A stretch of DNA of 64,000 bases from Lachnospiraceae bacterium (GTDB lineage: Bacteria; Bacillota; Clostridia; Lachnospirales; Lachnospiraceae): the NCBI GenBank assembly GCA_014239155.1, contig JAAZZQ010000013.1, positions 1 to 64,000 on the forward strand, in the 5' to 3' direction. The notes under the pieces are model-generated. The model saw only the letters and a list, made by a program, of their open reading frames with translations. It did not search any database and was not told the DNA's origin. A program made the translations under genes and the position numbers. This document shows positions 1-64,000 of this stretch, in pieces (the stretch's first letter is position 1; each line of letters starts with the position of its first letter).

Positions 1-207
1 GCAAAATGTATAGATAACGGTCCGATGGAAGGTTTCTGGGGAATCCTGAAAAGGGAACGGTATTACGGAAAGCGATTTACAAGCCGGGAGTCTGTTGTGG
101 AAATGATAGAGAAGTATATTGATTATTATAACAATAAACGTCTGCAAAGGAAGCTTGGAGTTTTAACCCCAATGGAGAAACATAATAATTATCTGCTGGC
201 GGCATGA
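1..207 (+). CDS. IS3-family transposase, C-terminal fragment
   Basis: The reading frame is open from the first base, so the gene begins outside the window; the ATG at 25 is internal. The encoded tail (K-C-I-D-N-G-P-M-E-G-F-W-G-I-L-K, then R-E-R-Y-Y and Y-Y-N-N-K-R-L-Q) is the end of an IS3/IS150-type DDE integrase core. The Glu of MEGFW is the last catalytic acid, and the YYNxxRxQ stretch is the usual C-terminal signature. It would act in cut-and-paste or copy-out transposition of its own element. The run TGTCTACTTGACGGGGAGCA at 261-280 is a plausible IS end. The fragment is complete at its 3' side. Assignment to IS3 is firm, the subgroup is not. Confidence 0.88.
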   Translation, partial: AKCIDNGPMEGFWGILKRERYYGKRFTSRESVVEMIEKYIDYYNNKRLQRKLGVLTPMEKHNNYLLAA

Positions 208-210
208 AAA

Positions 211-238
211 CTGCCACCAGCTTTGCAGCTGATGGCAG
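211..238 (+). terminator. Hairpin behind the IS3 transposase
   Basis: CTGCCACCAGC and GCTGATGGCAG pair around a TTTGCA loop, starting four bases after the stop codon, and an A/T-rich run follows. It is probably a terminator or part of the IS right end. Confidence 0.6.
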
Positions 239-322
239 AAAAAATTTATATTTTTTTCACTGTCTACTTGACGGGGAGCAGTTCAGTTTACCCTTGACAG
301 CTTTTCCTGTCTTTGCTACTTC

Positions 323-526
323 CTAACGGTCGAAGCGGAATTTCAATATAGCTTCAACTAGTTTTGTCTTTAGCCTGTCCTGCGTGTCATCATTGATATG
401 CCCCTTATACATAGATAGATACTTGATGTATCCGGTGTAATGCCGCAATACTGCGTCTATTGCTTCCGGCTCTCTGGCAACCGCTTTTTCGATTACTTCA
501 AAAGGTATCAGCTTCTTGTTTCTCAT
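323..526 (-). CDS. Small HTH protein of a Tn916/Tn1549-type element
   Basis: A 67-residue protein beginning M-R-N-K-K-L-I-P-F-E-V-I and ending in a basic L-K-T-K-L-V-E-A-I-L-K-F-R-F. This pattern is that of the short helix-turn-helix proteins that sit directly behind a sigma-70-like gene in Tn916/Tn1549-related conjugative elements, where they are thought to help control element transcription. Its start lies inside the 3' end of the sigma-factor gene (29-base overlap), which implies translational coupling. No RNA-polymerase or DNA target can be read from the sequence. It belongs to the mobile, more GC-rich block, not to the host chromosome. Confidence 0.75.
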   Translation of the reverse strand: MRNKKLIPFEVIEKAVAREPEAIDAVLRHYTGYIKYLSMYKGHINDDTQDRLKTKLVEAILKFRFDR

Positions 527-956
527 GTTCCAGTTTCTCCCATTCTTTTCGTAGCTGTTTCAGTGCAACATTTCTTCTGCTGTTTATCGTGCTTCTGCAA
601 CGTCCGTACAGTCTGCCGATTGCTTCATCACGATAGCCAATGAAGTAATATAGCAACAGGACTTCCCGCCGTAATTTCGGCAATTTTGACAATGCCATTG
701 CTAACTGTTCATCATCAACTATCACTTCCTTTCCCAACACAAAAAATGCAGTCGGCTTGTCCTGCTTTTCAAAATAGCTATCCATAGCACACGGTTCAAA
801 AAATCTTTCCGACATCAGATAGTCAAGGGAAATTTCCCTTGCTTCTTTCCGCTTCAAATCCCGCCATGCGTTGATTGCTTCATAGCGCAGGACAATCTTA
901 CAGAACACATTGAACGCATATTCTATATGTTCCATGAACTGTTCAGAATATCTCAT
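498..956 (-). CDS. Sigma-70-like factor of a conjugative element
   Basis: A 152-residue protein with a weak region-2-like N-terminal half and a clear region 4 at about residues 90-140. There, 'LPKLRREVLLLYYFIGYRD' leads into a helix-turn-helix ('IGRLYGRCRSTINSRR'). Factors of this kind occur in Tn916/Tn1549-type elements and probably direct transcription of transfer or recombination genes. The start is supported by GGGGGTGAG upstream of the ATG. The downstream HTH gene overlaps it, so the two form one minus-strand transcript. The transfer genes themselves are not in the window, so this is either a small mobilizable relative or a remnant. Confidence 0.82.
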   Translation of the reverse strand: MRYSEQFMEHIEYAFNVFCKIVLRYEAINAWRDLKRKEAREISLDYLMSERFFEPCAMDSYFEKQDKPTAFFVLGKEVIVDDEQLAMALSKLPKLRREVLLLYYFIGYRDEAIGRLYGRCRSTINSRRNVALKQLRKEWEKLEHEKQEADTF

Positions 957-1345
957 TTTCTCTCACCCCCTTTCTTCCCAGTAGGGGCTATTACAACAAA
1001 AACCCATACAGAATTTATCCGCATAGGCTCTTGGGTAATATGAGTTATTAAGACATACTAAATGATGTGTGTATTCATACTCATAGGCAGAATATCCCGC
1101 TTCACAAGACAGGATTTTTTTAATGGTTCACCATAACCAAAACTACCCATGAAATAAAAAACAGACATAGCAGTACCTCACATACCGCCATATCCATGAA
1201 AGCTATAATGCCACATAAAAACGGCGGCTTTGATTGTTATTCAAAACCGCCGCTTGACCGCTTGTATTCTGTTTTGGCGCATGATGATTCTGCCGCCACA
1301 CAACGGTTTTTTTATTAACCGCCGGACGGCACAAAAATCTGCTGT
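957..1345. other. Intergenic region between sigma gene and MATE gene
   Basis: No convincing ORF. It holds the sigma gene's ribosome binding site at the left and a strong hairpin at the right (1222-1252). The middle has no recognisable repeat. It is probably promoter DNA for the sigma gene. Confidence 0.5.
1222..1252 (-). terminator. Hairpin behind the MATE gene
   Basis: CGGCGGCTTTGA and TCAAAACCGCCG form a GC-rich stem around a short A/T loop, about 95 bases beyond the MATE stop codon on the minus strand. It probably ends the AraC-MATE transcript. Confidence 0.6.
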
Positions 1346-2680
1346 TTATGCGTAATGGTACTTTTCCCTGTTCTGATTAAGAAAAACCAATGCAAAAATC
1401 ATGGTGATTAGTTCCGCTATCGGAACGGCAAGCCATACACCCGTTACGCCCATAAGATAAGGCAATGTAAGCAGCAACACGGTAATCAGTCCAAAAGTCC
1501 GCAGGAATGACAAAATCGCTGACAGCTTCCCATTTGATAATGCTGTAAATGTGGCTGAGGTAAAAATATTCAACCCGCAAAACAGGAAACTAAAGGGAAA
1601 AATCAAAAATCCGTTTCGTGCAATTTCATAAACAGATGTTCCCTTTTCGGCAAAGATACTAACCAATGGCGAACCAAAAATAAAAGCTATCAAAAAAACA
1701 GAAATAGAAACAAATATAATGAACCGCATACAAATAGAAAATACATTCTTTAGCTGTTTTTCGTCCTGCTTCCCATAGTTATAGCTGATGACAGGGGCTA
1801 CTCCCATAGAAAAACCTATGTAAAGGGCACTCAACAGAAATTGTGTGTATATGATAATTGTGATTGCCGCAACGCCATTTTCTCCAAGCAGTTTCATCAT
1901 AATCCGGTTAAAAAGAAATGTCGTCACCGCTGTTGCCGCCTGACTTACCATTTCCGAAAAACCATTTGTACAACTTTCCGCCAATACGGAAAAATCTATG
2001 ACGGGTTTTCTAAAATGCAGATGGTTTTTCTTTGTGGAAAAGAACAGCAACCCTATTACCGCCGGTATCATGTAGCCAATGCCTGTACCAAACGCCGCCC
2101 CCTTAATTCCCATTTGCAATGGCACCATAAAAATATAGTCCAGTAAAATATTTGCGATTCCTGCGCTTACACCAAGCACCATACCCATTCCGGGGCGTCC
2201 TGCTGTAACGATTAAATTTTGAAAAAGCACTTGCAGGATACTTGCAGGCGTAAATAACAGCAGGACAAAAAGATATTCCTTGCAGTATGGAAACAGAATA
2301 CCGCTTGCTCCAAGCCCCCAAACAATCCTGTCAATAAAAACAGTTCCCACAACAGCAATCAGCACACCTAAAAAGACTCCCGCAGAAATAATCAGCGTAA
2401 AATCCTGTGCCGCTTTTTGTTGTTCCCCCGCGCCCATTTTGCGGGCTACAATCGCGCTTCCTCCTGTGGCAAGCATTGTTCCCAAACCGACAATCAGATT
2501 GATAACAGGGCAGACAATATTCAATGCTGAAAGCGCATTTGTATCTACAAACCGTGCTACGAAAATCGTATCAACAACTGTATATAAGCCCATGAAAATC
2601 ATCATTAAAATGGTTGGGAAAGCAAATTTCAGCAATGATTTTATGGTAAAGTCCTGTGATAGTGGATTTAAGTCATTCAT
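1346..2680 (-). CDS. MATE-family multidrug efflux transporter
   Basis: A 444-residue polytopic membrane protein with about twelve hydrophobic segments. The N-terminal 'FAFPTILMMIFMGLYTVVDTIFVARF' region and the 'GMGMVLGVSAGIANILLDYIF' region are typical MATE repeats. MATE proteins export cationic drugs or metabolites using a Na+ or H+ gradient. I start it at the ATG at 2680 (MNDLNPLSQDF), behind a purine-rich site. The longer frame would add a basic, non-MATE leader that lies inside the upstream gene. It overlaps the AraC-GNAT gene by 8 bases, so the two are translated together and the regulator probably controls the pump. Pump-regulator pairs are common cargo of Tn916-like elements. Confidence 0.87.
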   Translation of the reverse strand: MNDLNPLSQDFTIKSLLKFAFPTILMMIFMGLYTVVDTIFVARFVDTNALSALNIVCPVINLIVGLGTMLATGGSAIVARKMGAGEQQKAAQDFTLIISAGVFLGVLIAVVGTVFIDRIVWGLGASGILFPYCKEYLFVLLLFTPASILQVLFQNLIVTAGRPGMGMVLGVSAGIANILLDYIFMVPLQMGIKGAAFGTGIGYMIPAVIGLLFFSTKKNHLHFRKPVIDFSVLAESCTNGFSEMVSQAATAVTTFLFNRIMMKLLGENGVAAITIIIYTQFLLSALYIGFSMGVAPVISYNYGKQDEKQLKNVFSICMRFIIFVSISVFLIAFIFGSPLVSIFAEKGTSVYEIARNGFLIFPFSFLFCGLNIFTSATFTALSNGKLSAILSFLRTFGLITVLLLTLPYLMGVTGVWLAVPIAELITMIFALVFLNQNREKYHYA

Positions 2681-3530
2681 CTTCTTTTTCCTCTGCTTTT
2701 TCTTTTTGCAAAACAAACCGTTGTGTCGGATAGCCAAATTCAACCAATAATTCAGCTTCGGCAAAACCAAGGCTCCCCCATATCTCCCGATAGCCGGTAT
2801 CTGCTTTGTCACCTTCCCGAAAAGTCGTGACGCTAATCTGTGAAGAACACGCAAGTTCATATAACGCCTTTTCACAAAATGCTTTCGCTATCCCTCTTTT
2901 CCGATACTGTGGGTGTACCCCAAAGAAATCAATGCTTCCCGTCACTTCATGAAATGCCATAATTGCGATTGCCGTATCTGTGTCTTTCAAAATCAATGCC
3001 CGCTTATTTTTGATATACTCCTGCAACTGTTCAAGGTATTGCTTTTCGTCCAAGTGAGGGAAACCGTCAATGACAAGATGAACCAGTTCTATCCATTTAG
3101 GTATATCTTCCTGTGTTGCAAAAACGATTTTATCCTGCCATTCTTTTTCGTCCAAATCTGTAGGGTTCTCATTCAAAACATATCTTAGCTGCAATGGATA
3201 AAATTCTTCTTCCTCCCGGTATTGGTTGGGAGATTTTTTATACATAGCCTTAAAAATATCCGTAAAAGACTGTTGGCTCTCATATCCGGCAGAAAGCGCA
3301 ATTTCGAGGATTGGTCTGTCGGACAGGACGAGCAGCTTTGCGGCTTCGGTCAACTGGCGGCGCTGTACATAATCATGGATTGTAAGCCCTACCGTACCTG
3401 TAAACATTCGGTGCAAGTGGTACTTTGAATAGTGTACAGCTTTCGCCACTGTTTCCAAATCCAGTTTTTCTTGCAAGTGGGTTTCGATGTAGTCGATTAC
3501 AGCCATTATATTTTTGATGTTTCCCGACAT
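2673..3530 (-). CDS. AraC-family regulator fused to a GNAT domain
   Basis: A 285-residue, two-domain protein. Residues about 5-105 form an AraC/XylS double helix-turn-helix (ETHLQEKLDLETVAKAV, then ILEIALSAGYESQQSFTDIF and KSPNQYR). Residues about 130-275 form a GNAT acetyltransferase fold, with the acetyl-CoA loop in 'HPQYRKRGIAKAFCEKAL'. This domain order is known in Firmicutes regulators of drug responses. The GNAT part may sense or acetylate a small molecule, but that is inference. The gene overlaps the MATE gene by 8 bases and is preceded by AAAGGAGGAAGC. It likely governs its own operon. Confidence 0.85.
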   Translation of the reverse strand: MSGNIKNIMAVIDYIETHLQEKLDLETVAKAVHYSKYHLHRMFTGTVGLTIHDYVQRRQLTEAAKLLVLSDRPILEIALSAGYESQQSFTDIFKAMYKKSPNQYREEEEFYPLQLRYVLNENPTDLDEKEWQDKIVFATQEDIPKWIELVHLVIDGFPHLDEKQYLEQLQEYIKNKRALILKDTDTAIAIMAFHEVTGSIDFFGVHPQYRKRGIAKAFCEKALYELACSSQISVTTFREGDKADTGYREIWGSLGFAEAELLVEFGYPTQRFVLQKEKAEEKEDE

Positions 3531-3554
3531 TGCAGCTTCCTCCTTTCTCCCTGC

Positions 3555-3563
3555 ATTATAGCA
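3555..3563 (-). promoter_or_regulatory. Extended -10 element of the AraC-MATE operon
   Basis: On the minus strand this reads TGCTATAAT, a consensus extended -10 (TGnTATAAT), about 25 bases before the AraC start codon. No good -35 is visible, which is usual for extended -10 promoters. Confidence 0.55.
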
Positions 3564-3860
3564 GGATATATCATTCTGCTTTTCATAAATCTTGCGGTTT
3601 TACAGACAAGTATTTACCAGTATACAATAGTCCACTCTGATAGGAAAGATTTTTTGAAAATTTCTTTTGCTACATTGGCATTTCCCGAACTTCCCCGTAT
3701 TAAGGAACAAGGAAAACTTTTTTGAGGAATTTCTCTCAAAACTTCGTCATTTCCGCCCTGTGCGGTGTTGTAGGTAGTGAGAGGATTTTCAAGAGGGTTT
3801 GGGATTCTTCCCAACAAGCAAAATCTCTCCGCAAACCATAGGCGAAACGGGCAGATTTAC

Positions 3861-3880
3861 GGAAAAGGGTACCCTTTTCC
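3861..3880. repeat. Perfect 20-bp palindrome
   Basis: GGAAAAGGGTACCCTTTTCC is self-complementary over its whole length. It lies 54 bases before the tnpW-like start and could be an operator or a recombination-associated site of the element. Confidence 0.6.
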
Positions 3881-3934
3881 TATGCTTGCTCCGAAACTTC
3901 TCACTTTAACAAATACGGAAAGGAAGGGAAAGGA

Positions 3935-4135
3935 ATGGATTGGGATATTGAAATCAAAGACAGCGAATTTGTACCGCAGAACAGGAAACCGACAGAGGAA
4001 ACCGTCTGCTACAAAATCGGTGGCACATACTATGAAGTGTCTGCCTCCTGCGGCGGCTCGGAACGGCTACGGGATAAGATGATACGGCTCATAAAATCGG
4101 AAACCGTCAAAACGCCCAATGACAAACAGGGATAG
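3935..4135 (+). CDS. TnpW-family transposon-encoded small protein
   Basis: A 66-residue protein. The core 'YKIGGTYYEVSASCGGSERL' followed by R-D-K-M-I-R-L-I matches the pattern of TnpW proteins, which accompany TnpX-type serine recombinases on Tn4451-like elements. Its biochemical role is unknown. The start is well set by AGGAAGGGAAAGG directly upstream. The recombinase gene begins 62 bases later in the same direction, so the two are probably co-transcribed. The family call is by pattern only. Confidence 0.68.
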   Translation: MDWDIEIKDSEFVPQNRKPTEETVCYKIGGTYYEVSASCGGSERLRDKMIRLIKSETVKTPNDKQG

Positions 4136-4197
4136 GCGATGTATAATAAGTATAGCACTACTGTTTGTCGGGCGTTCATTACAGGAGGAATGAACAC

Positions 4198-5829
4198 ATG
4201 ACAGCAAATACAAATAAGCCCAGACAGATAACAGCACTATACGCCCGTCTTTCGCAGGAAGATACGTTAGAGGGCGACAGCAACAGCATTGTGAACCAGA
4301 AAGCAGTCCTTTCCAAATATGCGGCAGATAACGGCTTTTCCAATCCTGTTTTCTTCATTGACGACGGTGTATCGGGAGTAACGTTTGACAGACCAAATTT
4401 TAACCGCATGATTACAGAGATTGAAGCCGGAAACGTGGCAACGGTTATAGTCAAGGATATGTCACGATTAGGGCGTGATTATCTGAAAGTCGGCTACTAT
4501 ACGGAAATCTTTTTCGTGGAGCGTGATGTGCGCTATATCGCAATCAATGACGGTGTAGACAGCGCAAAGGGTGACAATGATTTTACCCCGTTCCGTAACT
4601 TGTTTAACGATTTTTACGCAAAGGACACAAGCAAAAAGGTACGGGCAATCAAACGGGCGCAGGGCATGGCGGGGGAACATCTGACAAAGCCGCCTTATGG
4701 CTACATGGTAAGCCCTACTGACAAGAAACAATGGATTGTGGACGAGGAAGCCGCCGCTGTGGTGAAACGGATTTTTGATTTATGTATTGCCGGGAATGGC
4801 CCTATGCAGATAGCAAAAATCCTCAAAGAAGATAATGTACCTACAGTAAAAGCCTACTATGCAGAAAAAAAGGGGAAAGCCATTCCAGATAATCCGTATA
4901 ATTGGAACGAAAACAGCATTGTCGCTATTTTGGAGCGTATGGACTACTGTGGGCATACAGTGAATTTCAAAAGCTATTCCAAATCCCACAAGCTGAAAAA
5001 ACGGATTCCAACCACAAAAGAACAGCAGGCTATTTTCTTCAATACCCATGAAGCGATTGTAGAGGACGCTGTATTTGAGCGGGTGCAGGAACTTAGGGCA
5101 AACAAACGCCGCTCCACAAAAGCAGAGCGACAGGGCTTGTTCTCCGGCTTGGTGTACTGTGCGGATTGCGGAAGTAAATTACATTTTGCCACTTGCAAAA
5201 GTTTCAACGGTTCACAAGACCATTACCGCTGTTCCAACTATAAAAGCAATACGGGAAGCTGTACGGCTCACTTTATCCGCGAAGAAGTCTTGAAGCGGAT
5301 AGTATGGGGCAGGATATTTGATGTAACTGCACTTTTCTTTGACGACATTATGGCTTTTCGTGAAATGATGTACCGGCAACGCTCCGTTGAAACAGAAAAG
5401 GAAATGAAACGCAAAAAACGTGAAGTCGGACAGGCGCAAAAGCGGATAGTAGAACTTGACCGAATCTTTAAGCGGATTTATGAGGACGACATAAGCGGTG
5501 CAATCAGCCATGACAGATTTTTGAAGCTGTCCGCAGAGTATGAAGCGGAACAGCAGGAACTGGAAAAAAAAGTCAAGTCCGAACAACAGGAAGTCGATAC
5601 TTATGAACAGAACAAAAGCGACTTTGACAGCTTTTCCGCAATTATCTGCAAGTATGTGGGGATAAAGGAACTCACTCCCACAATCGTCAATGAATTTATC
5701 AAGAAAATCATAGTCCATGCGCCGGAAAAAGTGGACGGGAAACGGGTACAGAAAGTAGATATTGTTTTCAACTTTGTTGGGGAAATCAATTTTCTTTCTG
5801 CTACACCGCCGAAACGGCAGGGTGCATGA
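4198..5829 (+). CDS. TnpX-like large serine recombinase (DUF4368)
   Basis: A 543-residue site-specific recombinase. The N-terminal resolvase domain (about 8-150) has the nucleophile Ser in 'ALYARLSQED' and 'VIVKDMSRLGRDYLKVG'. A 'recombinase' domain follows (about 165-290, LTKPPYGYMVSP). Next is a zinc ribbon (CADCGSKLHF ... YRCSNYKSNTGSC), a coiled-coil segment (about 390-480) and a DUF4368-like tail. It should excise and integrate a circular element through staggered cuts at dinucleotide cores. I use the ATG at 4198 (MTANTNK), eight bases after AGGAGG; an upstream TTG at 4165 is less likely. It appears intact, so the element may still move if its ends survive. Confidence 0.92.
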   Translation: MTANTNKPRQITALYARLSQEDTLEGDSNSIVNQKAVLSKYAADNGFSNPVFFIDDGVSGVTFDRPNFNRMITEIEAGNVATVIVKDMSRLGRDYLKVGYYTEIFFVERDVRYIAINDGVDSAKGDNDFTPFRNLFNDFYAKDTSKKVRAIKRAQGMAGEHLTKPPYGYMVSPTDKKQWIVDEEAAAVVKRIFDLCIAGNGPMQIAKILKEDNVPTVKAYYAEKKGKAIPDNPYNWNENSIVAILERMDYCGHTVNFKSYSKSHKLKKRIPTTKEQQAIFFNTHEAIVEDAVFERVQELRANKRRSTKAERQGLFSGLVYCADCGSKLHFATCKSFNGSQDHYRCSNYKSNTGSCTAHFIREEVLKRIVWGRIFDVTALFFDDIMAFREMMYRQRSVETEKEMKRKKREVGQAQKRIVELDRIFKRIYEDDISGAISHDRFLKLSAEYEAEQQELEKKVKSEQQEVDTYEQNKSDFDSFSAIICKYVGIKELTPTIVNEFIKKIIVHAPEKVDGKRVQKVDIVFNFVGEINFLSATPPKRQGA

Positions 5830-5842
5830 GAACAAGAAAAAA

Positions 5843-5873
5843 CGGTACAGCCCTTATAACTGGGGCTATACCG
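5843..5873 (+). terminator. Terminator of the recombinase gene
   Basis: CGGTA-C-AGCCC and GGGCT-A-TACCG form a ten-base-pair stem with one internal mismatch, 14 bases after the recombinase stop codon. There is no long U-run. Confidence 0.62.
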
Positions 5874-6231
5874 CCTAATCTGAAATTACTTCCTTGTCAC
5901 CGCAAACCTTGATATTGTGGGTTTTTTGTCGGTTTTGTCGGCATTGTATTTTTATGTGGTGTGTGCAATGACAGCAAGAGACATCGTTTCGAGCTGTTGT
6001 TCGTCGCATTTTCATTATACTATATCAAAGCCAATTTTACATCACACGATTTACAAAAACTGTAAGAATTTAGACCGCTTATTGCCAATTCACAAAACAA
6101 ACCGACAATTTCTATTTACAAAAATTTTTTAGAATAATAGCAAGCATTGCTTGTAGATGTCCATAGGCAGAATTTTCACAGATCTTTTCCTGTGGAAACT
6201 ATGCAAAAACTGGCTTGCATAAGGGCTATCT
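5874..6231. other. Gene-free end region of the mobile element
   Basis: About 360 bases between the recombinase terminator and the end of the ABC operon. It contains short repeated TTGTCGG motifs (around 5925-5943) and small inverted repeats near 6150 and 6175-6195 (CACAG/CTGTG). It is the likeliest place for the right end of the element. I cannot define an attachment site. Confidence 0.4.
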
Positions 6232-7239
6232 TTAAGAACTCTCTTTGTGCCATTTGGAAATTGACAGATACAGCACAAACCAAACAATACAGTGTGCCAT
6301 AAGAATGAGTATGTCTTTTTTTATCGTTGACGCGGTACTGTTTGCCAAGTTCATAACTCCTTCAAAGGTTGCTGTGGATGGAATAAAATAACAAAGTATT
6401 GAAATAAAACTGTTTGATCCTGACAGATAGGTTAATAATGGAACTGCAATAAATACAATCATGACAATTTTAATATAGACAACACCTACCATAAGACTTT
6501 CAGAAAATCTGCCAATAAATAAACCGATGAATGCAGCTACAAATGCTGACAAGATAATTAATATCAACATGGGAAGTGTATTTTTAGGCGGCAGTCGGAA
6601 ACATATGGAAGCTGTAAAAATAGCAGATAGACATCCACAGATAAAACCAACGAATGCTTTTTGAACAACATATTGACTTTGTGTCATGGGCAATATCTGA
6701 TTGACAAGCTCAACGCCATTTTCCTTTTCAGAGATAATATTTATAGCATTAAAGGTACAACCCATAAACATAGCGACAATTAATGTCATAGCAATAAATA
6801 TGTTTTGAAATCCTGCCATCACATCGGGATGTTCTAAAATTGTGACTTTTATCTGTTTTGCACTTTTCCATTCTTTGTACAATGTGGGGAGTGTATCAGC
6901 AGTTTGACGGAAAATATCCAGTTCATCACCGGAAATCATCGTTTTAATATCATTTCCATCGGCTTCCACACCAATTAAATTTGTAGAAGGTTCATTGATA
7001 GCAGCAATTAATTCTTCCCGCCATTTATATGTGGTTACAGAGCCATATCGCTCTAACCACGAGGTTGTTTGAGTAGACAAATCACCTTCTAATACTCCAA
7101 AATGAAATTCTCCCACTGAAGAAAGATCAATCGTTCCAATAAAATCCAAAGCGAAAGCAACTATGATTGGCAGAAGAAAAGACATGATACAGAATTTGTC
7201 TTTCCATACACTTTTGAGTTGGTAAATCAATCCCCACAT
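6232..7239 (-). CDS. ABC-2 type export permease (second subunit)
   Basis: A 335-residue membrane protein. It has an N-terminal membrane anchor (residues about 17-36), a long extracellular loop (about 40-145), then five or so membrane spans. The 'NIISEKENGVELVNQILPM' element is the cytosolic coupling helix typical of ABC-2 exporters. It starts two bases after the stop codon of the other permease and so belongs to one operon with two permeases and one ATPase. This layout fits a drug, peptide or lantibiotic exporter controlled by the neighbouring two-component system. The substrate cannot be read from the sequence. Confidence 0.8.
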   Translation of the reverse strand: MWGLIYQLKSVWKDKFCIMSFLLPIIVAFALDFIGTIDLSSVGEFHFGVLEGDLSTQTTSWLERYGSVTTYKWREELIAAINEPSTNLIGVEADGNDIKTMISGDELDIFRQTADTLPTLYKEWKSAKQIKVTILEHPDVMAGFQNIFIAMTLIVAMFMGCTFNAINIISEKENGVELVNQILPMTQSQYVVQKAFVGFICGCLSAIFTASICFRLPPKNTLPMLILIILSAFVAAFIGLFIGRFSESLMVGVVYIKIVMIVFIAVPLLTYLSGSNSFISILCYFIPSTATFEGVMNLANSTASTIKKDILILMAHCIVWFVLYLSISKWHKESS

Positions 7240-7241
7240 AA

Positions 7242-8318
7242 TTAGTCTTCCTTTCCCATTTCTTTATGAAATATAATTTCAACAATCATGAATAAAACAG
7301 CAATTCCACAAACGGAGAAAACATAGTAAATCGGATTGGTGGTAGATATTCCAAAATAGGCATTTTTTAACCCCATATAAACCTGATAAAATGGATTCCA
7401 ATCAATCCATGCTATTTTTATAGAGGTATTTGCTGACAAAAATACGGGTGTAGTTACAAAAATAGCAATTATCAAATAGGCAAGGGAAAACTGTTTAAAA
7501 TCATTTAACAACATGGTGCACCCAAATCCCATCAATGCCATAATAAGTGACAGAATTGTGGTTTGCACTAATATAGCAGGCAAAATGTAGATTGTATCGG
7601 GAAATCCTACATTGAATACTGTCATCAATGTTGCAAAAATCAAATCTGATAATAGGAAAACAACTATTTTCGACAGGATAAATAAACTTCTTTTAAAGGG
7701 CAGGACTGCATGAACACGGATAACTCCCATCTGCTTTTCTTTAAACAATACTGAAGCAACCCCCAAAAAACCAACAGCAACAATTTCAATAAACAAAAGT
7801 TCGCAGGATATTTCTTTTCGTTGTTTTAGTTCCATCGTATTTGTACCTACCGTTTTGGCAGTGTATCTAATATCGGAGTGGAGAAGTGATAAAGCATAAT
7901 CTGCTCGGTGATTATCAGCTTTTTCACTTCCAAAATATAAAATGATATTAGGAGTGCCGGAACTGGCATCTATACCTACACCACTTGTGTCAGTGGCAAG
8001 AATGTTATTTAATTCTTCTAATGAATCAACGGAGTAAAGCAATTCAGATGATTCCGTCTGTGTATCTTGCGGATCATACAGATACACATTATATAGTTTG
8101 TCATTCATAAAGTTGATATAACCAAAGTTAATAAACATCGTATAAAGAAGTAGTGAACCGAAAGCAACAAGAAAAAATTTTCCGGCTATCATCACTTGAC
8201 AATCTTTTTTTAATAATGAGCAAAAGTTTTTCCAGCTCGACTGCGTTTCACTGGTATTTCTCGTCAAACAGCGATTCATGCAAGCGTAATTGTTGCTTTC
8301 CTCGTTATTTTTCCACAT
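7242..8318 (-). CDS. ABC-2 type export permease (first subunit)
   Basis: A 358-residue membrane protein built like its neighbour. It has one N-terminal span (about 45-68), an extracellular loop of about 100 residues, and five to six spans with 'VLFKEKQMGVIRVHAVLPF' as the coupling-helix motif. It overlaps the ATPase gene by one base. Together with the second permease it should form a heterodimeric channel. Residues 1-30 are polar with several Asn and Cys, so a later start (Met14 or nearby) is possible. The function is export; the substrate is unknown. Confidence 0.8.
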   Translation of the reverse strand: MWKNNEESNNYACMNRCLTRNTSETQSSWKNFCSLLKKDCQVMIAGKFFLVAFGSLLLYTMFINFGYINFMNDKLYNVYLYDPQDTQTESSELLYSVDSLEELNNILATDTSGVGIDASSGTPNIILYFGSEKADNHRADYALSLLHSDIRYTAKTVGTNTMELKQRKEISCELLFIEIVAVGFLGVASVLFKEKQMGVIRVHAVLPFKRSLFILSKIVVFLLSDLIFATLMTVFNVGFPDTIYILPAILVQTTILSLIMALMGFGCTMLLNDFKQFSLAYLIIAIFVTTPVFLSANTSIKIAWIDWNPFYQVYMGLKNAYFGISTTNPIYYVFSVCGIAVLFMIVEIIFHKEMGKED

Positions 8319-9166
8319 TAGGACAGCCCCCTTCCCGTATACTGGATAAACATATCCTCTAAAGTTGGTTCTTCCGAATGGATGCTGATAATTTCATCAT
8401 GCAGGAAAGGAATACCTCTTTTAAGTTCTGGAGTTTCGATTGTTTTTTCTTCCCGTTTGCCTTGATACAGATAATTAATTCTGATACGATGGTTATTGTT
8501 TTTCTCTTTTAGCCTTTTTGGAGTGTCTAATGCAACGATACCTCCATTTGTAATAAAAGCTACTCTGTCACATAGCAAATCTGCATCCAACATATTGTGT
8601 GTGGTTAAAAATATGGTTGTTCCTTTTTTGCGTTCTTCTTCAATAATCTTACGGAACAGAACAGCGCCAGTCGGGTCAAGTCCGCTTGTCGGCTCGTCCA
8701 GAAATAACAATTTTGGATTGCTGATTAGTGCCCGTGCCATACTTACACGCTGCCGCATACCTTTTGAGTAAGAGGAAACAGGTTTTTTAAGGAAGTCCGG
8801 CTTAAACTCTAATTTTTCTAACACTTCTCCAATGTCTCGTAACTGTTCTGTCGGATAGAAGGAAGAAAAATATTTGAGATTATCAACAGCACTTAAATTT
8901 GCATACAGATATGGGAACTCAAACAAAACACCTATTTTTTGGAAAAAATCCTGCATGTGTGCCATAGAAATATCCTGTTCAAACAGTGATACCCTGCCAC
9001 CATGCCCTTTTAAAATTCCAGTGAGAATTTTTTGTGTCGTTGACTTTCCGGAGCCATTTGGTCCTAAAAATCCAAAGATTTCCCCATCTTCCACGGTAAA
9101 GTTTAGTCCATGTAATACCTGTTTGCCTTTTCCGTAGGAAAAAGTCAAATTTTTTGCTTCAATCAT
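8318..9166 (-). CDS. ABC transporter ATP-binding subunit
   Basis: A 282-residue ATPase with all motifs intact: Walker A 'GPNGSGKST' (about 36-44), Q-loop in the 'FEFPYLYANLS' region, signature 'YSKGMRQRVSMARAL', Walker B 'LLFLDEPTSGLDP' and switch His in 'TTHN'. It powers the two ABC-2 permeases that follow. The start codon overlaps the stop of a 49-residue membrane protein as ATGA, so the small gene is its translational leader. The C-terminal 60 residues resemble the regulatory extension of DrrA/BcrA-type exporters, which often confer self-protection against antibiotics. Confidence 0.92.
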   Translation of the reverse strand: MIEAKNLTFSYGKGKQVLHGLNFTVEDGEIFGFLGPNGSGKSTTQKILTGILKGHGGRVSLFEQDISMAHMQDFFQKIGVLFEFPYLYANLSAVDNLKYFSSFYPTEQLRDIGEVLEKLEFKPDFLKKPVSSYSKGMRQRVSMARALISNPKLLFLDEPTSGLDPTGAVLFRKIIEEERKKGTTIFLTTHNMLDADLLCDRVAFITNGGIVALDTPKRLKEKNNNHRIRINYLYQGKREEKTIETPELKRGIPFLHDEIISIHSEEPTLEDMFIQYTGRGLS

Positions 9167-9312
9167 TCATCATCACCCCATTTCCCATGCTGATTACGTT
9201 TCTCTTCCTGCTGGCGTTTGCTCCACCAATTCATAAACTTTACTTTGAATGGAATAGAAACTATTACTACAATAATAACAACCCACCAATACCATTCAAT
9301 TCCTAAAAACAT
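9163..9312 (-). CDS. 49-residue single-span membrane protein leading the ABC operon
   Basis: This short gene reads MFLGIEWYWWVVIIVVIVS, then a basic, Trp-rich tail (KVKFMNWWSKRQQEEKRNQ) and stops as ATGA, overlapping the ATPase start. A perfect AAAGGAGGTG lies nine bases upstream of its ATG. One membrane span (about 5-22) is followed by a cationic cytoplasmic tail, which suggests an accessory or regulatory subunit of the exporter. It is the first gene after the proposed response-regulator boxes. I do not recognise a named family. Confidence 0.8.
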   Translation of the reverse strand: MFLGIEWYWWVVIIVVIVSIPFKVKFMNWWSKRQQEEKRNQHGKWGDDE

Positions 9313-9398
9313 ATATAACACCTCCTTTTATTTATGATAATAGAAAATCTGCAAAGCGTGTTTTCTATTGTGTCTTGCCATAAAAATAAAAAAAAGGA

Positions 9399-9442
9399 GT
9401 GAAATTGAGGTGTGGTCACTGTGAAATTGGTGTGAAAAAATC
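9399..9442 (-). promoter_or_regulatory. Four 11-bp tandem boxes, likely OmpR-family regulator site
   Basis: On the plus strand GTGAAATTGAG, GTGTGGTCACT, GTGAAATTGGT and GTGAAAAAATC follow one another at 9399, 9410, 9421 and 9432, an exact 11-base period. Direct repeats about one helical turn apart are the usual binding pattern of OmpR/PhoB-type response regulators. The boxes lie about 90 bases before the small membrane protein, between the two-component genes and the ABC operon. Confidence 0.65.
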
Positions 9443-9483
9443 GAGTATTGGTGCACTCGATTTGCAAAAAGCTTCGCTTTTTG
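9438..9483. repeat. Two inverted repeats behind the boxes
   Basis: AAATCGAGT (9438-9446) pairs with ACTCGATTT (9455-9463). Next to it CAAAAAGC (9465-9472) pairs with GCTTTTTG (9476-9483). They overlap the last box and may be a terminator pair for the upstream kinase transcript. Confidence 0.5.
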
Positions 9484-9507
9484 TCTAAATGATTTACGCT
9501 GTAAGAA

Positions 9508-9541
9508 ACGACTTCCCATTCATTTTTGAAAGAGAAGCCGT
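9508..9541 (-). terminator. Possible terminator after the histidine kinase gene
   Basis: ACGACTTC (9508-9515) and GAAGCCGT (9534-9541) form an 8-bp stem with one mismatch, 14 bases beyond the kinase stop. The U-run is poor, so some read-through into the ABC operon is likely. Confidence 0.4.
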
Positions 9542-9554
9542 CTACAAAAAAGAC

Positions 9555-10625
9555 TTATTTTATTGTGGGTATAGAAAAGAAAAACGCAACACCATCTGAT
9601 ATATTTTTTACGCCATACTCTAAATTCTGCATGGACAATATTTGTGCAACAATAGCAAGACCTAGTCCTGAACCACTATATTTTGCATCTTTATCACGAT
9701 AAAACTTTTCCCAAATTTTAGCTAGCTTTTCCTGTGGTATTGGAGTACCTTGATTAAAAATGGAAAAATATAATTTTCCATTTTGTTCGACTAATGACAG
9801 TTTTAAAATTCCTTTTGATGCCACATTCCTTTTTGCATTGATGATCAGATTGTTTAAAACCTGTTCCATGCGTGATTTATCCGTATAAACATAGATTTTA
9901 TGTTCAGGAAGTTCATACTGTAATTCAAAATCTGTTTCCGGCATATCTATCAATAGCCGTCCTGCTATCGTTTCTAAAAATTCTACGAAGTCAAATCGTT
10001 CAGGCAGAAGTAAAACAGCTCCATTTTCCAGAGCAGATAAATCTAGCAGTGTTGTGATAAGTGTACTCATTCGTTCTGCCTCCGATACAATAATTTCACA
10101 GTATTTTTGCTTTTTTTCTTCATCCGTTTCGTCCTGTATCCCTTCTGCATAGGCACAGATAATTCCTAAAGGTGTTTTCATTTCGTGGGATAGACGGTCT
10201 GCTAATTCTTTTCGCTCCTTTAATAGCTGCCGTTCTTGATACACATCCTTTTCAAGCTGGATATTTGCTTTTTTCAATTTTTCAAGTGTAAGCTGTAAAT
10301 TCTCGGACATTTTATTAAGATTTTTTGCAAGGTCACCAAATTCGTCCTCGGATGTTATTTTGCAAGGGGCGGAAAAGTCCAGTTGTGCTATTCTGTGTGC
10401 CATCTCACAAATTTTAGAAATTGGATCTGAAATAAACCGTCCTAACAGATAATCTACAATAAATATTAGCAAAGCAACAAATCCTATCCAAATTAAAAAA
10501 GAAATATTCTGTCCAAAGGGTAATCGGGTAGAAACAACATAAGAAATAATCAAAGCGAAACCTGCGATTTTTGAAATTATGACTATTTTTTTTCGTACAG
10601 TATGGAGTGATAATTGTTCTTTCAT
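9555..10625 (-). CDS. Sensor histidine kinase
   Basis: A 356-residue kinase. Two membrane spans (about 14-32 and 42-60) bracket a very short extracellular loop. Then come a HAMP segment (about 62-115), a coiled coil, the HisKA box 'LSHEMKTPLG' with the phospho-accepting His147, and the ATPase domain with 'NNLIINAKRN' and 'GSGLGLAIVAQIL'. The near-absent sensor loop is typical of intramembrane-sensing kinases of Firmicutes that detect cell-envelope stress or peptide antibiotics. It overlaps the response-regulator gene as ATGA and lies just upstream of an ABC exporter it probably controls. Confidence 0.92.
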   Translation of the reverse strand: MKEQLSLHTVRKKIVIISKIAGFALIISYVVSTRLPFGQNISFLIWIGFVALLIFIVDYLLGRFISDPISKICEMAHRIAQLDFSAPCKITSEDEFGDLAKNLNKMSENLQLTLEKLKKANIQLEKDVYQERQLLKERKELADRLSHEMKTPLGIICAYAEGIQDETDEEKKQKYCEIIVSEAERMSTLITTLLDLSALENGAVLLLPERFDFVEFLETIAGRLLIDMPETDFELQYELPEHKIYVYTDKSRMEQVLNNLIINAKRNVASKGILKLSLVEQNGKLYFSIFNQGTPIPQEKLAKIWEKFYRDKDAKYSGSGLGLAIVAQILSMQNLEYGVKNISDGVAFFFSIPTIK

Positions 10626-11290
10626 TTTGCTACCTCAAATTTATATCCTGAACGGATAAGCGTTACAATGTGTTTTCCCTCGCTGCCTAACTTTTGCCGC
10701 AGGGTTTTGATATGTGTATCTACTGTTCGAGTGTTTCCCTCAAAATCATATCCCCAAATTCGATTTAATAATTGCTCACGAGAAAAAATCTGTTCTGGAT
10801 TAGTCATAAAGAAAAACAATAACTCATATTCCTTATGTGTTAAAGTAATTTCCTGACCGTCCAAAAATACTGTATGTGCTATGGGAAATATTGTTATTTT
10901 TCCTGCGCTAAGTGTATCTGCCGGATTTGCAGAAAAGCGACGTAACAAAGCATTTGTCTTTGCAAGCAGTATTTTAGGACTGAAAGGCTTTGTCATATAG
11001 TCATCAGCGCCATATTTATAACCTTTTAATTTATCTTCTTCATCACTTTTTGCGGTTAGCATAATAATTGGCAGATTACTTATTTCTCTTGCCATTTTGC
11101 ATACAGAAAAACCATCAAGATGTGGCATCATAATATCCAATATCATTAAATCCATAGGATTGTTTTTTAATATCATTAAAGCATCTATACCATCATCAGC
11201 AGTAAAACAAGTATGCCCGCCTCTTTTCATATATTCAATAATAATATCCTGCATATTCTTTTCATCTTCTACAATTAATATATTTGGCAT
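10622..11290 (-). CDS. OmpR-family response regulator
   Basis: A 222-residue regulator. The receiver domain (about 1-115) has the acidic pair in 'VEDE' and phospho-acceptor Asp52 in 'LMILDIMMPHLDG', with 'KPF' at its end. The winged helix (about 125-220) ends in 'NTRTVDTHIKTLRQKLG'. It is the partner of the kinase that follows with a 4-base overlap. The start is backed by AAAGGAGTG. The four 11-bp boxes at 9399-9442 are the natural candidate target. Confidence 0.93.
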   Translation of the reverse strand: MPNILIVEDEKNMQDIIIEYMKRGGHTCFTADDGIDALMILKNNPMDLMILDIMMPHLDGFSVCKMAREISNLPIIMLTAKSDEEDKLKGYKYGADDYMTKPFSPKILLAKTNALLRRFSANPADTLSAGKITIFPIAHTVFLDGQEITLTHKEYELLFFFMTNPEQIFSREQLLNRIWGYDFEGNTRTVDTHIKTLRQKLGSEGKHIVTLIRSGYKFEVAK

Positions 11291-11755
11291 GAAATCACTC
11301 CTTTCGATTTGTAAGATGTTTATCTCTTTTATTTGCTAGTAGTTTGCTTTTGATCTAGGGTGTGTTTTTAATTATTTTTACTAAATTCTAATTAATATAA
11401 TGATATCTGTTATCTGAATCGTTTCCAATTAATATGTTCAATATGTAGATTTTCTGTCATAAATGTGTTTTCAAATCGAATTGAACAGATAGCATCTATT
11501 TAAGTCATATCATAACAAAATATTTTATAAAATACTATATTTTGTTGCTATTTATTGGCTAGAGGATCACTCATAGTAACAATTCGAAGTGATATTTAGA
11601 GTAATTTTTAATGAATTACCATAGCTGAGAAAAAACTAAGAATACAGAATTATTTTTTCTGAAAAAAATAGACACCATAGCTTGATTTTTTGCGATAAAG
11701 ACCGATATAACAAGTAGTTAGAACAATTTTTTTGTAAAAGAAACAGAGGTGGGGT
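11291..11755. other. AT-rich divergent intergenic region
   Basis: About 465 bases between the response regulator (minus) and the next plus-strand gene. AACAAAATAT (11514-11523) and ATATTTTGTT (11537-11546) form a perfect 10-bp inverted repeat, which could be an operator. Otherwise I see only promoter-like AT-rich DNA. Confidence 0.5.
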
Positions 11756-12328
11756 ATGAATTTTTCATTAAATAATAATATGCCTTCTATTTTTACACAA
11801 AATTCTGGGTATCGACTGAAGAGTACAGAGGAGAAAATGGAACGCATACAGAAGAAGCAGTCTCAGATTGATTTTTTTGAGGGGAAGAAAGCTGATCTTA
11901 AGAATATGCAATGCAATACGCTAGATGAGATTGCAAAAAAGCTTGCGCTGTTTAACAATTACAACGATCAGATTGATGCAGTGAAAAAGCAATTTAATTA
12001 TGAGCAGATGATGCATTGCACAGACGAGGCGAAGGAACTTGGCGAGAAGATTGCAAAGGCGGCAGAAGAACTAGAGCCAAAGACTGCAGAGGAGCGGCGT
12101 GAGGAACTTGCGAAGGAGGCTCTTGGCATTGAAGAGGAAGGAATCCTTGATGAGATGCTAGACGATCTGCCAACGGACGAGTTGGAAGATTCTTTGAATG
12201 AAATGTTGACAGACAAAGAAATCATTCAAGAAGAACTGGATGAGGAGCTGCCAGAAATCGTGGAGCAGGAAAAATTGACGGAGCTGTTTCTTGATAGACA
12301 ATACGTTCCATTTGATATTAAGGCATAA
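11756..12328 (+). CDS. Acidic coiled-coil protein of unknown function
   Basis: A 190-residue, soluble protein. After an Asn-rich start it is almost all charged alpha-helix (residues about 20-185: K-S-T-E-E-K-M-E-R-I-Q-K-K-Q, E-E-L-E-P-K-T-A-E-E-R-R). There is no signal peptide or membrane span. It is the first gene of a plus-strand set (with the next two) that ends at a terminator at 13756. The start follows CAGAGGTGGGG. Charged coiled-coil proteins upstream of DUF6033-like genes suggest a shared, perhaps envelope-linked role. No function can be assigned. Confidence 0.72.
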   Translation: MNFSLNNNMPSIFTQNSGYRLKSTEEKMERIQKKQSQIDFFEGKKADLKNMQCNTLDEIAKKLALFNNYNDQIDAVKKQFNYEQMMHCTDEAKELGEKIAKAAEELEPKTAEERREELAKEALGIEEEGILDEMLDDLPTDELEDSLNEMLTDKEIIQEELDEELPEIVEQEKLTELFLDRQYVPFDIKA

Positions 12329-12348
12329 AAGGGGCAAGAGCTTGATAC

Positions 12349-12810
12349 ATGCTGAAAGATGATAAAAAGGAATCAGAAGTCAGATACAAGAATCCGACAG
12401 AATATGCAAAATATATTAACAGAACATACGATTGCATGAAAGAGGATGCCTACCGCATTGTAATTAGCGAACGATTGTATTACAGGGCAACAAAGGATAA
12501 GAAGATTGAGCAGTGGCTAGAGGACAATCTCAGTCAGTTGCCGTACTGTATGGAGAGCTTGAGCAGTGTGATTGCTGTTACTGGTGGGTATCTTATCAGA
12601 TGCATTTGTCATATGAATAATTACAATAATATCAGCACTGAAATCTTTGCGTCAGACAGACTCAGTGAAATAGGGCAGTTGTGTGAAAAACAAACGTTCC
12701 GATCTGTGATAAGAACGACAAATGTCAGCGAGATTGAGGAGCAGATAAATTATAACAGTATCTTTTGGACATCTGAGGCGGAGAGCGCCGGCTTTAAGGC
12801 AAAGGCGTAG
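12349..12810 (+). CDS. Conserved-looking hypothetical protein
   Basis: A 153-residue protein with no signal peptide. It contains the unusual hydrophobic helix 'MESLSSVIAVTGGYLIRCIC' in the middle and Tyr/Asn-rich ends. It starts 20 bases after the previous stop, behind AAAAGGGGCAAG, and is followed by a DUF6033-like gene, so the three are likely one operon. I do not recognise the family. Confidence 0.65.
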   Translation: MLKDDKKESEVRYKNPTEYAKYINRTYDCMKEDAYRIVISERLYYRATKDKKIEQWLEDNLSQLPYCMESLSSVIAVTGGYLIRCICHMNNYNNISTEIFASDRLSEIGQLCEKQTFRSVIRTTNVSEIEEQINYNSIFWTSEAESAGFKAKA

Positions 12811-12877
12811 GAAGATAGATTGACATTGATGTAGGCTGAAATGGTTTTTAGCCAATTAAATCAAGGAGGGATGAACT

Positions 12878-13714
12878 ATGAGTACCATTTCTGCGGGTAC
12901 GCCCGTCATTGCAGAGGGTATTTCTGCGTATTACAACACATCAAAAACCAGTAAGAAAACAGAGGAGAAAAAGGAAGATATCGCTATCACTAAGAAGGAG
13001 GAAGCTGCGGAGACAGTCAAAAAGAAAAAAGCTAATGGCAGAACCATTGGAAATCCAGAACTGACAGAAAAAGCTGCAAAGTATTATGAGGAACTAAAAA
13101 AGAAGTATGGTAATTTGGATTTTATCCTTGTGAGCAAAGACCAGAAAGAATTTGCAAAAGCGACTGCGTCAAAATACTCTAATCCACATAAAATGGTTGT
13201 GCTTATTGACGAGGAAAAAATTGAACGTATGGCGGAGGACGAAGATTTTCGTAAACAGTATGAAGGTATCATTGCAAAGGGTGCAAGTGGCTTGACACAG
13301 TTAAAAAATAAACTTGCCAATATGGGATTGGGTGTGAAAAGCTGCGGCATGAATGTGTATGACAATGGAGCGACATCGTTTTTTGCGACGATGGATAAAT
13401 CGTTTAAAGCGCAGAATAAGACTGCCCAACAGCGTTTGGCAAAAAAGAAAGCTGCCAAAAAAGCGGAGGAGAAGAAAGCTGCAAAGAAGGCAGAGCAGAA
13501 AAAACAACAAGAGAAATTAGAAACAAATAGGGAAGAACGCAGAGTGATTCGGGAGGAATATTTTGAGAGTGACAATGAGGATGAAATCACATTTACTGCG
13601 GACTCTATTGAGGACTTGATTGATCAGATTGAAGGTGCAGATTATCTTCTTGAAAGAAACAATTCATCAAATTATGGAAGGCAAGTAGGGCGAGGGTTTG
13701 ATTCCACAATTTAA
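12878..13714 (+). CDS. DUF6033-like protein
   Basis: A 278-residue protein. The Ser/Thr-rich N-terminus is followed by a conserved domain (about 50-185) with 'YYEELKKKYGNLDFILVS', 'NPHKMVVLIDEEKIERM' and 'GASGLTQLKNKLANMG'. A lysine/alanine-rich helix follows (about 188-220), then an acidic tail. This layout matches DUF6033 proteins of Lachnospiraceae, whose role is not known. The start is clear (AAGGAGGGATGAACT before the ATG). It is the last gene before a strong terminator. Confidence 0.7.
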   Translation: MSTISAGTPVIAEGISAYYNTSKTSKKTEEKKEDIAITKKEEAAETVKKKKANGRTIGNPELTEKAAKYYEELKKKYGNLDFILVSKDQKEFAKATASKYSNPHKMVVLIDEEKIERMAEDEDFRKQYEGIIAKGASGLTQLKNKLANMGLGVKSCGMNVYDNGATSFFATMDKSFKAQNKTAQQRLAKKKAAKKAEEKKAAKKAEQKKQQEKLETNREERRVIREEYFESDNEDEITFTADSIEDLIDQIEGADYLLERNNSSNYGRQVGRGFDSTI

Positions 13715-13755
13715 CAGTTATAAAAAGTGACAGGAGTATAAAATTATGATATATT

Positions 13756-13800
13756 GTATGTAACCATCTAGAATGAAAATTCGGGTGGTTACATACATTT
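13756..13800 (+). terminator. Terminator of the DUF6033 operon
   Basis: GTATGTAACCA (13756-13766) and TGGTTACATAC (13786-13796) are perfectly complementary and are followed by ATTTTTAT. This separates the DUF6033 set from the flotillin gene. Confidence 0.82.
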
Positions 13801-13826
13801 TTATATAATTCAAAGGAGGACAAAAA

Positions 13827-15362
13827 ATGACAGGAGCTATTATTGCAGTAATTGTGGTCATTGTTTTAATTGTGCTATTGTGTATGGGATATGTGAAAGC
13901 GCCGCCTGATATGGCGTTTATTATCTCAGGTATCAAGAAAAAGTCCAAGGTGGTAATTGGAAAGGCAAGTATTAGAATACCTTTTTTTGAGCGTCTTGAC
14001 AAGCTGAATCTTAGATTGATTCCTATTGATGTCAAGACAAGTAATGCAGTGCCAACTGCAGACTATATCAATATTAATGTGGATGCAACAGTCAACGTGA
14101 AGATTAGCAATCAGCCAGATAAGTTAAGATTGGCGGCTGAAAATTTTTTAAATAAAAATACGGAATACATAGCGGGTGTCGCGCGTGAGGTTCTTGAGGG
14201 TAATGTGCGTGAGATTGTAGGGCGTATGCGTCTTGAGGAGATGGTTTCCGATAGACAGAAGTTTGCAGAACTTGTGAAAGAGAACGCGGAGCCAGATTTG
14301 GCAGCAATGGGACTGGATATAATTAGTTTTAATGTGCAGAACTTTGTTGATGGAAATGATGTGATTGAGAATCTTGGTATAGACAATATTGTGAAGATTA
14401 AGAAAGCGGCAGCGATTGCAAGAGCTGAGAGTGAACGTGATATTAAGGTTGCACAGGCAGCAGCAGATAAGGATTCCAATGATGCAGCAGTGGCGGCGCA
14501 GACTGAGATTGCAAAGAAACAAAATGAGCTTGCTATTAAAAAGTCCGAGCTTCAGATGGAGGCGGATACCAAGAAGGCAATGGCAGATGCTGCTTATGAA
14601 ATTCAAAAAGAAGAGCAACGTAAGACGATTGAAATTACAACAGCAAATGCAGACATTGCAAAACAGGAGCGTGAGATAGAGTTAAAACAGAAGGAAGTTG
14701 CAGTAAAGGAGCGTGCGCTTGAGGCGGAGGTAAAGAAACAGGCGGAGGCAGAGAAGTATGCAGCGCAGCAAAAGGCGGATGCAGCGTTGTATCAACGACA
14801 GAAGGAAGCGGAAGCGCAGCAGTTTGAGGCACAGAGGATTGCGGAGGCAAAAAAAGCACAGGCGGAGGCAGACCGTTACTCAAAAGAGCAGGAAGCACAA
14901 GGTATTCGGGCATTTGGTGAGGCAGAGGCAGCAGCGGTGCGGGCAAAAGGTGTTGCGGAGGCAGAGGCAATACAGGCGAAGGGAATTGCAGAGGCGGAAG
15001 CTATGGAGAAAAAGGCGGAGGCATATGCAAAATATAATAAAGCAGCAGTAGCTGAGATGATGATTAAGGTGTTGCCTGACATTGCGGGAAAAATTGCAGA
15101 ACCACTGTCTCAAATTGACAAGATTACAATTATTGGCGGTGATGGCGCCAACGGAGTAGATCAAGTAGCGAACAACGTTCCAGCGGTTATGACAAAGTTG
15201 TTTGAGTCCATGAAGGAGACAACAGGAATTGATTTGGCAAATATTATTAATGCGGAATCTTATGATGCCAGAGTGAACAGAAATATTACTGTAAATGGGC
15301 TGGAAGGCGTCAATCTAACTGTTCATCAGAAACCGGAGGATTTAGGAACAGATAATAAGTAA
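13827..15362 (+). CDS. Flotillin-family (SPFH) membrane-domain scaffold
   Basis: A 511-residue protein. One N-terminal membrane span (about 3-22) is followed by the SPFH/band-7 domain (about 30-200: 'VIGKASIRIPFFERLDKLNL', 'EGNVREIVGRMRLEEM'). Next is a long heptad coiled coil made of repeated E/A/K/Q blocks (about 200-410), with the EA repeats typical of flotillins, and a C-terminal oligomerization tail. Flotillins organise functional membrane microdomains and act as scaffolds in sporulation, secretion and signalling. Length and domain order match FloT of Bacillus. The gene is preceded by CAAAGGAGGACAA and stands between two terminators, so it is probably monocistronic. Confidence 0.92.
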   Translation: MTGAIIAVIVVIVLIVLLCMGYVKAPPDMAFIISGIKKKSKVVIGKASIRIPFFERLDKLNLRLIPIDVKTSNAVPTADYININVDATVNVKISNQPDKLRLAAENFLNKNTEYIAGVAREVLEGNVREIVGRMRLEEMVSDRQKFAELVKENAEPDLAAMGLDIISFNVQNFVDGNDVIENLGIDNIVKIKKAAAIARAESERDIKVAQAAADKDSNDAAVAAQTEIAKKQNELAIKKSELQMEADTKKAMADAAYEIQKEEQRKTIEITTANADIAKQEREIELKQKEVAVKERALEAEVKKQAEAEKYAAQQKADAALYQRQKEAEAQQFEAQRIAEAKKAQAEADRYSKEQEAQGIRAFGEAEAAAVRAKGVAEAEAIQAKGIAEAEAMEKKAEAYAKYNKAAVAEMMIKVLPDIAGKIAEPLSQIDKITIIGGDGANGVDQVANNVPAVMTKLFESMKETTGIDLANIINAESYDARVNRNITVNGLEGVNLTVHQKPEDLGTDNK

Positions 15363-15639
15363 TTTATGGTTTATTGTTTATACAGAACTTAATATTTACT
15401 GCTAAGTCTATAAGAAAAGGTGCATGGATTTTTACCTGTTATTGGAACGGAGTGAACAGTGACATTTATAGCAGTGAGTTGTTAGGCACAAACATGGTTA
15501 AATATTCAGAATATTATATGCAATTTGCAAAATTTATCCATAATTTAATGTTAATATTTCTATTGTGATTACCGATATATATTACGTAAACAGTAATGGA
15601 TTTTAACTTATAATATTTTAGAAAGGATATGGATATACA
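15363..15639. other. AT-rich intergenic region
   Basis: About 280 bases with no supported gene. It ends in GAAAGGATATGG, the ribosome binding site of the next gene. Confidence 0.5.
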
Positions 15640-16398
15640 ATGAATATAAACAGTTCGAGAAATTCCCTATTAAGAGCGAGAAATTTAAGGAGTGCTAGAA
15701 GAAGCCGCGCAGGGAAGGTGATTAGCAGCAAGACTTCTAGGACAAACAGCAAATCAAACTCCACTAAAAGAACAACTTCGCCGCTGGCGTCTAAAACACC
15801 AACAAAACAGCTTGCAATGTATGAGCAGATGGAAAAGTCTGCGAGCAGTGTACAGGACAGTGTTGAGAAGATGTTAAAAATTGGCAAAACAACATACACT
15901 GACGATGAGACAGGCAAGAAGGCACAGGAGAATGACAAAGAGAATTTGATAAAGAATATCAAAGATTTTGTAACAGAGTTTAATGAAGTTTACAATAATC
16001 TGTACGATATTGGTGGTGCGGCAAATCTTGCTTTTAAAAAGACACTAGATAGTGTTGTCTCAACCAACAAAAAAGCGTTGGAAGGGATCGGTATTACAGT
16101 TTCTAAATCGGGAGAACTTTCGATTGATGAAAAGACTTTGGAAGGTACAGATTTTGAGAAAATAAAGGAAGTGTTTGCAAAAGAGGGCGGTTTTTCAGAT
16201 AAGGTTTGTGGAAAGATGGAGACAATTGAGAACGCTGCGTCAAATAGTCTTACAACCTTCAGTAAACTTTATGGAGCAACTTCTACCTACAACAAGTATG
16301 GAACGAGCAATTCGTACTTTAATGGTTATAGCAGCAGTGGTTACTACAATAACTATAATTATGGGAAGTATGGCAGCAATAGTGGTTGGTATTTCTAA
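15640..16398 (+). CDS. FliD-like C-terminal domain protein with Tyr/Gly/Asn tail
   Basis: A 252-residue protein in three parts. Residues 1-55 are Arg/Lys/Ser/Thr-rich. Residues about 60-205 resemble the C-terminal helical part of flagellar hook-associated protein 2 ('VTEFNEVYNNLY' and 'IGITVSKSGELSIDEKTLEG'). The last 40 residues are a low-complexity tail of Tyr, Gly, Ser and Asn. There is no secretion signal or the N-terminal half of FliD, so it cannot be a normal cap protein. It may be a secreted or spore/filament-associated protein. Confidence in the FliD resemblance is moderate. Confidence 0.65.
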   Translation: MNINSSRNSLLRARNLRSARRSRAGKVISSKTSRTNSKSNSTKRTTSPLASKTPTKQLAMYEQMEKSASSVQDSVEKMLKIGKTTYTDDETGKKAQENDKENLIKNIKDFVTEFNEVYNNLYDIGGAANLAFKKTLDSVVSTNKKALEGIGITVSKSGELSIDEKTLEGTDFEKIKEVFAKEGGFSDKVCGKMETIENAASNSLTTFSKLYGATSTYNKYGTSNSYFNGYSSSGYYNNYNYGKYGSNSGWYF

Positions 16399-16416
16399 AT
16401 CGCTGTGAAGCAATAA

Positions 16417-16453
16417 GGCCGTTGGGATTAGAAAAAATCCTAACGGTCTTTTT
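16417..16453. terminator. Bidirectional terminator
   Basis: GGCCGTTGGGATT and AATCCTAACGGTC form a stem with two non-canonical pairs, flanked by A-rich and TTTTT runs. It serves the plus-strand FliD-like gene and the minus-strand GGDEF fragment. Confidence 0.82.
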
Positions 16454-16462
16454 GAGAAAACT

Positions 16463-16981
16463 TTAAATATGCTCAAATTTTTGTTGTTCTTTTTTATCTT
16501 TCTTGTTTATGTACATCATTTTATCTGCCCGATTATAGGTGTCTTCCAGATTTTTGTCAGTATTTGCAGTAAAGATGGCATAGCCATATGCAATTTGCAT
16601 TTTTAAATTTTTGTTTTCGCGATTGCATGCATCAACACTTGATTCCAACATTGCCATATAGTGAGTCATGTCAATTGTGGAGGCTTTCTCAATCAATACG
16701 ACAAACTCATCACCGCCAACACGATAACACTTTCCAATTCCATTAAAGATCTCATATATGATTGTAGCACAGTTTTTGATATATAAATCACCTGCACTAT
16801 GACCAAGAGTATCATTGGTATATTTCAGATTGTTGAGGTCAAAATCAATAATTGCAATATCCTCTGGATTTTTTGACAGATGGGAAAAGTCAATATTAAA
16901 GCACGTCCGATTGTTCATTCCTGTCATCTGGTCGGTGTATGCAAGTTTCTGATATGCATTTGCCTCCAACCCCATTTTCAT
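16463..16981 (-). pseudogene. GGDEF (diguanylate cyclase) half of a broken sensor gene
   Basis: A 172-residue GGDEF domain with the active-site motif 'RVGGDEFVVL' (GGDEF at about 89-93), the 'YTDQMTGMNNR' entry helix and 'DFDLNNLKYTND'. All catalytic residues for making c-di-GMP from GTP are present; no RxxD inhibitory site is seen. It has no sensor of its own and no convincing ribosome binding site. The upstream minus-strand gene is a seven-span sensor whose frame would run straight into this domain (S-A-T-L-M-K-M-G-L-E) if the 64 bases between the two 31-bp repeats were absent. I therefore read both as one 540-residue gene broken by a frameshifting insertion. Confidence 0.8.
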
Positions 16982-16983
16982 AA

Positions 16984-17014
16984 GCGTGGCTGATTCTTTT
17001 GTGGAGGCTAAACC
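16984..17014. repeat. 31-bp direct repeat, copy 1 (GGDEF side)
   Basis: It begins GCGTGGCTGATTCTTTTGTG and ends GGCTAAACC. It is identical to 17048-17078, 64 bases away. Between the copies are 33 unrelated bases containing TATAAT. Confidence 0.95.
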
Positions 17015-17042
17015 CGCTATAATATGGCGTTGGAGTAGTAGT

Positions 17043-18149
17043 TTAAGGCGTGGCTGATTCTTTTGTGGAGGCTAAACCAAGAACAGTGATATAGAGTAGG
17101 AAACCGAAACGTCCGAAGGTATTGGCATTCCATGCATCGGAATAAAACCCTATAATATCTAGGAGAAGCGTTAAGCAACATATCATAATACATGCCAGAT
17201 GAATTTTTATCATGCGAGAATGAGTTCCATTTTTAATTAGTAGATGCGACTGAATCAAAATAATTGCTGTAAGTACGCACATCATTACATGAGTAGTCCA
17301 CAAGGTTTCTCTTAAATCCGCAATTCCCGTAAGCTGAAGCAGAATACAGACAGCAATTTGTATTAGGTCTACTTTGCAGAACCAATTCCAGATTTTGCTG
17401 TTGTCTTCATAGAAGGTTTGGACAAACATTGCAAATGGAAATGAGAGTAGCAAGAGGGATAAGAACGCCAGATAAGAGGTCACGAGGCTATTTTTAAGCA
17501 GCAGCGTTGTGATATTGCACTCATTGATGGACCAAATGGATAAAAATATGGAAAAAATGCCAAGTTTTAATAGTTTTCCGCTAGTATTAATATTACGAGA
17601 TACAAATAAGTGGTATGCCACAAGAATAAATCCAATCACAAGCATAATGATACAAAGTAAAAATGGTACAATATTACTGGTTATAATATATGCTGGCAGT
17701 GAGAAATTATTTCCAATGTAAAAAGTGGGCAACCTTTTTAGATAAGGGGTGTATGGGCTGGTAAGTACAATTTTAACACTATTTGTATTGTATGGAAGCG
17801 TTACGAAATTCCAACAATAGCCGGGTGAACTTGACAATGAATTGTTGTTGGCGACAGGGTATTCATAAATCAGTTTGTTGGTAACAAAGACTTTTATATT
17901 CTGATGAACAGAATAAAAAGCAAGAATATTGCCAATAGACCTGTTCACAGAGATTGTCCCAGATATTACTGTCTTTTTCATATAAAAAGTTTTTTGGCAG
18001 TCTTTCCATTCTGTTATGGCATAGGGAGACTGCTGCTGCCGGGTATCTGTCGCCCTGTCATAAATAAAAATAGAGATTAAAAATATGCAGATTGTAATAC
18101 ATGCCAGAATGTATAGTGTATAGTTTATTTTTTTGATAGGTTCATTCAT
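17043..18149 (-). pseudogene. 7TM sensor half of a broken sensor-GGDEF gene
   Basis: A 368-residue membrane protein. After an N-terminal span (about 8-28) there is an extracellular region of about 120 residues, then seven spans (about 152-360), the layout of 7TM-DISM sensors. It stops at S-A-T-P inside the repeated segment. In its family this segment is normally followed by 'GLEANAYQKLAYTDQMTG' of a GGDEF domain. That domain lies intact just downstream in another frame. As it stands the sensor has no output domain. The original protein would sense an outside cue and make c-di-GMP. Frame loss is through a 64-base insertion (not a multiple of three). Confidence 0.8.
17048..17078. repeat. 31-bp direct repeat, copy 2 (sensor side)
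   Basis: Identical to 16984-17014. Deletion by slippage between the copies would remove exactly 64 bases and restore one reading frame through the sensor and GGDEF parts. Confidence 0.95.
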
Positions 18150-18325
18150 CTGTGATTTTGCTCCTGATATGTATATTTATAGTGCCCTTGTTTCTATGAA
18201 TAGCTTTATTATAACACAGATTGAAAAATATATTTCATTTTTTTTTGAAAAAATGAAAGGATATCTCTTATGTCTCAGCTTAGCCTAGGACTTTGTACTA
18301 TGCTGCAAATTATGTAGTGGCAGAT

Positions 18326-18384
18326 GCATCAAGACACCATGAAGTGTTATTGTATGGCTTGATGCTTGCAACAGGAAACTGAAG
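18326..18384 (+). repeat. Dispersed structured repeat, type A, copy 1
   Basis: GCATCAAG (18326-18333) pairs with CTTGATGC (18358-18365), with ACAC/GTGT pairing inside. The stem and the following TTGCAACAGGAAACTGAAGG resemble the element at 62450-62508, including GTATGGCTTGATGC against ATATGGCTTGATGC. Confidence 0.6.
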
Positions 18385-18428
18385 GTTGGGCGGTGACTCT
18401 GCTTATAGTATCATATCATGTTTACATA

Positions 18429-18457
18429 TTGATTTTGCAGAATAAATGGTAGATAAT
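18429..18457 (+). promoter_or_regulatory. Promoter of the PaaK-like gene
   Basis: TTGATT, 17 bases, then GATAAT, 30 bases before the start codon and just before the ribosome binding site GGAGGG. Confidence 0.6.
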
Positions 18458-18486
18458 AAAGACAGTGTGTAATTGGAGGGTGAAGT

Positions 18487-19779
18487 ATGATTTGGAATAA
18501 GTCAAGGGAATGTATGAGCCGGGATGAACTAGCAAATCTACAAGGTGGATATCTTGTAAAACTTGTAAAGTATATGTATCAAAATGTTGCGTATTACAGG
18601 AAAAAAATGCAGAAGCTGGGCATGGAACCAGGGGATATATGTGGGATTGAAGATTTGGGGAAACTTCCTTTTACAACAAAGGAGGATTTAATTTCTGCAT
18701 ATCCATCTGGTATTTTTGTCGTGCCACAAAAAAGAATAGCGAGATATCACAGTTCAGACAACTTGACTGGACCAGACAGAATTGTGGGATATACCAAAAA
18801 AGATATTGATAATTGGAGTGAATGTGTTGCACGCTCAATTAGTATGGCAAATTTAGGAAAAAAAGATGTTATACAGATTATGTATAATTATGCCCCTTTT
18901 TCAGAAGGGCTTGGCGCTCATTATGGCGCAGAACGGGTTGGCGCAGCTATTGTGCCGTCAGGAATTGGCAGAACATCAGGACTAGCAGCGCTTATGAAAA
19001 AACTACATGTGACAGGAATTATGGGGACACCGACCTATCTGCTTCGTTTGGCACACATAGTGGAGGAGCAAGGATTGAAAAGCGGATTGAATCTCAAGGC
19101 AGTACTGTGTGGAGCGGAGCCGTGGACAGAAAATACACGCAGAAAAATTCAGGACAAATTAGGAGTAAAGGCATATGATATGTATGGGTTGAATGAATTA
19201 ACAGGGCTTGGTGTGGCATGTGAATGTGAATTTCAAAGGGGAATGCATATTCAAGAAGATTTTTTCTTGACAGAAATTTTGGATACACATACATTGGCTG
19301 TTTTGCCAGATGGATTAAAAGGAGAATTGGTATTCACCACACTTCAAAAAGAGGGGTTGCCGTTAATTCGATATCGAACAACGCATGTCACAAGAATTCA
19401 TTATGAAAAATGTGAATGCGGTCGAACAATGGCAAGAATAGACAGAATATGTAAAGCAACCTCAGAATTGTTGATGATTTGTGGAAAAGGTGTTTTTATA
19501 ACTCAAATTGAGGAGGCGCTTGTCGGATTGCATTTTGTTGCGACATCTTATATGGTATGTATTAAAAAGGAAAAAGAGCTTGATGTAGTGAAGGTATCTA
19601 TGAATTATAGTGCAGACAAGCCCCTGTCGACAGAGGAGAAAGATGCTATGCTACAGCAAGCGGAAAAAGCATTGTCCAGTGTGATTGGTGTGATACCAGA
19701 AATTTCGTTTGCAAAAAACAAAAGAGGAATATTTAGCGATAATGATAAAAAAGTAGTTGTTATAGATGAAAGAATGTAA
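18487..19779 (+). CDS. Phenylacetate-CoA ligase (PaaK)-like adenylate-forming enzyme
   Basis: A 430-residue ANL-superfamily protein. The N-terminal 'VKYMYQNVAYYRKKMQKLGM' and 'LGKLPFTTKEDLISAYPSG' are typical of PaaK. Later come 'MYGLNELTGLGVACEC' (adenylate loop) and 'PLIRYRTTHVT' (a YRT variant of the YRTGD motif). Such enzymes activate an aryl or aryl-acetic acid through AMP to a CoA thioester. The usual P-loop SSGTTGKP is replaced by S-S-D-N-L-T-G-P, and the Asp of YRTGD by His, so activity or substrate may differ. No pathway partners lie next to it; a lipoprotein and chemoreceptor follow from their own promoter. Confidence 0.8.
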   Translation: MIWNKSRECMSRDELANLQGGYLVKLVKYMYQNVAYYRKKMQKLGMEPGDICGIEDLGKLPFTTKEDLISAYPSGIFVVPQKRIARYHSSDNLTGPDRIVGYTKKDIDNWSECVARSISMANLGKKDVIQIMYNYAPFSEGLGAHYGAERVGAAIVPSGIGRTSGLAALMKKLHVTGIMGTPTYLLRLAHIVEEQGLKSGLNLKAVLCGAEPWTENTRRKIQDKLGVKAYDMYGLNELTGLGVACECEFQRGMHIQEDFFLTEILDTHTLAVLPDGLKGELVFTTLQKEGLPLIRYRTTHVTRIHYEKCECGRTMARIDRICKATSELLMICGKGVFITQIEEALVGLHFVATSYMVCIKKEKELDVVKVSMNYSADKPLSTEEKDAMLQQAEKALSSVIGVIPEISFAKNKRGIFSDNDKKVVVIDERM

Positions 19780-19796
19780 TTGTCTATATAATACAA

Positions 19797-19825
19797 TTGA
19801 AAAAAGATAGCAGATAGTATACAAT
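19797..19825 (+). promoter_or_regulatory. Promoter of the binding-protein / chemoreceptor operon
   Basis: TTGAAA, 17 bases, TACAAT: five of six matches in each box with ideal spacing, about 48 bases before the GTG start at 19873. Confidence 0.7.
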
Positions 19826-19872
19826 TAATAGTAGGTAATTGTCGGAAAATAAATAATGAAAGGAGAATTACT

Positions 19873-21159
19873 GTGAAAAAGAAACTATTAGTGATGGTTT
19901 TATCTGCTTCTTTGCTATCCGCAGTGCTTGCAGGATGTGGGAATACAGATACTGATGTTCAAGTTGGCACAAAAGACACACAAAAGACAGAAGGGAATAA
20001 GGGAGAAGAACTTGAAACAGGTGAGGTTTCATTGCGCGTCTGGGTTGAGGAGGCAAATATTGAAAACCTGCAAAAAATGATTGATAGTTTTAAACAAAAA
20101 TATGCAGGACAAGCTGAATTTAATATTACAATAGAACCATCAGGTGACGCGGATACTAGAACGAATGTTTTGAGTGATATCCATAATGCAGCGGATGTTT
20201 TTTCTATGCCAGATGACCAACTCTATAGTCTGATTGCAGGTGGAGCACTTTCTCCAGTAGTAAATCAGACAGAGATAAGGGATGCAAATTTGCCAGATGC
20301 AGTAGATGCGGCATCTTATCAGGGAACTTTATATGCATATCCTTACACTGCAGATAATGGGTATTTTCTGTATTACAATAAAGAATATCTGTCGGATTCA
20401 GATGTTCAAACATTTGACAGAATTCTTGAAGTAGCAGCTGAAAATGAGAAGAAGATATCGATGGAATTAAATTCCGGATGGTATTTATACTCATTTTTTG
20501 GGAATACAGGTCTTGACTTTGGCATCAATGAAGACGGAGTGACCAATCATTGTAATTGGAATACCACAGAGGGACCAATTAAGGGAGTTGATGTAGCACA
20601 GGCTCTTATAAATATCGCTACAAATCCGGGATTTATAGCACAGTCTGATAGTCTTTTTATTAAAGGTGTGAAAGATGGCACTTGCATTGCAGGGATTAGC
20701 GGTGTATGGAATGCTGTTGCAATACAGGAAGCATGGGGGAGTAATTATGGCGCGTGCAAACTACCTACCTATACTTGTAAAGGGCAGCAGATTCAAATGT
20801 CTTCATTTAAGGGCTACAAAATGTTTGGAGTCAATGCTTATTCAAAACATCAGGCATGGGCACACAAATTTGCCGATTGGATTACAAATGAGGAAAATCA
20901 GATTCTTCGGTTTGAGGAGAGAAGCCAAGGTCCTTCCAACGTGGTTGCAGCGGCATCTGATGCAGTTGGAGAGGTCCCAGCAATTGTCGCGGTAATCGAA
21001 CAGTCACAGTATGGTGTACTTCAGAGAGTAGGCAATAGCTACTGGAATGCTTGCACGAGTTTTGCGGATACGATAGTGGCAGGAAATCCAGACAATATGC
21101 CACTTCAGGATTTAGCGGACAGGCTTGTAAAGGGAATAACGGCTTCGGTAGTACAATAA
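19873..21159 (+). CDS. Extracellular solute-binding lipoprotein
   Basis: A 428-residue protein with a lipoprotein signal ('LLSAVLAGC', lipid-linked Cys at about 22) and a cluster-B-type sugar-binding protein fold ('GEVSLRVWVEEANIENLQKM', 'AYPYTADNGYFLYYNKEYL', 'GISGVWNAVAIQEAWGSNYG'). It starts at GTG behind AAAGGAG. No ABC permease or ATPase is nearby; instead a methyl-accepting chemotaxis protein follows after 12 bases behind GGAGGGG. The likely job is to present a ligand, perhaps a sugar, to that receptor; a classical uptake role with distant permeases is also possible. Confidence 0.86.
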   Translation: MKKKLLVMVLSASLLSAVLAGCGNTDTDVQVGTKDTQKTEGNKGEELETGEVSLRVWVEEANIENLQKMIDSFKQKYAGQAEFNITIEPSGDADTRTNVLSDIHNAADVFSMPDDQLYSLIAGGALSPVVNQTEIRDANLPDAVDAASYQGTLYAYPYTADNGYFLYYNKEYLSDSDVQTFDRILEVAAENEKKISMELNSGWYLYSFFGNTGLDFGINEDGVTNHCNWNTTEGPIKGVDVAQALINIATNPGFIAQSDSLFIKGVKDGTCIAGISGVWNAVAIQEAWGSNYGACKLPTYTCKGQQIQMSSFKGYKMFGVNAYSKHQAWAHKFADWITNEENQILRFEERSQGPSNVVAAASDAVGEVPAIVAVIEQSQYGVLQRVGNSYWNACTSFADTIVAGNPDNMPLQDLADRLVKGITASVVQ

Positions 21160-21171
21160 GGAGGGGACAAA

Positions 21172-22905
21172 ATGAATGGTAAAAAACGTTTGAGTATAAC
21201 AATAGTCATTTTAGTTCCGGTTTTTATTCTCGGAGCACTGGCAGTTTTCTCAAATATTGCAGCAATTAGTAATTTGAAAAAAGTAAATATGACCGCTGTG
21301 ACAATTGCGGACGAACATATGATTAATATTTCGCAACTCAGCAGTATTGAAAAAGAGTTGCAGGAGATTCATAAAAAGGCACTTTCTCATATTATCGCTA
21401 CAGATTTGGATACCTTGATTGCGACAGTAGCTGAAGTGCGGGCAGAAGAGGAAATTCTTGACCAGTATCTTGCGGAGTACAAGAATAGTTTAGAGGAAGA
21501 AGATACAACAGCATATAATACGATATTGTCAAACTATGATACAATGAAATATGAGATTGCAAATTTGATGGCATTTAGTGGCAATGCGGAGAAGGAAAAG
21601 GCATTTGGTCTGGCAAATGGAACCATTAAGCAGTGCAGCGATGAAATGCAACGTCAAGTTGAAAGTATGATGGAGCGCGCACAGGAAAGCGCTACACAGG
21701 CGAGCGATGCTTTGACTGCAGAGTATAATAAGGCAGTATTGAAAAATACATTGATTGTTATACTAAGTGTAATTGCATTGCTAATTACTTTGTACAGCGT
21801 ATTTATTTTGATTATTAGAAAGCTAATTATAGCGAATCATGAAATCAATGATATTATCAATGGAATTGATCAGAGTCAAGGAGATTTGACAAAGCGTATT
21901 AGTATCTTGTCCAATGATGAAATTGCAGATTTGGGAAATGGTATCAATACATTTATGGGCAAGCTGCAAAGCATTATGAAAATGATTATTGAAAATTCGA
22001 GAAAGTTGGAAGAAGTTGTCAGTGAAGTACAACAGAGTGTAAGAACATCGAATGACAGTGCATCGGATTTATCAGCAGTCACAGAGGAACTTTCAGCTAC
22101 TATGCAAGAAGTTGGACATTCTGCTACAATTATAAATCAAAATGCAGATTCTGTGCGCAGTGAGGTTGAAGTGATTGCAGATAAGTCTAACAGCATCAAC
22201 GATTATTCCAAGAAGATGAAAGAAAATGCTGACAAGATGGAACTGGATGCAAGGACAAACATGAAGGAGACTAGCACGAAGGTACAGGAGATTCTTGAGG
22301 TGCTGAACCAAGCGATAGAGGATAGTAAGAGTGTGGAACAGGTAAATGGTTTGACAAATGATATTTTAAAAATTTCAAGCCAGACGAATCTTCTTGCATT
22401 AAATGCTTCAATTGAGGCAGCGCGAGCAGGGGAGGCAGGAAAAGGATTTGCTGTTGTTGCAGATGAAATTAGACAGCTTGCATCTTCGAGTCGCCAAACT
22501 GCAAATCGCATTCAGGAAATTAATCGTGTAGTGATTAATGCTGTCCATAACCTTGCAGGGCATTCCAACAATCTTGTGGAATATATGACAGACTCCATTC
22601 TGCCAGAATTTGAAAATTTTGTTACCAGTGGTGAACAGTACAGAGATAATGCTACTTACATAGAAGGGGTTATGAATGAATTCACAACTAAGACAGATGA
22701 TTTAAAACGTGCAGTGGATGAGATTGCATCTTCGATTGAGACAATTACGGATGCAATTGAAGAGGGGGCAAGAGGCGTTACTGGTGCGGCGGAAAGTACC
22801 CAGATTCTTGTTGCTGATATGGAAAATATTAGCAATAGAATGGATGAAAATCAGCAGATTGCAGCAGCACTTCAAAAAGAGACAGATGTATTTAAAAGCT
22901 TTTGA
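21172..22905 (+). CDS. Methyl-accepting chemotaxis protein
   Basis: A 577-residue receptor. Two membrane spans (about 9-29 and 190-213) bracket a helical extracellular domain of about 160 residues (four-helix-bundle type). A HAMP domain follows (about 214-268), then the signalling hairpin with the conserved tip (about 400-440: '[20 protein letters not shown]', '[13 protein letters not shown]'). It couples to CheW/CheA. It follows the solute-binding lipoprotein by 12 bases, so the pair probably forms one ligand-sensing unit. The organism is therefore likely motile. A strong terminator follows. Confidence 0.94.
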
Positions 22906-22925
22906 CGCGGAAAAATATAAAACAA

Positions 22926-22961
22926 AAGTTCGCCAGAGGCATGACTTTGGCGGACTTTTTT
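22926..22961 (+). terminator. Terminator of the chemoreceptor operon
   Basis: AAGTTCGCC (22926-22934) and GGCGGACTT (22949-22957) form a 9-bp stem followed by TTTTT. Confidence 0.82.
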
Positions 22962-22969
22962 ATGCACAC

Positions 22970-23010
22970 GGGCGTCCAAGTGAAATATGTCAGCAAGCTG
23001 ACAAACGCCC
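22970..23010 (+). repeat. Dispersed structured element, type B, copy 1
   Basis: An outer stem GGGCGT (22970-22975) / ACGCCC (23005-23010) encloses a perfect hairpin GTCAGC-AA-GCTGAC (22989-23002). The same layout recurs at 24540-24585. It lies in the leader of thiN; it is not a TPP riboswitch by motif. Confidence 0.55.
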
Positions 23011-23073
23011 AGCCGCGAAGGGAAAAATTTTTTCTCTACTTGATTGCGGCAAAGGAAAGTGGGATAGAGAGAC

Positions 23074-23733
23074 ATGAAAAAGTGTATTATAATCGGTGCA
23101 GGAGTATGCAGTGCGCAATGTCTATCAAAACAGATGACATTACAGGAAGGAGATTTGTGTATTGCAGCGGATGGCGGATTAAAACATCTACAACAGATTG
23201 AAATATTGCCAGACATTGTGTTGGGTGATATGGATTCAATAGGATTACAAGAACTTAGTGGTCCATTTCAGATAAAAAGACTTCCAGTTGAAAAGGATGA
23301 CACAGATATGCTTGCAGCAATCAAGGAAGGATTAGATGCAGGCTATAAACAGTTTATGCTTTACGGGGCACTTGGCGGGAGATTGGACCATACACTTGCT
23401 AATATTCAATGCCTTTTGTATTTGTTGAATCGAGGAGCAACGGGGACAATTATTGGAGATGACGTTATTCTGACATTGATAAAAGATACCAAGATAAGTT
23501 TTACAGATAGTTTTGCAAGGAAAGGAAGACGGATTTCTGTCTTTGCTTATGGTGGGGATGCGTATGGAGTTTGTGAGCGTGGTTTGAAATATCTGCTGGA
23601 TTCTGTAACAGTGAAACAGGAATTTCCGATAGGTGTCAGCAATGAGTTCACTGGTGAGTCTGCCGAAGTTGAGGTACGACAGGGTATGCTTTTGATTTGT
23701 ATAGAGCAGGATAAATGGGAGGAATCTGTGTGA
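23074..23733 (+). CDS. thiN: Thiamine diphosphokinase
   Basis: A 219-residue enzyme that converts thiamine to thiamine diphosphate with ATP. Diagnostic motifs are 'CIAADGGLKHL' (about 27-37), 'PDIVLGDMDS', 'EKDDTDMLAAI' and 'LYGALGGRLDHTLANIQ', with a C-terminal beta-barrel domain carrying 'FPIGVSNEFTG'. Length is normal for ThiN. It shares a one-base overlap with a CmpB-family membrane protein gene. The window also encodes a ThDP-dependent enzyme (34402), though the two are not linked in operon terms. Confidence 0.93.
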   Translation: MKKCIIIGAGVCSAQCLSKQMTLQEGDLCIAADGGLKHLQQIEILPDIVLGDMDSIGLQELSGPFQIKRLPVEKDDTDMLAAIKEGLDAGYKQFMLYGALGGRLDHTLANIQCLLYLLNRGATGTIIGDDVILTLIKDTKISFTDSFARKGRRISVFAYGGDAYGVCERGLKYLLDSVTVKQEFPIGVSNEFTGESAEVEVRQGMLLICIEQDKWEESV

Positions 23734-24509
23734 TGTATACATTTTCAACTTGGCTTTTCTTTTTTTATTTTTATTGTTTTCTAGGTTGGATCTGGGAGAC
23801 TTGCTACGTGTCTGTATTGAAAGCAAAGTGGGTCAACAGAGGGTTTATGAGAGGTCCATTTCTTCCAATCTATGGTTCTGGTGCAATTGTTGTGTTAGTT
23901 TTTACATTGCCATTTCGGACTAATGCAGTATTTGTATTTTTTGCAGGAATGATAAGCGCTACAATATTAGAGTATTTTACAGGTGTGGCGATGGAGAAAT
24001 TATTTCATGTGCGATATTGGGATTACAGTAATCAGCGTTTTAATTTGAATGGGTATATTTGTGTGACTTCTTCGTTGGCGTGGGGTGTCTTTTCAGTAGT
24101 TTTGACATTGTATGGACATACAATAGTGGAACGAGTGGCAATGAAATTTAATAGAAATTTTCTGGAAGTGATTGTATTTCTACTCACCGCCTATATTTCA
24201 ATAGACATGGCAGAGAGTGTCCGCGAAGCGTTTAATCTGAAAGAGGTTCTTTTGAGTCTCGAGGAAAACAGTGAAGAATTTCGCAGAATACAGAAACGTT
24301 TTGAGGTTGCCTCAGCGTTTTATGGGGGTGAGATTAAAGAACGTTCTGAGGCTGGTTTGAGAAGGATTAATTCTGCATTGCAGACGGGAAAAAAGGAGTA
24401 TCAACGTATGAATGCACTTTTAAAACGAAATCCACATGCAGTGTCTAAGATGCACAAAGAGGCATTTTCACAGTTTATGGAGTTTTCAGATGATGAAGTA
24501 GTGCGCTAA
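23733..24509 (+). CDS. CmpB-family (PF06541-like) integral membrane protein
   Basis: A 258-residue protein with about five membrane spans in the first 150 residues. The pattern 'YCFLGWIWETCYVSVLKAKW', 'RGFMRGPFLPIYGSGAIVVL' and 'RYWDYSNQRFNLNGYICV' is typical of the family annotated 'putative ABC transporter permease', for which no transport role is proved. The cytosolic C-terminal 100 residues are charged helix. I start it at the ATG at 23733 (MYTFSTW), overlapping the thiN stop (TGATG). Two upstream codon choices would place the start inside thiN without better spacing. Confidence 0.82.
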   Translation: MYTFSTWLFFFYFYCFLGWIWETCYVSVLKAKWVNRGFMRGPFLPIYGSGAIVVLVFTLPFRTNAVFVFFAGMISATILEYFTGVAMEKLFHVRYWDYSNQRFNLNGYICVTSSLAWGVFSVVLTLYGHTIVERVAMKFNRNFLEVIVFLLTAYISIDMAESVREAFNLKEVLLSLEENSEEFRRIQKRFEVASAFYGGEIKERSEAGLRRINSALQTGKKEYQRMNALLKRNPHAVSKMHKEAFSQFMEFSDDEVVR

Positions 24510-24539
24510 TTGTAGTAACAAGGCAATATAACTAATTGC

Positions 24540-24625
24540 AGGCGTGTGAATCCGTAATCTGTCAGCAGAGCTGATCTGCACGCCTCAACAAGAATGCCGA
24601 TGGCATTCTTGAATTTATATTGAGG
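24540..24625 (+). repeat. Dispersed structured element, type B, copy 2, with added hairpin
   Basis: The outer stem AGGCGTG (24540-24546) / CACGCCT (24579-24585) encloses TCAGC-AGA-GCTGA (24562-24574), as in copy 1. Next to it AAGAATGCC-GAT-GGCATTCTT (24590-24610) is a perfect 9-bp hairpin, itself flanked by CTCAA/TTGAG. It ends in a T-run and may also terminate the thiN transcript. Confidence 0.6.
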
Positions 24626-24675
24626 GGTCAGACTTTTTTGACAGTTCAATATATCAAAAAGAAAGGTAGAAAATA

Positions 24676-25857
24676 ATGAAAGCAATTGAATTGAAGCGAT
24701 TAGACAGGTTAGGGGAACTACTGGAAGAAAGCGTTTATGCAGGTCAGATTGCGGGCGGCAATCTGTGTGTGCTCCACAAAGGCGATGAGGTATATTATGC
24801 AGAGGCGGGATATGCAGATATTGCAGGCGGAAAAAAGATAACAAAAGACAGTATTTTTCGCTTGTATTCTATGACAAAACCAATTACATCAGCAGCCGTA
24901 ATGCTCTTGTTGGAGCGTGGCGTGTTGGATTTGCTTGATCCAATATCAAAGTATATACGGACTTTTGCGAAGATTAGGGTAGCAACCCCAGAGGGAGATG
25001 TTTTAACTAATCGTCAAGTGACAGTGAGGGATTGCCTTTCTATGACATCCGGATTGGTATATAATTGTGACCCAGATCCAGCAAGCCGGGATACAGCAAT
25101 TGTCTACGAAGAATTGGATAAGAGGTTGTATTCTGACGCTCCAATGACAACTATGGAAGTGGCATTAAAACTGGGGCAGGGGCGTCTTGCATTTCAACCG
25201 GGAGAAGGATGGCGCTATGGGACAAGTGCTGATATTCTTGGTGCAGTTGTGGAGGCTGTAGCAGGCATCAGTTTTGGATCGTTTTTAAAAAGAGAGTTTT
25301 TTGAACCATTGAATATGGTCGATACTGATTTTCGACTTGATGCTTCAAAAAGGGACAGACTGACAACCGTATATGAGACAACAAAAGATGGATTGATAGA
25401 GTATCATGGAAATCATCTTGGAATCTGCAATCATATGGATGCGGAGATATGTTTTGAGTCAGGTGGGGCAGGACTTGTGTCTACAATTGTAGATTATCAG
25501 CATTTTACGCAGATGTTACTCAATGGGGGCACGTATCAAGGTAGAACATATCTTGCACCAGCTACTGTCACATATATGACGGGCTGTCGTCTTGAGTCGT
25601 ATCAGCAGGGAATGATGCGGGGGTGGGAGAGTCTTGCTGGATATAGTTATACTAATTTAATGCGTGTATTGACGAATCCTTCCTTTGCTGTCATGAACGG
25701 CTTTGTGGGAGAGTATGGTTGGGATGGGTGGTTAGGACCTTATTTTGCTAATATACCAACAAAGGAAACAACATTTTTGATGATGTTACAGCTCAAGGAT
25801 TCAGGAACATTTACACTTACTAGAAAGATGAGGAATGTGCTGGCGGCGGCATTATGA
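24676..25857 (+). CDS. Serine hydrolase, class C beta-lactamase fold
   Basis: A 393-residue penicillin-binding-like hydrolase. The nucleophile motif S-M-T-K is at 65-68 ('RLYSMTKPITSAAVMLL') and the second motif Tyr is in 'GEGWRYGTSADILG'. 'ESGGAGLVSTIVDYQHF' is typical of the esterase/EstB-like group. There is no signal peptide, so it is probably a cytoplasmic esterase or peptidase, not a resistance enzyme. It is monocistronic, with a strong terminator behind it. Confidence 0.85.
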   Translation: MKAIELKRLDRLGELLEESVYAGQIAGGNLCVLHKGDEVYYAEAGYADIAGGKKITKDSIFRLYSMTKPITSAAVMLLLERGVLDLLDPISKYIRTFAKIRVATPEGDVLTNRQVTVRDCLSMTSGLVYNCDPDPASRDTAIVYEELDKRLYSDAPMTTMEVALKLGQGRLAFQPGEGWRYGTSADILGAVVEAVAGISFGSFLKREFFEPLNMVDTDFRLDASKRDRLTTVYETTKDGLIEYHGNHLGICNHMDAEICFESGGAGLVSTIVDYQHFTQMLLNGGTYQGRTYLAPATVTYMTGCRLESYQQGMMRGWESLAGYSYTNLMRVLTNPSFAVMNGFVGEYGWDGWLGPYFANIPTKETTFLMMLQLKDSGTFTLTRKMRNVLAAAL

Positions 25858-25907
25858 AATGAAAAGATGAAATTTGTTATTGTATGATAATTAAAAAATA
25901 GACTATA

Positions 25908-25945
25908 CGAAAAACTCCTGTCAGTTACACTGATGGAGTTTTTCG
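25908..25945. terminator. Strong terminator
   Basis: CGAAAAACTCC and GGAGTTTTTCG are perfectly complementary around a 16-base loop. It isolates the serine hydrolase from the TnpB-like locus. Confidence 0.85.
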
Positions 25946-26008
25946 TTTGTTAAAGTCAATAAATCAATTGGCTTTGGCATTCTAATTTCTTAGGGCGCAA
26001 TCATATAT

Positions 26009-26065
26009 AGTTATCAATACCTGTACATGAATAAATTACAACAAAAAATATATGTTGTGATAACT
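26009..26065. repeat. Nested palindrome left of the TnpB-like locus
   Basis: AGTTATCA (26009-26016) pairs with TGATAACT (26058-26065), and inside it ACAACA (26038-26043) pairs with TGTTGT (26053-26058). IS200/IS605 elements carry subterminal hairpins, so this could be a relic left end. That is inference. Confidence 0.5.
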
Positions 26066-26098
26066 GTTAGCTTTGTGGTATTAACTTTATATTATGAA

Positions 26099-26149
26099 AT
26101 CTTTTCAATTCCTGTGATTTATCTTAGATTTCAATAATCTGCGAAAAAT
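26099..26149. repeat. 51-bp perfect inverted repeat, left arm
   Basis: This arm, starting ATCTTTTCAATTCCTGTG and ending CTGCGAAAAAT, is the exact reverse complement of 26489-26539. The arms enclose 339 bases. Confidence 0.96.
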
Positions 26150-26188
26150 GGCTTCAAAGCCTTATGTTATGGAATATTCTTAACTCTA

Positions 26189-26287
26189 TTGACTCAGAAT
26201 TTGACCCAGAAATACAATTGGAAACATATTTGTAAGTAGATCTAGAGTCCAATTTTAACCTTTTGATTTTGACCCAGAATTTGACCC
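26189..26287. repeat. Four TTGACYC heptamers in two pairs
   Basis: TTGACTC-agaat-TTGACCC at 26189-26207 and TTGACCC-agaat-TTGACCC at 26269-26287. Within each pair the heptamers start 12 bases apart and the two pairs start 80 bases apart. They probably bind a protein; which one is unknown. Confidence 0.75.
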
Positions 26288-26398
26288 TAAATCTTTCCAA
26301 TTAGTTAAAAATTATAAAATTTTATGGCAATATAAAATAGTTTCCATATTTTTCTGTCAATTATAATGTTATTTTTCAAAAGAATTGTCAAAAAAGAA

Positions 26399-26427
26399 TT
26401 GTCAAGTTGACTAAAACGTGATAAACT
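26399..26427 (+). promoter_or_regulatory. Promoter inside the inverted-repeat segment
   Basis: TTGTCA (26399-26404), 17 bases, TAAACT (26422-26427). Five of six and four of six matches. In the present orientation it points at the TnpB-like gene. AAGAATTGTCAA occurs twice (26380, 26394), the second copy overlapping the -35 box. Confidence 0.5.
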
Positions 26428-26455
26428 GATGTCATTATCAAATTATGTAGAAGAA

Positions 26456-26494
26456 AATGAGAACATTTTGATTTAAAATGCTCATTTTATTTTT
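26456..26494 (+). terminator. Attenuator-like hairpin between promoter and TnpB-like gene
   Basis: AATGAG-aa-CATTTT, loop GATTT, AAAATG-CTCATT, then TTTTATTTTT. A transcript from the promoter at 26399 would meet this about 25 bases after its start, before the gene. Confidence 0.65.
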
Positions 26495-26539
26495 CGCAGA
26501 TTATTGAAATCTAAGATAAATCACAGGAATTGAAAAGAT
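26489..26539. repeat. 51-bp perfect inverted repeat, right arm (carries the RBS)
   Basis: Exact reverse complement of 26099-26149. It includes the CACAGGAA ribosome binding site and ends at the first two bases of the start codon of the TnpB-like gene. Inversion of the segment would therefore leave the translation start unchanged. Confidence 0.96.
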
Positions 26540-27884
26540 GAATAAGACATCTAAAAACAACACACTAACGAAAACAATTTGCCAATATAGTGAACCACTT
26601 CCAAAGGATACAATGGAATTTCTTAAAGGAATTGCCATAGATTATTGTAAAGTGAAGAATTATACTTATAAGCGATTTTCTGGAATAAAAAGTTTAAATA
26701 GACTGACCCCTGTTTATAGTATCCTAAATGAAATGCGATATTGTGGATTAAGAGAACAGTTGAATCTTCCTGTAGTATATTATGAGCTTGCAATAGCAGA
26801 TGCCGTTACAGACATTAAAGCTAGATGGGGAACGGTAAAAAATAAAGTAGGGGAACTTATTACTGCAAATGAAAATTTAAGTAATGATGACAGAATATAT
26901 CTCAGAACAGTACTAAAGATGAATAGTGTGTATACAGCTATTTTGAATCATCAGGAATATGAGATACCGAAAAATGCAGTAAATCTAAATATCGATGTAA
27001 AGCATCTCAATCAAGTCCTTTGCAGATATACAAGAAAATATTTAACTCCTTTAAAAACGGATAATATAGACTCCTTTAAAATATCTCCCAACGGCTATTC
27101 CTATAAAGAAGGTTCGATCTATATTGTATGTAGAGTTCCTAGAAAGAGAATTTGCCTTCCGTTAAGGGATAATAGAATTTTTCATCGGCAGATACAAATA
27201 CATATAAGAGAAAACTATGCAGTGTTAACAGTGCCCGTAGAGACAAAAGTGAGGAAACATAATGATTATATAAATATGATTTGTGTGTACATAGGTTATA
27301 AAGATTTGTTTACACTGTCAAGTGGAAAAATTTATGGAGAAGGATTAGGTGAGATATTAGATCCAGAGACAGAAAGACTTATGAAGAAAAATTCGGAGCG
27401 ACAGAAAATACAATTAATATATCAACAACTTATGGAAAACGGTAATTTATTAAAAGCAGATCAGGTGCATCTCAATAATCTTGGGAAATATAAATATGAC
27501 AAACAGAAAGAAAGAGAAAGATCGAAAACAATAACATTTATTAACTCCGAGATTAACAGGATGTTAAAGGAGGAAAAACCGCAGAAAGTTATTATAACTA
27601 AACCAGTTACAAAAAACAAAACTATGCAATATTCAAAAATGGAAAACAGAAAATTAACAAGAAATTTTCGCAGTTATATTCGAGAGCGTTTGGCATATAA
27701 ATGTCAGCTAAATTCTATTGAGTTAATAGAGATTAATTCAAAGGGAACTGGAAAGATATGTTCATCTTGTGGTGTCGAAGGCAAGAGAGAAGGAATGGAA
27801 TTTATCTGTGAAAATTGTGGTATGAGGATAAGTATTCCATTGAATTCTGCAAAAAATATAGAAAACAAGTATAATAAAGGTTAA
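26538..27884 (+). CDS. TnpB-family protein with a lost RuvC active site (TldR-like)
   Basis: A 448-residue protein of the IS605 OrfB/TnpB family. The C-terminal third follows the family layout: 'YKDLFTLSSGKIYGEGL' (RuvC-I), 'TFINSEINRMLKEEKPQKVI' and the helix 'RKLTRNFRSYIRERLAYKC' (RuvC-II), then a zinc ribbon with Cys408, Cys411, Cys424 and Cys427, and 'NSAKNI' (RuvC-III). The three catalytic acids expected in family members (GIDxG, IxEDL, ADxNA) align with Tyr251, Thr354 and Pro434, so DNA cleavage is very unlikely. Nuclease-dead TnpBs (TldRs) are known as RNA-guided repressors. No TnpA is nearby. It stands alone ahead of a glycan locus, behind the inverted-repeat segment. TnpB ancestry is sure; a TldR role is inference. 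Confidence 0.85.
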   Translation: MNKTSKNNTLTKTICQYSEPLPKDTMEFLKGIAIDYCKVKNYTYKRFSGIKSLNRLTPVYSILNEMRYCGLREQLNLPVVYYELAIADAVTDIKARWGTVKNKVGELITANENLSNDDRIYLRTVLKMNSVYTAILNHQEYEIPKNAVNLNIDVKHLNQVLCRYTRKYLTPLKTDNIDSFKISPNGYSYKEGSIYIVCRVPRKRICLPLRDNRIFHRQIQIHIRENYAVLTVPVETKVRKHNDYINMICVYIGYKDLFTLSSGKIYGEGLGEILDPETERLMKKNSERQKIQLIYQQLMENGNLLKADQVHLNNLGKYKYDKQKERERSKTITFINSEINRMLKEEKPQKVIITKPVTKNKTMQYSKMENRKLTRNFRSYIRERLAYKCQLNSIELIEINSKGTGKICSSCGVEGKREGMEFICENCGMRISIPLNSAKNIENKYNKG

Positions 27885-28070
27885 CAGTATAGAACTGAGA
27901 ATAAATAACCTATTGGTTATTTCACCGCTAGGCGGATCACAGGAAAATACATTGACATAGAAAAGCAAAAAGTCGGCATTAGCTAAACTGTGTTAGCAGT
28001 TTTCGGGTATGCCAGGACCGTGGCTTACACGGAGCGAAGTATATTCTAAAATAGGATATACAAACAAAAT
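27885..28070 (+). ncRNA. Candidate omega-RNA-like structured RNA
   Basis: Directly behind the TnpB-like stop are five stems in about 160 bases. They are AAATAACC/GGTTATTT (27903-27922), CCGC/GCGG (27925-27935), GGCAT/ATGCC (27975-28013) enclosing GCTAA/TTAGC (27982-27997), CCGTG-gctta-CACGG (28018-28032) and TATATTCTA/TAGGATATA (28040-28060). TnpB omega-RNAs lie in just this place, with the guide beyond the scaffold end. The end point and any guide cannot be fixed by eye. Confidence 0.6.
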
Positions 28071-28115
28071 ATGTTCCGATAATCCTTATGATAATAATTT
28101 AAGTTGGGGGAGAAC

Positions 28116-30671
28116 ATGACAAAGACACAAAAAAAGCAGGCACAAGAATATGTTAGTCAGCTTGAACAGATACATAATCAGATAAAAGAATGCGTTGTTC
28201 AAAACAATATTTCGTTGGCAATGGAGCTGTTGGTCAATTGTCAAAGTAAGGCAATCTTACTTGGCACATTTATTGAACAAACAGAGGGAGAAAATACTTG
28301 TGTGGTATCAAAGTTAGAAGAATACTGTGAAATAATATATAATTTTTATGAAAATTTGGAAAAAAATAAAGAGATAAATGCCAATAAAATATATAAAATT
28401 TTGAGACAGAAATTGATAAAAATAGCAAATAGTATTAAAAATGATATAAAAGTAAAGATAGAAGCAGTTTTTCTACCATACAAGGCAAGTATGTGGGATA
28501 GCTTAGAAACCGTATGGAAAGCTGCAGATAACGATCCAGATTGTGATGCGTATGTTATACCAATTCCATATTATGATAAAAACCTAGATGGAAGTTTTCG
28601 AGAAATGCATTATGAGGCAGAGCAATATCCAGAAGATGTTCCAATTATAAAGTATGATGCATTTGATTTTGCGAAGCATATGCCTGATATGATATTTATT
28701 CATTATCCTTATGATGGTGCGAATATTGTTACGAGCGTTCATCCTTTTTTTTATTCGGACAATTTAAAGAAGTTTACAAATTGTTTAGTTTATATACCTT
28801 ACTATGCAACATCAGGCGGTATGAGTGAGGGACAAGGATTATGCCCTGCATATTTGAATGCAGATTATATTGTAATCCAATCTGAAAAATACCGAAAATT
28901 TTATGACAGTAGAATACCTGATGGCAAGTTTCTTGCGCTAGGGTCGCCTAAGTTTGACAAAGTGATTGATAAATGTCTCAATCCACCAACAATACCAAGA
29001 GAGTGGAGCAAGAAGTTTAAAGGAAAGAAGATATATTTCTATAATACAAGTATTGGTGGAATGCTTGAAAATACAGATGCGTTTATAAAAAAGATTCAAT
29101 ATGTTTTTGGCATATTTAAGGGAAGAACGGATGTGTGTTTATTGTGGCGTCCTCACCCGCTCATGGAATCTACGTTAGATTCTATGAGAAAAGAGTACAA
29201 GTCCCAGTATCTTATGTTAAAGAAAAAATTTGTCGAAGAAGATATTGGAATTCTTGATGAAAGCGCGGATATTGAGAATACGATAGCATTGTGTGATGCA
29301 TATATCGGTGATTCTGCAACCAGTGTAACATCACTTTTTGGAGTTGCCGGAAAGCCAATATTCATATTGAATAACTACATTAATACTTTACCAGATAAGG
29401 ACGATTGGCGTGGAGAAATAATGAATTCAATATGGCTTGACATGCGGGGAAATGATCACTATTGGGTTACATCAAATAATCAATTATGGTTTTCTGAAAG
29501 AAACGATTATCATTATAAGTTTTTTATGGATTTGCAGACGGGATATTCTGGCGGTAGATACTATATGAAAGCAGTAAAAATAAAAAATAAGATTTATGTG
29601 TTACCACAGAATGCTAGGAACCTTTTGATTATTGAAGACAAGAAATTACGAAGTATTGACTTAAAAGTGGACAATTTTAGCGCAGGAGCATTTTGGAGTT
29701 ATTTTTATAATGAGGAATATATTTTTTTATTACCGTTAAGGTGTTCATACCTTGTCAGATTTCATATACGAACGGAGGAGATTGTTTATATAGACGGAGT
29801 AAGACAGTTTAATGTGCGAAACGTAAATGGTCAGTGGTCTATAGGAGGAGTGGCTCCTTACGGAAATGAACTTGTATTTGCATCACCTGTCGATAATCAT
29901 TTTCTGTTTGTAGAAATGGATACATTAAAGATAAGAATATTAAGTAATAATTCAAAAAGTAATATCGGAACTCTTTTTATTGTTTTTGATGACGATGAAT
30001 TATGGTTATTGCCAACAAGGGGATTGACAATTACACGTTGGAATCCAAAGACGGGGGAGATGGCAGAGTATAGTGATGTGCCTAGGGATTTTAAGTCGAT
30101 TAAATGGCCATATGGTATTGAGTGTGATGAAAAACCGTTTTACAACCTTGCAATCTCTAGGAAAAATGGAAAAGAAACAATTATTATAGCGCCATATTGG
30201 GGGAATATGTATCTATCACTTGATAGAATGACAGGAAAAATGGAGAGATGGGAGCCGCCATTTTTTAGTGTTAATCGCAGCAAAGATGCATATTTTCAAT
30301 CTGCAAGTATGGGATGTTTTTTAAATACATATTTACCACAGGGAGAATCAGAACACTATATATGGTATGAACCCGAAAGAAAGCTTTATTGTGTTAATAT
30401 TGATACAAAAGAATATAAAGAAATTGAAATTAAATTTAACGAGAAGGAACTAATGAGTCATGAGCTGGGATTTGCAAAAGAATCGGAATGGATGCAATAC
30501 TGCTTAAAAGAAAACGCATTTCAGTCAATTGTGGGCTTTATTGATAATAAAATTATTGGAAATTCGTTTGACAGAGAAAAACAACTTGAAGCATTTTCTA
30601 AAATAAATGCAAATAGAGATGGAACTTGTGGCGAAAGTATTTATAACTTGGTGAAAGGGAAAATTTCATGA
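28116..30671 (+). CDS. CDP-glycerol glycerophosphotransferase-like protein with propeller-like C-terminus
   Basis: An 851-residue, two-part protein. After a helical N-terminus (about 1-110), residues about 115-430 resemble the TagB/TagF transferase core ('VFLPYKASMWDSLETVWKAA', 'YPYDGANIVTSVHPFFYS', 'LLWRPHPLMEST', 'YIGDSATSVTSLFGVAGKP'). Such enzymes move glycerol-phosphate from CDP-glycerol onto a glycan at the membrane. Residues about 480-780 are repeated beta-rich segments of propeller type. I start at the ATG at 28116, behind GGGGGAG; a TTG four codons earlier is possible. It opens the glycan locus. Its stop overlaps the next start (ATGA), and that gene makes a CDP-activated alditol. Confidence 0.83.
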   Translation: MTKTQKKQAQEYVSQLEQIHNQIKECVVQNNISLAMELLVNCQSKAILLGTFIEQTEGENTCVVSKLEEYCEIIYNFYENLEKNKEINANKIYKILRQKLIKIANSIKNDIKVKIEAVFLPYKASMWDSLETVWKAADNDPDCDAYVIPIPYYDKNLDGSFREMHYEAEQYPEDVPIIKYDAFDFAKHMPDMIFIHYPYDGANIVTSVHPFFYSDNLKKFTNCLVYIPYYATSGGMSEGQGLCPAYLNADYIVIQSEKYRKFYDSRIPDGKFLALGSPKFDKVIDKCLNPPTIPREWSKKFKGKKIYFYNTSIGGMLENTDAFIKKIQYVFGIFKGRTDVCLLWRPHPLMESTLDSMRKEYKSQYLMLKKKFVEEDIGILDESADIENTIALCDAYIGDSATSVTSLFGVAGKPIFILNNYINTLPDKDDWRGEIMNSIWLDMRGNDHYWVTSNNQLWFSERNDYHYKFFMDLQTGYSGGRYYMKAVKIKNKIYVLPQNARNLLIIEDKKLRSIDLKVDNFSAGAFWSYFYNEEYIFLLPLRCSYLVRFHIRTEEIVYIDGVRQFNVRNVNGQWSIGGVAPYGNELVFASPVDNHFLFVEMDTLKIRILSNNSKSNIGTLFIVFDDDELWLLPTRGLTITRWNPKTGEMAEYSDVPRDFKSIKWPYGIECDEKPFYNLAISRKNGKETIIIAPYWGNMYLSLDRMTGKMERWEPPFFSVNRSKDAYFQSASMGCFLNTYLPQGESEHYIWYEPERKLYCVNIDTKEYKEIEIKFNEKELMSHELGFAKESEWMQYCLKENAFQSIVGFIDNKIIGNSFDREKQLEAFSKINANRDGTCGESIYNLVKGKIS

Positions 30672-32008
30672 CAAAAGTAATTACATATGGAACGTTTGAT
30701 CTTTTTCACGAAGGTCATTATCGGTTATTGCAAAGAGCAAGGATGCTTGGTGATTACTTAATTGTTGGCGTAACGACTGACAAGTATGATATTGAACGAG
30801 GTAAGTTAAATGTTGTTGATTCACTGATGACGCGTATTGAAAATGTTAAGAAGACAGGGTTTGCAGATGAAATAATAATAGAGGAAACACAAGGACAGAA
30901 AGTGAATGATGTCAAAAAATATAATATAGATATTTTTACAGTTGGTTCTGACTGGACAGGTATTTTTGATTTTATGAATGATTATTGTAAGGTAATCTAT
31001 CTTGAACGAACAAAAAATATATCAAGTACAATGTTGCGTGAACAAAATAGAAGAATTTTAAAGGCAGGAATTATTGGAACAGGCAGAATTGCCAATCGCT
31101 TTATGCCAGAGGTAAAATTAGTGAGCGGTATTAGTGCGCAAGGGGTATATAATCCGCATCAACAGAGTGCAAAGCAATTTGCACAAAAGTGGCAAATCAA
31201 CGCATACAATGACTTGGAGATGTTGTTTCATGACGTGGATGTTGTCTATATCGCTTCACCACATGAAACACATTATGGCTATGTCAAAGCATCTTTAGAA
31301 CATGGGAAACATGTATTATGTGAAAAGCCGATGGTTCTGGCAGAAAAACAAGCAAAAGAACTTTTTAATTATGCAAGAGAACACAATCTTATTCTGTTTG
31401 AAGGAATAAAGACAGCATATTGCCCTGGATTTGAGAAATTGCTTGGAATTGCCTGTAGTGGAATTATTGGGAGTATTCGCTACATAGATGCCTGTTTTAC
31501 GAAACTGGAACAAAAAAACAACAGAGAGCTTTTAGATAAAAAATATGGGGGAAGTTTTACTGAACTTGGCAGCTATTGTTTGTTGCCTATTATAAAACTG
31601 TTTGGGGAAAAATATGAATCTATTCGTTTTGATGTAGTGCATGATGAGAGTGGATTGGATATATTTACCAAGGCATCTTTTACTTTTACACGAGGGATTG
31701 CGACTGCCTTTTGTGGTTTAGGTGTAAAATCAGAAGGCAGGCTATTAATAGCGGGAACCAAGGGATATATTGTAGTGGAAGCACCTTGGTGGAAAACGAC
31801 ATATTTTGAAGTACATTATGAAGATGCTTCACAAGTGGATAAATATTCAGAACGATTTTTGAGCGATGGACTCCGATATGAGATTAAAGATTTTTTAAAT
31901 ATGATAAATAGAAACAATAAGAGTGATTTTAAGCTGACACGAGGGGAATCCGTCGCTATGGCAGGAATTATGGAGAAGTTTTTAATTGAGGAAGGTCGAT
32001 TAACATAA
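30668..32008 (+). CDS. Cytidylyltransferase - Gfo/Idh/MocA oxidoreductase fusion
   Basis: A 446-residue fusion. Residues about 1-127 are a TagD/GCT-type cytidylyltransferase ('YGTFDLFHEGHYRLLQRA', 'ISSTMLRE'), which makes CDP-glycerol or a similar CDP-alditol. Residues about 131-446 are an NAD(P)-dependent oxidoreductase of the Gfo/Idh/MocA family ('GIIGTGRIANRF', 'HVLCEKPMVLAEKQAKELF'). The join suggests the reductase makes the substrate of, or modifies the product of, the transferase. It overlaps the upstream transferase gene by four bases. The exact alditol is unknown. Confidence 0.88.
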   Translation: MTKVITYGTFDLFHEGHYRLLQRARMLGDYLIVGVTTDKYDIERGKLNVVDSLMTRIENVKKTGFADEIIIEETQGQKVNDVKKYNIDIFTVGSDWTGIFDFMNDYCKVIYLERTKNISSTMLREQNRRILKAGIIGTGRIANRFMPEVKLVSGISAQGVYNPHQQSAKQFAQKWQINAYNDLEMLFHDVDVVYIASPHETHYGYVKASLEHGKHVLCEKPMVLAEKQAKELFNYAREHNLILFEGIKTAYCPGFEKLLGIACSGIIGSIRYIDACFTKLEQKNNRELLDKKYGGSFTELGSYCLLPIIKLFGEKYESIRFDVVHDESGLDIFTKASFTFTRGIATAFCGLGVKSEGRLLIAGTKGYIVVEAPWWKTTYFEVHYEDASQVDKYSERFLSDGLRYEIKDFLNMINRNNKSDFKLTRGESVAMAGIMEKFLIEEGRLT

Positions 32009-32034
32009 TAAAACAAGAGGGAAATAACACAAAT

Positions 32035-32763
32035 ATGAAAATATGGGCACATAGAGGATGCAGTCAACGATATCCAGAAAATACATTAATTGCTTTTGAA
32101 AGGGCAATGGAGATTCGAAATCTGACAGGAATCGAGCTTGACATACAGCTGACGAGAGATGGAGAACTTGTTGTTATTCATGATGAGCGTGTAGATAGGA
32201 CAACAGAGGGCATAGGATTAGTAAGAGATAACACACTTGCAGAGATTAAAAATCTCCATATTTATGCAGGCAGTTATCCAAGTCAGCAGATTCCTACAAT
32301 GAATGAAGTTTTTGATTTGTTAGAAAACCGATTAAATGAGGGATTAAAACTCAATATAGAATTGAAAAATAATATTTATCCATATCCGGGAATGGAAGAG
32401 AAGATTATAGAATTGGTGCATAAAAGAGGGTTACAGAAAAGGGTAGTATATTCTTCCTTCTATGCAAAGTCACTTGCAAAAATTAGGATACTTGATGCGG
32501 AGGCTGAAATAGGGATATTAGATACAAAGGTTTCAGATTGTATGTATAAATTAAAAGGTGGTTGCGGTGCAGCGGCATTGCATCCATTTTGGCAGGGAAT
32601 AGACTTAGATCCGATGGAACTAACAGGATATAGCGTGAGGGCATGGATGGCAGGACATCTTTATCCAGATAAACCGACAGGGAGAAAATTAGATTTTGGG
32701 GCGCTTGAAGCACTTGGAATAACAGATATAATATTGAATGAACCAGAAGTCTATGTAATATGA
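32035..32763 (+). CDS. Glycerophosphodiester phosphodiesterase
   Basis: A 242-residue GDPD TIM barrel with the catalytic 'AHRGCSQRYPENTLIAFERA', 'ELDIQLTRDGELVVIHDE' and 'NIELKNN' motifs. It lacks a signal peptide, so it is cytosolic. Family members split glycerophosphodiesters to glycerol-3-phosphate. In this locus it may supply glycerol phosphate for CDP-glycerol or trim glycerophosphoryl groups. It lies 26 bases after the previous gene behind AAGAGGGAAA. Confidence 0.9.
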   Translation: MKIWAHRGCSQRYPENTLIAFERAMEIRNLTGIELDIQLTRDGELVVIHDERVDRTTEGIGLVRDNTLAEIKNLHIYAGSYPSQQIPTMNEVFDLLENRLNEGLKLNIELKNNIYPYPGMEEKIIELVHKRGLQKRVVYSSFYAKSLAKIRILDAEAEIGILDTKVSDCMYKLKGGCGAAALHPFWQGIDLDPMELTGYSVRAWMAGHLYPDKPTGRKLDFGALEALGITDIILNEPEVYVI

Positions 32764-32808
32764 CAGATATTAAATATTTGATTATAAATAGATAGGAAAT
32801 TTTGGACC

Positions 32809-33618
32809 ATGATTGAGTTAACAAAAGAGCAGTTACGACAGCTTCAAAAGATTGAGTTGGAAATGTTAGAGGAAGTAGACAGAATATGTAAAAAAAATAA
32901 TATTAGGTATACAATCATTGGAGGAACTCTTTTGGGTGCAGTAAGGCATGGGGGATTTATACCTTGGGATGATGATGCAGATGTGGCTATGCTGCGATCA
33001 GAGTATGAAAAGTTTTGTAAAGTATGCGAGAGGGAATTAAATAAAGACAAGTTCTATTTCCAAAATATAGATAATACCCAAGGATATAGATGGGGGTATG
33101 CGAAGCTTAGAAGAAAGGATACGCTATTTATCAGAAAATATCAAGAACATATGCCTTATGAGCAAGGGGTTTTTCTTGATATTTTTCCAATTGATGCAAC
33201 CCCTGATAATTTTTTTCTAAGGCAAATTCATGATTTTAAATGTTTTTGTGTTAGAAAGTTGTTGTGGTCAGAAGTAGGTAAAATTGCCGAAAGAAATGCA
33301 ATAAAAAGGCGTTTATATATTATATTAAGTAAAATTCCTGAAGAAAAAGTTAAAAAAGCGTATAGAAATTTGATACTTAAAAAAAATTCTAGTACAACAA
33401 ATGTTGTTAGGACTTTAACGTTTCCAGCGCCAAGGAAGTTAAGAGGGTATTATAGAAGATGGTTTACAGAAACTGCATTAATAAAGTTTGAGGACAAGAT
33501 GTTTTATGGAGTAAAAGATTATGAGGGATGGCTTACATATGAATTTGGTGACTATAAAAAACTTCCTCCCATAGAAAAACAAAAAACACATCCTGTTAGC
33601 AAAATAAAGCTTATTTAA
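32809..33618 (+). CDS. LicD-family phosphotransferase
   Basis: A 269-residue LicD protein: 'RYTIIGGTLLGAVRHGGFIP' followed by W-D-D-D-A-D-V-A-M is the nucleotidyltransferase-fold core. The closing 'YGVKDYEGWLTYEFGDY' segment is also typical. LicD enzymes transfer phosphocholine or phospho-alditols from a CDP-linked donor onto glycans. The neighbours that make CDP-linked compounds fit this. Which alcohol is attached cannot be told. Confidence 0.92.
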   Translation: MIELTKEQLRQLQKIELEMLEEVDRICKKNNIRYTIIGGTLLGAVRHGGFIPWDDDADVAMLRSEYEKFCKVCERELNKDKFYFQNIDNTQGYRWGYAKLRRKDTLFIRKYQEHMPYEQGVFLDIFPIDATPDNFFLRQIHDFKCFCVRKLLWSEVGKIAERNAIKRRLYIILSKIPEEKVKKAYRNLILKKNSSTTNVVRTLTFPAPRKLRGYYRRWFTETALIKFEDKMFYGVKDYEGWLTYEFGDYKKLPPIEKQKTHPVSKIKLI

Positions 33619-33631
33619 TGGGGGAAATACA

Positions 33632-34345
33632 ATGTCAAATATCGCTTTAATAATTGCTGGGGGTATTGGTGCAAGAACGCATCAAGATATACCAAAACAA
33701 TTTTTGAATGTGAACGATAAACCGATTATTATATATACAATGGAAGCATTTCAGAATCATCCGGATGTGGATGCAATATTTGTTGTATGTTTGAGTGGAT
33801 GGCAGGAAATGTTGAAGGCGTATATTCATCAATTCAATATTACAAAAGTGATTGGGATTGTCGAAGGAGGAAAAAATGGTCAGGATTCTATACGAAATGG
33901 TGTTTTTGCAATTGCAGATGTATATCAAGACGATGATTTGATTATGGTGCATGATGCAATTCGCCCTATGTTATCAGCAGAAATTATTTCTGATAATATT
34001 TTGAAATGTAAGAAGTATGGTAATGCAGTGACAGTCATTCCTTGTATGGAAGCGATGTTAAGATCACAAAATGAGATTGAATCAGAGGAAAGCATATTGA
34101 GAAACTCATTATTTAGAGCACAGACACCTCAGACAATCAGTGTAGCAAATGCAGTGAGAATTCATAAAGAAGCATTGCAAAGAGGGATTACAAATTCAGT
34201 TGCAACTTGTACCCTTCTGTTAGAATTAGGAGAAAAAGTTTATTTTGCCAACGGATCAGAATTAAATATTAAAATTACTACGACGGATGATATTATAATA
34301 TTCAAATCATTGTTATCAATGAGAAAGAGCGAGTGGTTAAAATAA
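33632..34345 (+). CDS. IspD/TarI-type cytidylyltransferase
   Basis: A 237-residue enzyme with the nucleotide-binding 'ALIIAGGIGARTHQDIPKQF', 'VEGGKNGQDSIRNG', 'VHDAIRPMLS' and 'AQTPQTISV' motifs of the IspD family. In glycan loci this family mostly forms CDP-ribitol (TarI) or similar CDP-polyols, not isoprenoid precursors. It lies between LicD and a ThDP enzyme. It is the second of three cytidylyltransferase domains in this locus, so more than one CDP-activated unit may be made. Confidence 0.88.
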   Translation: MSNIALIIAGGIGARTHQDIPKQFLNVNDKPIIIYTMEAFQNHPDVDAIFVVCLSGWQEMLKAYIHQFNITKVIGIVEGGKNGQDSIRNGVFAIADVYQDDDLIMVHDAIRPMLSAEIISDNILKCKKYGNAVTVIPCMEAMLRSQNEIESEESILRNSLFRAQTPQTISVANAVRIHKEALQRGITNSVATCTLLLELGEKVYFANGSELNIKITTTDDIIIFKSLLSMRKSEWLK

Positions 34346-34401
34346 AGGGAAATAAGATAAATAATATGTTGGAATAACGAGATAAAAATTAAGGAGAGAG
34401 A

Positions 34402-36210
34402 ATGAACGTATCAGAATATATTGTATCATTTTTAGAGGAAAAAAAGATTGACACAGTATTTGGGATAGTTGGTGGTGCTACATTATGGATCTGTAAGGCG
34501 CTCAGTGAAAGTAAGAGAATCAAGTCGATTTTTACAAATCATGAACAGGCAGCAGCAATGGCGGCAAATGGATGGGCAAGAGTGACAGGAAAACCGGGAA
34601 TTGTTTTCACAATAAATGGTCCGGGAATGACAAATACGGTGACTGGCATAGCGCAAGCATGGACAGATTCTTCTCCTGTTATTCTTATTACAGGAAATTC
34701 TAATATTAAAAGTGTAAAATATGAGCGAGAAAAAGGAATACGTCAATATGGTACACAGGATGTCAGAACGGACCAAATAATGAAATCGATTACAAAAAAA
34801 GTATATTTACTTGAAAAAGCGCAGGATGTGAAATCTTGTTTCGAAGAGGCATTTGAATTGGCTTTGTCAGGGCGTCCGGGACCAGTATGCATTGAAATTC
34901 CTATTAATGTTCAGTCAGCCGAAGTAACATTACCAAAGCAGATTGAATGCATAGATAATGGTATTATTAGTACAGCTGAAGAGGACAATAAAGAGTGGAC
35001 AATTCAGATTCAGAGAATTGTTGAGAAACTTAATACAGCGAAGAGACCATTAATCCTTGCCGGTCAAGGGGTTCGTCTGGCAAATGCTGTAAGTGAGTTT
35101 AATAAATTTGTAGAGAAATATAATGTTCCAGTAGTAAATTCTAGGATGGGGATTGATACAATTCTTTCTGACTCCATTTTTTTTGTAGGGAGGGCAGGAA
35201 ATCATGGAAGTAGAGCGTCTCACTTTGCGATACAGACATGTGATGTGTTGCTTGTGCTGGGGTGTAGAATGGCTCCAAATACGACAGGATATGATGTAAG
35301 TAAATTTTCTGCGCAATCATACAAAATATTAGTTGAAACAGATGAGACAGAGCTTCAGAAATTTAAACTGAATATCGATCAAGTCGTCCATACAGATCTT
35401 AAGAAATTTTTACGGTTGATGAATGAAAAAGTAGAAAAAGATATAGAAATAGATTCTATGTTAAGATCGAAATGGATTGATTGCTGTAATAAGTGGAAAA
35501 GAGATTATCCTATTATGCAGAAAGAATACTATGATAATCGCAATATTAGTACCTATAGAGTGGTAGAAGAAGTGAGTGGTCTTGCAAAAGAGGATGATTT
35601 GATTTTGTCAGATACAGGCTCTTGTTGTAGCATTGTTGCTCAAGTATGGTCCGTTAAAGAAGGACAGCGATTATTTATATCAGGTGGATTGTCCGCTATG
35701 GGATATTGGGTTACATCAATGGGGTTGAGTATTGGAAATCATGGAAAAGGACAAGTTATCTGCTTTGTGGGAGATGGAAGCCTTCAGATGAATATTCATG
35801 AACTGGCAACAATTAAAAGATATGGATTGCCAATAAAAATACTAGTTATTAATAATGCGGGGTATCAGTTTGTAAGAATGTCACAAACGAGTTATAATAT
35901 AGAACCTCCTTTTGGAACTGATGTAAGTGGAGGGGTTCCAATTCCTGATATTAAAAAAGTAGTTGAAGCGTATGATATTAACTATTGCAGATGTAAGGAA
36001 GCAAAGAACCTTAGAGGCGTATTAAAACATGTATTGGAATCAAACCAGGCTGAAGTATGTGAGATTTTTGTGGATGTAAATCAAGAAGTACGCCCAAGAT
36101 TAAAATCAATTGCATTAGATAATGGAACTTTTATTTCTCCAGAGTATGAGAATTTATATCCATTTTTGGAGAAGAGTGAAATAGAAAAAAATATTATGAG
36201 TGCATATTAA
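34402..36210 (+). CDS. ThDP-dependent acetolactate-synthase-like enzyme
   Basis: A 602-residue enzyme with the three domains of the acetolactate synthase family. The Pyr domain has 'VFGIVGGATLWICKAL' and the catalytic Glu in 'TNHEQAAAMAANGWARVTG'. The middle domain is about 200-340. The PP domain has the ThDP motif 'GDGSLQMNIHELATIKRYG' and ends in I-N-N-A-G-Y. It joins or splits alpha-keto acids. In glycan loci such enzymes can add two-carbon branches to keto-sugars (as YerE does) or make unusual precursors; the real reaction is open. Start is set by AAGGAGAGAG. Confidence 0.85.
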   Translation: MNVSEYIVSFLEEKKIDTVFGIVGGATLWICKALSESKRIKSIFTNHEQAAAMAANGWARVTGKPGIVFTINGPGMTNTVTGIAQAWTDSSPVILITGNSNIKSVKYEREKGIRQYGTQDVRTDQIMKSITKKVYLLEKAQDVKSCFEEAFELALSGRPGPVCIEIPINVQSAEVTLPKQIECIDNGIISTAEEDNKEWTIQIQRIVEKLNTAKRPLILAGQGVRLANAVSEFNKFVEKYNVPVVNSRMGIDTILSDSIFFVGRAGNHGSRASHFAIQTCDVLLVLGCRMAPNTTGYDVSKFSAQSYKILVETDETELQKFKLNIDQVVHTDLKKFLRLMNEKVEKDIEIDSMLRSKWIDCCNKWKRDYPIMQKEYYDNRNISTYRVVEEVSGLAKEDDLILSDTGSCCSIVAQVWSVKEGQRLFISGGLSAMGYWVTSMGLSIGNHGKGQVICFVGDGSLQMNIHELATIKRYGLPIKILVINNAGYQFVRMSQTSYNIEPPFGTDVSGGVPIPDIKKVVEAYDINYCRCKEAKNLRGVLKHVLESNQAEVCEIFVDVNQEVRPRLKSIALDNGTFISPEYENLYPFLEKSEIEKNIMSAY

Positions 36211-36242
36211 TGCGTAGAATACAATGATTAAGAAGGGATAAA

Positions 36243-38411
36243 ATGAATAACAATGAGTATTCTTCTTTTAGAAAATCAGCGGAGACATTCATTCATAGCT
36301 TTGACACATATCGGGAAAAAAGGATTGTTCTTTATGGGATTGGGCAATATACAGCATCGTTAGTGTCTATGGCAAAAGGATTTCATTTTGTGGGTGTAAT
36401 GGATGGAGATGAAAACAATATTGGTCGTGTAGTATATGGATTGCGGGTAATTGGGATTGATGAAGCGAAAAAAAACGCGGATTTAATAGTAATTAATACG
36501 TCTTCTTTTTATTGGAATTTAATATATGAAAGAATTGCAGATATAGGAATACCAGTTTACTATCCAAATGGAGAGAGAGCAATAAAAAAGACACAACGAA
36601 GATTACTGAGCAATGCAGAACGTAAGATTTCAAAATCTAATATACAGACAGAAATAGATTGTGCAGAAATTATCTCTTTTGATATTTTTGATACACTGTT
36701 AATGAGATTAGTATGTAATCCTTTTGATGTTTTCAGATTGGTTGAATTGCAGTTGACACATTTTCTAAACCGGAAAATTCCTTTTCAGGAGATGAGAAAT
36801 AAGGCAGTTGGTGCTTTGCAAAAAGAAAATTATACAATGGATGAACTCTATAATAAAATGCAAGAGATGTATCCTGACGAGAATGTAATATTATATAAGG
36901 AATATGAATTGAAAACTGAAAATGCGATTATTGTAAGCAGAAAAGATATGATTGATATATTTCATTATGCAGTGATGCAAAAAAAAGAGATTTATTTGTT
37001 GTCAGATATGTATTTACCATTGGAATTTCTGTTAAAAGTTTTAGAACAATATGGAGTGAAGGTTGACAGAGAACATTTATGGATATCTGGAGAACTAGGA
37101 GTCAGTAAAAGAGATAGACATATGTGGGAAAAATATTCTACAGAAGTGATACAGGGAAAAAGAGCACTTCACATAGGTGATTCCATAAAGACGGATGTTG
37201 AACCAGCGCAGGAGTTGGGGATACAAACATTAAAGATTGCTAGTGCAACAGATATGTTAAGGGAACTGATTCCAATAAAAATATGGTCTAGTATAAAATC
37301 TCCCTATGAATCTATCCTAGTCGGAATGATAGCAAATGAATTATTTAACAGTCCATTTGCTTGGGAAGAGGTGGCAGATAAGTTTTGTATTACTACATGT
37401 AAAAAATTTGGCAGTGCAATCTTTGGCAGTGTGGTTCTTGTTTTTTTACTATGGTTACTGAAGGAGTGCCAAAATAGAAACATTGAAAGATTGGTTTTCT
37501 TATCGAGAGATGGTTATTTTTTAAAACAGGATTATTTAACATTAATAAATAGACTAAATATAAAGAAAGCACCGAATGCAGAGTATTTATTTGTTTCAAG
37601 AAAGGCGATATTAACGCTTGCTGCACAGGAAGAAGAAGCATTTTCTTCATTGCTTGAATTTTCATATAGCGGAAATTTTCAGGATTATTTGAGTGATAGA
37701 TTTGATATTCAAGTTCAAAAAAAGGATGAAAATGCGAAGTGCAAAGTGCAACTTCCAAAAGATAAAGATCAGATAAGGAGTTGGTTAAATCCCTATATTG
37801 AAGAAATAAATAAAAAAATTAGGGATCATTATCAAATTTATGGAAGTTATATTAAAGCGTTTGAATGGAGCGAAGGAACAGCAATTGTTGATATTGGATA
37901 CACAGGAACAATTCAATATTGGCTTTCAAAAGTGTTAAATAAAAATTTAAAAGGGATGTATTGGGTAGCTGATATATCTGAAAAAAATTTATTAAAAACA
38001 CAAAATGAAATGATTCCATGTTTTCAGGCAGACAATGATTGTCGTGCAGAGAATTCTAATATATGGAAAAATCATAAAGTTGTTGAAAGTTTTTTAACTG
38101 CTCCGTATGGAATGATAAAAAGTGTTGACATGAACGGAGAGTTTTTAACCTATGAGACTGGTAATAATCAAAAGTATTTTATGCAGCGCGAACTAATAAA
38201 CGAAGGATGTAATGAGTTTATCAAAAAGTATGTTGCTGTTTTAAAAAAAATGAATATAGACATAGAAGAAGTCGAAATAAAACCAACTTTTGTTGACAAT
38301 ATATTTGGGTGTTGGTTTGAAGGGGGAATTACTTATTCAGATATTATTAAAGAATGCTTTTGGCATGAAGATGGATTTATAAATTCGAGGAAAGAAGTGA
38401 GCCTTTTTTAG
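36243..38411 (+). CDS. HAD-domain protein with N-terminal Rossmann module
   Basis: A 722-residue protein of three parts. Residues about 24-115 form the small Rossmann module seen throughout this locus ('IVLYGIGQYTASLVSMA'). Residues about 138-350 are a HAD phosphatase-like domain ('ISFDIFDTLLMRLV', 'YLLSDMYLPLEFL', 'ALHIGDSIKTDVEPAQELG'). The large C-terminal part has 'RLVFLSRDGYFLKQDY' and 'TAIVDIGYTGTIQYWL', a pattern I associate with glycan-locus proteins of unknown reaction. The role is probably phosphoryl transfer or hydrolysis on a glycan intermediate. Confidence 0.75.
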   Translation: MNNNEYSSFRKSAETFIHSFDTYREKRIVLYGIGQYTASLVSMAKGFHFVGVMDGDENNIGRVVYGLRVIGIDEAKKNADLIVINTSSFYWNLIYERIADIGIPVYYPNGERAIKKTQRRLLSNAERKISKSNIQTEIDCAEIISFDIFDTLLMRLVCNPFDVFRLVELQLTHFLNRKIPFQEMRNKAVGALQKENYTMDELYNKMQEMYPDENVILYKEYELKTENAIIVSRKDMIDIFHYAVMQKKEIYLLSDMYLPLEFLLKVLEQYGVKVDREHLWISGELGVSKRDRHMWEKYSTEVIQGKRALHIGDSIKTDVEPAQELGIQTLKIASATDMLRELIPIKIWSSIKSPYESILVGMIANELFNSPFAWEEVADKFCITTCKKFGSAIFGSVVLVFLLWLLKECQNRNIERLVFLSRDGYFLKQDYLTLINRLNIKKAPNAEYLFVSRKAILTLAAQEEEAFSSLLEFSYSGNFQDYLSDRFDIQVQKKDENAKCKVQLPKDKDQIRSWLNPYIEEINKKIRDHYQIYGSYIKAFEWSEGTAIVDIGYTGTIQYWLSKVLNKNLKGMYWVADISEKNLLKTQNEMIPCFQADNDCRAENSNIWKNHKVVESFLTAPYGMIKSVDMNGEFLTYETGNNQKYFMQRELINEGCNEFIKKYVAVLKKMNIDIEEVEIKPTFVDNIFGCWFEGGITYSDIIKECFWHEDGFINSRKEVSLF

Positions 38412-38434
38412 TAGGTCAGAGGGGAGCTTAATGA

Positions 38435-39565
38435 GTGAGTGCAGTTTATAATACAGATTGGGATGGTTTAATAGATATAATAGCATATGGTTTAGGGCAG
38501 GTTGGCAAAAGGTTTATCCGTTTATTTGACAAAAGGTTCAATGTAAGATGGATTGTTGACAATGGTGAAAGGTGTTCGGAGGAATATTGTGGAATACCTG
38601 TTATCTCTTTAGAACAAATGATGTTAAAACGAAAAGAAGAAAAAATTATTGTTTTTGCCTCGAGATCCGCTTTTTTTTCTATACGAAATGATTTGATAGA
38701 AAAAGGGTTAAAAGAAAATAAGGATTTTTGTAAACTGGATGATTTTATAAGAGATTGGTATTGGCAGTTTGAAGAAAAAAATTGTTTGCGAGAAGTGCAT
38801 ATGGCGGTTAATACAAACTGTACTTTTCAATGTAAATATTGCAATATGTTTATGCCATATTATAAACAACCTATTTGTTATAATGCACAGGATGTTGCGA
38901 AAGATTTATCTTTGTTTTTTGAGAGAATAGATTATGTATTTTCGTTTGCTTTTCTAGGAGGAGAACCTTTTTTAAACCAAGAATTAGAGATAATGATAGA
39001 AATTCTTTTTGAAAATTATAGGGAAAAAGTCGGACAGATTGAAATCATTACAAATGGGAGTTTGATACCAGAGAAAAGAGTATTGGAAACACTCAAAAAA
39101 TGTAAAGTAATGATACGAATTAGTGATTATACGAAACGAATTCCTTATATAGACAGAATGAATGAGCTATGCAGTATATTAGATTCATATGGAATTTGCT
39201 ATTCTGTAGAGGAAAGTTTACAATGGACAGATTTCTGTTTCCCTGAATGTACAGACAAGATAGAAATTTCAAATGTTAGAAGTCATATGTTATCTTGTGC
39301 TCCTGAATTTCATGGATTAAATGATGGAAAATTTTATTATTGTCATGTGTCATGGAGCGCTGAGAAAGCGGGTATTTTTAAATTAAAGGGTTCTGATTTT
39401 ATTAGATTGGAAGATATTGACAACAATAAAAAAGCATGTAGAAAAATAGTCGAGTATGCAGATGGAAATATGGAGTGTGGATATGTAAGCCTATGTGAGA
39501 AGTGTATGGGGTGTGGCATGGATAACAATAAATTTGTCTTGGCTGGCGAACAAATTTCAAGATAA
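38435..39565 (+). CDS. Radical SAM enzyme with N-terminal Rossmann module
   Basis: A 376-residue protein. Residues about 12-100 are the shared Rossmann module ('IIAYGLGQVGKRFIRLF'). The radical SAM core (about 128-330) has the cluster motif 'NCTFQCKYCNMFMP' (CxxxCxxC) and 'FAFLGGEPFLNQELEIM', and the tail has extra cysteines ('CGYVSLCEKCMGCGM') of SPASM type for auxiliary FeS clusters. It would carry out radical chemistry on a sugar or peptide. It starts at GTG, eight bases after GAGGGGAG; the ATG at 38431 is out of frame. Confidence 0.82.
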   Translation: MSAVYNTDWDGLIDIIAYGLGQVGKRFIRLFDKRFNVRWIVDNGERCSEEYCGIPVISLEQMMLKRKEEKIIVFASRSAFFSIRNDLIEKGLKENKDFCKLDDFIRDWYWQFEEKNCLREVHMAVNTNCTFQCKYCNMFMPYYKQPICYNAQDVAKDLSLFFERIDYVFSFAFLGGEPFLNQELEIMIEILFENYREKVGQIEIITNGSLIPEKRVLETLKKCKVMIRISDYTKRIPYIDRMNELCSILDSYGICYSVEESLQWTDFCFPECTDKIEISNVRSHMLSCAPEFHGLNDGKFYYCHVSWSAEKAGIFKLKGSDFIRLEDIDNNKKACRKIVEYADGNMECGYVSLCEKCMGCGMDNNKFVLAGEQISR

Positions 39566-39581
39566 GGATAAGGGTGAAAAG

Positions 39582-40643
39582 ATGGACTGCAAAAATATAA
39601 ATCGAATGATTAAACTTGCCCAAAGAAACGATTATAAGGTATGTGCGTGGGGAACCGGTTATGTGGGTACAAACTATGGTTATGAATTGCTTAAGGATTT
39701 AGGGATTACAATAGATTTTTATTGTGATAATAATAGAGAGATGTACGGGAAGGAAATAAAAGATGGAATTTATTGTATAGACAAAGAAAAACTTCCAGAA
39801 CAAGTTGTTTGTTTTATATTGACTTCCGGTCACTTAATAGCGGATATAACAGCGCAACTCGAAGAAATGGGAATCTGCCATTTTGTAAATTATTTGGATT
39901 TGTGTGAGTATAAAGCTGCAAATTTCTTTGACTTTCAAAAAAGAAATCAGATTGCAGTTTATACTTGTGTAGTTGGTGAATACGATAAAATTAATGAACC
40001 AGAGCGGATTGAACCCAATTGTGATTATTATATAATATCAGACAAAAAACCGAATAACAAGAGTGTTTATGAATATATTGACATTAATAATTGTATAGAA
40101 CCTAGTATTAAGGATAACACTAGAAGGAATCGATATTGTAAAATAAATGCACATAAAATATTTCCGAACTATAGATATTCCATTTATATCGATGGAAATG
40201 TTGTTATTAAAGGAGATATAACCCAATATTTGAATGATTTGCCAAAAACAAGGATAATTGTTTTGACAAGGACTGGACATAAAAGTGTATATGGTGAGGC
40301 TCTTAGATGTATGATGCATGGACGTGATGATAAAGAACGATTTTTAAATCAGGTTGAAAAGTACTGGATTGAGGGTATGCCAGAGGACTTTGGGCTTGTG
40401 TTACCTGCAATTATGATAAGGGAACATAATAATCCAATTTGTAGTAGATTGATGAAAGAGTGGTGGGAAGAAGTAAACACATATTCAAAAAGAGATGTTA
40501 TTTCACTGTCATATATATTGTGGAGAAATGGGTATTCAATCAATGATATAGGTACGCTTTCTAGTGAGCCAGATGTTTTGGATGGAAATGAATGGATTTT
40601 TATAAGAAACCATTTTCAATCACGCATTAAGGAAATCAAATAA
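39582..40643 (+). CDS. DUF616-type glycosyltransferase-like protein with Rossmann module
   Basis: A 353-residue protein. Residues about 12-105 are the shared Rossmann module ('KVCAWGTGYVGTNYGYELL'). Residues about 118-350 match the DUF616/TOD1-like glycosyltransferase pattern ('IAVYTCVVGEYDKINEPERI', 'YYIISDKKP', 'RYSIYIDGNVVIKGD', 'REHNNPICSRLMKEWWEEV'), where the acidic 'YIDGN' may bind the metal. The longer frame starts inside the previous gene; AAGGATAAGGGTGAAAAG before the ATG at 39582 decides the start. Confidence 0.75.
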   Translation: MDCKNINRMIKLAQRNDYKVCAWGTGYVGTNYGYELLKDLGITIDFYCDNNREMYGKEIKDGIYCIDKEKLPEQVVCFILTSGHLIADITAQLEEMGICHFVNYLDLCEYKAANFFDFQKRNQIAVYTCVVGEYDKINEPERIEPNCDYYIISDKKPNNKSVYEYIDINNCIEPSIKDNTRRNRYCKINAHKIFPNYRYSIYIDGNVVIKGDITQYLNDLPKTRIIVLTRTGHKSVYGEALRCMMHGRDDKERFLNQVEKYWIEGMPEDFGLVLPAIMIREHNNPICSRLMKEWWEEVNTYSKRDVISLSYILWRNGYSINDIGTLSSEPDVLDGNEWIFIRNHFQSRIKEIK

Positions 40644-40721
40644 ATTGTTTATATAAAAATACTGGCAAAAATTGTAGTGAAAGGGTAGATATTTGAGCAT
40701 AGATGAAAGTTGGTGGTGACT

Positions 40722-42608
40722 ATGTGTGGAATTTGTGGTTTTATTTCCGATAGAATAGGATCAATGGAAAACCTAATTAAAATGAGTAATATGCTGAAAC
40801 ACAGAGGTCCAAATGATCATGGGGAAGAAATTTATCAGATTGCTTCTGACACATATGTTGGTTTTGCCCATAGGCGATTGTCAATTATGGATTTATCGGA
40901 GAAGGGACATCAACCAATGCATTCTAAAAATAATCGAGTCAGTATTGTATTTAATGGAGAAATTTACAATTATCAGGAATTGAAAAAAGAATTATCTGAC
41001 TATTCATTTTTATCGAATTGTGATACAGAAGTTATTTTAGCAGCATATTTAAAATGGGGAATAGATTTTGTGACTAAAATTAATGGGATGTTTGCTATTG
41101 CACTATTGGATAGGGAAAGTGGTAAAGTATATTTGATTCGGGATAGAATTGGAAAAAAACCACTTTACTATTATAGAGATAGTGACAATAATATTATTTT
41201 TGCGTCAGAATTAAAGGCAATTTTAGCCTCTTCATTATTTAATAAGGAAATCAATCAGGATGTTATAGGAAGATTTTTATATAGAAATTATATTGCTGCA
41301 CCAGATACAATTTATAAGGAGACCTATAAATTAGAGCCGGGAATGATTTTGGAGATTGCTGGCAAAAAAATAATAAAGTATAAGTATTGGGATGTGGCTT
41401 TAAAATATCAACATTTTAGCAGATCTCCTTTGAGTGATTATGAAGAAGCAAAGAATCAGCTAAAGGGATTGATAAAGGAATCTATATCCAGAAGATTGAT
41501 TGCAGATGTACCTGTCGGAGCCTTTCTAAGTGGTGGCTTTGACTCTTCTCTAGTATGTGCGATTGCACAGGAGATTTCTGTGAAAACATTGAAAACATTT
41601 TCAATAGGATTTAATGAATTGGCATTTAATGAGGCGCCATATGCAAAGAAAATTTCAGAGATTTTAGGGACACAGCACACAGAATATTACGCCACAGAAA
41701 AAGAGATGCTTGCGATGTTGGATAGTATCTCAGACTATTATGACGAGCCATTTGCCGATTCTTCGCAGTTTCCGACAATGTTGGTTTCAAAACTTGCCAG
41801 AGAAAAAGTGTCAGTTGTACTTTCGGGAGATGGTGGAGATGAAGTGTTTGGTGGATATAATATTTACTCGTTGTTACAGCAAGCGCAAAAGAAAATTTTA
41901 TGGGGGAAAATATTGTATATTCTGGGAAAGTTTCCGAAAATTAGAAACACTAAACTTTGGAAAGAACGTTCTATTGTAGAAAGAATTTTATCTGATGATA
42001 ATAATGCGGAAGCAAGAACACAAGCAGGGGTAAATAATTACTTTGAAATAATCAATAAAATTTTGTACAAAAAAACACATAATTTTTACTATGAATTCGA
42101 GTCTCATTATAAAACTAAAAAATATGATACTACTAGAATGTTACTAGATATGGATACAACATTGCCAGATGATATGCTTACTAAAATAGACAGAGCTTCA
42201 ATGCGATATGCATTGGAGTGTCGTTGTCCACTTCTTGATAAAGACGTAATAGAGTTTTCATTTCGCCTTCCGCCTGAATTTAAAAACCAAAATGGTTTAT
42301 TAAAAAAGATTATTAAAGATGTTACATATGAATATATTCCAAGAGAACTTATGGATAGACCAAAAAGCGGATTTTCAATTCCCTTGGATAAATGGTTGCG
42401 TGGCGCGTTAAAAGAGCGGGTATATGATTGGACATGCCGAGATTATCTAATGAGACAAGGAATTTTTGATACAGAGGCAACAATAGCATTTATTGATAAT
42501 TATATGCAAAAAGGGGATGCTGGAAAATGGTCTGGCCAGAACTTTTCTAAAATAGTTTGGGCTTTTTTTGTATTTCAGCAATGGTATGAAAAATACGTTG
42601 GTGTGTAA
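40722..42608 (+). CDS. asnB: Asparagine synthetase-type glutamine amidotransferase, copy 1
   Basis: A 628-residue AsnB-like enzyme. The start at 40722 makes Cys the residue after Met, as needed for the N-terminal glutaminase ('MCGICGFI', 'LKHRGPNDHGEE', 'VFNGEIYNYQEL'). The synthetase half has the PPi loop 'AFLSGGFDSSLVCAIA' and the 'LSGDGGDEVFGGYNIY' region. In glycan loci these enzymes often amidate uronic acids or amino-acid substituents, so the target is probably sugar-bound carboxylate, not Asp. A second copy lies 1.3 kb downstream, with a GT4 between them. Confidence 0.9.
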   Translation: MCGICGFISDRIGSMENLIKMSNMLKHRGPNDHGEEIYQIASDTYVGFAHRRLSIMDLSEKGHQPMHSKNNRVSIVFNGEIYNYQELKKELSDYSFLSNCDTEVILAAYLKWGIDFVTKINGMFAIALLDRESGKVYLIRDRIGKKPLYYYRDSDNNIIFASELKAILASSLFNKEINQDVIGRFLYRNYIAAPDTIYKETYKLEPGMILEIAGKKIIKYKYWDVALKYQHFSRSPLSDYEEAKNQLKGLIKESISRRLIADVPVGAFLSGGFDSSLVCAIAQEISVKTLKTFSIGFNELAFNEAPYAKKISEILGTQHTEYYATEKEMLAMLDSISDYYDEPFADSSQFPTMLVSKLAREKVSVVLSGDGGDEVFGGYNIYSLLQQAQKKILWGKILYILGKFPKIRNTKLWKERSIVERILSDDNNAEARTQAGVNNYFEIINKILYKKTHNFYYEFESHYKTKKYDTTRMLLDMDTTLPDDMLTKIDRASMRYALECRCPLLDKDVIEFSFRLPPEFKNQNGLLKKIIKDVTYEYIPRELMDRPKSGFSIPLDKWLRGALKERVYDWTCRDYLMRQGIFDTEATIAFIDNYMQKGDAGKWSGQNFSKIVWAFFVFQQWYEKYVGV

Positions 42609-42634
42609 CAACAATGGTAGGAGGAAACATTAAA

Positions 42635-43885
42635 ATGCATATCGTTTTCGTGACAGTGGAGTTGGCCACTGCCCATAATTCGTCTGGGGGGTTGGCAAGT
42701 TATACAGCAAACATGGCAAGAATATTTACATCATATGGACATAAGGTTACGATACTGTTGGCTTCTACAAAGGAAGAGAAACTCCAATTCGACGACAATA
42801 TAGCACTTATAAAAACATATATTAGAAAAGATTTGTGGAATGTGTTTGATAGGATCGCAAAAGTGTGTACATTTTATAATACTAAAAAATCAACAGAATT
42901 AAGAAAGTTTTTTTTGAGTATATATAAAAGTACACAAGTTAGAAACCAGATTGATTGTTTACAAAGACAAGAAAAAATAGATATTATCCATTATTGTAAT
43001 CTGGATTCGGTAGCATTTAGAGCGGGCAGGCAAATACCATATGTTATAAGAATTTCTAGTTTTCTAAATATGTGTAATGGTGCAAATTCATATGAAGGAA
43101 ATATTGAGTATAGGAAAAATAAATTGTCCATAAAAGATAAATTATCTAATTATACCATTAAAAGATCCAGATATGTTATATCACCAAGTAAACTGTTGGC
43201 TGAAGTGGGACAAAAAGAGTTAGGTATAAGGCCAGCTATCTTAGAAAGTCCATTTGTCTTGAACAATTATAATTGGAATTATGATATATATAATTTAAGA
43301 TTGAGCGGCAAAAAGTATATAGTGCATTTTGGAAGCTTAAAATATTTAAAGGGAACACATATTGTGGCACAGATTGCAAATGATTTTTTGCGGATGCATA
43401 CGGATTTTTATCTTGTGATGGCAGGGAACAGTGAATATTTGTTAGATGAAAATGGAAATAAAGTTCATGCACATGAATTAGTTAAAAAAAGTGCGGGAGA
43501 ATTTTCAGAAAGAGTTATATATGTAGGACGTTTGGTTCGGGAGCAGTTATATCCGATTATACAAGGGGCACAAGTATGCTTATTGCCATCAAGGATTGAC
43601 AACCTACCAAACACATGTATTGAGGCTATGGCATTGGGAAACGTAGTGATAGGTACAAGGGGGGCAAGCTTTGAGCAGTTAATAGTTGACAGAGTAAGCG
43701 GCTATTTATGTGAAAGGGATAATTCTAAATCATATTTAGAAGCTTTAAATGAGGCATTGAATATGGACACTACGAGTCGAATACAAATGGTGAGTAAAGC
43801 AAAAGAACGGGTAAGATTACTCAGCCCAGATGTGATATATAAGAATTATTTAGAATTTTATAAACAAGTAATTCAGGAATGGTAG
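42635..43885 (+). CDS. Glycosyltransferase family 4, copy 1
   Basis: A 416-residue GT4 (GT-B fold) enzyme. The N-terminal 'HIVFVTVELATAHNSSGGLA' is a usual GT4 acceptor-side start. The C-terminal half has the donor site 'YIVHFGSLKYLKGTHIVAQI' and the E-x7-E-like 'CIEAMALGNVVIGTRGASFE'. I start it at 42635 (MHIVF), eleven bases after TAGGAGG. It closely resembles the GT4 at 49029 ('CIEAMYFERVVVGTNGASFE'), so the two are probably paralogues. Confidence 0.86.
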   Translation: MHIVFVTVELATAHNSSGGLASYTANMARIFTSYGHKVTILLASTKEEKLQFDDNIALIKTYIRKDLWNVFDRIAKVCTFYNTKKSTELRKFFLSIYKSTQVRNQIDCLQRQEKIDIIHYCNLDSVAFRAGRQIPYVIRISSFLNMCNGANSYEGNIEYRKNKLSIKDKLSNYTIKRSRYVISPSKLLAEVGQKELGIRPAILESPFVLNNYNWNYDIYNLRLSGKKYIVHFGSLKYLKGTHIVAQIANDFLRMHTDFYLVMAGNSEYLLDENGNKVHAHELVKKSAGEFSERVIYVGRLVREQLYPIIQGAQVCLLPSRIDNLPNTCIEAMALGNVVIGTRGASFEQLIVDRVSGYLCERDNSKSYLEALNEALNMDTTSRIQMVSKAKERVRLLSPDVIYKNYLEFYKQVIQEW

Positions 43886-43902
43886 TAGGAGTGTATAAAA
43901 TT

Positions 43903-45771
43903 TTGTGCGGAATATGTGGATTTTATTCAAGATATAAGGAAAGTCTTCAAAGCTTGATAAAGATGAATAAAACAATGATACATCGCGGACCAGATGACTG
44001 TGGTGAGGAGATATTTGATTGCGGAGAATATTGTGTTGGGTTGGCGCATAGAAGACTTTCAATTCAGGATTTGTCAGAATTAGGTCATCAGCCAATGCAC
44101 TCCAAAGATGATAGAGTAATTGTAATTTTTAATGGAGAAATCTATAATTTTCAGGATTTAAAATCAGAATTTGTAGGATATTCTTTTCAGTCGAATTGTG
44201 ATACGGAGATTCTTGTAGCGGCATATCTGAAATGGGGAATAAAATTTGTGGAACATTTAAATGGTATGTTTGCAATTGCCCTATTTGACAGGGAAGATAA
44301 TACGTTATATTTGATTCGAGATAGAATTGGAAAAAAACCATTGTACTATTATTTAGAATCTGAAAATTTATATTTTGCATCAGAATTAAAACCATTGATG
44401 GCCAATTCACATTTCGTTAGACAAATTGATAAAAAAGTGGTGGGAAAATATTTGTATAAACAATATATAAATGCCCCTAATACTATTTTTCAATCAACAT
44501 ATAAATTAAGACCAGGAGAAATTTTAAAGTTTAAAAATGGCGTTGCAGAGAAATGGAAGTACTGGGATGTAGCAGAAGTTTATCATCGTGTCAAAAAAGA
44601 TATTTCATATGAGGAAGCAAAGGAACAGTTAGAGGTACTTCTTAAAAATGCAGTAATACAGAGAATGGAAGCGGATGTTCCTGTTGGGGAGTTTTTAAGT
44701 GGCGGATATGATTCCGCTCTTGTCTGTGCTATAGCACAATCAATTTCATCGAAACCAATTAAGACATACTCTATAGGTTTTGGGGACAAAAAATTAGATG
44801 AGGCTCCGTTTGCAAGGCAAATTGCTCACTATTTAGGAAGTAAACATACAGAGTATTATATATCAGAAAAAGATATGGTTGATTTGGTGAGAAGTATTCC
44901 TCAGTATTATGATGAACCATTTGCAGATTCTAGTCAGATATGTACAATGTTGGTATCAGAATTGGCAAAAAAGGATGTCACTGTCATTCTTTCTGGTGAT
45001 GGTGGCGATGAGTTGTTTGGAGGTTATACAATATATGAACGGATAGCAATGGCTCAGAAAAAGAAGATGCAAGGAAAAATACTACATTATTTATTACGGA
45101 TTCCATTTATCAGAAGAAAATATAACTATACAAAAATTCCACTTATTTATAGAATTGCGTCAGAGTCCTTCGATTTAAGAATAAAAACACAGACAGGATC
45201 CGGACAATATTTTAGTGTGTTTAATAAAATATTAATTGATAAGGATCATATTGGTTATTTGGACCCTATAGAGGATAGATACCAAGAGAAAGATTGGGTA
45301 TATACAAGAATGCTGCTTGATATGGATACTTATTTGCCGGGAGATATATTGTGCAAAGTTGATAGAGCAAGTATGAAATATTCTTTGGAAGCACGATGTC
45401 CGTTTCTTGATAAAAATGTGATAGAGTTTTCGTTAGGTCTTCCTCTTGAATATAAAATTAGAAATGGCGAGCTTAAAAAGATACTAAAAGACATTACACA
45501 TCAATATATACCTAAAGAATTGATGGATCGTCCTAAACAGGGTTTTGGTGTTCCGATAGAGAGATGGTTAAGAACTGAACTTCGAGAACAGCTATTGTCA
45601 TACACTGATTTCACATTTTTGAAAAATCAGGATATTTTTGAACCAGAACAGTTGCGCAAGCAAGTTTCTTTTTTTGTTGAAAATGGAAGTACTAGAGGAA
45701 ATTATGCAGCGTTTGTCTGGGCTTATTTTATCTTTCAACAATGGTATGAAAAATATATGTATAATATATGA
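43903..45771 (+). CDS. asnB: Asparagine synthetase-type amidotransferase, copy 2 (TTG start)
   Basis: A 622-residue paralogue of the AsnB at 40722, with the same glutaminase motifs ('CGICGFYS', 'MIHRGPDDCGEE') and synthetase motifs ('EFLSGGYDSALVCAIA', 'LSGDGGDELFGGYTIY'). The catalytic N-terminal Cys must follow the initiator. The only fitting start is TTG at 43903, with TAGGAG upstream; the longer frame from 43879 would bury the Cys and give no free N-terminus. Two linked copies suggest two different amidation steps or a recent duplication. Confidence 0.9.
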   Translation: MCGICGFYSRYKESLQSLIKMNKTMIHRGPDDCGEEIFDCGEYCVGLAHRRLSIQDLSELGHQPMHSKDDRVIVIFNGEIYNFQDLKSEFVGYSFQSNCDTEILVAAYLKWGIKFVEHLNGMFAIALFDREDNTLYLIRDRIGKKPLYYYLESENLYFASELKPLMANSHFVRQIDKKVVGKYLYKQYINAPNTIFQSTYKLRPGEILKFKNGVAEKWKYWDVAEVYHRVKKDISYEEAKEQLEVLLKNAVIQRMEADVPVGEFLSGGYDSALVCAIAQSISSKPIKTYSIGFGDKKLDEAPFARQIAHYLGSKHTEYYISEKDMVDLVRSIPQYYDEPFADSSQICTMLVSELAKKDVTVILSGDGGDELFGGYTIYERIAMAQKKKMQGKILHYLLRIPFIRRKYNYTKIPLIYRIASESFDLRIKTQTGSGQYFSVFNKILIDKDHIGYLDPIEDRYQEKDWVYTRMLLDMDTYLPGDILCKVDRASMKYSLEARCPFLDKNVIEFSLGLPLEYKIRNGELKKILKDITHQYIPKELMDRPKQGFGVPIERWLRTELREQLLSYTDFTFLKNQDIFEPEQLRKQVSFFVENGSTRGNYAAFVWAYFIFQQWYEKYMYNI

Positions 45772-45783
45772 AGGGAATTTAAA

Positions 45784-46704
45784 ATGGAGAGTGGACTAGC
45801 TAGTATCTTAATTCCAATTTTTAATGGAAGTAACTATTTAGTAGAGTTTTTAAATTCATTAAAAGAACAGGATTATGACAAAATACAATTAGTAATTAGA
45901 GATGATGGTTCTACCGATGGTTCTGCCGAAATATGTACCAAATGGATAAATGAAAATCGTGAGTTTTTTCATAGTATCTTGATCGACGATGCGGGAGAAC
46001 ATTTGGGATTGAGCGGAAATATTTCTCGTTTAGCGGATATGGCTAAAGGTGAATTTTTATTTTTGGCAGATCAAGATGATATATGGTTAAGGAATAAAAT
46101 ATCCTATCAAATCCAATATATGAGAGCACATCCAACCTGCATTTGTTCCCTTTCAGATCGGAGTATAGCAGATGAAAATATGAATATTGTTGAAGTATCA
46201 AATTACAGATACGTTGGATATAAAATAAAAGTATTGGATTTTAAAGAGGTAATTATGCATAGAACTGCATATGCTGCAAATACCATGTGCATTAGAGGTG
46301 AAAACTCTAAAAATATTTTTCGATTGCCAGATAAAATTGTGTTACATGATACTTTTATTGCAGTTATGGCTTCCCACTATGGAACTGTTGATTTTATTTT
46401 TGAACCTCTATTAATTTACAGGGTCCATAAAAATAATATATCAGGAAATTATGGTACTGAGTTTTCAAAAAATGTTTTTACCTGTTTTTTAAGAAACTAT
46501 AAGGTTTCTAAGAGAGTTATTAAAAGTAATAAATATGATGACATTATTATTAAACAGGAATTGATGAATCGATTTCAAATAAATATAGATGATTACAATA
46601 ATTGTTTTAGTAGAAAAAGAGAAACATCACGTATTAGATTTGCATGGAGAGTGACCAAACAAGCTTTTTGTAGTAAAGTGATAGGAATATGGAGTAGGAG
46701 ATGA
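45784..46704 (+). CDS. Glycosyltransferase family 2
   Basis: A 306-residue GT2 (GT-A fold) enzyme with 'SILIPIFNGSNYLVEFLNSL', the nucleotide-binding 'VIRDDGSTDGSAEI' and the metal-binding 'FLADQDDIW'. The acceptor region (about 150-230) holds 'LHDTFIAVMASHYG'. It belongs to the rhamnosyltransferase-like branch by appearance. Donor and acceptor are unknown. It overlaps the next gene by four bases. Confidence 0.9.
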   Translation: MESGLASILIPIFNGSNYLVEFLNSLKEQDYDKIQLVIRDDGSTDGSAEICTKWINENREFFHSILIDDAGEHLGLSGNISRLADMAKGEFLFLADQDDIWLRNKISYQIQYMRAHPTCICSLSDRSIADENMNIVEVSNYRYVGYKIKVLDFKEVIMHRTAYAANTMCIRGENSKNIFRLPDKIVLHDTFIAVMASHYGTVDFIFEPLLIYRVHKNNISGNYGTEFSKNVFTCFLRNYKVSKRVIKSNKYDDIIIKQELMNRFQINIDDYNNCFSRKRETSRIRFAWRVTKQAFCSKVIGIWSRR

Positions 46705-47786
46705 ATAAGTGTTTAATTTGGGGAACAGGAAAGAAGGCTGAGCAAAATTTTAAAAAATATTTGTTGGCATCATTAGATAAATATGTAGAAATTATTGGTT
46801 TTATTGACAATGATCCAGAAAAATATAATGAATGTTTTCATGGTATAAAAATATATAAACCTTCAGACATTGGGGAATTGGATTATCATTTTATTGATAT
46901 ATGGGTAATAAAAGAGTATGAGGAGATAAAGAGTCAAATTTATGTAATGGATATACCTAATAAAAGAATTGCATCTATATTTCAGTATTTTATACAAAAG
47001 GTTATAAACCGATACATATATACATCTGATGATGAAATAAAATCATTTTTATCTATAATGAAACAAAAAAATGAATTATGTGTTTATGCATATACTCCTG
47101 CTAATAAAGAGGAAATTAGGGAGGCATATTATGATCAAGAAGAGGAGTTGTATTATGTTTGGTTTGAAGGTAAAAGATTGTATTTGGCAAGAAACTATGG
47201 GTTTACTGTCAATAATGGGAAAAAATATGTAAGTAATTTATGGCAGGAACAGGATTTGAATTCACCTCATCTATATGAAGAAAATGAGATTATTGTAAAG
47301 GAAGGAGATGTATTGGTGGATGTGGGGGTACGTGAGGGCAATTTCTCATTACATAACATAGACAAAGTTAAAAAGTTATATCTGATAGAATGTGATTTAA
47401 ACTGGATGGAGGCTTTAAAGGCAACATTTAAGCCTTATAGCGATAAGGTAATTTTTTGTAATCAGTATATAAGTGCTTATGATACAGCTACGACAACTAC
47501 TTTAAATACACTTGTGCAGGAGCCGGTGGATTTTCTTAAAATGGATATTGAAGGAGAGGAGATAAATGCATTGATAGGCTCTGACAAGATGTTCGCTGCT
47601 AGTGAAAATATCAAATGTTCTATATGTTGTTACCACAGACATGATGATGAAAATAAAATAAAAAAAATATTACAACAATATGGATTAAAGACCTCCACTT
47701 CAAGAGGTTATATGTTGTTTATTTATGATGATGAAGTTTGGAAGGAACCAGAGTTGCGGCGAGGAGTTGTCAGGGGGAAAAAATAG
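46701..47786 (+). CDS. FkbM-type methyltransferase with N-terminal Rossmann module
   Basis: A 361-residue protein. Residues about 3-100 are the shared Rossmann module ('NKCLIWGTGKKAEQNFKKYL'). Residues about 190-345 are an FkbM-family SAM methyltransferase ('EGDVLVDVGVREGNFSL', 'VDFLKMDIEGEEINAL', 'ICCYHRHDDENKIKKIL'). FkbM enzymes O-methylate sugars or sugar-like groups. It is coupled to the GT2 upstream by a 4-base overlap and shares one base with the next gene. Confidence 0.85.
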   Translation: MNKCLIWGTGKKAEQNFKKYLLASLDKYVEIIGFIDNDPEKYNECFHGIKIYKPSDIGELDYHFIDIWVIKEYEEIKSQIYVMDIPNKRIASIFQYFIQKVINRYIYTSDDEIKSFLSIMKQKNELCVYAYTPANKEEIREAYYDQEEELYYVWFEGKRLYLARNYGFTVNNGKKYVSNLWQEQDLNSPHLYEENEIIVKEGDVLVDVGVREGNFSLHNIDKVKKLYLIECDLNWMEALKATFKPYSDKVIFCNQYISAYDTATTTTLNTLVQEPVDFLKMDIEGEEINALIGSDKMFAASENIKCSICCYHRHDDENKIKKILQQYGLKTSTSRGYMLFIYDDEVWKEPELRRGVVRGKK

Positions 47787-49012
47787 TGGCAAGTGTGAAA
47801 CAAAAAATACCAAATGTAGTAGTTTGGGGAGCAGGAGCAAGGTGTCAGATTGTTATGAGTGCAATACGGAAAGATAAGTGTACATTGAAGGGTATTGTTG
47901 ACACAAATCAAGCACTTTATCATCAATATATGGAATGCTGGCAGATAGAGGCTCCAGAATTATTGATTGACAACACAGTAGACTACATTATCATTTCGAC
48001 TTGTTTTGGTGAGACAATTTGGAAACAATGTGAGGAAATGGGGATATGTAAAGATAAGATAATTGACTATTGGAAAACAGATACAAAATATGAATTTATT
48101 GATGAGACTGTTAAAAAAATATTTGAGTTAGAAAGAGAGATTGTAATATTAAAAAGGCGTATTGAAAATATGCCATATGAATTAGGTTTAAAACCCTGCC
48201 CAGAAATACGTTCATCAGAAGAATTATTATTAAAAATAATAAGAGAGAAAAATTCACTATGTCGTTTTGGTGATGGGGAATTAGAGCTTATGCAGAATAA
48301 AGAACGTCCCTGGTTTCAAGAAGTAAATGGTCAATTGGCTAAACGTTTAAAAGAAGTATTTTACTGTAAAAATGAGAAAATTATTATTGCGCTTGCTAAT
48401 AATTTTGGCAGTTTAGATTACTATACAGAAGACGCAGCAGATGGGATTCGTTCCTACTTAAGTCAAGGTTCACGTGAGAGATTAATGTCAATAATAGATA
48501 TTAATAGAACTTATTATGACGCTTATGTTTCAAGACCATATTTGATATACCGAAAAAAAAATCGAGCAAAGGATATTTTTAAATTGTTTCAAAGAGTGTG
48601 GAAGAATCGGGAAGTTTTATTGGTTGAAGGTACATATGCATGTATTGGTGTAAAAAATGATTTATTTCAAAATGTAGTTGATCTTCGCAGGATTATTGCT
48701 CCTGATAAAAATGCTTTTTCAGTATATGACAAGATATTGGAAGTGATACATAAGAATATAGACAAAGATACGCTTGTTTTGATTAGCCTTGGACCAACAG
48801 CAACAGTCTTGGCCTATGATTTGGCTATGAAGGGGATTCAATCTATAGATATAGGCCAGTTAGACAATGAGTATGAATGGTATATAAGAGGTGTTGACGA
48901 ACGAGTTGAAATACCGGGAAAGTGTGTATCAGAATTAATAAGTTATCGGATTCCAGATCGAATTGCAGATGATATATATGAGAGGCAAATAGTTGCCAGA
49001 ATAGAAAACTGA
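47786..49012 (+). CDS. GT-D type (DUF1792) glycosyltransferase with Rossmann module
   Basis: A 408-residue protein. Residues about 9-100 are the shared Rossmann module ('NVVVWGAGARCQIVMSAI'). After a short coiled segment, residues about 145-400 match GT-D fold transferases (DUF1792): 'NSLCRFGDGELELMQNKERP' carries the DxE metal motif, with 'VLLVEGTYACIGVKNDLF' and 'TLVLISLGPTATVLAYDLA'. These add a third sugar in some streptococcal glycans. The start is GTG at 47786, ten bases after AGGGGG and overlapping the previous stop by one base. Confidence 0.82.
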   Translation: MASVKQKIPNVVVWGAGARCQIVMSAIRKDKCTLKGIVDTNQALYHQYMECWQIEAPELLIDNTVDYIIISTCFGETIWKQCEEMGICKDKIIDYWKTDTKYEFIDETVKKIFELEREIVILKRRIENMPYELGLKPCPEIRSSEELLLKIIREKNSLCRFGDGELELMQNKERPWFQEVNGQLAKRLKEVFYCKNEKIIIALANNFGSLDYYTEDAADGIRSYLSQGSRERLMSIIDINRTYYDAYVSRPYLIYRKKNRAKDIFKLFQRVWKNREVLLVEGTYACIGVKNDLFQNVVDLRRIIAPDKNAFSVYDKILEVIHKNIDKDTLVLISLGPTATVLAYDLAMKGIQSIDIGQLDNEYEWYIRGVDERVEIPGKCVSELISYRIPDRIADDIYERQIVARIEN

Positions 49013-49028
49013 GGAGAGGAAACAGGAA

Positions 49029-50210
49029 ATGAACATATTGTTTGTATCAACAGAGTATCCAAGGCGAGGACAACCGACGACAGGACTTCCCAACTATCTA
49101 TATCGCGTATCATTATCGTTGATAAAATTAGGACATAATCCTGCAATTTTGGCTGCTGGAGAGTGGGATAGTTATAGAGTTGAACAAAATATTCCTATTT
49201 GGATTGTTGGAGTACCAACGTACTACAATTGTAAGTCACAAGTTTTTAATTATATATCAAGTGCTTTAAAAGTAGGATATGCATTAAATCATAAAATAAA
49301 AGAGTTGGTTAAGAAAAGAAATATTGAAATAATTCAATTTACTTCATTATATGGAATTGCATTGTTGTACTCTCAAAAAGTTCCTACGGTTTTGCGGTTG
49401 TCATCATATGCAAAAATATCTTTCGCGACATTTCAAACATATTCAGAAAGTGTAGTGAATATTATGTCCTTATTTGAGAGAATGTCGTCGAGGAGATGTA
49501 ATACTGTGTTTGCACCCTGCAAAAATACAGCTACTGTATTTGAACAGGATTGTCACAGGTCTATAAAAGTAATTGAAACTCCTTTTGTAAATGATGTACA
49601 ACAATATGATAATCAAATTTATGTTCAAAATTTAATAGGAAAAAAATATGTATTATTTTTTGGCACGCTTTATGCAGAAAAAGGAATTTTAGTAATTGCA
49701 GAAATTCTTGAACAATTTTTGGAGATGAATCAAGATTACTATTTTGTTTTTATTGGAAATACAAGCAACATAAATGGAAAAAATGTAATCTCTATATTGT
49801 GCAAAGAAGCAGGTAAACATGTAAATAGACTTCTTTTATTTCATGCTTTGCCGCACAATCAACTGTATCCTATAATCCAAAAGGCAGATTTAGTAGTATT
49901 GCCTTCCTTAATGGAAAATTTGTCAAATGCATGTATTGAGGCAATGTATTTTGAACGAGTTGTTGTCGGGACAAATGGAGCTAGTTTTGAACAGTTAATT
50001 ACACATGGAAAAAATGGGTTACTTTGTCAAATTGGTGACGCACAGGATTTATTGGAAAAGATGCAGATGGCGGTATCTATGAGTGCAAGTAGGAAACAGG
50101 AAATGGGAAAACTTGCAAGAAAACGAATAGACAAACTAAATCCAGAGTATGTAGTCCGAAAACTTGTAAGGTTATATGAATATGTAATATTGAACTGTAA
50201 ACATAGATAA
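49029..50210 (+). CDS. Glycosyltransferase family 4, copy 2
   Basis: A 393-residue GT4 enzyme: 'NILFVSTEYPRRGQPTTGLP' at the N-terminus, the donor site 'YVLFFGTLYAEKGILVIAEI', 'LPHNQLYPIIQKADLVVLPS' and 'CIEAMYFERVVVGTNGASFE' near the end. The same layout and many of the same words occur in the GT4 at 42635, so a duplication is likely. It is preceded by GAGGAGAGGAAA. Confidence 0.88.
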   Translation: MNILFVSTEYPRRGQPTTGLPNYLYRVSLSLIKLGHNPAILAAGEWDSYRVEQNIPIWIVGVPTYYNCKSQVFNYISSALKVGYALNHKIKELVKKRNIEIIQFTSLYGIALLYSQKVPTVLRLSSYAKISFATFQTYSESVVNIMSLFERMSSRRCNTVFAPCKNTATVFEQDCHRSIKVIETPFVNDVQQYDNQIYVQNLIGKKYVLFFGTLYAEKGILVIAEILEQFLEMNQDYYFVFIGNTSNINGKNVISILCKEAGKHVNRLLLFHALPHNQLYPIIQKADLVVLPSLMENLSNACIEAMYFERVVVGTNGASFEQLITHGKNGLLCQIGDAQDLLEKMQMAVSMSASRKQEMGKLARKRIDKLNPEYVVRKLVRLYEYVILNCKHR

Positions 50211-50225
50211 GGGAGAAATACTAGG

Positions 50226-50702
50226 ATGAAAAAACGAAGCATTTCCGTATTATTAATGGCTGTAGGTGCTATGGCTACGAGCATAGTAGAAAGAAAAAAG
50301 CGTAGAAAAGCTGAAAAAATATCTGGAAAATATTGTGCATTGTTTTATATGATGAATCGGTGGGTTAGACTAAGACAAGATGGAAAAAATCTATCATCTT
50401 ATTTTGAAGAACAAGGATATCGAAAAATAGCTGTTTATGGAATAGGATATGTGGGAGAAACATTTTTAGCAGAGTTAAAAAATTCAGAAATAGATATTGC
50501 ATATGGAATTGACAGACGGGAGTCTATTACTTATTCAGATTTAAAAATTATATCGCCAGATATGATAATGGAAGATGTAGATATGATTGTGGTGACAGCG
50601 ATAGATTATTTTGAAGAAATAGAAGAAAAACTTAAGGAAAAAATGAAATGTCCTATTATTTCATTGGAAGATATTATTTTTAATGTTGGGCAGATATTGT
50701 GA
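50226..50702 (+). CDS. Stand-alone Rossmann-module protein
   Basis: A 158-residue protein. A basic, hydrophobic N-terminal segment (about 4-30) is followed by an alpha-helix and the shared Rossmann module (about 65-150: 'KIAVYGIGYVGETFLAEL', 'DMIVVTAIDYFEEIEEKL'). Unlike its relatives here it has no catalytic domain, so it may act in trans, or be a remnant of a larger gene. Its last 100 bases and the DNA behind it (50604-50737) are repeated with changes at 54252-54384. Confidence 0.75.
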   Translation: MKKRSISVLLMAVGAMATSIVERKKRRKAEKISGKYCALFYMMNRWVRLRQDGKNLSSYFEEQGYRKIAVYGIGYVGETFLAELKNSEIDIAYGIDRRESITYSDLKIISPDMIMEDVDMIVVTAIDYFEEIEEKLKEKMKCPIISLEDIIFNVGQIL

Positions 50703-50737
50703 GATATTTAAAGGGTTAAAAAGGACGCAAGATGAGA
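50604..50737 (+). repeat. 133-bp direct repeat, copy A
   Basis: It covers the 3' end of the stand-alone Rossmann gene and its downstream leader. It is about nine-tenths identical to 54252-54384. The two copies bracket 50738-54251, a three-gene block. Confidence 0.92.
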
Positions 50738-50800
50738 CAACTGCGAAAAAACCACAATAATGTTAGAGTGAAACAGTGGAGTTTTAGAGGGTAGTTTGAG

Positions 50801-52030
50801 ATGGAGGTAAAATTTCTTATATTGGGAGCAGGACCGGCAGGTTTGACTTTTGCTAATCAGCTACAGGAAAGTAGAGAAAAATCATTTCTTGTGTTGGAAA
50901 AAGAAAAATGGGGAGGCGGATTGTGCAGAAGCGTATATAATAATGGTCCTTTTGATATAGGGGGAGGACATTTCCTTGATGTAAAAAATAAAAAGGTACT
51001 TGACTATTTGTTTCACTTTATGCCACATGCAGAGTGGAATACTTTTGAAAGGAACAGTCAAATTTTTATCCACAATCAATATATTAATAGTCCAATTGAA
51101 TCAAATATATGGCAGATGGAATTAAAAGAGCAAATAGAATATCTGAAAGATATAGCAGCTGCGGGATGCAATAATGGAATAAAAAAACCGGACAAGTTTG
51201 TTGATTGGATAGAATGGAAGCTGGGACAAAAAATTGCGGCAGATTATATGATTCCATATAATAAAAAAATGTTTGCAGATGAGCTGAATAATTTAGGAAC
51301 CTATTGGTTGAATAAATTGCCGGATGTTAGTTTTGAAGAAATTCTTTACAGTTGTTTGGAGCATAAGTCGCATGGAAGGCAGCCTGCACACAGTACTTTT
51401 TTATATCCAAAAGAGTATGGATATGGCGAAGTGTGGGAACGAATGTCTAAAAATGTTGAGAACAACGTAATGTATGGGCAACATATATATGGTATCGCCT
51501 TTGATAAAATGGAAATTAAGACGCACAGTGGCTTAAATGTTAAAGCACAATTTATTATTAATACTATTCCGTGGAAAGAATTTAAAGAAATACAGGGAAT
51601 GCCCTCTGCATTACATGAAAAGCTTGGAACTCTTAGGCATAGTGCGATAGAAACAAGGCTATATTTAGAAGATATGGATACATTAGCACATTGGATTTAT
51701 TATTCACAAGAAGATCTGCCATATCATAGAAAGTTGATAAGACATAATTTTTGTCCATATCATGGATATTGGACAGAAACTAGGTATGAACGGATTAGTA
51801 TGTTTGATGCTCATGATTCAAATGTTGAAAAGTACATAAACGAATATGCATATCCATTAAATACAATAAATAAACCTCAATTTATGCAAGACTTGTTGTC
51901 GTGGTGCAGAACGAAACAAGTATATGGCTTAGGAAGATGGGGAGAACATGAACATTATAATTCTGATATCGTAGTGCAAAAAGCATTGCAGTTATATGAG
52001 AAAATTAGCGGAGGAAATTATATTGAATAA
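50801..52030 (+). CDS. FAD-dependent amine-oxidase/UDP-Galp-mutase-like protein
   Basis: A 409-residue flavoprotein. The dinucleotide-binding 'FLILGAGPAGLTFANQL' and 'FLVLEKEKWGGGLCRSV' with 'FDIGGGHFLDVKN' are typical of the protoporphyrinogen oxidase / UDP-galactopyranose mutase superfamily. The C-terminal 'VYGLGRWGEHEHYNSDIVV' holds the second FAD contact. In a glycan locus a sugar mutase or oxidase is likely. It lies in the block bounded by the direct repeats. Confidence 0.8.
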   Translation: MEVKFLILGAGPAGLTFANQLQESREKSFLVLEKEKWGGGLCRSVYNNGPFDIGGGHFLDVKNKKVLDYLFHFMPHAEWNTFERNSQIFIHNQYINSPIESNIWQMELKEQIEYLKDIAAAGCNNGIKKPDKFVDWIEWKLGQKIAADYMIPYNKKMFADELNNLGTYWLNKLPDVSFEEILYSCLEHKSHGRQPAHSTFLYPKEYGYGEVWERMSKNVENNVMYGQHIYGIAFDKMEIKTHSGLNVKAQFIINTIPWKEFKEIQGMPSALHEKLGTLRHSAIETRLYLEDMDTLAHWIYYSQEDLPYHRKLIRHNFCPYHGYWTETRYERISMFDAHDSNVEKYINEYAYPLNTINKPQFMQDLLSWCRTKQVYGLGRWGEHEHYNSDIVVQKALQLYEKISGGNYIE

Positions 52031-53135
52031 AAGAGCAGCTTTGATAATTATATTCAATCATAGGTATGATGGAAATCTTCCACTGTTAAGGAAAATATAC
52101 AAAAAACGTTTTCATATTATTAGGTTTTTAATGCCTTTTTATGATGGATTTGATAATGATGTGATTCCTGTTTATGAAAGTTCTTATCACTTTCAAGGTT
52201 ATTATATTCAGGCATATAAGGAATTAATGAAGTTGGAATGTGATTTTTTTCTTTTTATCAGTGATGATCAACTTATTCATCCAAAGATAGATGATGAAAA
52301 CGTAATGACATGGCTGCAAATGGAGGAAAAAGATATATTTGTAGATTCATTTGCGGACATAAATTCTTCAGGAATGTTTAGCTGGAGTTTTTGTAGTGGT
52401 ATATTTCATTCATTTAAGGCAAGAGGAACAGAATATAAAAGTCAATTGCCTTCTTTTTCTGAGGCGGTTTGTTTATATGAAAGATTTATGGGGTGTGAAT
52501 TTAAACCGGAGTATGACAACGATTTTTTTGGAGAAACAATGGAGTTTTGTGAAGAATTGGTTAACCAATTTATAAAATCAAATGGTGGGAGCAGAGTAAT
52601 CCCTTATCCGTTGCTATTTGGATATGCAGATTATTTTCTAATTAGAAAGAGTAAGCTGTATGAATTGGCTAGAGTGTGTGGCATTTTTGCAGCAATGGAT
52701 TTATTTGTAGAAATTGCATTTCCAACTGCAGTAATGCTAACTTTTGAGAGAAGTAGAGTTGTTACACGACAGGATATAGGAAGATATAAAACAGCTACAA
52801 TTGTAGAACACTATAAAGAGAAATACAATTATTCTTTAGAAAAGTTGTTTAGTGGTTGGGCAACAGATATGTTATTTATCCATCCAATAAAATTGTCAGA
52901 GTGGAATGACAACATAGAAACCGCTGGAAATACAGAAAATAAGCTGCGAAAAAAGTTAATGGCATTGCCGTTGGGAAAAAACAAAAGAGTAGGAATTTAT
53001 GGTACAGGAGATAGCACTGAAAAACTATTAGAAGGATATTGCGAATTAGTGGGAGAAATAAAAGCAACTCTCTTTTTTATTGATAGTTATAAAAAAAGTT
53101 ATGCGCATACATACAGGGGGGGGGGTAATTTATAA
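52023..53135 (+). CDS. Glycosyltransferase-like N-terminal half of a phase-variable gene (OFF state)
   Basis: A 370-residue protein as it stands. The N-terminal part (about 3-290: 'RAALIIIFNHRYDG', 'ECDFFLFISDDQLIHPKI', 'YPLLFGYADYFLI') looks like a GT-A transferase with an acidic S-D-D motif. It then enters the shared Rossmann module ('RVGIYGTGDSTEKLLEGY') and stops in its middle, at 53135, just after a G10 tract (53116-53125). Losing one G joins it to the next frame. Start: TTG at 52023, eight bases after GCGGAGGA; the upstream ATG at 51996 has no such site. What it transfers is unknown. Confidence 0.78.
   Translation: MNKRAALIIIFNHRYDGNLPLLRKIYKKRFHIIRFLMPFYDGFDNDVIPVYESSYHFQGYYIQAYKELMKLECDFFLFISDDQLIHPKIDDENVMTWLQMEEKDIFVDSFADINSSGMFSWSFCSGIFHSFKARGTEYKSQLPSFSEAVCLYERFMGCEFKPEYDNDFFGETMEFCEELVNQFIKSNGGSRVIPYPLLFGYADYFLIRKSKLYELARVCGIFAAMDLFVEIAFPTAVMLTFERSRVVTRQDIGRYKTATIVEHYKEKYNYSLEKLFSGWATDMLFIHPIKLSEWNDNIETAGNTENKLRKKLMALPLGKNKRVGIYGTGDSTEKLLEGYCELVGEIKATLFFIDSYKKSYAHTYRGGGNL
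53116..53125 (+). repeat. G10 homopolymer tract (contingency locus)
   Basis: Ten consecutive Gs in an A/T-rich gene. With 9 or 12 Gs the upstream and downstream reading frames fuse; with the present 10 the first ends 10 bases on (TAA at 53133-53135). Confidence 0.95.
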
Positions 53136-54225
53136 TGTTCATGATTTATTTGAGCTACAATTAGAAGAAATTATAATATCTTCCTTTATTTACGAGGAAG
53201 AAATGTCCCAAAAAATTAAGGAATTATATGGAAATAAGTACCGCGTTCATCGTCTTTATGATGATGGAAAATTAAATATTATTAGAGATGTACCAACTGT
53301 CCACAAACACATAAGTGGTTTACCAAAACTAAAAGTAAAATGGATAGGTTTTTTTGGTTCTACATGGCGAAACAGCTTAGTATATGAATTGCTTTGTAAG
53401 CATTATATCTTAGAATTTTCGGAAGAACCGCAATTATTGATATATAGTTATCCTGATATGGGTTTTATTAAAGATGATACATTTCACAAGAATTTAGACC
53501 TTAACGCACTAGAGGCAAACATTTATTTACAAAAAGAGTATTTAAAATATAAGAATTGTATAAAGTTATTATGGGAATCGGGAATGAATGAAAATGGCTA
53601 TGGTGATTATGATTATGCAGCTGGATTTCCATATCTGCAAGGAGAGAATTTTGAATATTTTAATATGCGTATTCCAAAGTCACTTTATGAAATGGAACGA
53701 CGCTATGATAATAACAGTCTTAATAGAAAATTTTGCAGCTATTTTTATTTAAACCAAAACTGGGGAGAAGGTGCAAAGCTTAGAAATGTATTTATCAGGG
53801 AATTAAGTAATAAATATAAGAAAGTGGATTGTATATGGGCGAACTACTATGCTTGGGATAGAGGCGAGTCTATTGTAACACATAATAAATATAAATTTAA
53901 AATAGCTTTTGAGAATCATTCTATACCAGGATACGCAACTGAAACTTTATGGAATACATATCGCTCTGGTGCTATTCCAATTTACTGGGGTGCTCCCGAC
54001 ATATGCAGTAGAATTGGAGTAAACCCGGATTCTTTCATTGACTGTACGAAGTTTGGTATGGATGTAGCTGCAATGATTAAGGAAGTGGAAAGGATAGACC
54101 ACGATGATGAATTGTATATGTATATGTTAAACCAATCACCATTTGTACAAAACATTCATTATTCAACGAATAAATTGGAGCAATTTTTATGTGATATTGC
54201 AGAGCAGGCAAGAGTTTGCTCATAG
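53117..54225 (+). CDS. GT10 (fucosyltransferase-like) C-terminal half of the phase-variable gene
   Basis: The frame continues the Rossmann module that the upstream gene leaves unfinished ('VIYNVHDLFELQLEEIIISS'), then holds a GT10-like domain ('VKWIGFFGSTWRNSLVYELL', 'YKFKIAFENHSIPGYATETL' followed by W-N-T-Y-R-S-G-A-I-P-I-Y-W-G). GT10 enzymes move fucose or related sugars in alpha-1,3 linkage. Coordinates start at the frame junction because no start codon with a ribosome binding site exists here (the nearest is a TTG at 53080). In the present G10 state it is probably not made, or made only by slippage. The in-frame gene would encode 733 residues. Confidence 0.78.
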
Positions 54226-54251
54226 ATTCTAATTAAAAAGAATTGATTAGG

Positions 54252-54384
54252 GATTATTTTGAAGAAATAGAGGAAAAACTCAAGGAGAAAATGAAATGTC
54301 GTATTATTTCATTGAAGATATTATTTTTAATGTTGGGCAGATATTGTGAGATATTTAAAGGGTTAAAGGAGATTCAAGATGAGA
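54252..54384 (+). repeat. 133-bp direct repeat, copy B (remnant of a Rossmann gene end)
   Basis: It matches 50604-50737. One base is missing against copy A (TTCATTGAAGA against TTCATTGGAAGA), so the coding sense is lost. It sits behind the GT10 gene. Confidence 0.92.
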
Positions 54385-54576
54385 TATAATATAACAATGA
54401 AAAAGACATTGCTAAGAAAAGGAATTAAAGTAATTGAGATACCAAGAAAGAAACAGAATGGAAAATATATAAGTGCATCTTTGGTGAGAAGGTGTCTCCA
54501 AAATAATGAGATGGACAAATTACAAGAACTTGTTCCAGAATCTACAAGAGCAATTTTGCAGGCAGAAAATTGTTAG
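54379..54576 (+). pseudogene. Fragment resembling the C-terminus of a citrate-lyase-ligase-like transferase
   Basis: 65 codons. The core 'GIKVIEIPRKKQNGKYISAS' followed by L-V-R-R-C-L and 'LQELVPESTRAIL' resembles the very end of CitC-type adenylyl/cytidylyltransferases (the I-S-A-S-x-V-R nucleotide motif). The larger catalytic part is missing, so I read this as the leftover 3' end of a gene displaced when the repeat-bounded block arrived. It has a ribosome binding site (AAAGGAG) and could still be translated. Confidence 0.6.
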
Positions 54577-54593
54577 AAGTTATCGGAGGGCAC

Positions 54594-56204
54594 ATGAAAA
54601 ACATAGCATTAATAGTAAATTCATTGCAGAGAGGGGGAGCTGAAAGATGTGCAGCAGATCTAAGTCTGATTTTTTCCAAAAGGGGATTTCGGGTGTTTAT
54701 TCTTACAGATTTAACAAAAAATATAACGTATGAATATGCAGGTAAACTTATAAGCTATGATTTTGATATTTTTGGAAGCAGCCAAGAACAAAAGAATGAT
54801 TTGTTGTTGAATAAAGTAAGTGAATTAATGGAGTTAAAGAACAAATATAACATTGACATATCAATTAGTTTCATGCAGCTTGCAAACTATTTAAATATAT
54901 TATCTAAGAATAAAGAAAAAGTAATCCTTACAACGCATAGTTTAAATTCTGAATATGCAAAGTATAATAAATCTATATTTTGGTCAGAAGAAACATTCCG
55001 TGATTTATATCAATATGCAGATGTGATTACATTTCCCTCAGAGTACTGTAGAAATGACTGGTTAATGCATTATGGGGATAAGTTTAAAATAACAAAAACT
55101 GTAAATAATCCTGTTCATATGATGAAGCTTAAAGAAAATAAAACAAGAGAGAATATTGTTATTACAGTAGGAAGAATGCACAGTATTAAAAGACAGTGGC
55201 ATCTGATTAAGGCATTTAGAATAGTTAAAGATTTGTATCAAGATAGTAGGCTTGTAATCTTAGGAGATGGGGAATTAAGACCAAAGTTAGAGGCAGTTAT
55301 TGCGCAGTATAATTTAATAAATGATGTGGATATGCCAGGAAATGTAGAAAATGTTCAAGATTATTTGGCAAAGGCAAAGGTATTTGTTATTACATCTAGG
55401 TGTGAGGCTATGCCATGCTCTGTACTTGAAGCTTTGAGTGCAGGGGTTCCTGTTGTGTCTTGTGATAGTCCTGGTGGTATTAGGGAAGAACTAGGGATTT
55501 CTAATGATATTAAAAATATATCAACACCTTTGATGGGCGTATGTGGTATATTAACTCCCTATATTCAAGAAGATGGCATGAATACTATTTCATGTGAAGA
55601 AAAAATATTAGCAGGTGAGATAGTAAGATTACTTAAAAATGATAAATTAAGAACAAATATGGTAACAGCAGCGGAAGGAATGCTTCAGAAATTTTCGGCT
55701 GATGTGATAGGGGATGTGTGGATTGATGATATTTTTCAAAATAATTTGAATCGAGAGATAAATATAGCGGAGTTTTGGAAGATTCGGGAGCAAAGTATAT
55801 ATAAATATTCCAATCAAGAAGCTATGAATGTTAATATGTATATTTGGTATTATAGATTATTGGAAAAGTGGATGATATTACATGAAAATGGAGAGACAAT
55901 AGGTAAGTATTTTGTCTCAAAAGGAATTGATAATATCATTATTTATGGTTGGGGAAAAATGGCAAACCATTTAATGGAGGATATTAGGAGAGATAAAATT
56001 CAGATTGTATGTGTGATAGACAGAGGAGTTATTAATAGATGTAGTGATTATCCAATAATTTCACTAGATGATCCAATTCCAGATGCAGATTGTATTGTAA
56101 TTACTCCTGTATATGAAACAGAAGCTATAAGGCTGCAATTAAATAATATAACATGTATTCCAACTCTCTCATTGTTAGAAATTTTGGATGAATGTATGCG
56201 ATAA
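54594..56204 (+). CDS. Glycosyltransferase family 4 with C-terminal Rossmann module
   Basis: A 536-residue protein. Residues about 1-395 are a GT4 enzyme: 'NIALIVNSLQRGGAERCAAD', 'IVITVGRMHSIKRQWHLIKA', 'RLVILGDGELRPKLEAVI', 'CEAMPCSVLEALSAGVPVVS'. Residues about 440-530 carry the shared Rossmann module ('NIIIYGWGKMANHLMEDI'). I start at the ATG at 54594 (MKNIALI), right after CGGAGGGCAC; the longer frame would begin with a TTG inside the previous fragment. It likely adds a hexose or HexNAc. Confidence 0.88.
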   Translation: MKNIALIVNSLQRGGAERCAADLSLIFSKRGFRVFILTDLTKNITYEYAGKLISYDFDIFGSSQEQKNDLLLNKVSELMELKNKYNIDISISFMQLANYLNILSKNKEKVILTTHSLNSEYAKYNKSIFWSEETFRDLYQYADVITFPSEYCRNDWLMHYGDKFKITKTVNNPVHMMKLKENKTRENIVITVGRMHSIKRQWHLIKAFRIVKDLYQDSRLVILGDGELRPKLEAVIAQYNLINDVDMPGNVENVQDYLAKAKVFVITSRCEAMPCSVLEALSAGVPVVSCDSPGGIREELGISNDIKNISTPLMGVCGILTPYIQEDGMNTISCEEKILAGEIVRLLKNDKLRTNMVTAAEGMLQKFSADVIGDVWIDDIFQNNLNREINIAEFWKIREQSIYKYSNQEAMNVNMYIWYYRLLEKWMILHENGETIGKYFVSKGIDNIIIYGWGKMANHLMEDIRRDKIQIVCVIDRGVINRCSDYPIISLDDPIPDADCIVITPVYETEAIRLQLNNITCIPTLSLLEILDECMR

Positions 56205-56264
56205 GATGAAAATGTTTTAATAAATTTGTTATAAGTAATCATAGACATGAAGGAGTATATACCT

Positions 56265-57557
56265 ATGCCAGAGATATCAATTCTAGTACCAATATACAAT
56301 GTAGAACAGTATTTGGTGGACTGTTTAAACAGTATTTTAGATCAGACATTTACGGATTTTGAGGTAATTTGTATGGATGATGGCTCAACGGATTATTCGA
56401 GAATAATTTTAGATAAGTTTGCCTTGCAGGATAAAAGAATTAGGGTAGTACATAAGGAAAATTCTGGTTATGGTAGTACTATGAATGCAGCAATGCAGTT
56501 GGCTAGGGGCAATTATATCGGCATTGTAGAAAGCGATGATACAATAGAACAGGATATGTATCAAGTTTTATATGATACAATTACAGAATATAAGTTAGAT
56601 TGGGTTAAGACTGACTTTTATGCTGTTTGGGATAATGTAGATGGTACAAAGAAGAAACAATATTGTAGTTTGACCAATAACTGTAAACTATATAACAGGG
56701 TAATTCATCCAGATGAGGAGAAAAATACATATCTTGTGCAAAAATTTACATGGAATGCACTATATAAAAAGGATCTAATATTGAAGAATAACATTAGATA
56801 CAATGAAACTCCCGGCGCTTCTTATCAGGATAATGGATTTTGGTTTCAGACATTTTACTGGGCAAAAAGGGCTATGTTTCTGAAAAGGGCATTTTATAAT
56901 TACAGGCAAGATAATATGTCTTCTTCAATACATAATACCCAGAAAGTGTGTGCGATGAAAGAAGAATTTGACTTTATCAGAAAGTTTATAATTATCCATA
57001 GTGGTGATAGGGAGTTATATCAAATTTGTTTTCATTGCCGAATGCTTGCATATATAGGCACGCTAAGAAGGATTGACATTTCATTGAAGTTGGAATTTGC
57101 GGAAACGATGGAGAGGGAACGTGGCTTTTATGAGAATCAGAACGAGGGCTGTTTTGATTATATGACAAAAGAGCAGATTTCTATTATAAAAAATCCAAAA
57201 GCTTATGCGGAGAATGTTTTAATTGGATTTCGTGAAATAACATATGAGGTTATTTGTAGCTATAAGAATATTATTGTGTATGGTGCAGGAATATACGGAG
57301 AGCGGATTACATATAGGGTAAATATGGCAAGAACAAATGCTCAGACTGTAAAGGTTGCAGTTACAAATCTTGAAAAAAGAAGTATGGAGTGTCAAGGAAT
57401 AATGGTCTGCGAAATTTTGGAATGTGTTGGAGAGAAGGATACAAGTTTAGTCATATTGGCAGTAAAGGAAGGCTCTGCAGCTTTTTGTGATATGCTTAAG
57501 AATTTAAGAAAACTACAGTTTCCTAATATTATAACTGCATCGGTAAAAAAGATATAA
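56265..57557 (+). CDS. Glycosyltransferase family 2 with C-terminal Rossmann module
   Basis: A 430-residue protein. The GT2 domain (about 1-230) has 'ISILVPIYNVEQYLVDCLNS', 'VICMDDGSTDYSRIILDKFA' and 'YIGIVESDDTIEQDMYQVLY'. The Rossmann module (about 335-430) has 'NIIVYGAGIYGERITYRVN'. The start is at 56265 (MPEIS), ten bases after AAGGAG; the ATG at 56247 overlaps that site and is unlikely. Confidence 0.87.
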   Translation: MPEISILVPIYNVEQYLVDCLNSILDQTFTDFEVICMDDGSTDYSRIILDKFALQDKRIRVVHKENSGYGSTMNAAMQLARGNYIGIVESDDTIEQDMYQVLYDTITEYKLDWVKTDFYAVWDNVDGTKKKQYCSLTNNCKLYNRVIHPDEEKNTYLVQKFTWNALYKKDLILKNNIRYNETPGASYQDNGFWFQTFYWAKRAMFLKRAFYNYRQDNMSSSIHNTQKVCAMKEEFDFIRKFIIIHSGDRELYQICFHCRMLAYIGTLRRIDISLKLEFAETMERERGFYENQNEGCFDYMTKEQISIIKNPKAYAENVLIGFREITYEVICSYKNIIVYGAGIYGERITYRVNMARTNAQTVKVAVTNLEKRSMECQGIMVCEILECVGEKDTSLVILAVKEGSAAFCDMLKNLRKLQFPNIITASVKKI

Positions 57558-57573
57558 ATTGGAGGGGATTAAT

Positions 57574-59805
57574 GTGGATCAGGCGCAGGAATTAATTAAT
57601 GGGATACAAAGTGGACTTTTACAATGGTATGATTTTGAAAGAGAAGCCATCGTTCTTTTTATTGGAGAAAGACATTCGGCTTTGGCGCAAATGTTACTAG
57701 GGAAGAAACTTAATGTTGTATGTGTGAATTTAGAAACGTTAGTCAACGAGAGGCAGTACCAAGAAAATGAAAAACGTTTTGACTATATCATTTGTATAGA
57801 AGCTTTAGAACAAAAAGAAAATCCGATATTTTTTTTAAAGTTGTTTTATAAATTTTTGAAAAGTGATGGGGTATTGTTACTTGGCATGAATAATCGTATG
57901 GGGATTCGATATTTTTGCGGTGACAGAGACAGATATACAAACAGATGTTTTGATGGCATTGAGGGTTATCGGCGTACCTATTCCAAAAAAGAAGATAGTT
58001 TTATCGGTAGAAGCTATAGTATGGCAGAAATTAAGCAAATGTTGAGAGAATCTGGATGGAATCAGTTTTGTTTTTATTCTGTTTTTTCAGATTTAAGCAA
58101 TCCTCAGTTAATTTATTCGGAGGAATTTCTTCCTAATGAAGATTTAGCAAATCGAATATTGCCAATTTTTAATTTTCCATATACTGCTTTTATAAATGAA
58201 AGAATGCTTTATGGAGATTTGGTGGACAATGGTATATTTCATCAAATGGCAAATGCATATTTAATAGAATGTACGATAAATGGTAAGCTATCTGATGTTG
58301 TTCATGTAACAACCTCTATGGACAGAGGAAGGGAACAGGCTCTTTTTACTTTGATTCGCCGATCCAAAGTTGTGGAGAAACGAGCTGCATATCAAGAGGG
58401 AAGAATACGATTAAATCGTATTATAGAAAACGGATGTGATCTGATAAAACATGGAATTCCTGTTGTGGATGCGAAAATAGAAAATAATGTTTATGTTATG
58501 CCCTATATTAAAGAAGAGGTGGCACAGTTGTATTTGAAGCGCCTTATTCGTACAGATCAAAGCAGATTTTTGCAGGAGATGGACCACTTTCGGGATATGA
58601 TATTACAGTCCTCGGAGATTATTAAAGAGGATATGGGTGATGGACAAGGGGCAGTATTGCGCAGAGGGTATCCAGATATGGTGCCATTAAATAGTTTTTA
58701 TATAGATGGTGAATTTGTATTTTATGATCAGGAGTTCTGTATAGAAAATTATCCTGCCAATGCGATTATAACACGGATGATTACAACATTGTATAGTGGG
58801 AATGGAGATTTGAATCGATATATTCCAATAGAGCAATTGTTTGAGAGATATAATCTAATAGCTCAGATAGAGCATTGGAAAGACATGGAAAATATATTTT
58901 TGTCGAAATTGTTAAATGCGGAAAATCTTCAGGTGTATTATAGCAGACGTCGGATTGACGATAACAATATTAATTCAAATCGTCAAAGAATAAATTATAC
59001 AGATACAGAGTACAGAAAGATTTTTATTGACATATTTAAAAATTTAGATACACGGAAACTGATACTTTTTGGTTCTGGAAATTTCACAAAAAAATTTATG
59101 GCATTGTATCAACAATATTATCCAGTTTATGCTATTGTTGACAATGATCAAAATCAGTGGGGAAAAAAGCTCAATGGTGTAGTAATACATTCCGCTGAAA
59201 TTTTAAAACAATTAAAGACCGATGAATATAAAGTGATAGTATGTATTAAGAATTATACATCTGTTGTAAAACAGCTAGAAGATATAGGGGTAACACAATA
59301 TAGTATATATGACGCCAATATGGGATATGAGAGAATACAGAAACGCAACGTACAAGAAAGCGAGAAGAGGATACCAAAAAAATATCATGTGGGATATATT
59401 TCAGGTGTTTTTGATTTGTTTCATATAGGACATTTAAATATGTTTAAACGTGCTAAGCAACAGTGTGATTACCTGATTGTAGGAGTAGTAACAGATGAGG
59501 GGGTTCGCAAATTAAAAAAAGTTGAGCCATTTATTCCTTTTGTGGAAAGAATTGAAATGGTGCGTTCTTGCCGTTATGTAGATGAAGCAGTTGAAATACC
59601 ATTGCAATATAATGATACAAGGGAAGCATATAAATTATATCACTTTGATTGTCAATTTTCAGGGAGTGATTATAAAGATAGACCTGCTTGGAATAGCAAC
59701 AAGGAATTTTTAGAGCAACATGGTTCAGAGCTGGTATTTTTTCCATATACAGAAAGTACAAGTTCTTCAAAAATAAAGGAATTGATAGAAAAAAAATTGA
59801 TCTAA
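57574..59805 (+). CDS. Methyltransferase - Rossmann module - cytidylyltransferase fusion
   Basis: A 743-residue protein with three recognisable parts. Residues about 25-200 form a SAM-methyltransferase-like fold ('FDYIICIEALEQKENPIFFL', 'LLLGMNNRMGIRYFCG'). A middle region (about 200-470) has no family I know. Then comes the shared Rossmann module (about 485-590: 'KLILFGSGNFTKKFMALYQ'). Residues about 605-743 are a TagD-like cytidylyltransferase ('GYISGVFDLFHIGHLNMFKR', C-terminal S-T-S-S-S-K-I). It starts at GTG 57574, behind GGAGGGG. It closes the locus. The two ends may work on one CDP-linked sugar or alditol. Confidence 0.83.
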   Translation: MDQAQELINGIQSGLLQWYDFEREAIVLFIGERHSALAQMLLGKKLNVVCVNLETLVNERQYQENEKRFDYIICIEALEQKENPIFFLKLFYKFLKSDGVLLLGMNNRMGIRYFCGDRDRYTNRCFDGIEGYRRTYSKKEDSFIGRSYSMAEIKQMLRESGWNQFCFYSVFSDLSNPQLIYSEEFLPNEDLANRILPIFNFPYTAFINERMLYGDLVDNGIFHQMANAYLIECTINGKLSDVVHVTTSMDRGREQALFTLIRRSKVVEKRAAYQEGRIRLNRIIENGCDLIKHGIPVVDAKIENNVYVMPYIKEEVAQLYLKRLIRTDQSRFLQEMDHFRDMILQSSEIIKEDMGDGQGAVLRRGYPDMVPLNSFYIDGEFVFYDQEFCIENYPANAIITRMITTLYSGNGDLNRYIPIEQLFERYNLIAQIEHWKDMENIFLSKLLNAENLQVYYSRRRIDDNNINSNRQRINYTDTEYRKIFIDIFKNLDTRKLILFGSGNFTKKFMALYQQYYPVYAIVDNDQNQWGKKLNGVVIHSAEILKQLKTDEYKVIVCIKNYTSVVKQLEDIGVTQYSIYDANMGYERIQKRNVQESEKRIPKKYHVGYISGVFDLFHIGHLNMFKRAKQQCDYLIVGVVTDEGVRKLKKVEPFIPFVERIEMVRSCRYVDEAVEIPLQYNDTREAYKLYHFDCQFSGSDYKDRPAWNSNKEFLEQHGSELVFFPYTESTSSSKIKELIEKKLI

Positions 59806-60157
59806 AGAAGCAATGCTGGGTGAATGTTACTTATGCTGTACAAAATGGCAGGGTATTAATCATATAAAACAGGAAGTGTTAGCGTTTATTACACATATTT
59901 TGCAGATGAGATACAAGAATAGAAAATATAGGGGTATTCTAAAAAATAGAATATCTCTATTTTTTATATGTAAATAAAAAATTTTTTTGAAAGTTGGAAT
60001 AGAATTACAATATTTTCATATGAAAATTTGAAAAAACAGTCGCTTTTTTGTTAAATATTGGTTATACTGAAAGAGCGTCAAGAGATATCAAGAAGATGTC
60101 ACAGAAGGCGTGAGAGAAAGAGCATCATGGAAGGAAACGGAGAGGAGGCGCGGACAC
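59806..60157. other. Intergenic region, glycan locus to suf
   Basis: About 350 bases. A terminator lies at 59925-59967. A T-rich stretch with a TTGAAA (about 60030) is the probable suf promoter region, though the -10 is weak (TTAAAT). No gene is seen; the short frame from 60110 lacks a start site. Confidence 0.5.
59925..59967 (+). terminator. Terminator of the glycan locus
   Basis: GGTATTCTA and TAGAATATC form the core stem, extended outward by AATATAG/CTATTTTT pairing, and end in a long T-run. This is the first strong terminator I see after the locus begins. Confidence 0.85.
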
Positions 60158-60886
60158 GTGCTAGAATTAAAAAATATATCCTACCACGTTGATGATGAAA
60201 ACGGAAAGGATATATTAAACCATATTGATTTGAAAATAGAGGATCGATTTACTGCAATCACAGGACCAAATGGAGGCGGCAAATCGACTCTTGCAAAAAT
60301 GATTGCTGGAATTATACAGCCGACAGAGGGACGGATTTTTTTTGAGGGGCAAGATATTACAAAGTTGTCCATTACAGAGCGGGCGAATTTGGGCATTAGT
60401 TTTGCTTTCCAACAGCCAGTTCGTTTTAAGGGAATTACAGTGCTTGATTTGATTCGATTGGCAGCTGGTGATAAACTGAGTGTGGAAGGTGCATGTAAGT
60501 ATCTTTCAGAGGTAGGACTCTGTGCACGGGATTATATTAATCGGGAAGTGAATGGAAGCTTGTCTGGTGGTGAGCTCAAACGGATTGAAATTGCAACTGT
60601 TATTGCCAGAGGCATGAAGTTGTCTGTGTTTGATGAGCCGGAGGCAGGGATTGATCTTTGGAGTTTTCAGAATTTAATTAAAGTATTTGAAAAAATGCAT
60701 GATAAGACACAAGGAAATATTGTAATTATCTCACATCAGGAGCGTATTCTTGATATTGCGGACAAAATTGTAGTGATTGCAAATGGTGAGATACAGGATA
60801 TAGGGGCAAAGGATGAGATATTACCAGGATTGTTGAGCGGTAATCTTGAGTGCAAACATAATGCAGGAGGGTGTATACATGGATGA
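60158..60886 (+). CDS. sufC: SUF FeS-assembly ATPase SufC
   Basis: A 242-residue ABC-type ATPase: Walker A 'GPNGGGKSTLAK', Q-loop in 'FAFQQPVRFKGITVLDLI', signature 'GSLSGGELKRIE', Walker B 'LSVFDEPEAGIDL' and 'ISHQ'. The 'SGGELKRIEIA' and 'DEPEAGIDLWSF' wording is SufC-like and not that of transporters. It works with SufB/D as the scaffold for iron-sulfur clusters. GTG start at 60158, nine bases after GAGGAGG. The next gene overlaps it by 8 bases; no sufS, sufU or sufE is next to it. Confidence 0.9.
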   Translation: MLELKNISYHVDDENGKDILNHIDLKIEDRFTAITGPNGGGKSTLAKMIAGIIQPTEGRIFFEGQDITKLSITERANLGISFAFQQPVRFKGITVLDLIRLAAGDKLSVEGACKYLSEVGLCARDYINREVNGSLSGGELKRIEIATVIARGMKLSVFDEPEAGIDLWSFQNLIKVFEKMHDKTQGNIVIISHQERILDIADKIVVIANGEIQDIGAKDEILPGLLSGNLECKHNAGGCIHG

Positions 60887-61796
60887 GATTCAGAAGACAT
60901 TGCTAATGCAAGTGGCAGATTTGCACGAAGTTCCAGCGGGGGCTTACAATATTCGTTCTAATGGGGAGTCGGCAGGAAGACATTCGACGGAGCACATTGA
61001 GATTGTTCCAAAAGAAGATAAGCCAGGAATTGATATTTATATTAAATCCGGAACCCAAAGGGAAAGTGTGCATATCCCTGTGTTGATGACACAAACAGGA
61101 CTTAAAGAGCTGGTATACAATGATTTTCATATTGGGGAAAACTGTGATATCACAATTATAGCGGGGTGCGGTATTCATAATAGTGGAAGTCAAGCGAGTG
61201 AACACAGCGGAATTCATTCCTTTTTTGTCGGAAAAAATTCCAGAGTAAAATATGTAGAGAAACATTATGGATCAGGTGAGGGAACTGGAGAACGCGTTAT
61301 GAATCCAGAGACAATTGTAAATTTGGATGAGAACAGCTATATGGAGATGGATACAGTACAAATCCGGGGCGTAGATTCTACAGACAGAGTTACAAGAGCG
61401 AAGCTTGCAAAGAATGCACAGCTTATTATTAAGGAAAAGCTTATGACGCATGGGAAACAGAAAGCAACCACTCATTTTTACGTGGATTTGGATGGTGAGG
61501 ATTCCAGCACAAATGTGATTTCTCGTTCTGTGGCAAAGGAACATTCCGAACAAACATTTTATTCTCATATTAATGGAAATAACAAATGTGCAGGGCATTC
61601 AGAGTGTGATGCGATTATTATGGACAATGCAGTGGTGCGTGCAATCCCAGAGATTACGGCAAACAGTATTGACGCGAGTCTGATTCATGAGGCAGCGATC
61701 GGAAAAATAGCAGGGGAACAGTTGATAAAGCTGATGACATTGGGACTTACAGAGGCACAGGCAGAGGAACAGATTGTGAACGGTTTTTTAAAATAA
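60879..61796 (+). CDS. SufB/SufD-family scaffold protein (short form)
   Basis: A 305-residue beta-helix protein of the SufB/D family, with 'GENCDITIIAGCGIHNSGSQ', 'SRVKYVEKHYGSGEGTGERV' and 'HSECDAIIMDNAVVRAIPEI' and the closing 'EAAIGKIAGEQLIKLMTLGL'. It is shorter than the 420-480 residues of full SufB or SufD, and is the only one here. This two-gene SufC-SufB/D set matches the minimal (SMS-like) system of many anaerobes. It assembles FeS clusters for the cell's radical SAM and other FeS enzymes. Start at 60879 (MDEIQK) after CAGGAGGG. Confidence 0.88.
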   Translation: MDEIQKTLLMQVADLHEVPAGAYNIRSNGESAGRHSTEHIEIVPKEDKPGIDIYIKSGTQRESVHIPVLMTQTGLKELVYNDFHIGENCDITIIAGCGIHNSGSQASEHSGIHSFFVGKNSRVKYVEKHYGSGEGTGERVMNPETIVNLDENSYMEMDTVQIRGVDSTDRVTRAKLAKNAQLIIKEKLMTHGKQKATTHFYVDLDGEDSSTNVISRSVAKEHSEQTFYSHINGNNKCAGHSECDAIIMDNAVVRAIPEITANSIDASLIHEAAIGKIAGEQLIKLMTLGLTEAQAEEQIVNGFLK

Positions 61797-61896
61797 TTTT
61801 GTATACTTGCTGATATAGAGAAAAGAGGTTGGGAAATCAAATTATCAGCAGTGTATTTTAGAAAATTAGAAAAACAAAGGAAAGAGAGGTATTTTT

Positions 61897-62439
61897 ATGG
61901 AAACAATCAAGTGTATCGAGACAAGAAGAAGCATTCGAAAATTTAAGGAGGAGCAGGTTTCGCATGGGGTGATGCAGGAAATTGTATCTGCTGCGTCTTT
62001 TGCACCATCGTGGAAAAACACGCAGGTGACAAGGTATGTGGTGGTCGAGAATGCGGATATTAAGGCGAAAATTGCGGATGAGGCGACGCTTGGATTTGCG
62101 CATAATGGTGAGATTATCAAGGGCTGTGCAGCGTTGGTTGTAGTCAATATGGTACATGGAAGAAGCGGTTTTGAACGAGACGGTTCTTACACAACGTCAA
62201 AAGAGGACCGCTGGGAAGTATTTGATGCAGGTCTTGCGACGCAGACGTTCTGCCTTGCGGCACACGATAAGGGAGTTGGAGCTGTCATTCTTGGTATTTT
62301 TGATGAGGCGAAAGTTGCGAAAATCGTTGGAATTGAAGATGGACAGAAAGTAGCTGCGCTTGTGGCAGTAGGTTATGCAGACGAGGAGCCAACAGCACCA
62401 AAGAGAAAGAGCGTAGATGAGTTAGTAAAGTTTGTGTAG
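61897..62439 (+). CDS. Nitroreductase-family FMN oxidoreductase
   Basis: A 180-residue nitroreductase: 'CIETRRSIRKFKEEQVSHGV' and 'AASFAPSWKNTQVTRYVVV' at the N-terminus, 'GLATQTFCLAAHDKGVGAVI' in the middle and 'ALVAVGYADEEP' near the end. It reduces nitro compounds or quinones with NAD(P)H, by family knowledge. It has its own ribosome binding site (AAAGAGAGG). There is no clear operon link to suf, 100 bases upstream. Confidence 0.92.
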   Translation: METIKCIETRRSIRKFKEEQVSHGVMQEIVSAASFAPSWKNTQVTRYVVVENADIKAKIADEATLGFAHNGEIIKGCAALVVVNMVHGRSGFERDGSYTTSKEDRWEVFDAGLATQTFCLAAHDKGVGAVILGIFDEAKVAKIVGIEDGQKVAALVAVGYADEEPTAPKRKSVDELVKFV

Positions 62440-62449
62440 TGGTTGAAAA

Positions 62450-62508
62450 GCATCAAGCCATCGCAAAGCGATTATATATGGCTTGATGCCTGTAACAAGA
62501 AGCCAAAG
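62450..62508 (+). repeat. Dispersed structured repeat, type A, copy 2
   Basis: GCATCAAGCCAT (62450-62461) and ATGGCTTGATGC (62478-62489) are perfectly complementary; the loop holds CGCAAAGCG. The element, and the following TGTAACAAGAAGCCAAAGG, matches the one at 18326-18384 in layout and partly in sequence. Confidence 0.65.
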
Positions 62509-62536
62509 GCAAAACAGTTGTGGAGATAAGATTATT

Positions 62537-63064
62537 ATGGCAGACAGAGAAGAAAATGAACTGTGGGATCTATATTCAAGAGACAGGGAGAAAACCGGAA
62601 AAATACACAGACGTGGAGATTCATTAAAAGAGGGGGAATACCATCTTGTCGTTCATATTTGTATTTTTAATAGCAAGAATGAGTTGTTAATTCAGCAGAG
62701 ACAGCCTTTTAAAGAAGGCTGGCCAAACATGTGGGATGTGACGGCGGCAGGTTCTGCCTTGCAGGGTGAGACCAGTCAGCAGGCAGCAGAGCGCGAAGTG
62801 GCAGAGGAGATTGGACTAAAGATTGACTTGTCTAATAACAGACCGAATTTTACCATTAATTTTGCGCGTGGTTTTGATGATTATTATCTGTTGGAACAGG
62901 AAGTTGACCTTGCCTCACTTCATTTACAGGAAGAAGAGGTACAGGCGGTTCGATGGGTCAGCAAGAATGAAGTTCTTGCAATGCAGGCGCAGGGAACTAT
63001 GATACCATACTGGTTTCTGGATAAACTGTTTGAGATTAGAGATATGCAAGGGGCGCATGGCTAA
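62537..63064 (+). CDS. NUDIX hydrolase
   Basis: A 175-residue NUDIX enzyme. The Nudix box runs through 'ALQGETSQQAAEREVAEEIG', with the helix residues R-E-V-A-E-E. The 'FNSKNELLIQQRQPFKEGWP' and 'MWDVTAAG' parts are typical of the isopentenyl-diphosphate-isomerase-like NUDIX branch. It hydrolyses a nucleoside- or other diphosphate. ATG at 62537 (MADREE) follows TGGAGATAAG. Confidence 0.9.
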   Translation: MADREENELWDLYSRDREKTGKIHRRGDSLKEGEYHLVVHICIFNSKNELLIQQRQPFKEGWPNMWDVTAAGSALQGETSQQAAEREVAEEIGLKIDLSNNRPNFTINFARGFDDYYLLEQEVDLASLHLQEEEVQAVRWVSKNEVLAMQAQGTMIPYWFLDKLFEIRDMQGAHG

Positions 63065-63067
63065 AAA

Positions 63068-63102
63068 ATAGAGTAGGGGAAAAAGTTATTCTCCTACTCT
63101 AT
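63068..63102. terminator. Bidirectional terminator between NUDIX and DUF362 genes
   Basis: ATAGAGTAGG (63068-63077) and CCTACTCTAT (63093-63102) are perfectly complementary. It lies between two convergent genes. Confidence 0.82.
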
Positions 63103-63118
63103 TATGTTCCTATTTATT

Positions 63119-63985
63119 TTAATCTACAGTGATAAGTTCATACTCGCGGGAGCCGAAACCTAATGCAGCAGCGGCTTCAATTGTATGGACACCATTTTTG
63201 GATTCAATGCGCTCGAGGAGATGATCTCTGCCCGGGTCATTGGAGGCATAAACCAAATCAAGACACGCTTGGTCAATTGCAATTGGATCCAGCGAAGCTA
63301 AAATACCAATATCCGCCATACAAGGATCTTCGGCCACAGCGCAACAGTCACAGTCTACAGACATATTTTTCATAACATTGATGTATACAATATTTCCTTT
63401 AAAATAGTCAACAATACTGGATGCAGCATCTGCCATAGACTCCAAAAAGGAATCGTGATCGGAACCCCAGAAATTATTAACGTCTCCTACACCATGAATA
63501 TATGCCTTGCCGACAGAGGAAGCAATTCCAATAGAAAGCTGTTTGATTGCTCCGCCGTAACCACCCATTGGATGTCCTTTAAAGTGAGAGAGTACCAACA
63601 AAGAATCATAATTTACAAGTGTTTTTCCCACAAAGTTCTTTTTGATTTTTAGACCGTTTGGAATTGCAAGTTCTAGGTCGTCGCCTTCTGCGTCCATTAA
63701 GTCAACATCAAAATATTTGCTCCAGCCGTGTTCATGCAATGTTTTCATATGTTTTGCAGTAGTGTTGCGACCTCCGTCATAAGCAGTATTGCATTCCACA
63801 ACAGTGCCTCCTACAGAATCAATAATAGGTTTCCAGAAATCTGGTTTCAGAAAATTCTGGTTCCCAACTTCCCCAGAGTGAATTTTAATTGCAACTTTGC
63901 CTTCGAGCGTTTTACCTGTCATTTGATATAGTTCCAGAACTTTTTCGGGCGTGATGGTCTTAGAAAAATAAACGTTTGATTTCAT
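63119..63985 (-). CDS. DUF362 domain protein
   Basis: A 288-residue DUF362-like protein: 'VAIKIHSGEVGNQNFLKPDF', 'VVECNTAYDGGRN', 'LVLSHFKGHPMGGYGGAIK' and a Cys cluster in 'NMSVDCDCCAVAEDPCMADI' that could bind iron-sulfur or another metal. It lacks the ferredoxin tail that many DUF362 proteins carry. The function is unknown. It is preceded on the minus strand by AAAGGAGG. Whether other genes precede it lies beyond the window end. Confidence 0.85.
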   Translation of the reverse strand: MKSNVYFSKTITPEKVLELYQMTGKTLEGKVAIKIHSGEVGNQNFLKPDFWKPIIDSVGGTVVECNTAYDGGRNTTAKHMKTLHEHGWSKYFDVDLMDAEGDDLELAIPNGLKIKKNFVGKTLVNYDSLLVLSHFKGHPMGGYGGAIKQLSIGIASSVGKAYIHGVGDVNNFWGSDHDSFLESMADAASSIVDYFKGNIVYINVMKNMSVDCDCCAVAEDPCMADIGILASLDPIAIDQACLDLVYASNDPGRDHLLERIESKNGVHTIEAAAALGFGSREYELITVD

Positions 63986-64000
63986 GCGAATGCCTCCTTT

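What the first reader, a model, noticed from the sequence alone, without database searches (positions are those of the whole stretch)
26538..27884. TnpB-family protein with all three RuvC catalytic acids replaced
The RuvC-I, -II and -III segments are in the right order and the four zinc-ribbon cysteines (408, 411, 424, 427) are kept, but the expected Asp, Glu and Asp align with Tyr251, Thr354 and Pro434. Long, intact, no stop codons, no TnpA nearby: this looks like a domesticated protein, not a decayed transposon. Nuclease-dead TnpBs (TldRs) are RNA-guided transcription factors. Here one sits alone at the head of a 32-kb glycan locus, a setting I do not know from described TldRs (flagellin or ABC-transporter contexts).
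Basis: partly seen in the sequence, partly recalled or inferred. Interest (0 to 1): 0.93.

Follow-up and report, generated by a model that had tools for sequence, protein, structure and literature searches.

The report
RNA-guided switch for bacterial surface sugars
A gut bacterium carries a cutting enzyme that has lost its blade but seems to keep its guide RNA, sits behind a DNA segment that looks able to flip, and is predicted to switch off a rival set of surface-sugar genes while its own set is on.

Summary

Four things lie beyond the finding. (1) Just 3' of the gene is a conserved, covarying RNA with a pseudoknot, followed by a guide-like tail of about 17 nt. (2) The tail matches codons I-H-N-P/A-Y-D-N in the first gene of glycan loci, usually best in a separate 'orphan' locus without a dead TnpB (better than the locus's own first gene for 23 of 26 guides, equal 3, worse 0). 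(3) Those codons are nearly frozen at synonymous sites in orphans but not beside dead TnpBs. (4) A perfect 51-nt inverted repeat lies upstream; relatives have similar repeats, often around a tyrosine recombinase gene.

Best reading: a TldR that represses a rival glycan locus, switched by promoter inversion. Nothing was tested in cells. Two deeper clades have no known target.

The parts
26099..26149 (.). left arm of a perfect 51-nt inverted repeat; probable recombination site
   Evidence: 51 nt, 100% complementary, 339 nt between the arms; a 23-nt core of the arm found nowhere else in the genome at up to 3 mismatches
26150..26488 (.). segment between the arms, probably invertible; has promoter-like matches on both strands (+ 26399-26427, - 26391-26363)
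   Evidence: consensus matches only (21 in the region, shuffles 15 +/- 4, so weak); inversion itself not observed
26489..26539 (.). right arm of the inverted repeat, running into the start codon of the tnpB-like gene
26538..27884 (+). nuclease-dead TnpB-like gene (TldR-like), 448 aa; catalytic positions Tyr251, Thr354, Pro434
27895..28078 (+). conserved structured RNA (guide-RNA scaffold): hairpin 27975-27979/28009-28013, pseudoknot 28003-28007 with 28075-28079 (its last base is also guide nt 1)
   Evidence: (133 bits for the core 27964-28095, a sequence the model was built from)
28079..28095 (+). predicted guide, ATAATCCTTATGATAAT
28116..30671 (+). glycan-locus head gene, 851 aa (ORF with TTG start from 28104); no Pfam or NCBIfam match
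28702..28717 (+). the head gene's own version of the target site (HYPYDG), 3 mismatches to the guide, flank ATTC in place of ATAC
30668..59805 (+). rest of the glycan locus: cytidylyltransferases, LicD, GDPD, many glycosyltransferases

Best explanation
A TnpB-derived, nuclease-dead, RNA-guided repressor (TldR-like) that makes one surface-glycan locus exclude another. (a) A tyrosine recombinase flips a short promoter segment between inverted repeats upstream [inferred from repeats and from recombinase genes beside relatives]. (b) In the ON state one transcript encodes the dead TnpB, its guide RNA and the glycan operon [from gene order; transcript not seen]. (c) The protein binds the RNA scaffold just 3' of its gene [inferred from conservation and covariation]. 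(d) The guide of about 17 nt pairs with the conserved IHN(P/A)YDN codons about 195 codons into the head gene of another glycan locus, usually one that has no dead TnpB, next to an ATAC flank [match shown, binding inferred]. (e) The bound complex blocks RNA polymerase in that gene, shutting the rival operon, while the locus's own head gene has mismatches or lacks the flank [inferred].
Against: No expression, RNA-binding or repression data. Not all guides fit: mean 2.24 mismatches in 16 nt to orphans; G002:C4, G005:C352 and C384, G007 (both guides), G013:C25, G018:C324, G022:C35, G029:C12 have 3 and G017:C3 and G037:C46 have 4 at best; 17 of 38 orphan comparisons fail the nt 2-7 plus ATAC test. 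Some own sites are close (G023:C1, 1 mismatch with ATAC; G033:C21, G037:C72, G020:C13, G029:C11, 2). Guides with G at nt 6 in G002, G005 and G022 meet orphans with C. Own sites sit at background codon use, so active self-avoidance is not shown. Guides of clades 2 and 3, including the second copy in this genome (C41), have no convincing target. In this genome the predicted target has 1 mismatch and three other single-mismatch sites exist, though none of those three follows ATAC. Head genes of one genus are not independent. No inversion was observed.
Confidence: 0.72

Rival explanations
1. Cis-acting RNA element: the dead TnpB binds the structured RNA in its own operon's leader and acts as an antiterminator or stabiliser of that operon, with no DNA target, as a locus-specific factor for the glycan operon.
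For: The RNA lies between the tnpB-like gene and the head gene, on the same strand; the head-gene match starts 235-570 nt after the tnpB stop in 64 of 74 loci.
Against: Does not explain why about 17 nt of the tail match codons of another gene, why guide and target change together in many genomes, or why orphan codons are frozen at synonymous sites.
Confidence: 0.12
2. The tail is a leftover piece of a head gene (from an old insertion or gene conversion) without function; the protein does something else or nothing.
For: The tail looks like codons, GAT AAT CCN TAT GAT AAT.
Against: Similarity covers a guide-length stretch; the target's next AAY codon is invariant (2.0 bits) while the guides hold about 0.5 bit there, in line with a general A-richness. 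Reading frames upstream are not open across the family, seen by eye. Dead proteins keep open frames at 30-69% identity, so selection acts on the gene.
Confidence: 0.05
3. The RNP activates or protects the head gene of the rival locus rather than repressing it, or acts on mRNA and not on DNA.
For: Direction of effect cannot be read from sequence.
Against: The guide, read on the strand of the gene and scaffold, has the coding-strand sequence, so it would pair with the template DNA strand and not with the mRNA. Described TldRs are repressors (PMC13418256, sections read).
Confidence: 0.08

Closest known systems
csrA-associated TldRs of Oscillibacter and Flavonifractor (PMC13418256; introduction, section 11, discussion and found passages read)
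   Same: Host-encoded dead TnpB with guide RNA; targets inside open reading frames; several loci predicted to cross-target; promoter inversion upstream.
   Different: Their targets are flagellin genes and they sit by csrA and a hin invertase; here the target is a glycan-locus head gene, the recombinases beside relatives are of the tyrosine (PF00589) type, and the operon is a glycan locus.
Prophage fliC-TldR of Enterobacter (same paper; Wiegand 2024 seen only in its reference list)
   Same: Regulator and replacement gene travel together; the resident version is repressed.
   Different: Phage-borne, targets the host fliC promoter; here chromosomal, in-gene target, a whole operon at stake.
Invertible-promoter capsule loci of Bacteroides with UpxY/UpxZ regulators (recalled; related titles seen in the listing)
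   Same: Phase-variable glycan loci, each headed by its own regulator, with mutual exclusion (recalled).
   Different: UpxY/UpxZ are protein regulators of transcription (recalled); here an RNA-guided TnpB relative.
TnpBs with intact triad in Clostridium rectalis, Haloimpatiens lingqiaonensis, Oceanirhabdus seepicola (L150, L154-L157)
   Same: Nearest relatives found that keep D-E-D; sequence 3' of the gene with what looks like the same pseudoknot next to the guide position (by eye).
   Different: The Oceanirhabdus copies are repeated elements, 91-93% identical with a shared right end; no head gene; RNA model R1 does not hit them.

Membership tests
TldR (TnpB-like nuclease-dead repressor) | TnpB fold | tested here: met
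TldR (TnpB-like nuclease-dead repressor) | loss of the RuvC catalytic acids | tested here: met
   Tyr251, Thr354, Pro434; 101 of 106 relatives without D/E/D
TldR (TnpB-like nuclease-dead repressor) | guide RNA encoded next to the gene | tested here: met
   by sequence and covariation only; transcription not tested
TldR (TnpB-like nuclease-dead repressor) | guide matches a chromosomal target beside a TAM | tested here: inconclusive
   matches; ATAC flank in 23 of 30 orphan sites, but the real TAM is not known; clades 2 and 3 without target
TldR (TnpB-like nuclease-dead repressor) | tied to non-transposon genes | tested here: met
   head gene follows in 74 of 101 dead loci, 0 of 5 triad-bearing loci
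TldR (TnpB-like nuclease-dead repressor) | RNA-guided DNA binding and repression | not testable with these tools
   needs RIP-seq, ChIP-seq and reporters
csrA-TldR subgroup | flagellin target and csrA/hin neighbours | tested here: inconclusive
   guide matches a glycan head gene; no csrA or hin noticed by eye among the ORFs of 60 aa or more at 24.5-30 kb, no profile used
active TnpB transposon | intact D-E-D triad | tested here: not met
promoter inverton | inverted repeats around a promoter, with a recombinase | tested here: inconclusive
   repeats met; recombinase-like gene near 37 of 110 relatives' regions but none in the about 40 window ORFs scanned with Pfam (ORFs at 1-11.7 kb not scanned); inversion not seen

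The most novel reading that the evidence does not exclude
Gut Firmicutes use a large family of TnpB-derived, RNA-guided repressors for allelic exclusion among surface-glycan loci. Each flippable locus carries an RNP that silences the resident locus inside its first gene, and synonymous codons of that first gene are held fixed by selection to remain targetable: coding sequence kept legible for an endogenous RNA guide.
Probability: 0.6. Interest if true: 0.94.

Novelty: new variant of a known kind. Interest (0 to 1): 0.88.

Why it matters
It would extend RNA-guided transcription factors from flagellin to surface glycans of common gut bacteria, and give a concrete mechanism for how one glycan locus excludes another in Lachnospiraceae. 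It makes testable predictions: a named guide, a named target site, a flippable switch, and synonymous constraint at the target as an evolutionary signature of an endogenous RNA guide that can be searched for elsewhere.

Tried and rejected
One-off decayed transposon gene: rejected, 101 of 106 relatives share the loss, with open frames in nearly all. Small conserved ORF over the RNA tail: rejected by eye, frames break in several loci. Target in the upstream or invertible segment: no match within 3 mismatches there. Known Rfam family: none for the window stretch (only hit E 3.5); four of the five triad-bearing loci (L150, L154, L155, L157) gave no Rfam hit at gathering score.

RNA model R1 (19 sequences) does not hit the triad-bearing loci, nor 18 of the other sources given to it at E up to 0.1, so descent of the scaffold from an active TnpB RNA rests on a look at position and pseudoknot. 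Clade 2 and 3 guides: scanned against head genes, then searched in four and two whole genomes at 2 mismatches, no convincing target; a partial match in a DUF5696 gene of this genome was judged possibly chance. Active self-avoidance by the own head gene: not supported, its codon use is at background. First idea that ATAATCCTTATGATAA is a promoter -10 element: dropped.

Rows dropped before counts: of 82 head-gene places (3, 79), 17 were not among the 65 sites because my motif pattern missed them or the DNA was not held. I looked at 14 loci of these later: several read HNGYD, HSPYD or YTHNPYD; the own sites of G012:C1, G017:C3, G029:C12 and G032:C36 have 4, 6, 5 and 4 mismatches, G037:C8 has 2 with flank TACTC. 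Two false guides (L215, L237 are orphan sites caught by my guide pattern) were removed. Four pieces under 900 nt were left out of the 110 distinct loci, and one more row under 380 aa from the tree. For 5 of the 30 orphan sites (L214, L215, L224, L249, L261) at most 1534 nt upstream was held, so absence of a dead TnpB is not or barely testable. The genome-wide search of G020 used a pattern that is not exactly either of its guides.

Papers: only PMC13418256 was read (outline, introduction, section 11, discussion, found passages); others were seen as search listings. None of these listings showed a dead TnpB in a glycan locus; the library lacks most subscription papers, and PMC11702177 and PMC10691335 were not held.

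Full report

The triad. I aligned 106 relatives from the same genus, the same family and named GTDB genomes. The column of Tyr251 holds H 42, Y 25, S 22, A 9, D 5 and P, C, F once each; that of Thr354 T 60, P 18, A 16, V 6, E 5, G 1; that of Pro434 A 48, K 25, S 14, P 6, D 5, R 5, G 2, Y 1. The four cysteines are kept in all 106. D, E and D are in the same five rows: Clostridium rectalis, Haloimpatiens lingqiaonensis and three copies in Oceanirhabdus seepicola. They form one clade with full support at the end of a long branch in a tree of 105 rows, so a single loss is compatible with the tree. The three Oceanirhabdus copies are 91-93% identical over 2-2.4 kb with a shared right end. The genome-contig scan found 236 relatives, of which the best 80 were fetched: mostly Lachnospiraceae, some Selenomonadaceae and others.

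The RNA. Directly 3' of the stop lies a conserved element, 27895-28095 in the window. RNAalifold on 17 sequences predicts 43 pairs, 26 with at least one two-sided compensatory change. A pseudoknot pairs the strand before the ATGCC of the main hairpin with the strand just before the tail: TCGGG/TCCGA here, TCCGG/CCGGC, GCTTG/CAAGC, TCGCG/CGCGA in others. For the hairpins plus pseudoknot, 96.7% of cells pair, 13 of 21 pairs have a two-sided change, covariation is 0.474 against 0.208 in shuffles, and each slid control is far lower; the pseudoknot helix alone has 92.6% of cells paired and 3 of 5 pairs with two-sided changes. A covariance model from 19 sequences gave 79 hits in 77 of 100 sources at E up to 0.1, the training sequences among them. 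It does not hit the five triad-bearing loci nor 18 of the other sources, where the element is often visible by eye. No Rfam family matches. In the triad-bearing elements CTGG and the terminal CCAG at the right end could form the same pseudoknot, which would put the guide right after it (by eye).

The guide and its target. After the pseudoknot the tail reads like codons, (G)AT AAT CCN TAT GAT AAT. The first hint was a single-mismatch site on another contig of this genome, C14:50530, inside an ORF reading IYIHNPYDN. Three other single-mismatch sites exist, none after ATAC. The C14 ORF is a relative of the first gene of the window's glycan locus; the genome has three such genes: C27 (window), C41 (beside the second dead TnpB) and C14, which has no dead TnpB upstream. 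I searched 33 further genomes for head genes (31 had matches). Of 82 places in all, 65 gave a site by my motif pattern; the 17 left out are told under Tried and rejected. Thirty sites are orphan and 35 lie behind a dead TnpB; for five orphans little upstream DNA was available.

I compared 34 clade 1 guides with these sites. Mean mismatches in 16 nt: own site 3.85 (26 comparisons), other dead-TnpB loci 3.77 (26), orphans 2.24 (38). Of 26 guides with both, the best orphan was better than the own site in 23, equal in 3, worse in 0 (Wilcoxon p 2e-5, not corrected for relatedness; two genomes offer two orphans). ATAC precedes 23 of 30 orphan sites and 14 of 35 others (Fisher p 0.005). The published TldR has a 6-nt seed (passage seen); a perfect match at guide nt 2-7 plus ATAC occurs in 21 of 38 orphan comparisons, 0 of 26 own and 3 of 26 other dead-TnpB comparisons. 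In seven genomes the orphan reads HNAYD (G007, G013, G015, G018, G033, G034, G035) and their guides have G at nt 6. Against orphan sites, guide C meets C in 20 of 20, guide G meets G in 10 and C in 4 (G002, G005, G022), T or A meets C in 4. Swapping genomes raises the mean best mismatch from 1.47 to 1.89, 0 of 5000 permutations as low.

Genome-wide, the best place outside guide copies is a head gene in G009 (0 of 18 mismatches at C79, 1 at C12), G032 (0 of 17) and G023 (1 of 17). In G020 a pattern near its guides hits head gene C3 at 0 of 17. In G009 the perfect site C79 lies behind a clade 2 dead TnpB, so targets are not only orphans.

Controls. Guide information falls from 1.03 bit at nt 18 to 0.31 at nt 19. 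At nt 21-22 the targets hold an invariant AA (2.0 bits) and the guides about 0.5 bit, with A in 22 and 20 of 34; A is as common at nt 23 (20 of 34), where targets have T or C, so this looks like base composition. So only a guide-length piece is shared. At H, N, Y and D codons within the footprint, C-ending codons are 2 of 119 in orphans and 40 of 140 in dead-TnpB loci (p 3e-10); in the rest of 80 codons either side they are 24.1% and 27.7% (p 0.045). Column by column, the H, N, Y and D target codons are among the five lowest of 38 such columns in orphans; the footprint's last N codon has 0.11. So the orphan's site is what is held; the own site is merely unconstrained. Sequences of one genus share ancestry, which the within-gene control only partly answers.

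The switch. The window has a perfect 51-nt inverted repeat with 339 nt between the arms, the right arm running into the start codon. Among 88 loci with at least 480 nt upstream, 28 have an inverted repeat of score 17 or more, against 0 of 60 shuffles; 18 of 106 contigs end within 480 nt upstream, as would happen where assemblies meet two orientations. The arms are often dyads such as TTTCGCAGA..TCTGCGAAA. Two ORFs beside L148 and L149 are PF00589 recombinases; tblastn finds a similar gene within 3 kb upstream in 37 of 110 regions (36 loci, as L146 counts twice), 27 reading toward and 10 away from tnpB. In 25 of the 37 an inverted repeat of score 17 or more is found upstream; in 22 of them it lies around the recombinase, by my reading. 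No recombinase was found among the window ORFs scanned, so one would have to act from elsewhere. Inversion was not observed.

The locus. A head gene follows in 74 of 101 dead loci; 23 have none within the DNA held, 4 are too short; 0 of the 5 triad-bearing loci. The window's locus carries cytidylyltransferases, LicD, GDPD and many glycosyltransferases; the orphan on C14 is followed by a glycosyltransferase, an oxidoreductase, a DegT aminotransferase and a hexapeptide transferase. The head gene has no Pfam or NCBIfam match and no significant PDB sequence match (best E 0.19).

Compared with print. PMC13418256 (introduction, section 11 and discussion read) describes prophage TldRs that repress host flagellin at its promoter, and csrA-TldRs that target inside fliC genes, are predicted to cross-target, and have hin and promoter inversions upstream. 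The logic here is the same; the cargo and parts are different. That paper has no hit for capsul-, polysaccharide or glycan. Hence: new variant of a known kind.

What is not shown: transcription of the RNA, binding, the TAM, the direction of the effect, inversion, and the targets of clades 2 and 3.

Noticed in passing
L160:5141-7323: Three copies of the 5' end of one dead tnpB (the full gene, a short forward copy and an inverted one) beside a 93-nt inverted repeat: looks like a recombined switch region.
   Followed up: partly
L063:12737-12878 (-): A second RNA copy about 1.5 kb downstream of the first, with its own slightly different guide, behind an ORF of 334 aa.
   Followed up: partly
L035:1673-2780: A truncated head gene followed by a clade 3-like RNA without its tnpB, then a second head gene: a composite locus.
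   Followed up: partly
L154, L155 about 5200-7622: Repeated TnpB elements with a conserved stretch of about 400 nt at the left; IStron-like by recall, but no Rfam hit at gathering score.
   Followed up: partly
G023, 12 places: The sequence ATAAGCCCTATGATAAT occurs 12 times in the list, two mismatches from the guide; probably a repeat or mobile element.
   Followed up: no
G000:C8:156426 (L284:9427): Clade 3 guide of the second dead TnpB matches a DUF5696 gene by codon sense (VPYLS/VPFLS) with mismatches; target or chance unknown.
   Followed up: partly
window 12878-16395: DUF6033, flotillin-like and weakly FliD C-terminus-like ORFs upstream of the glycan locus; the glycan might decorate flagella.
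   Followed up: no
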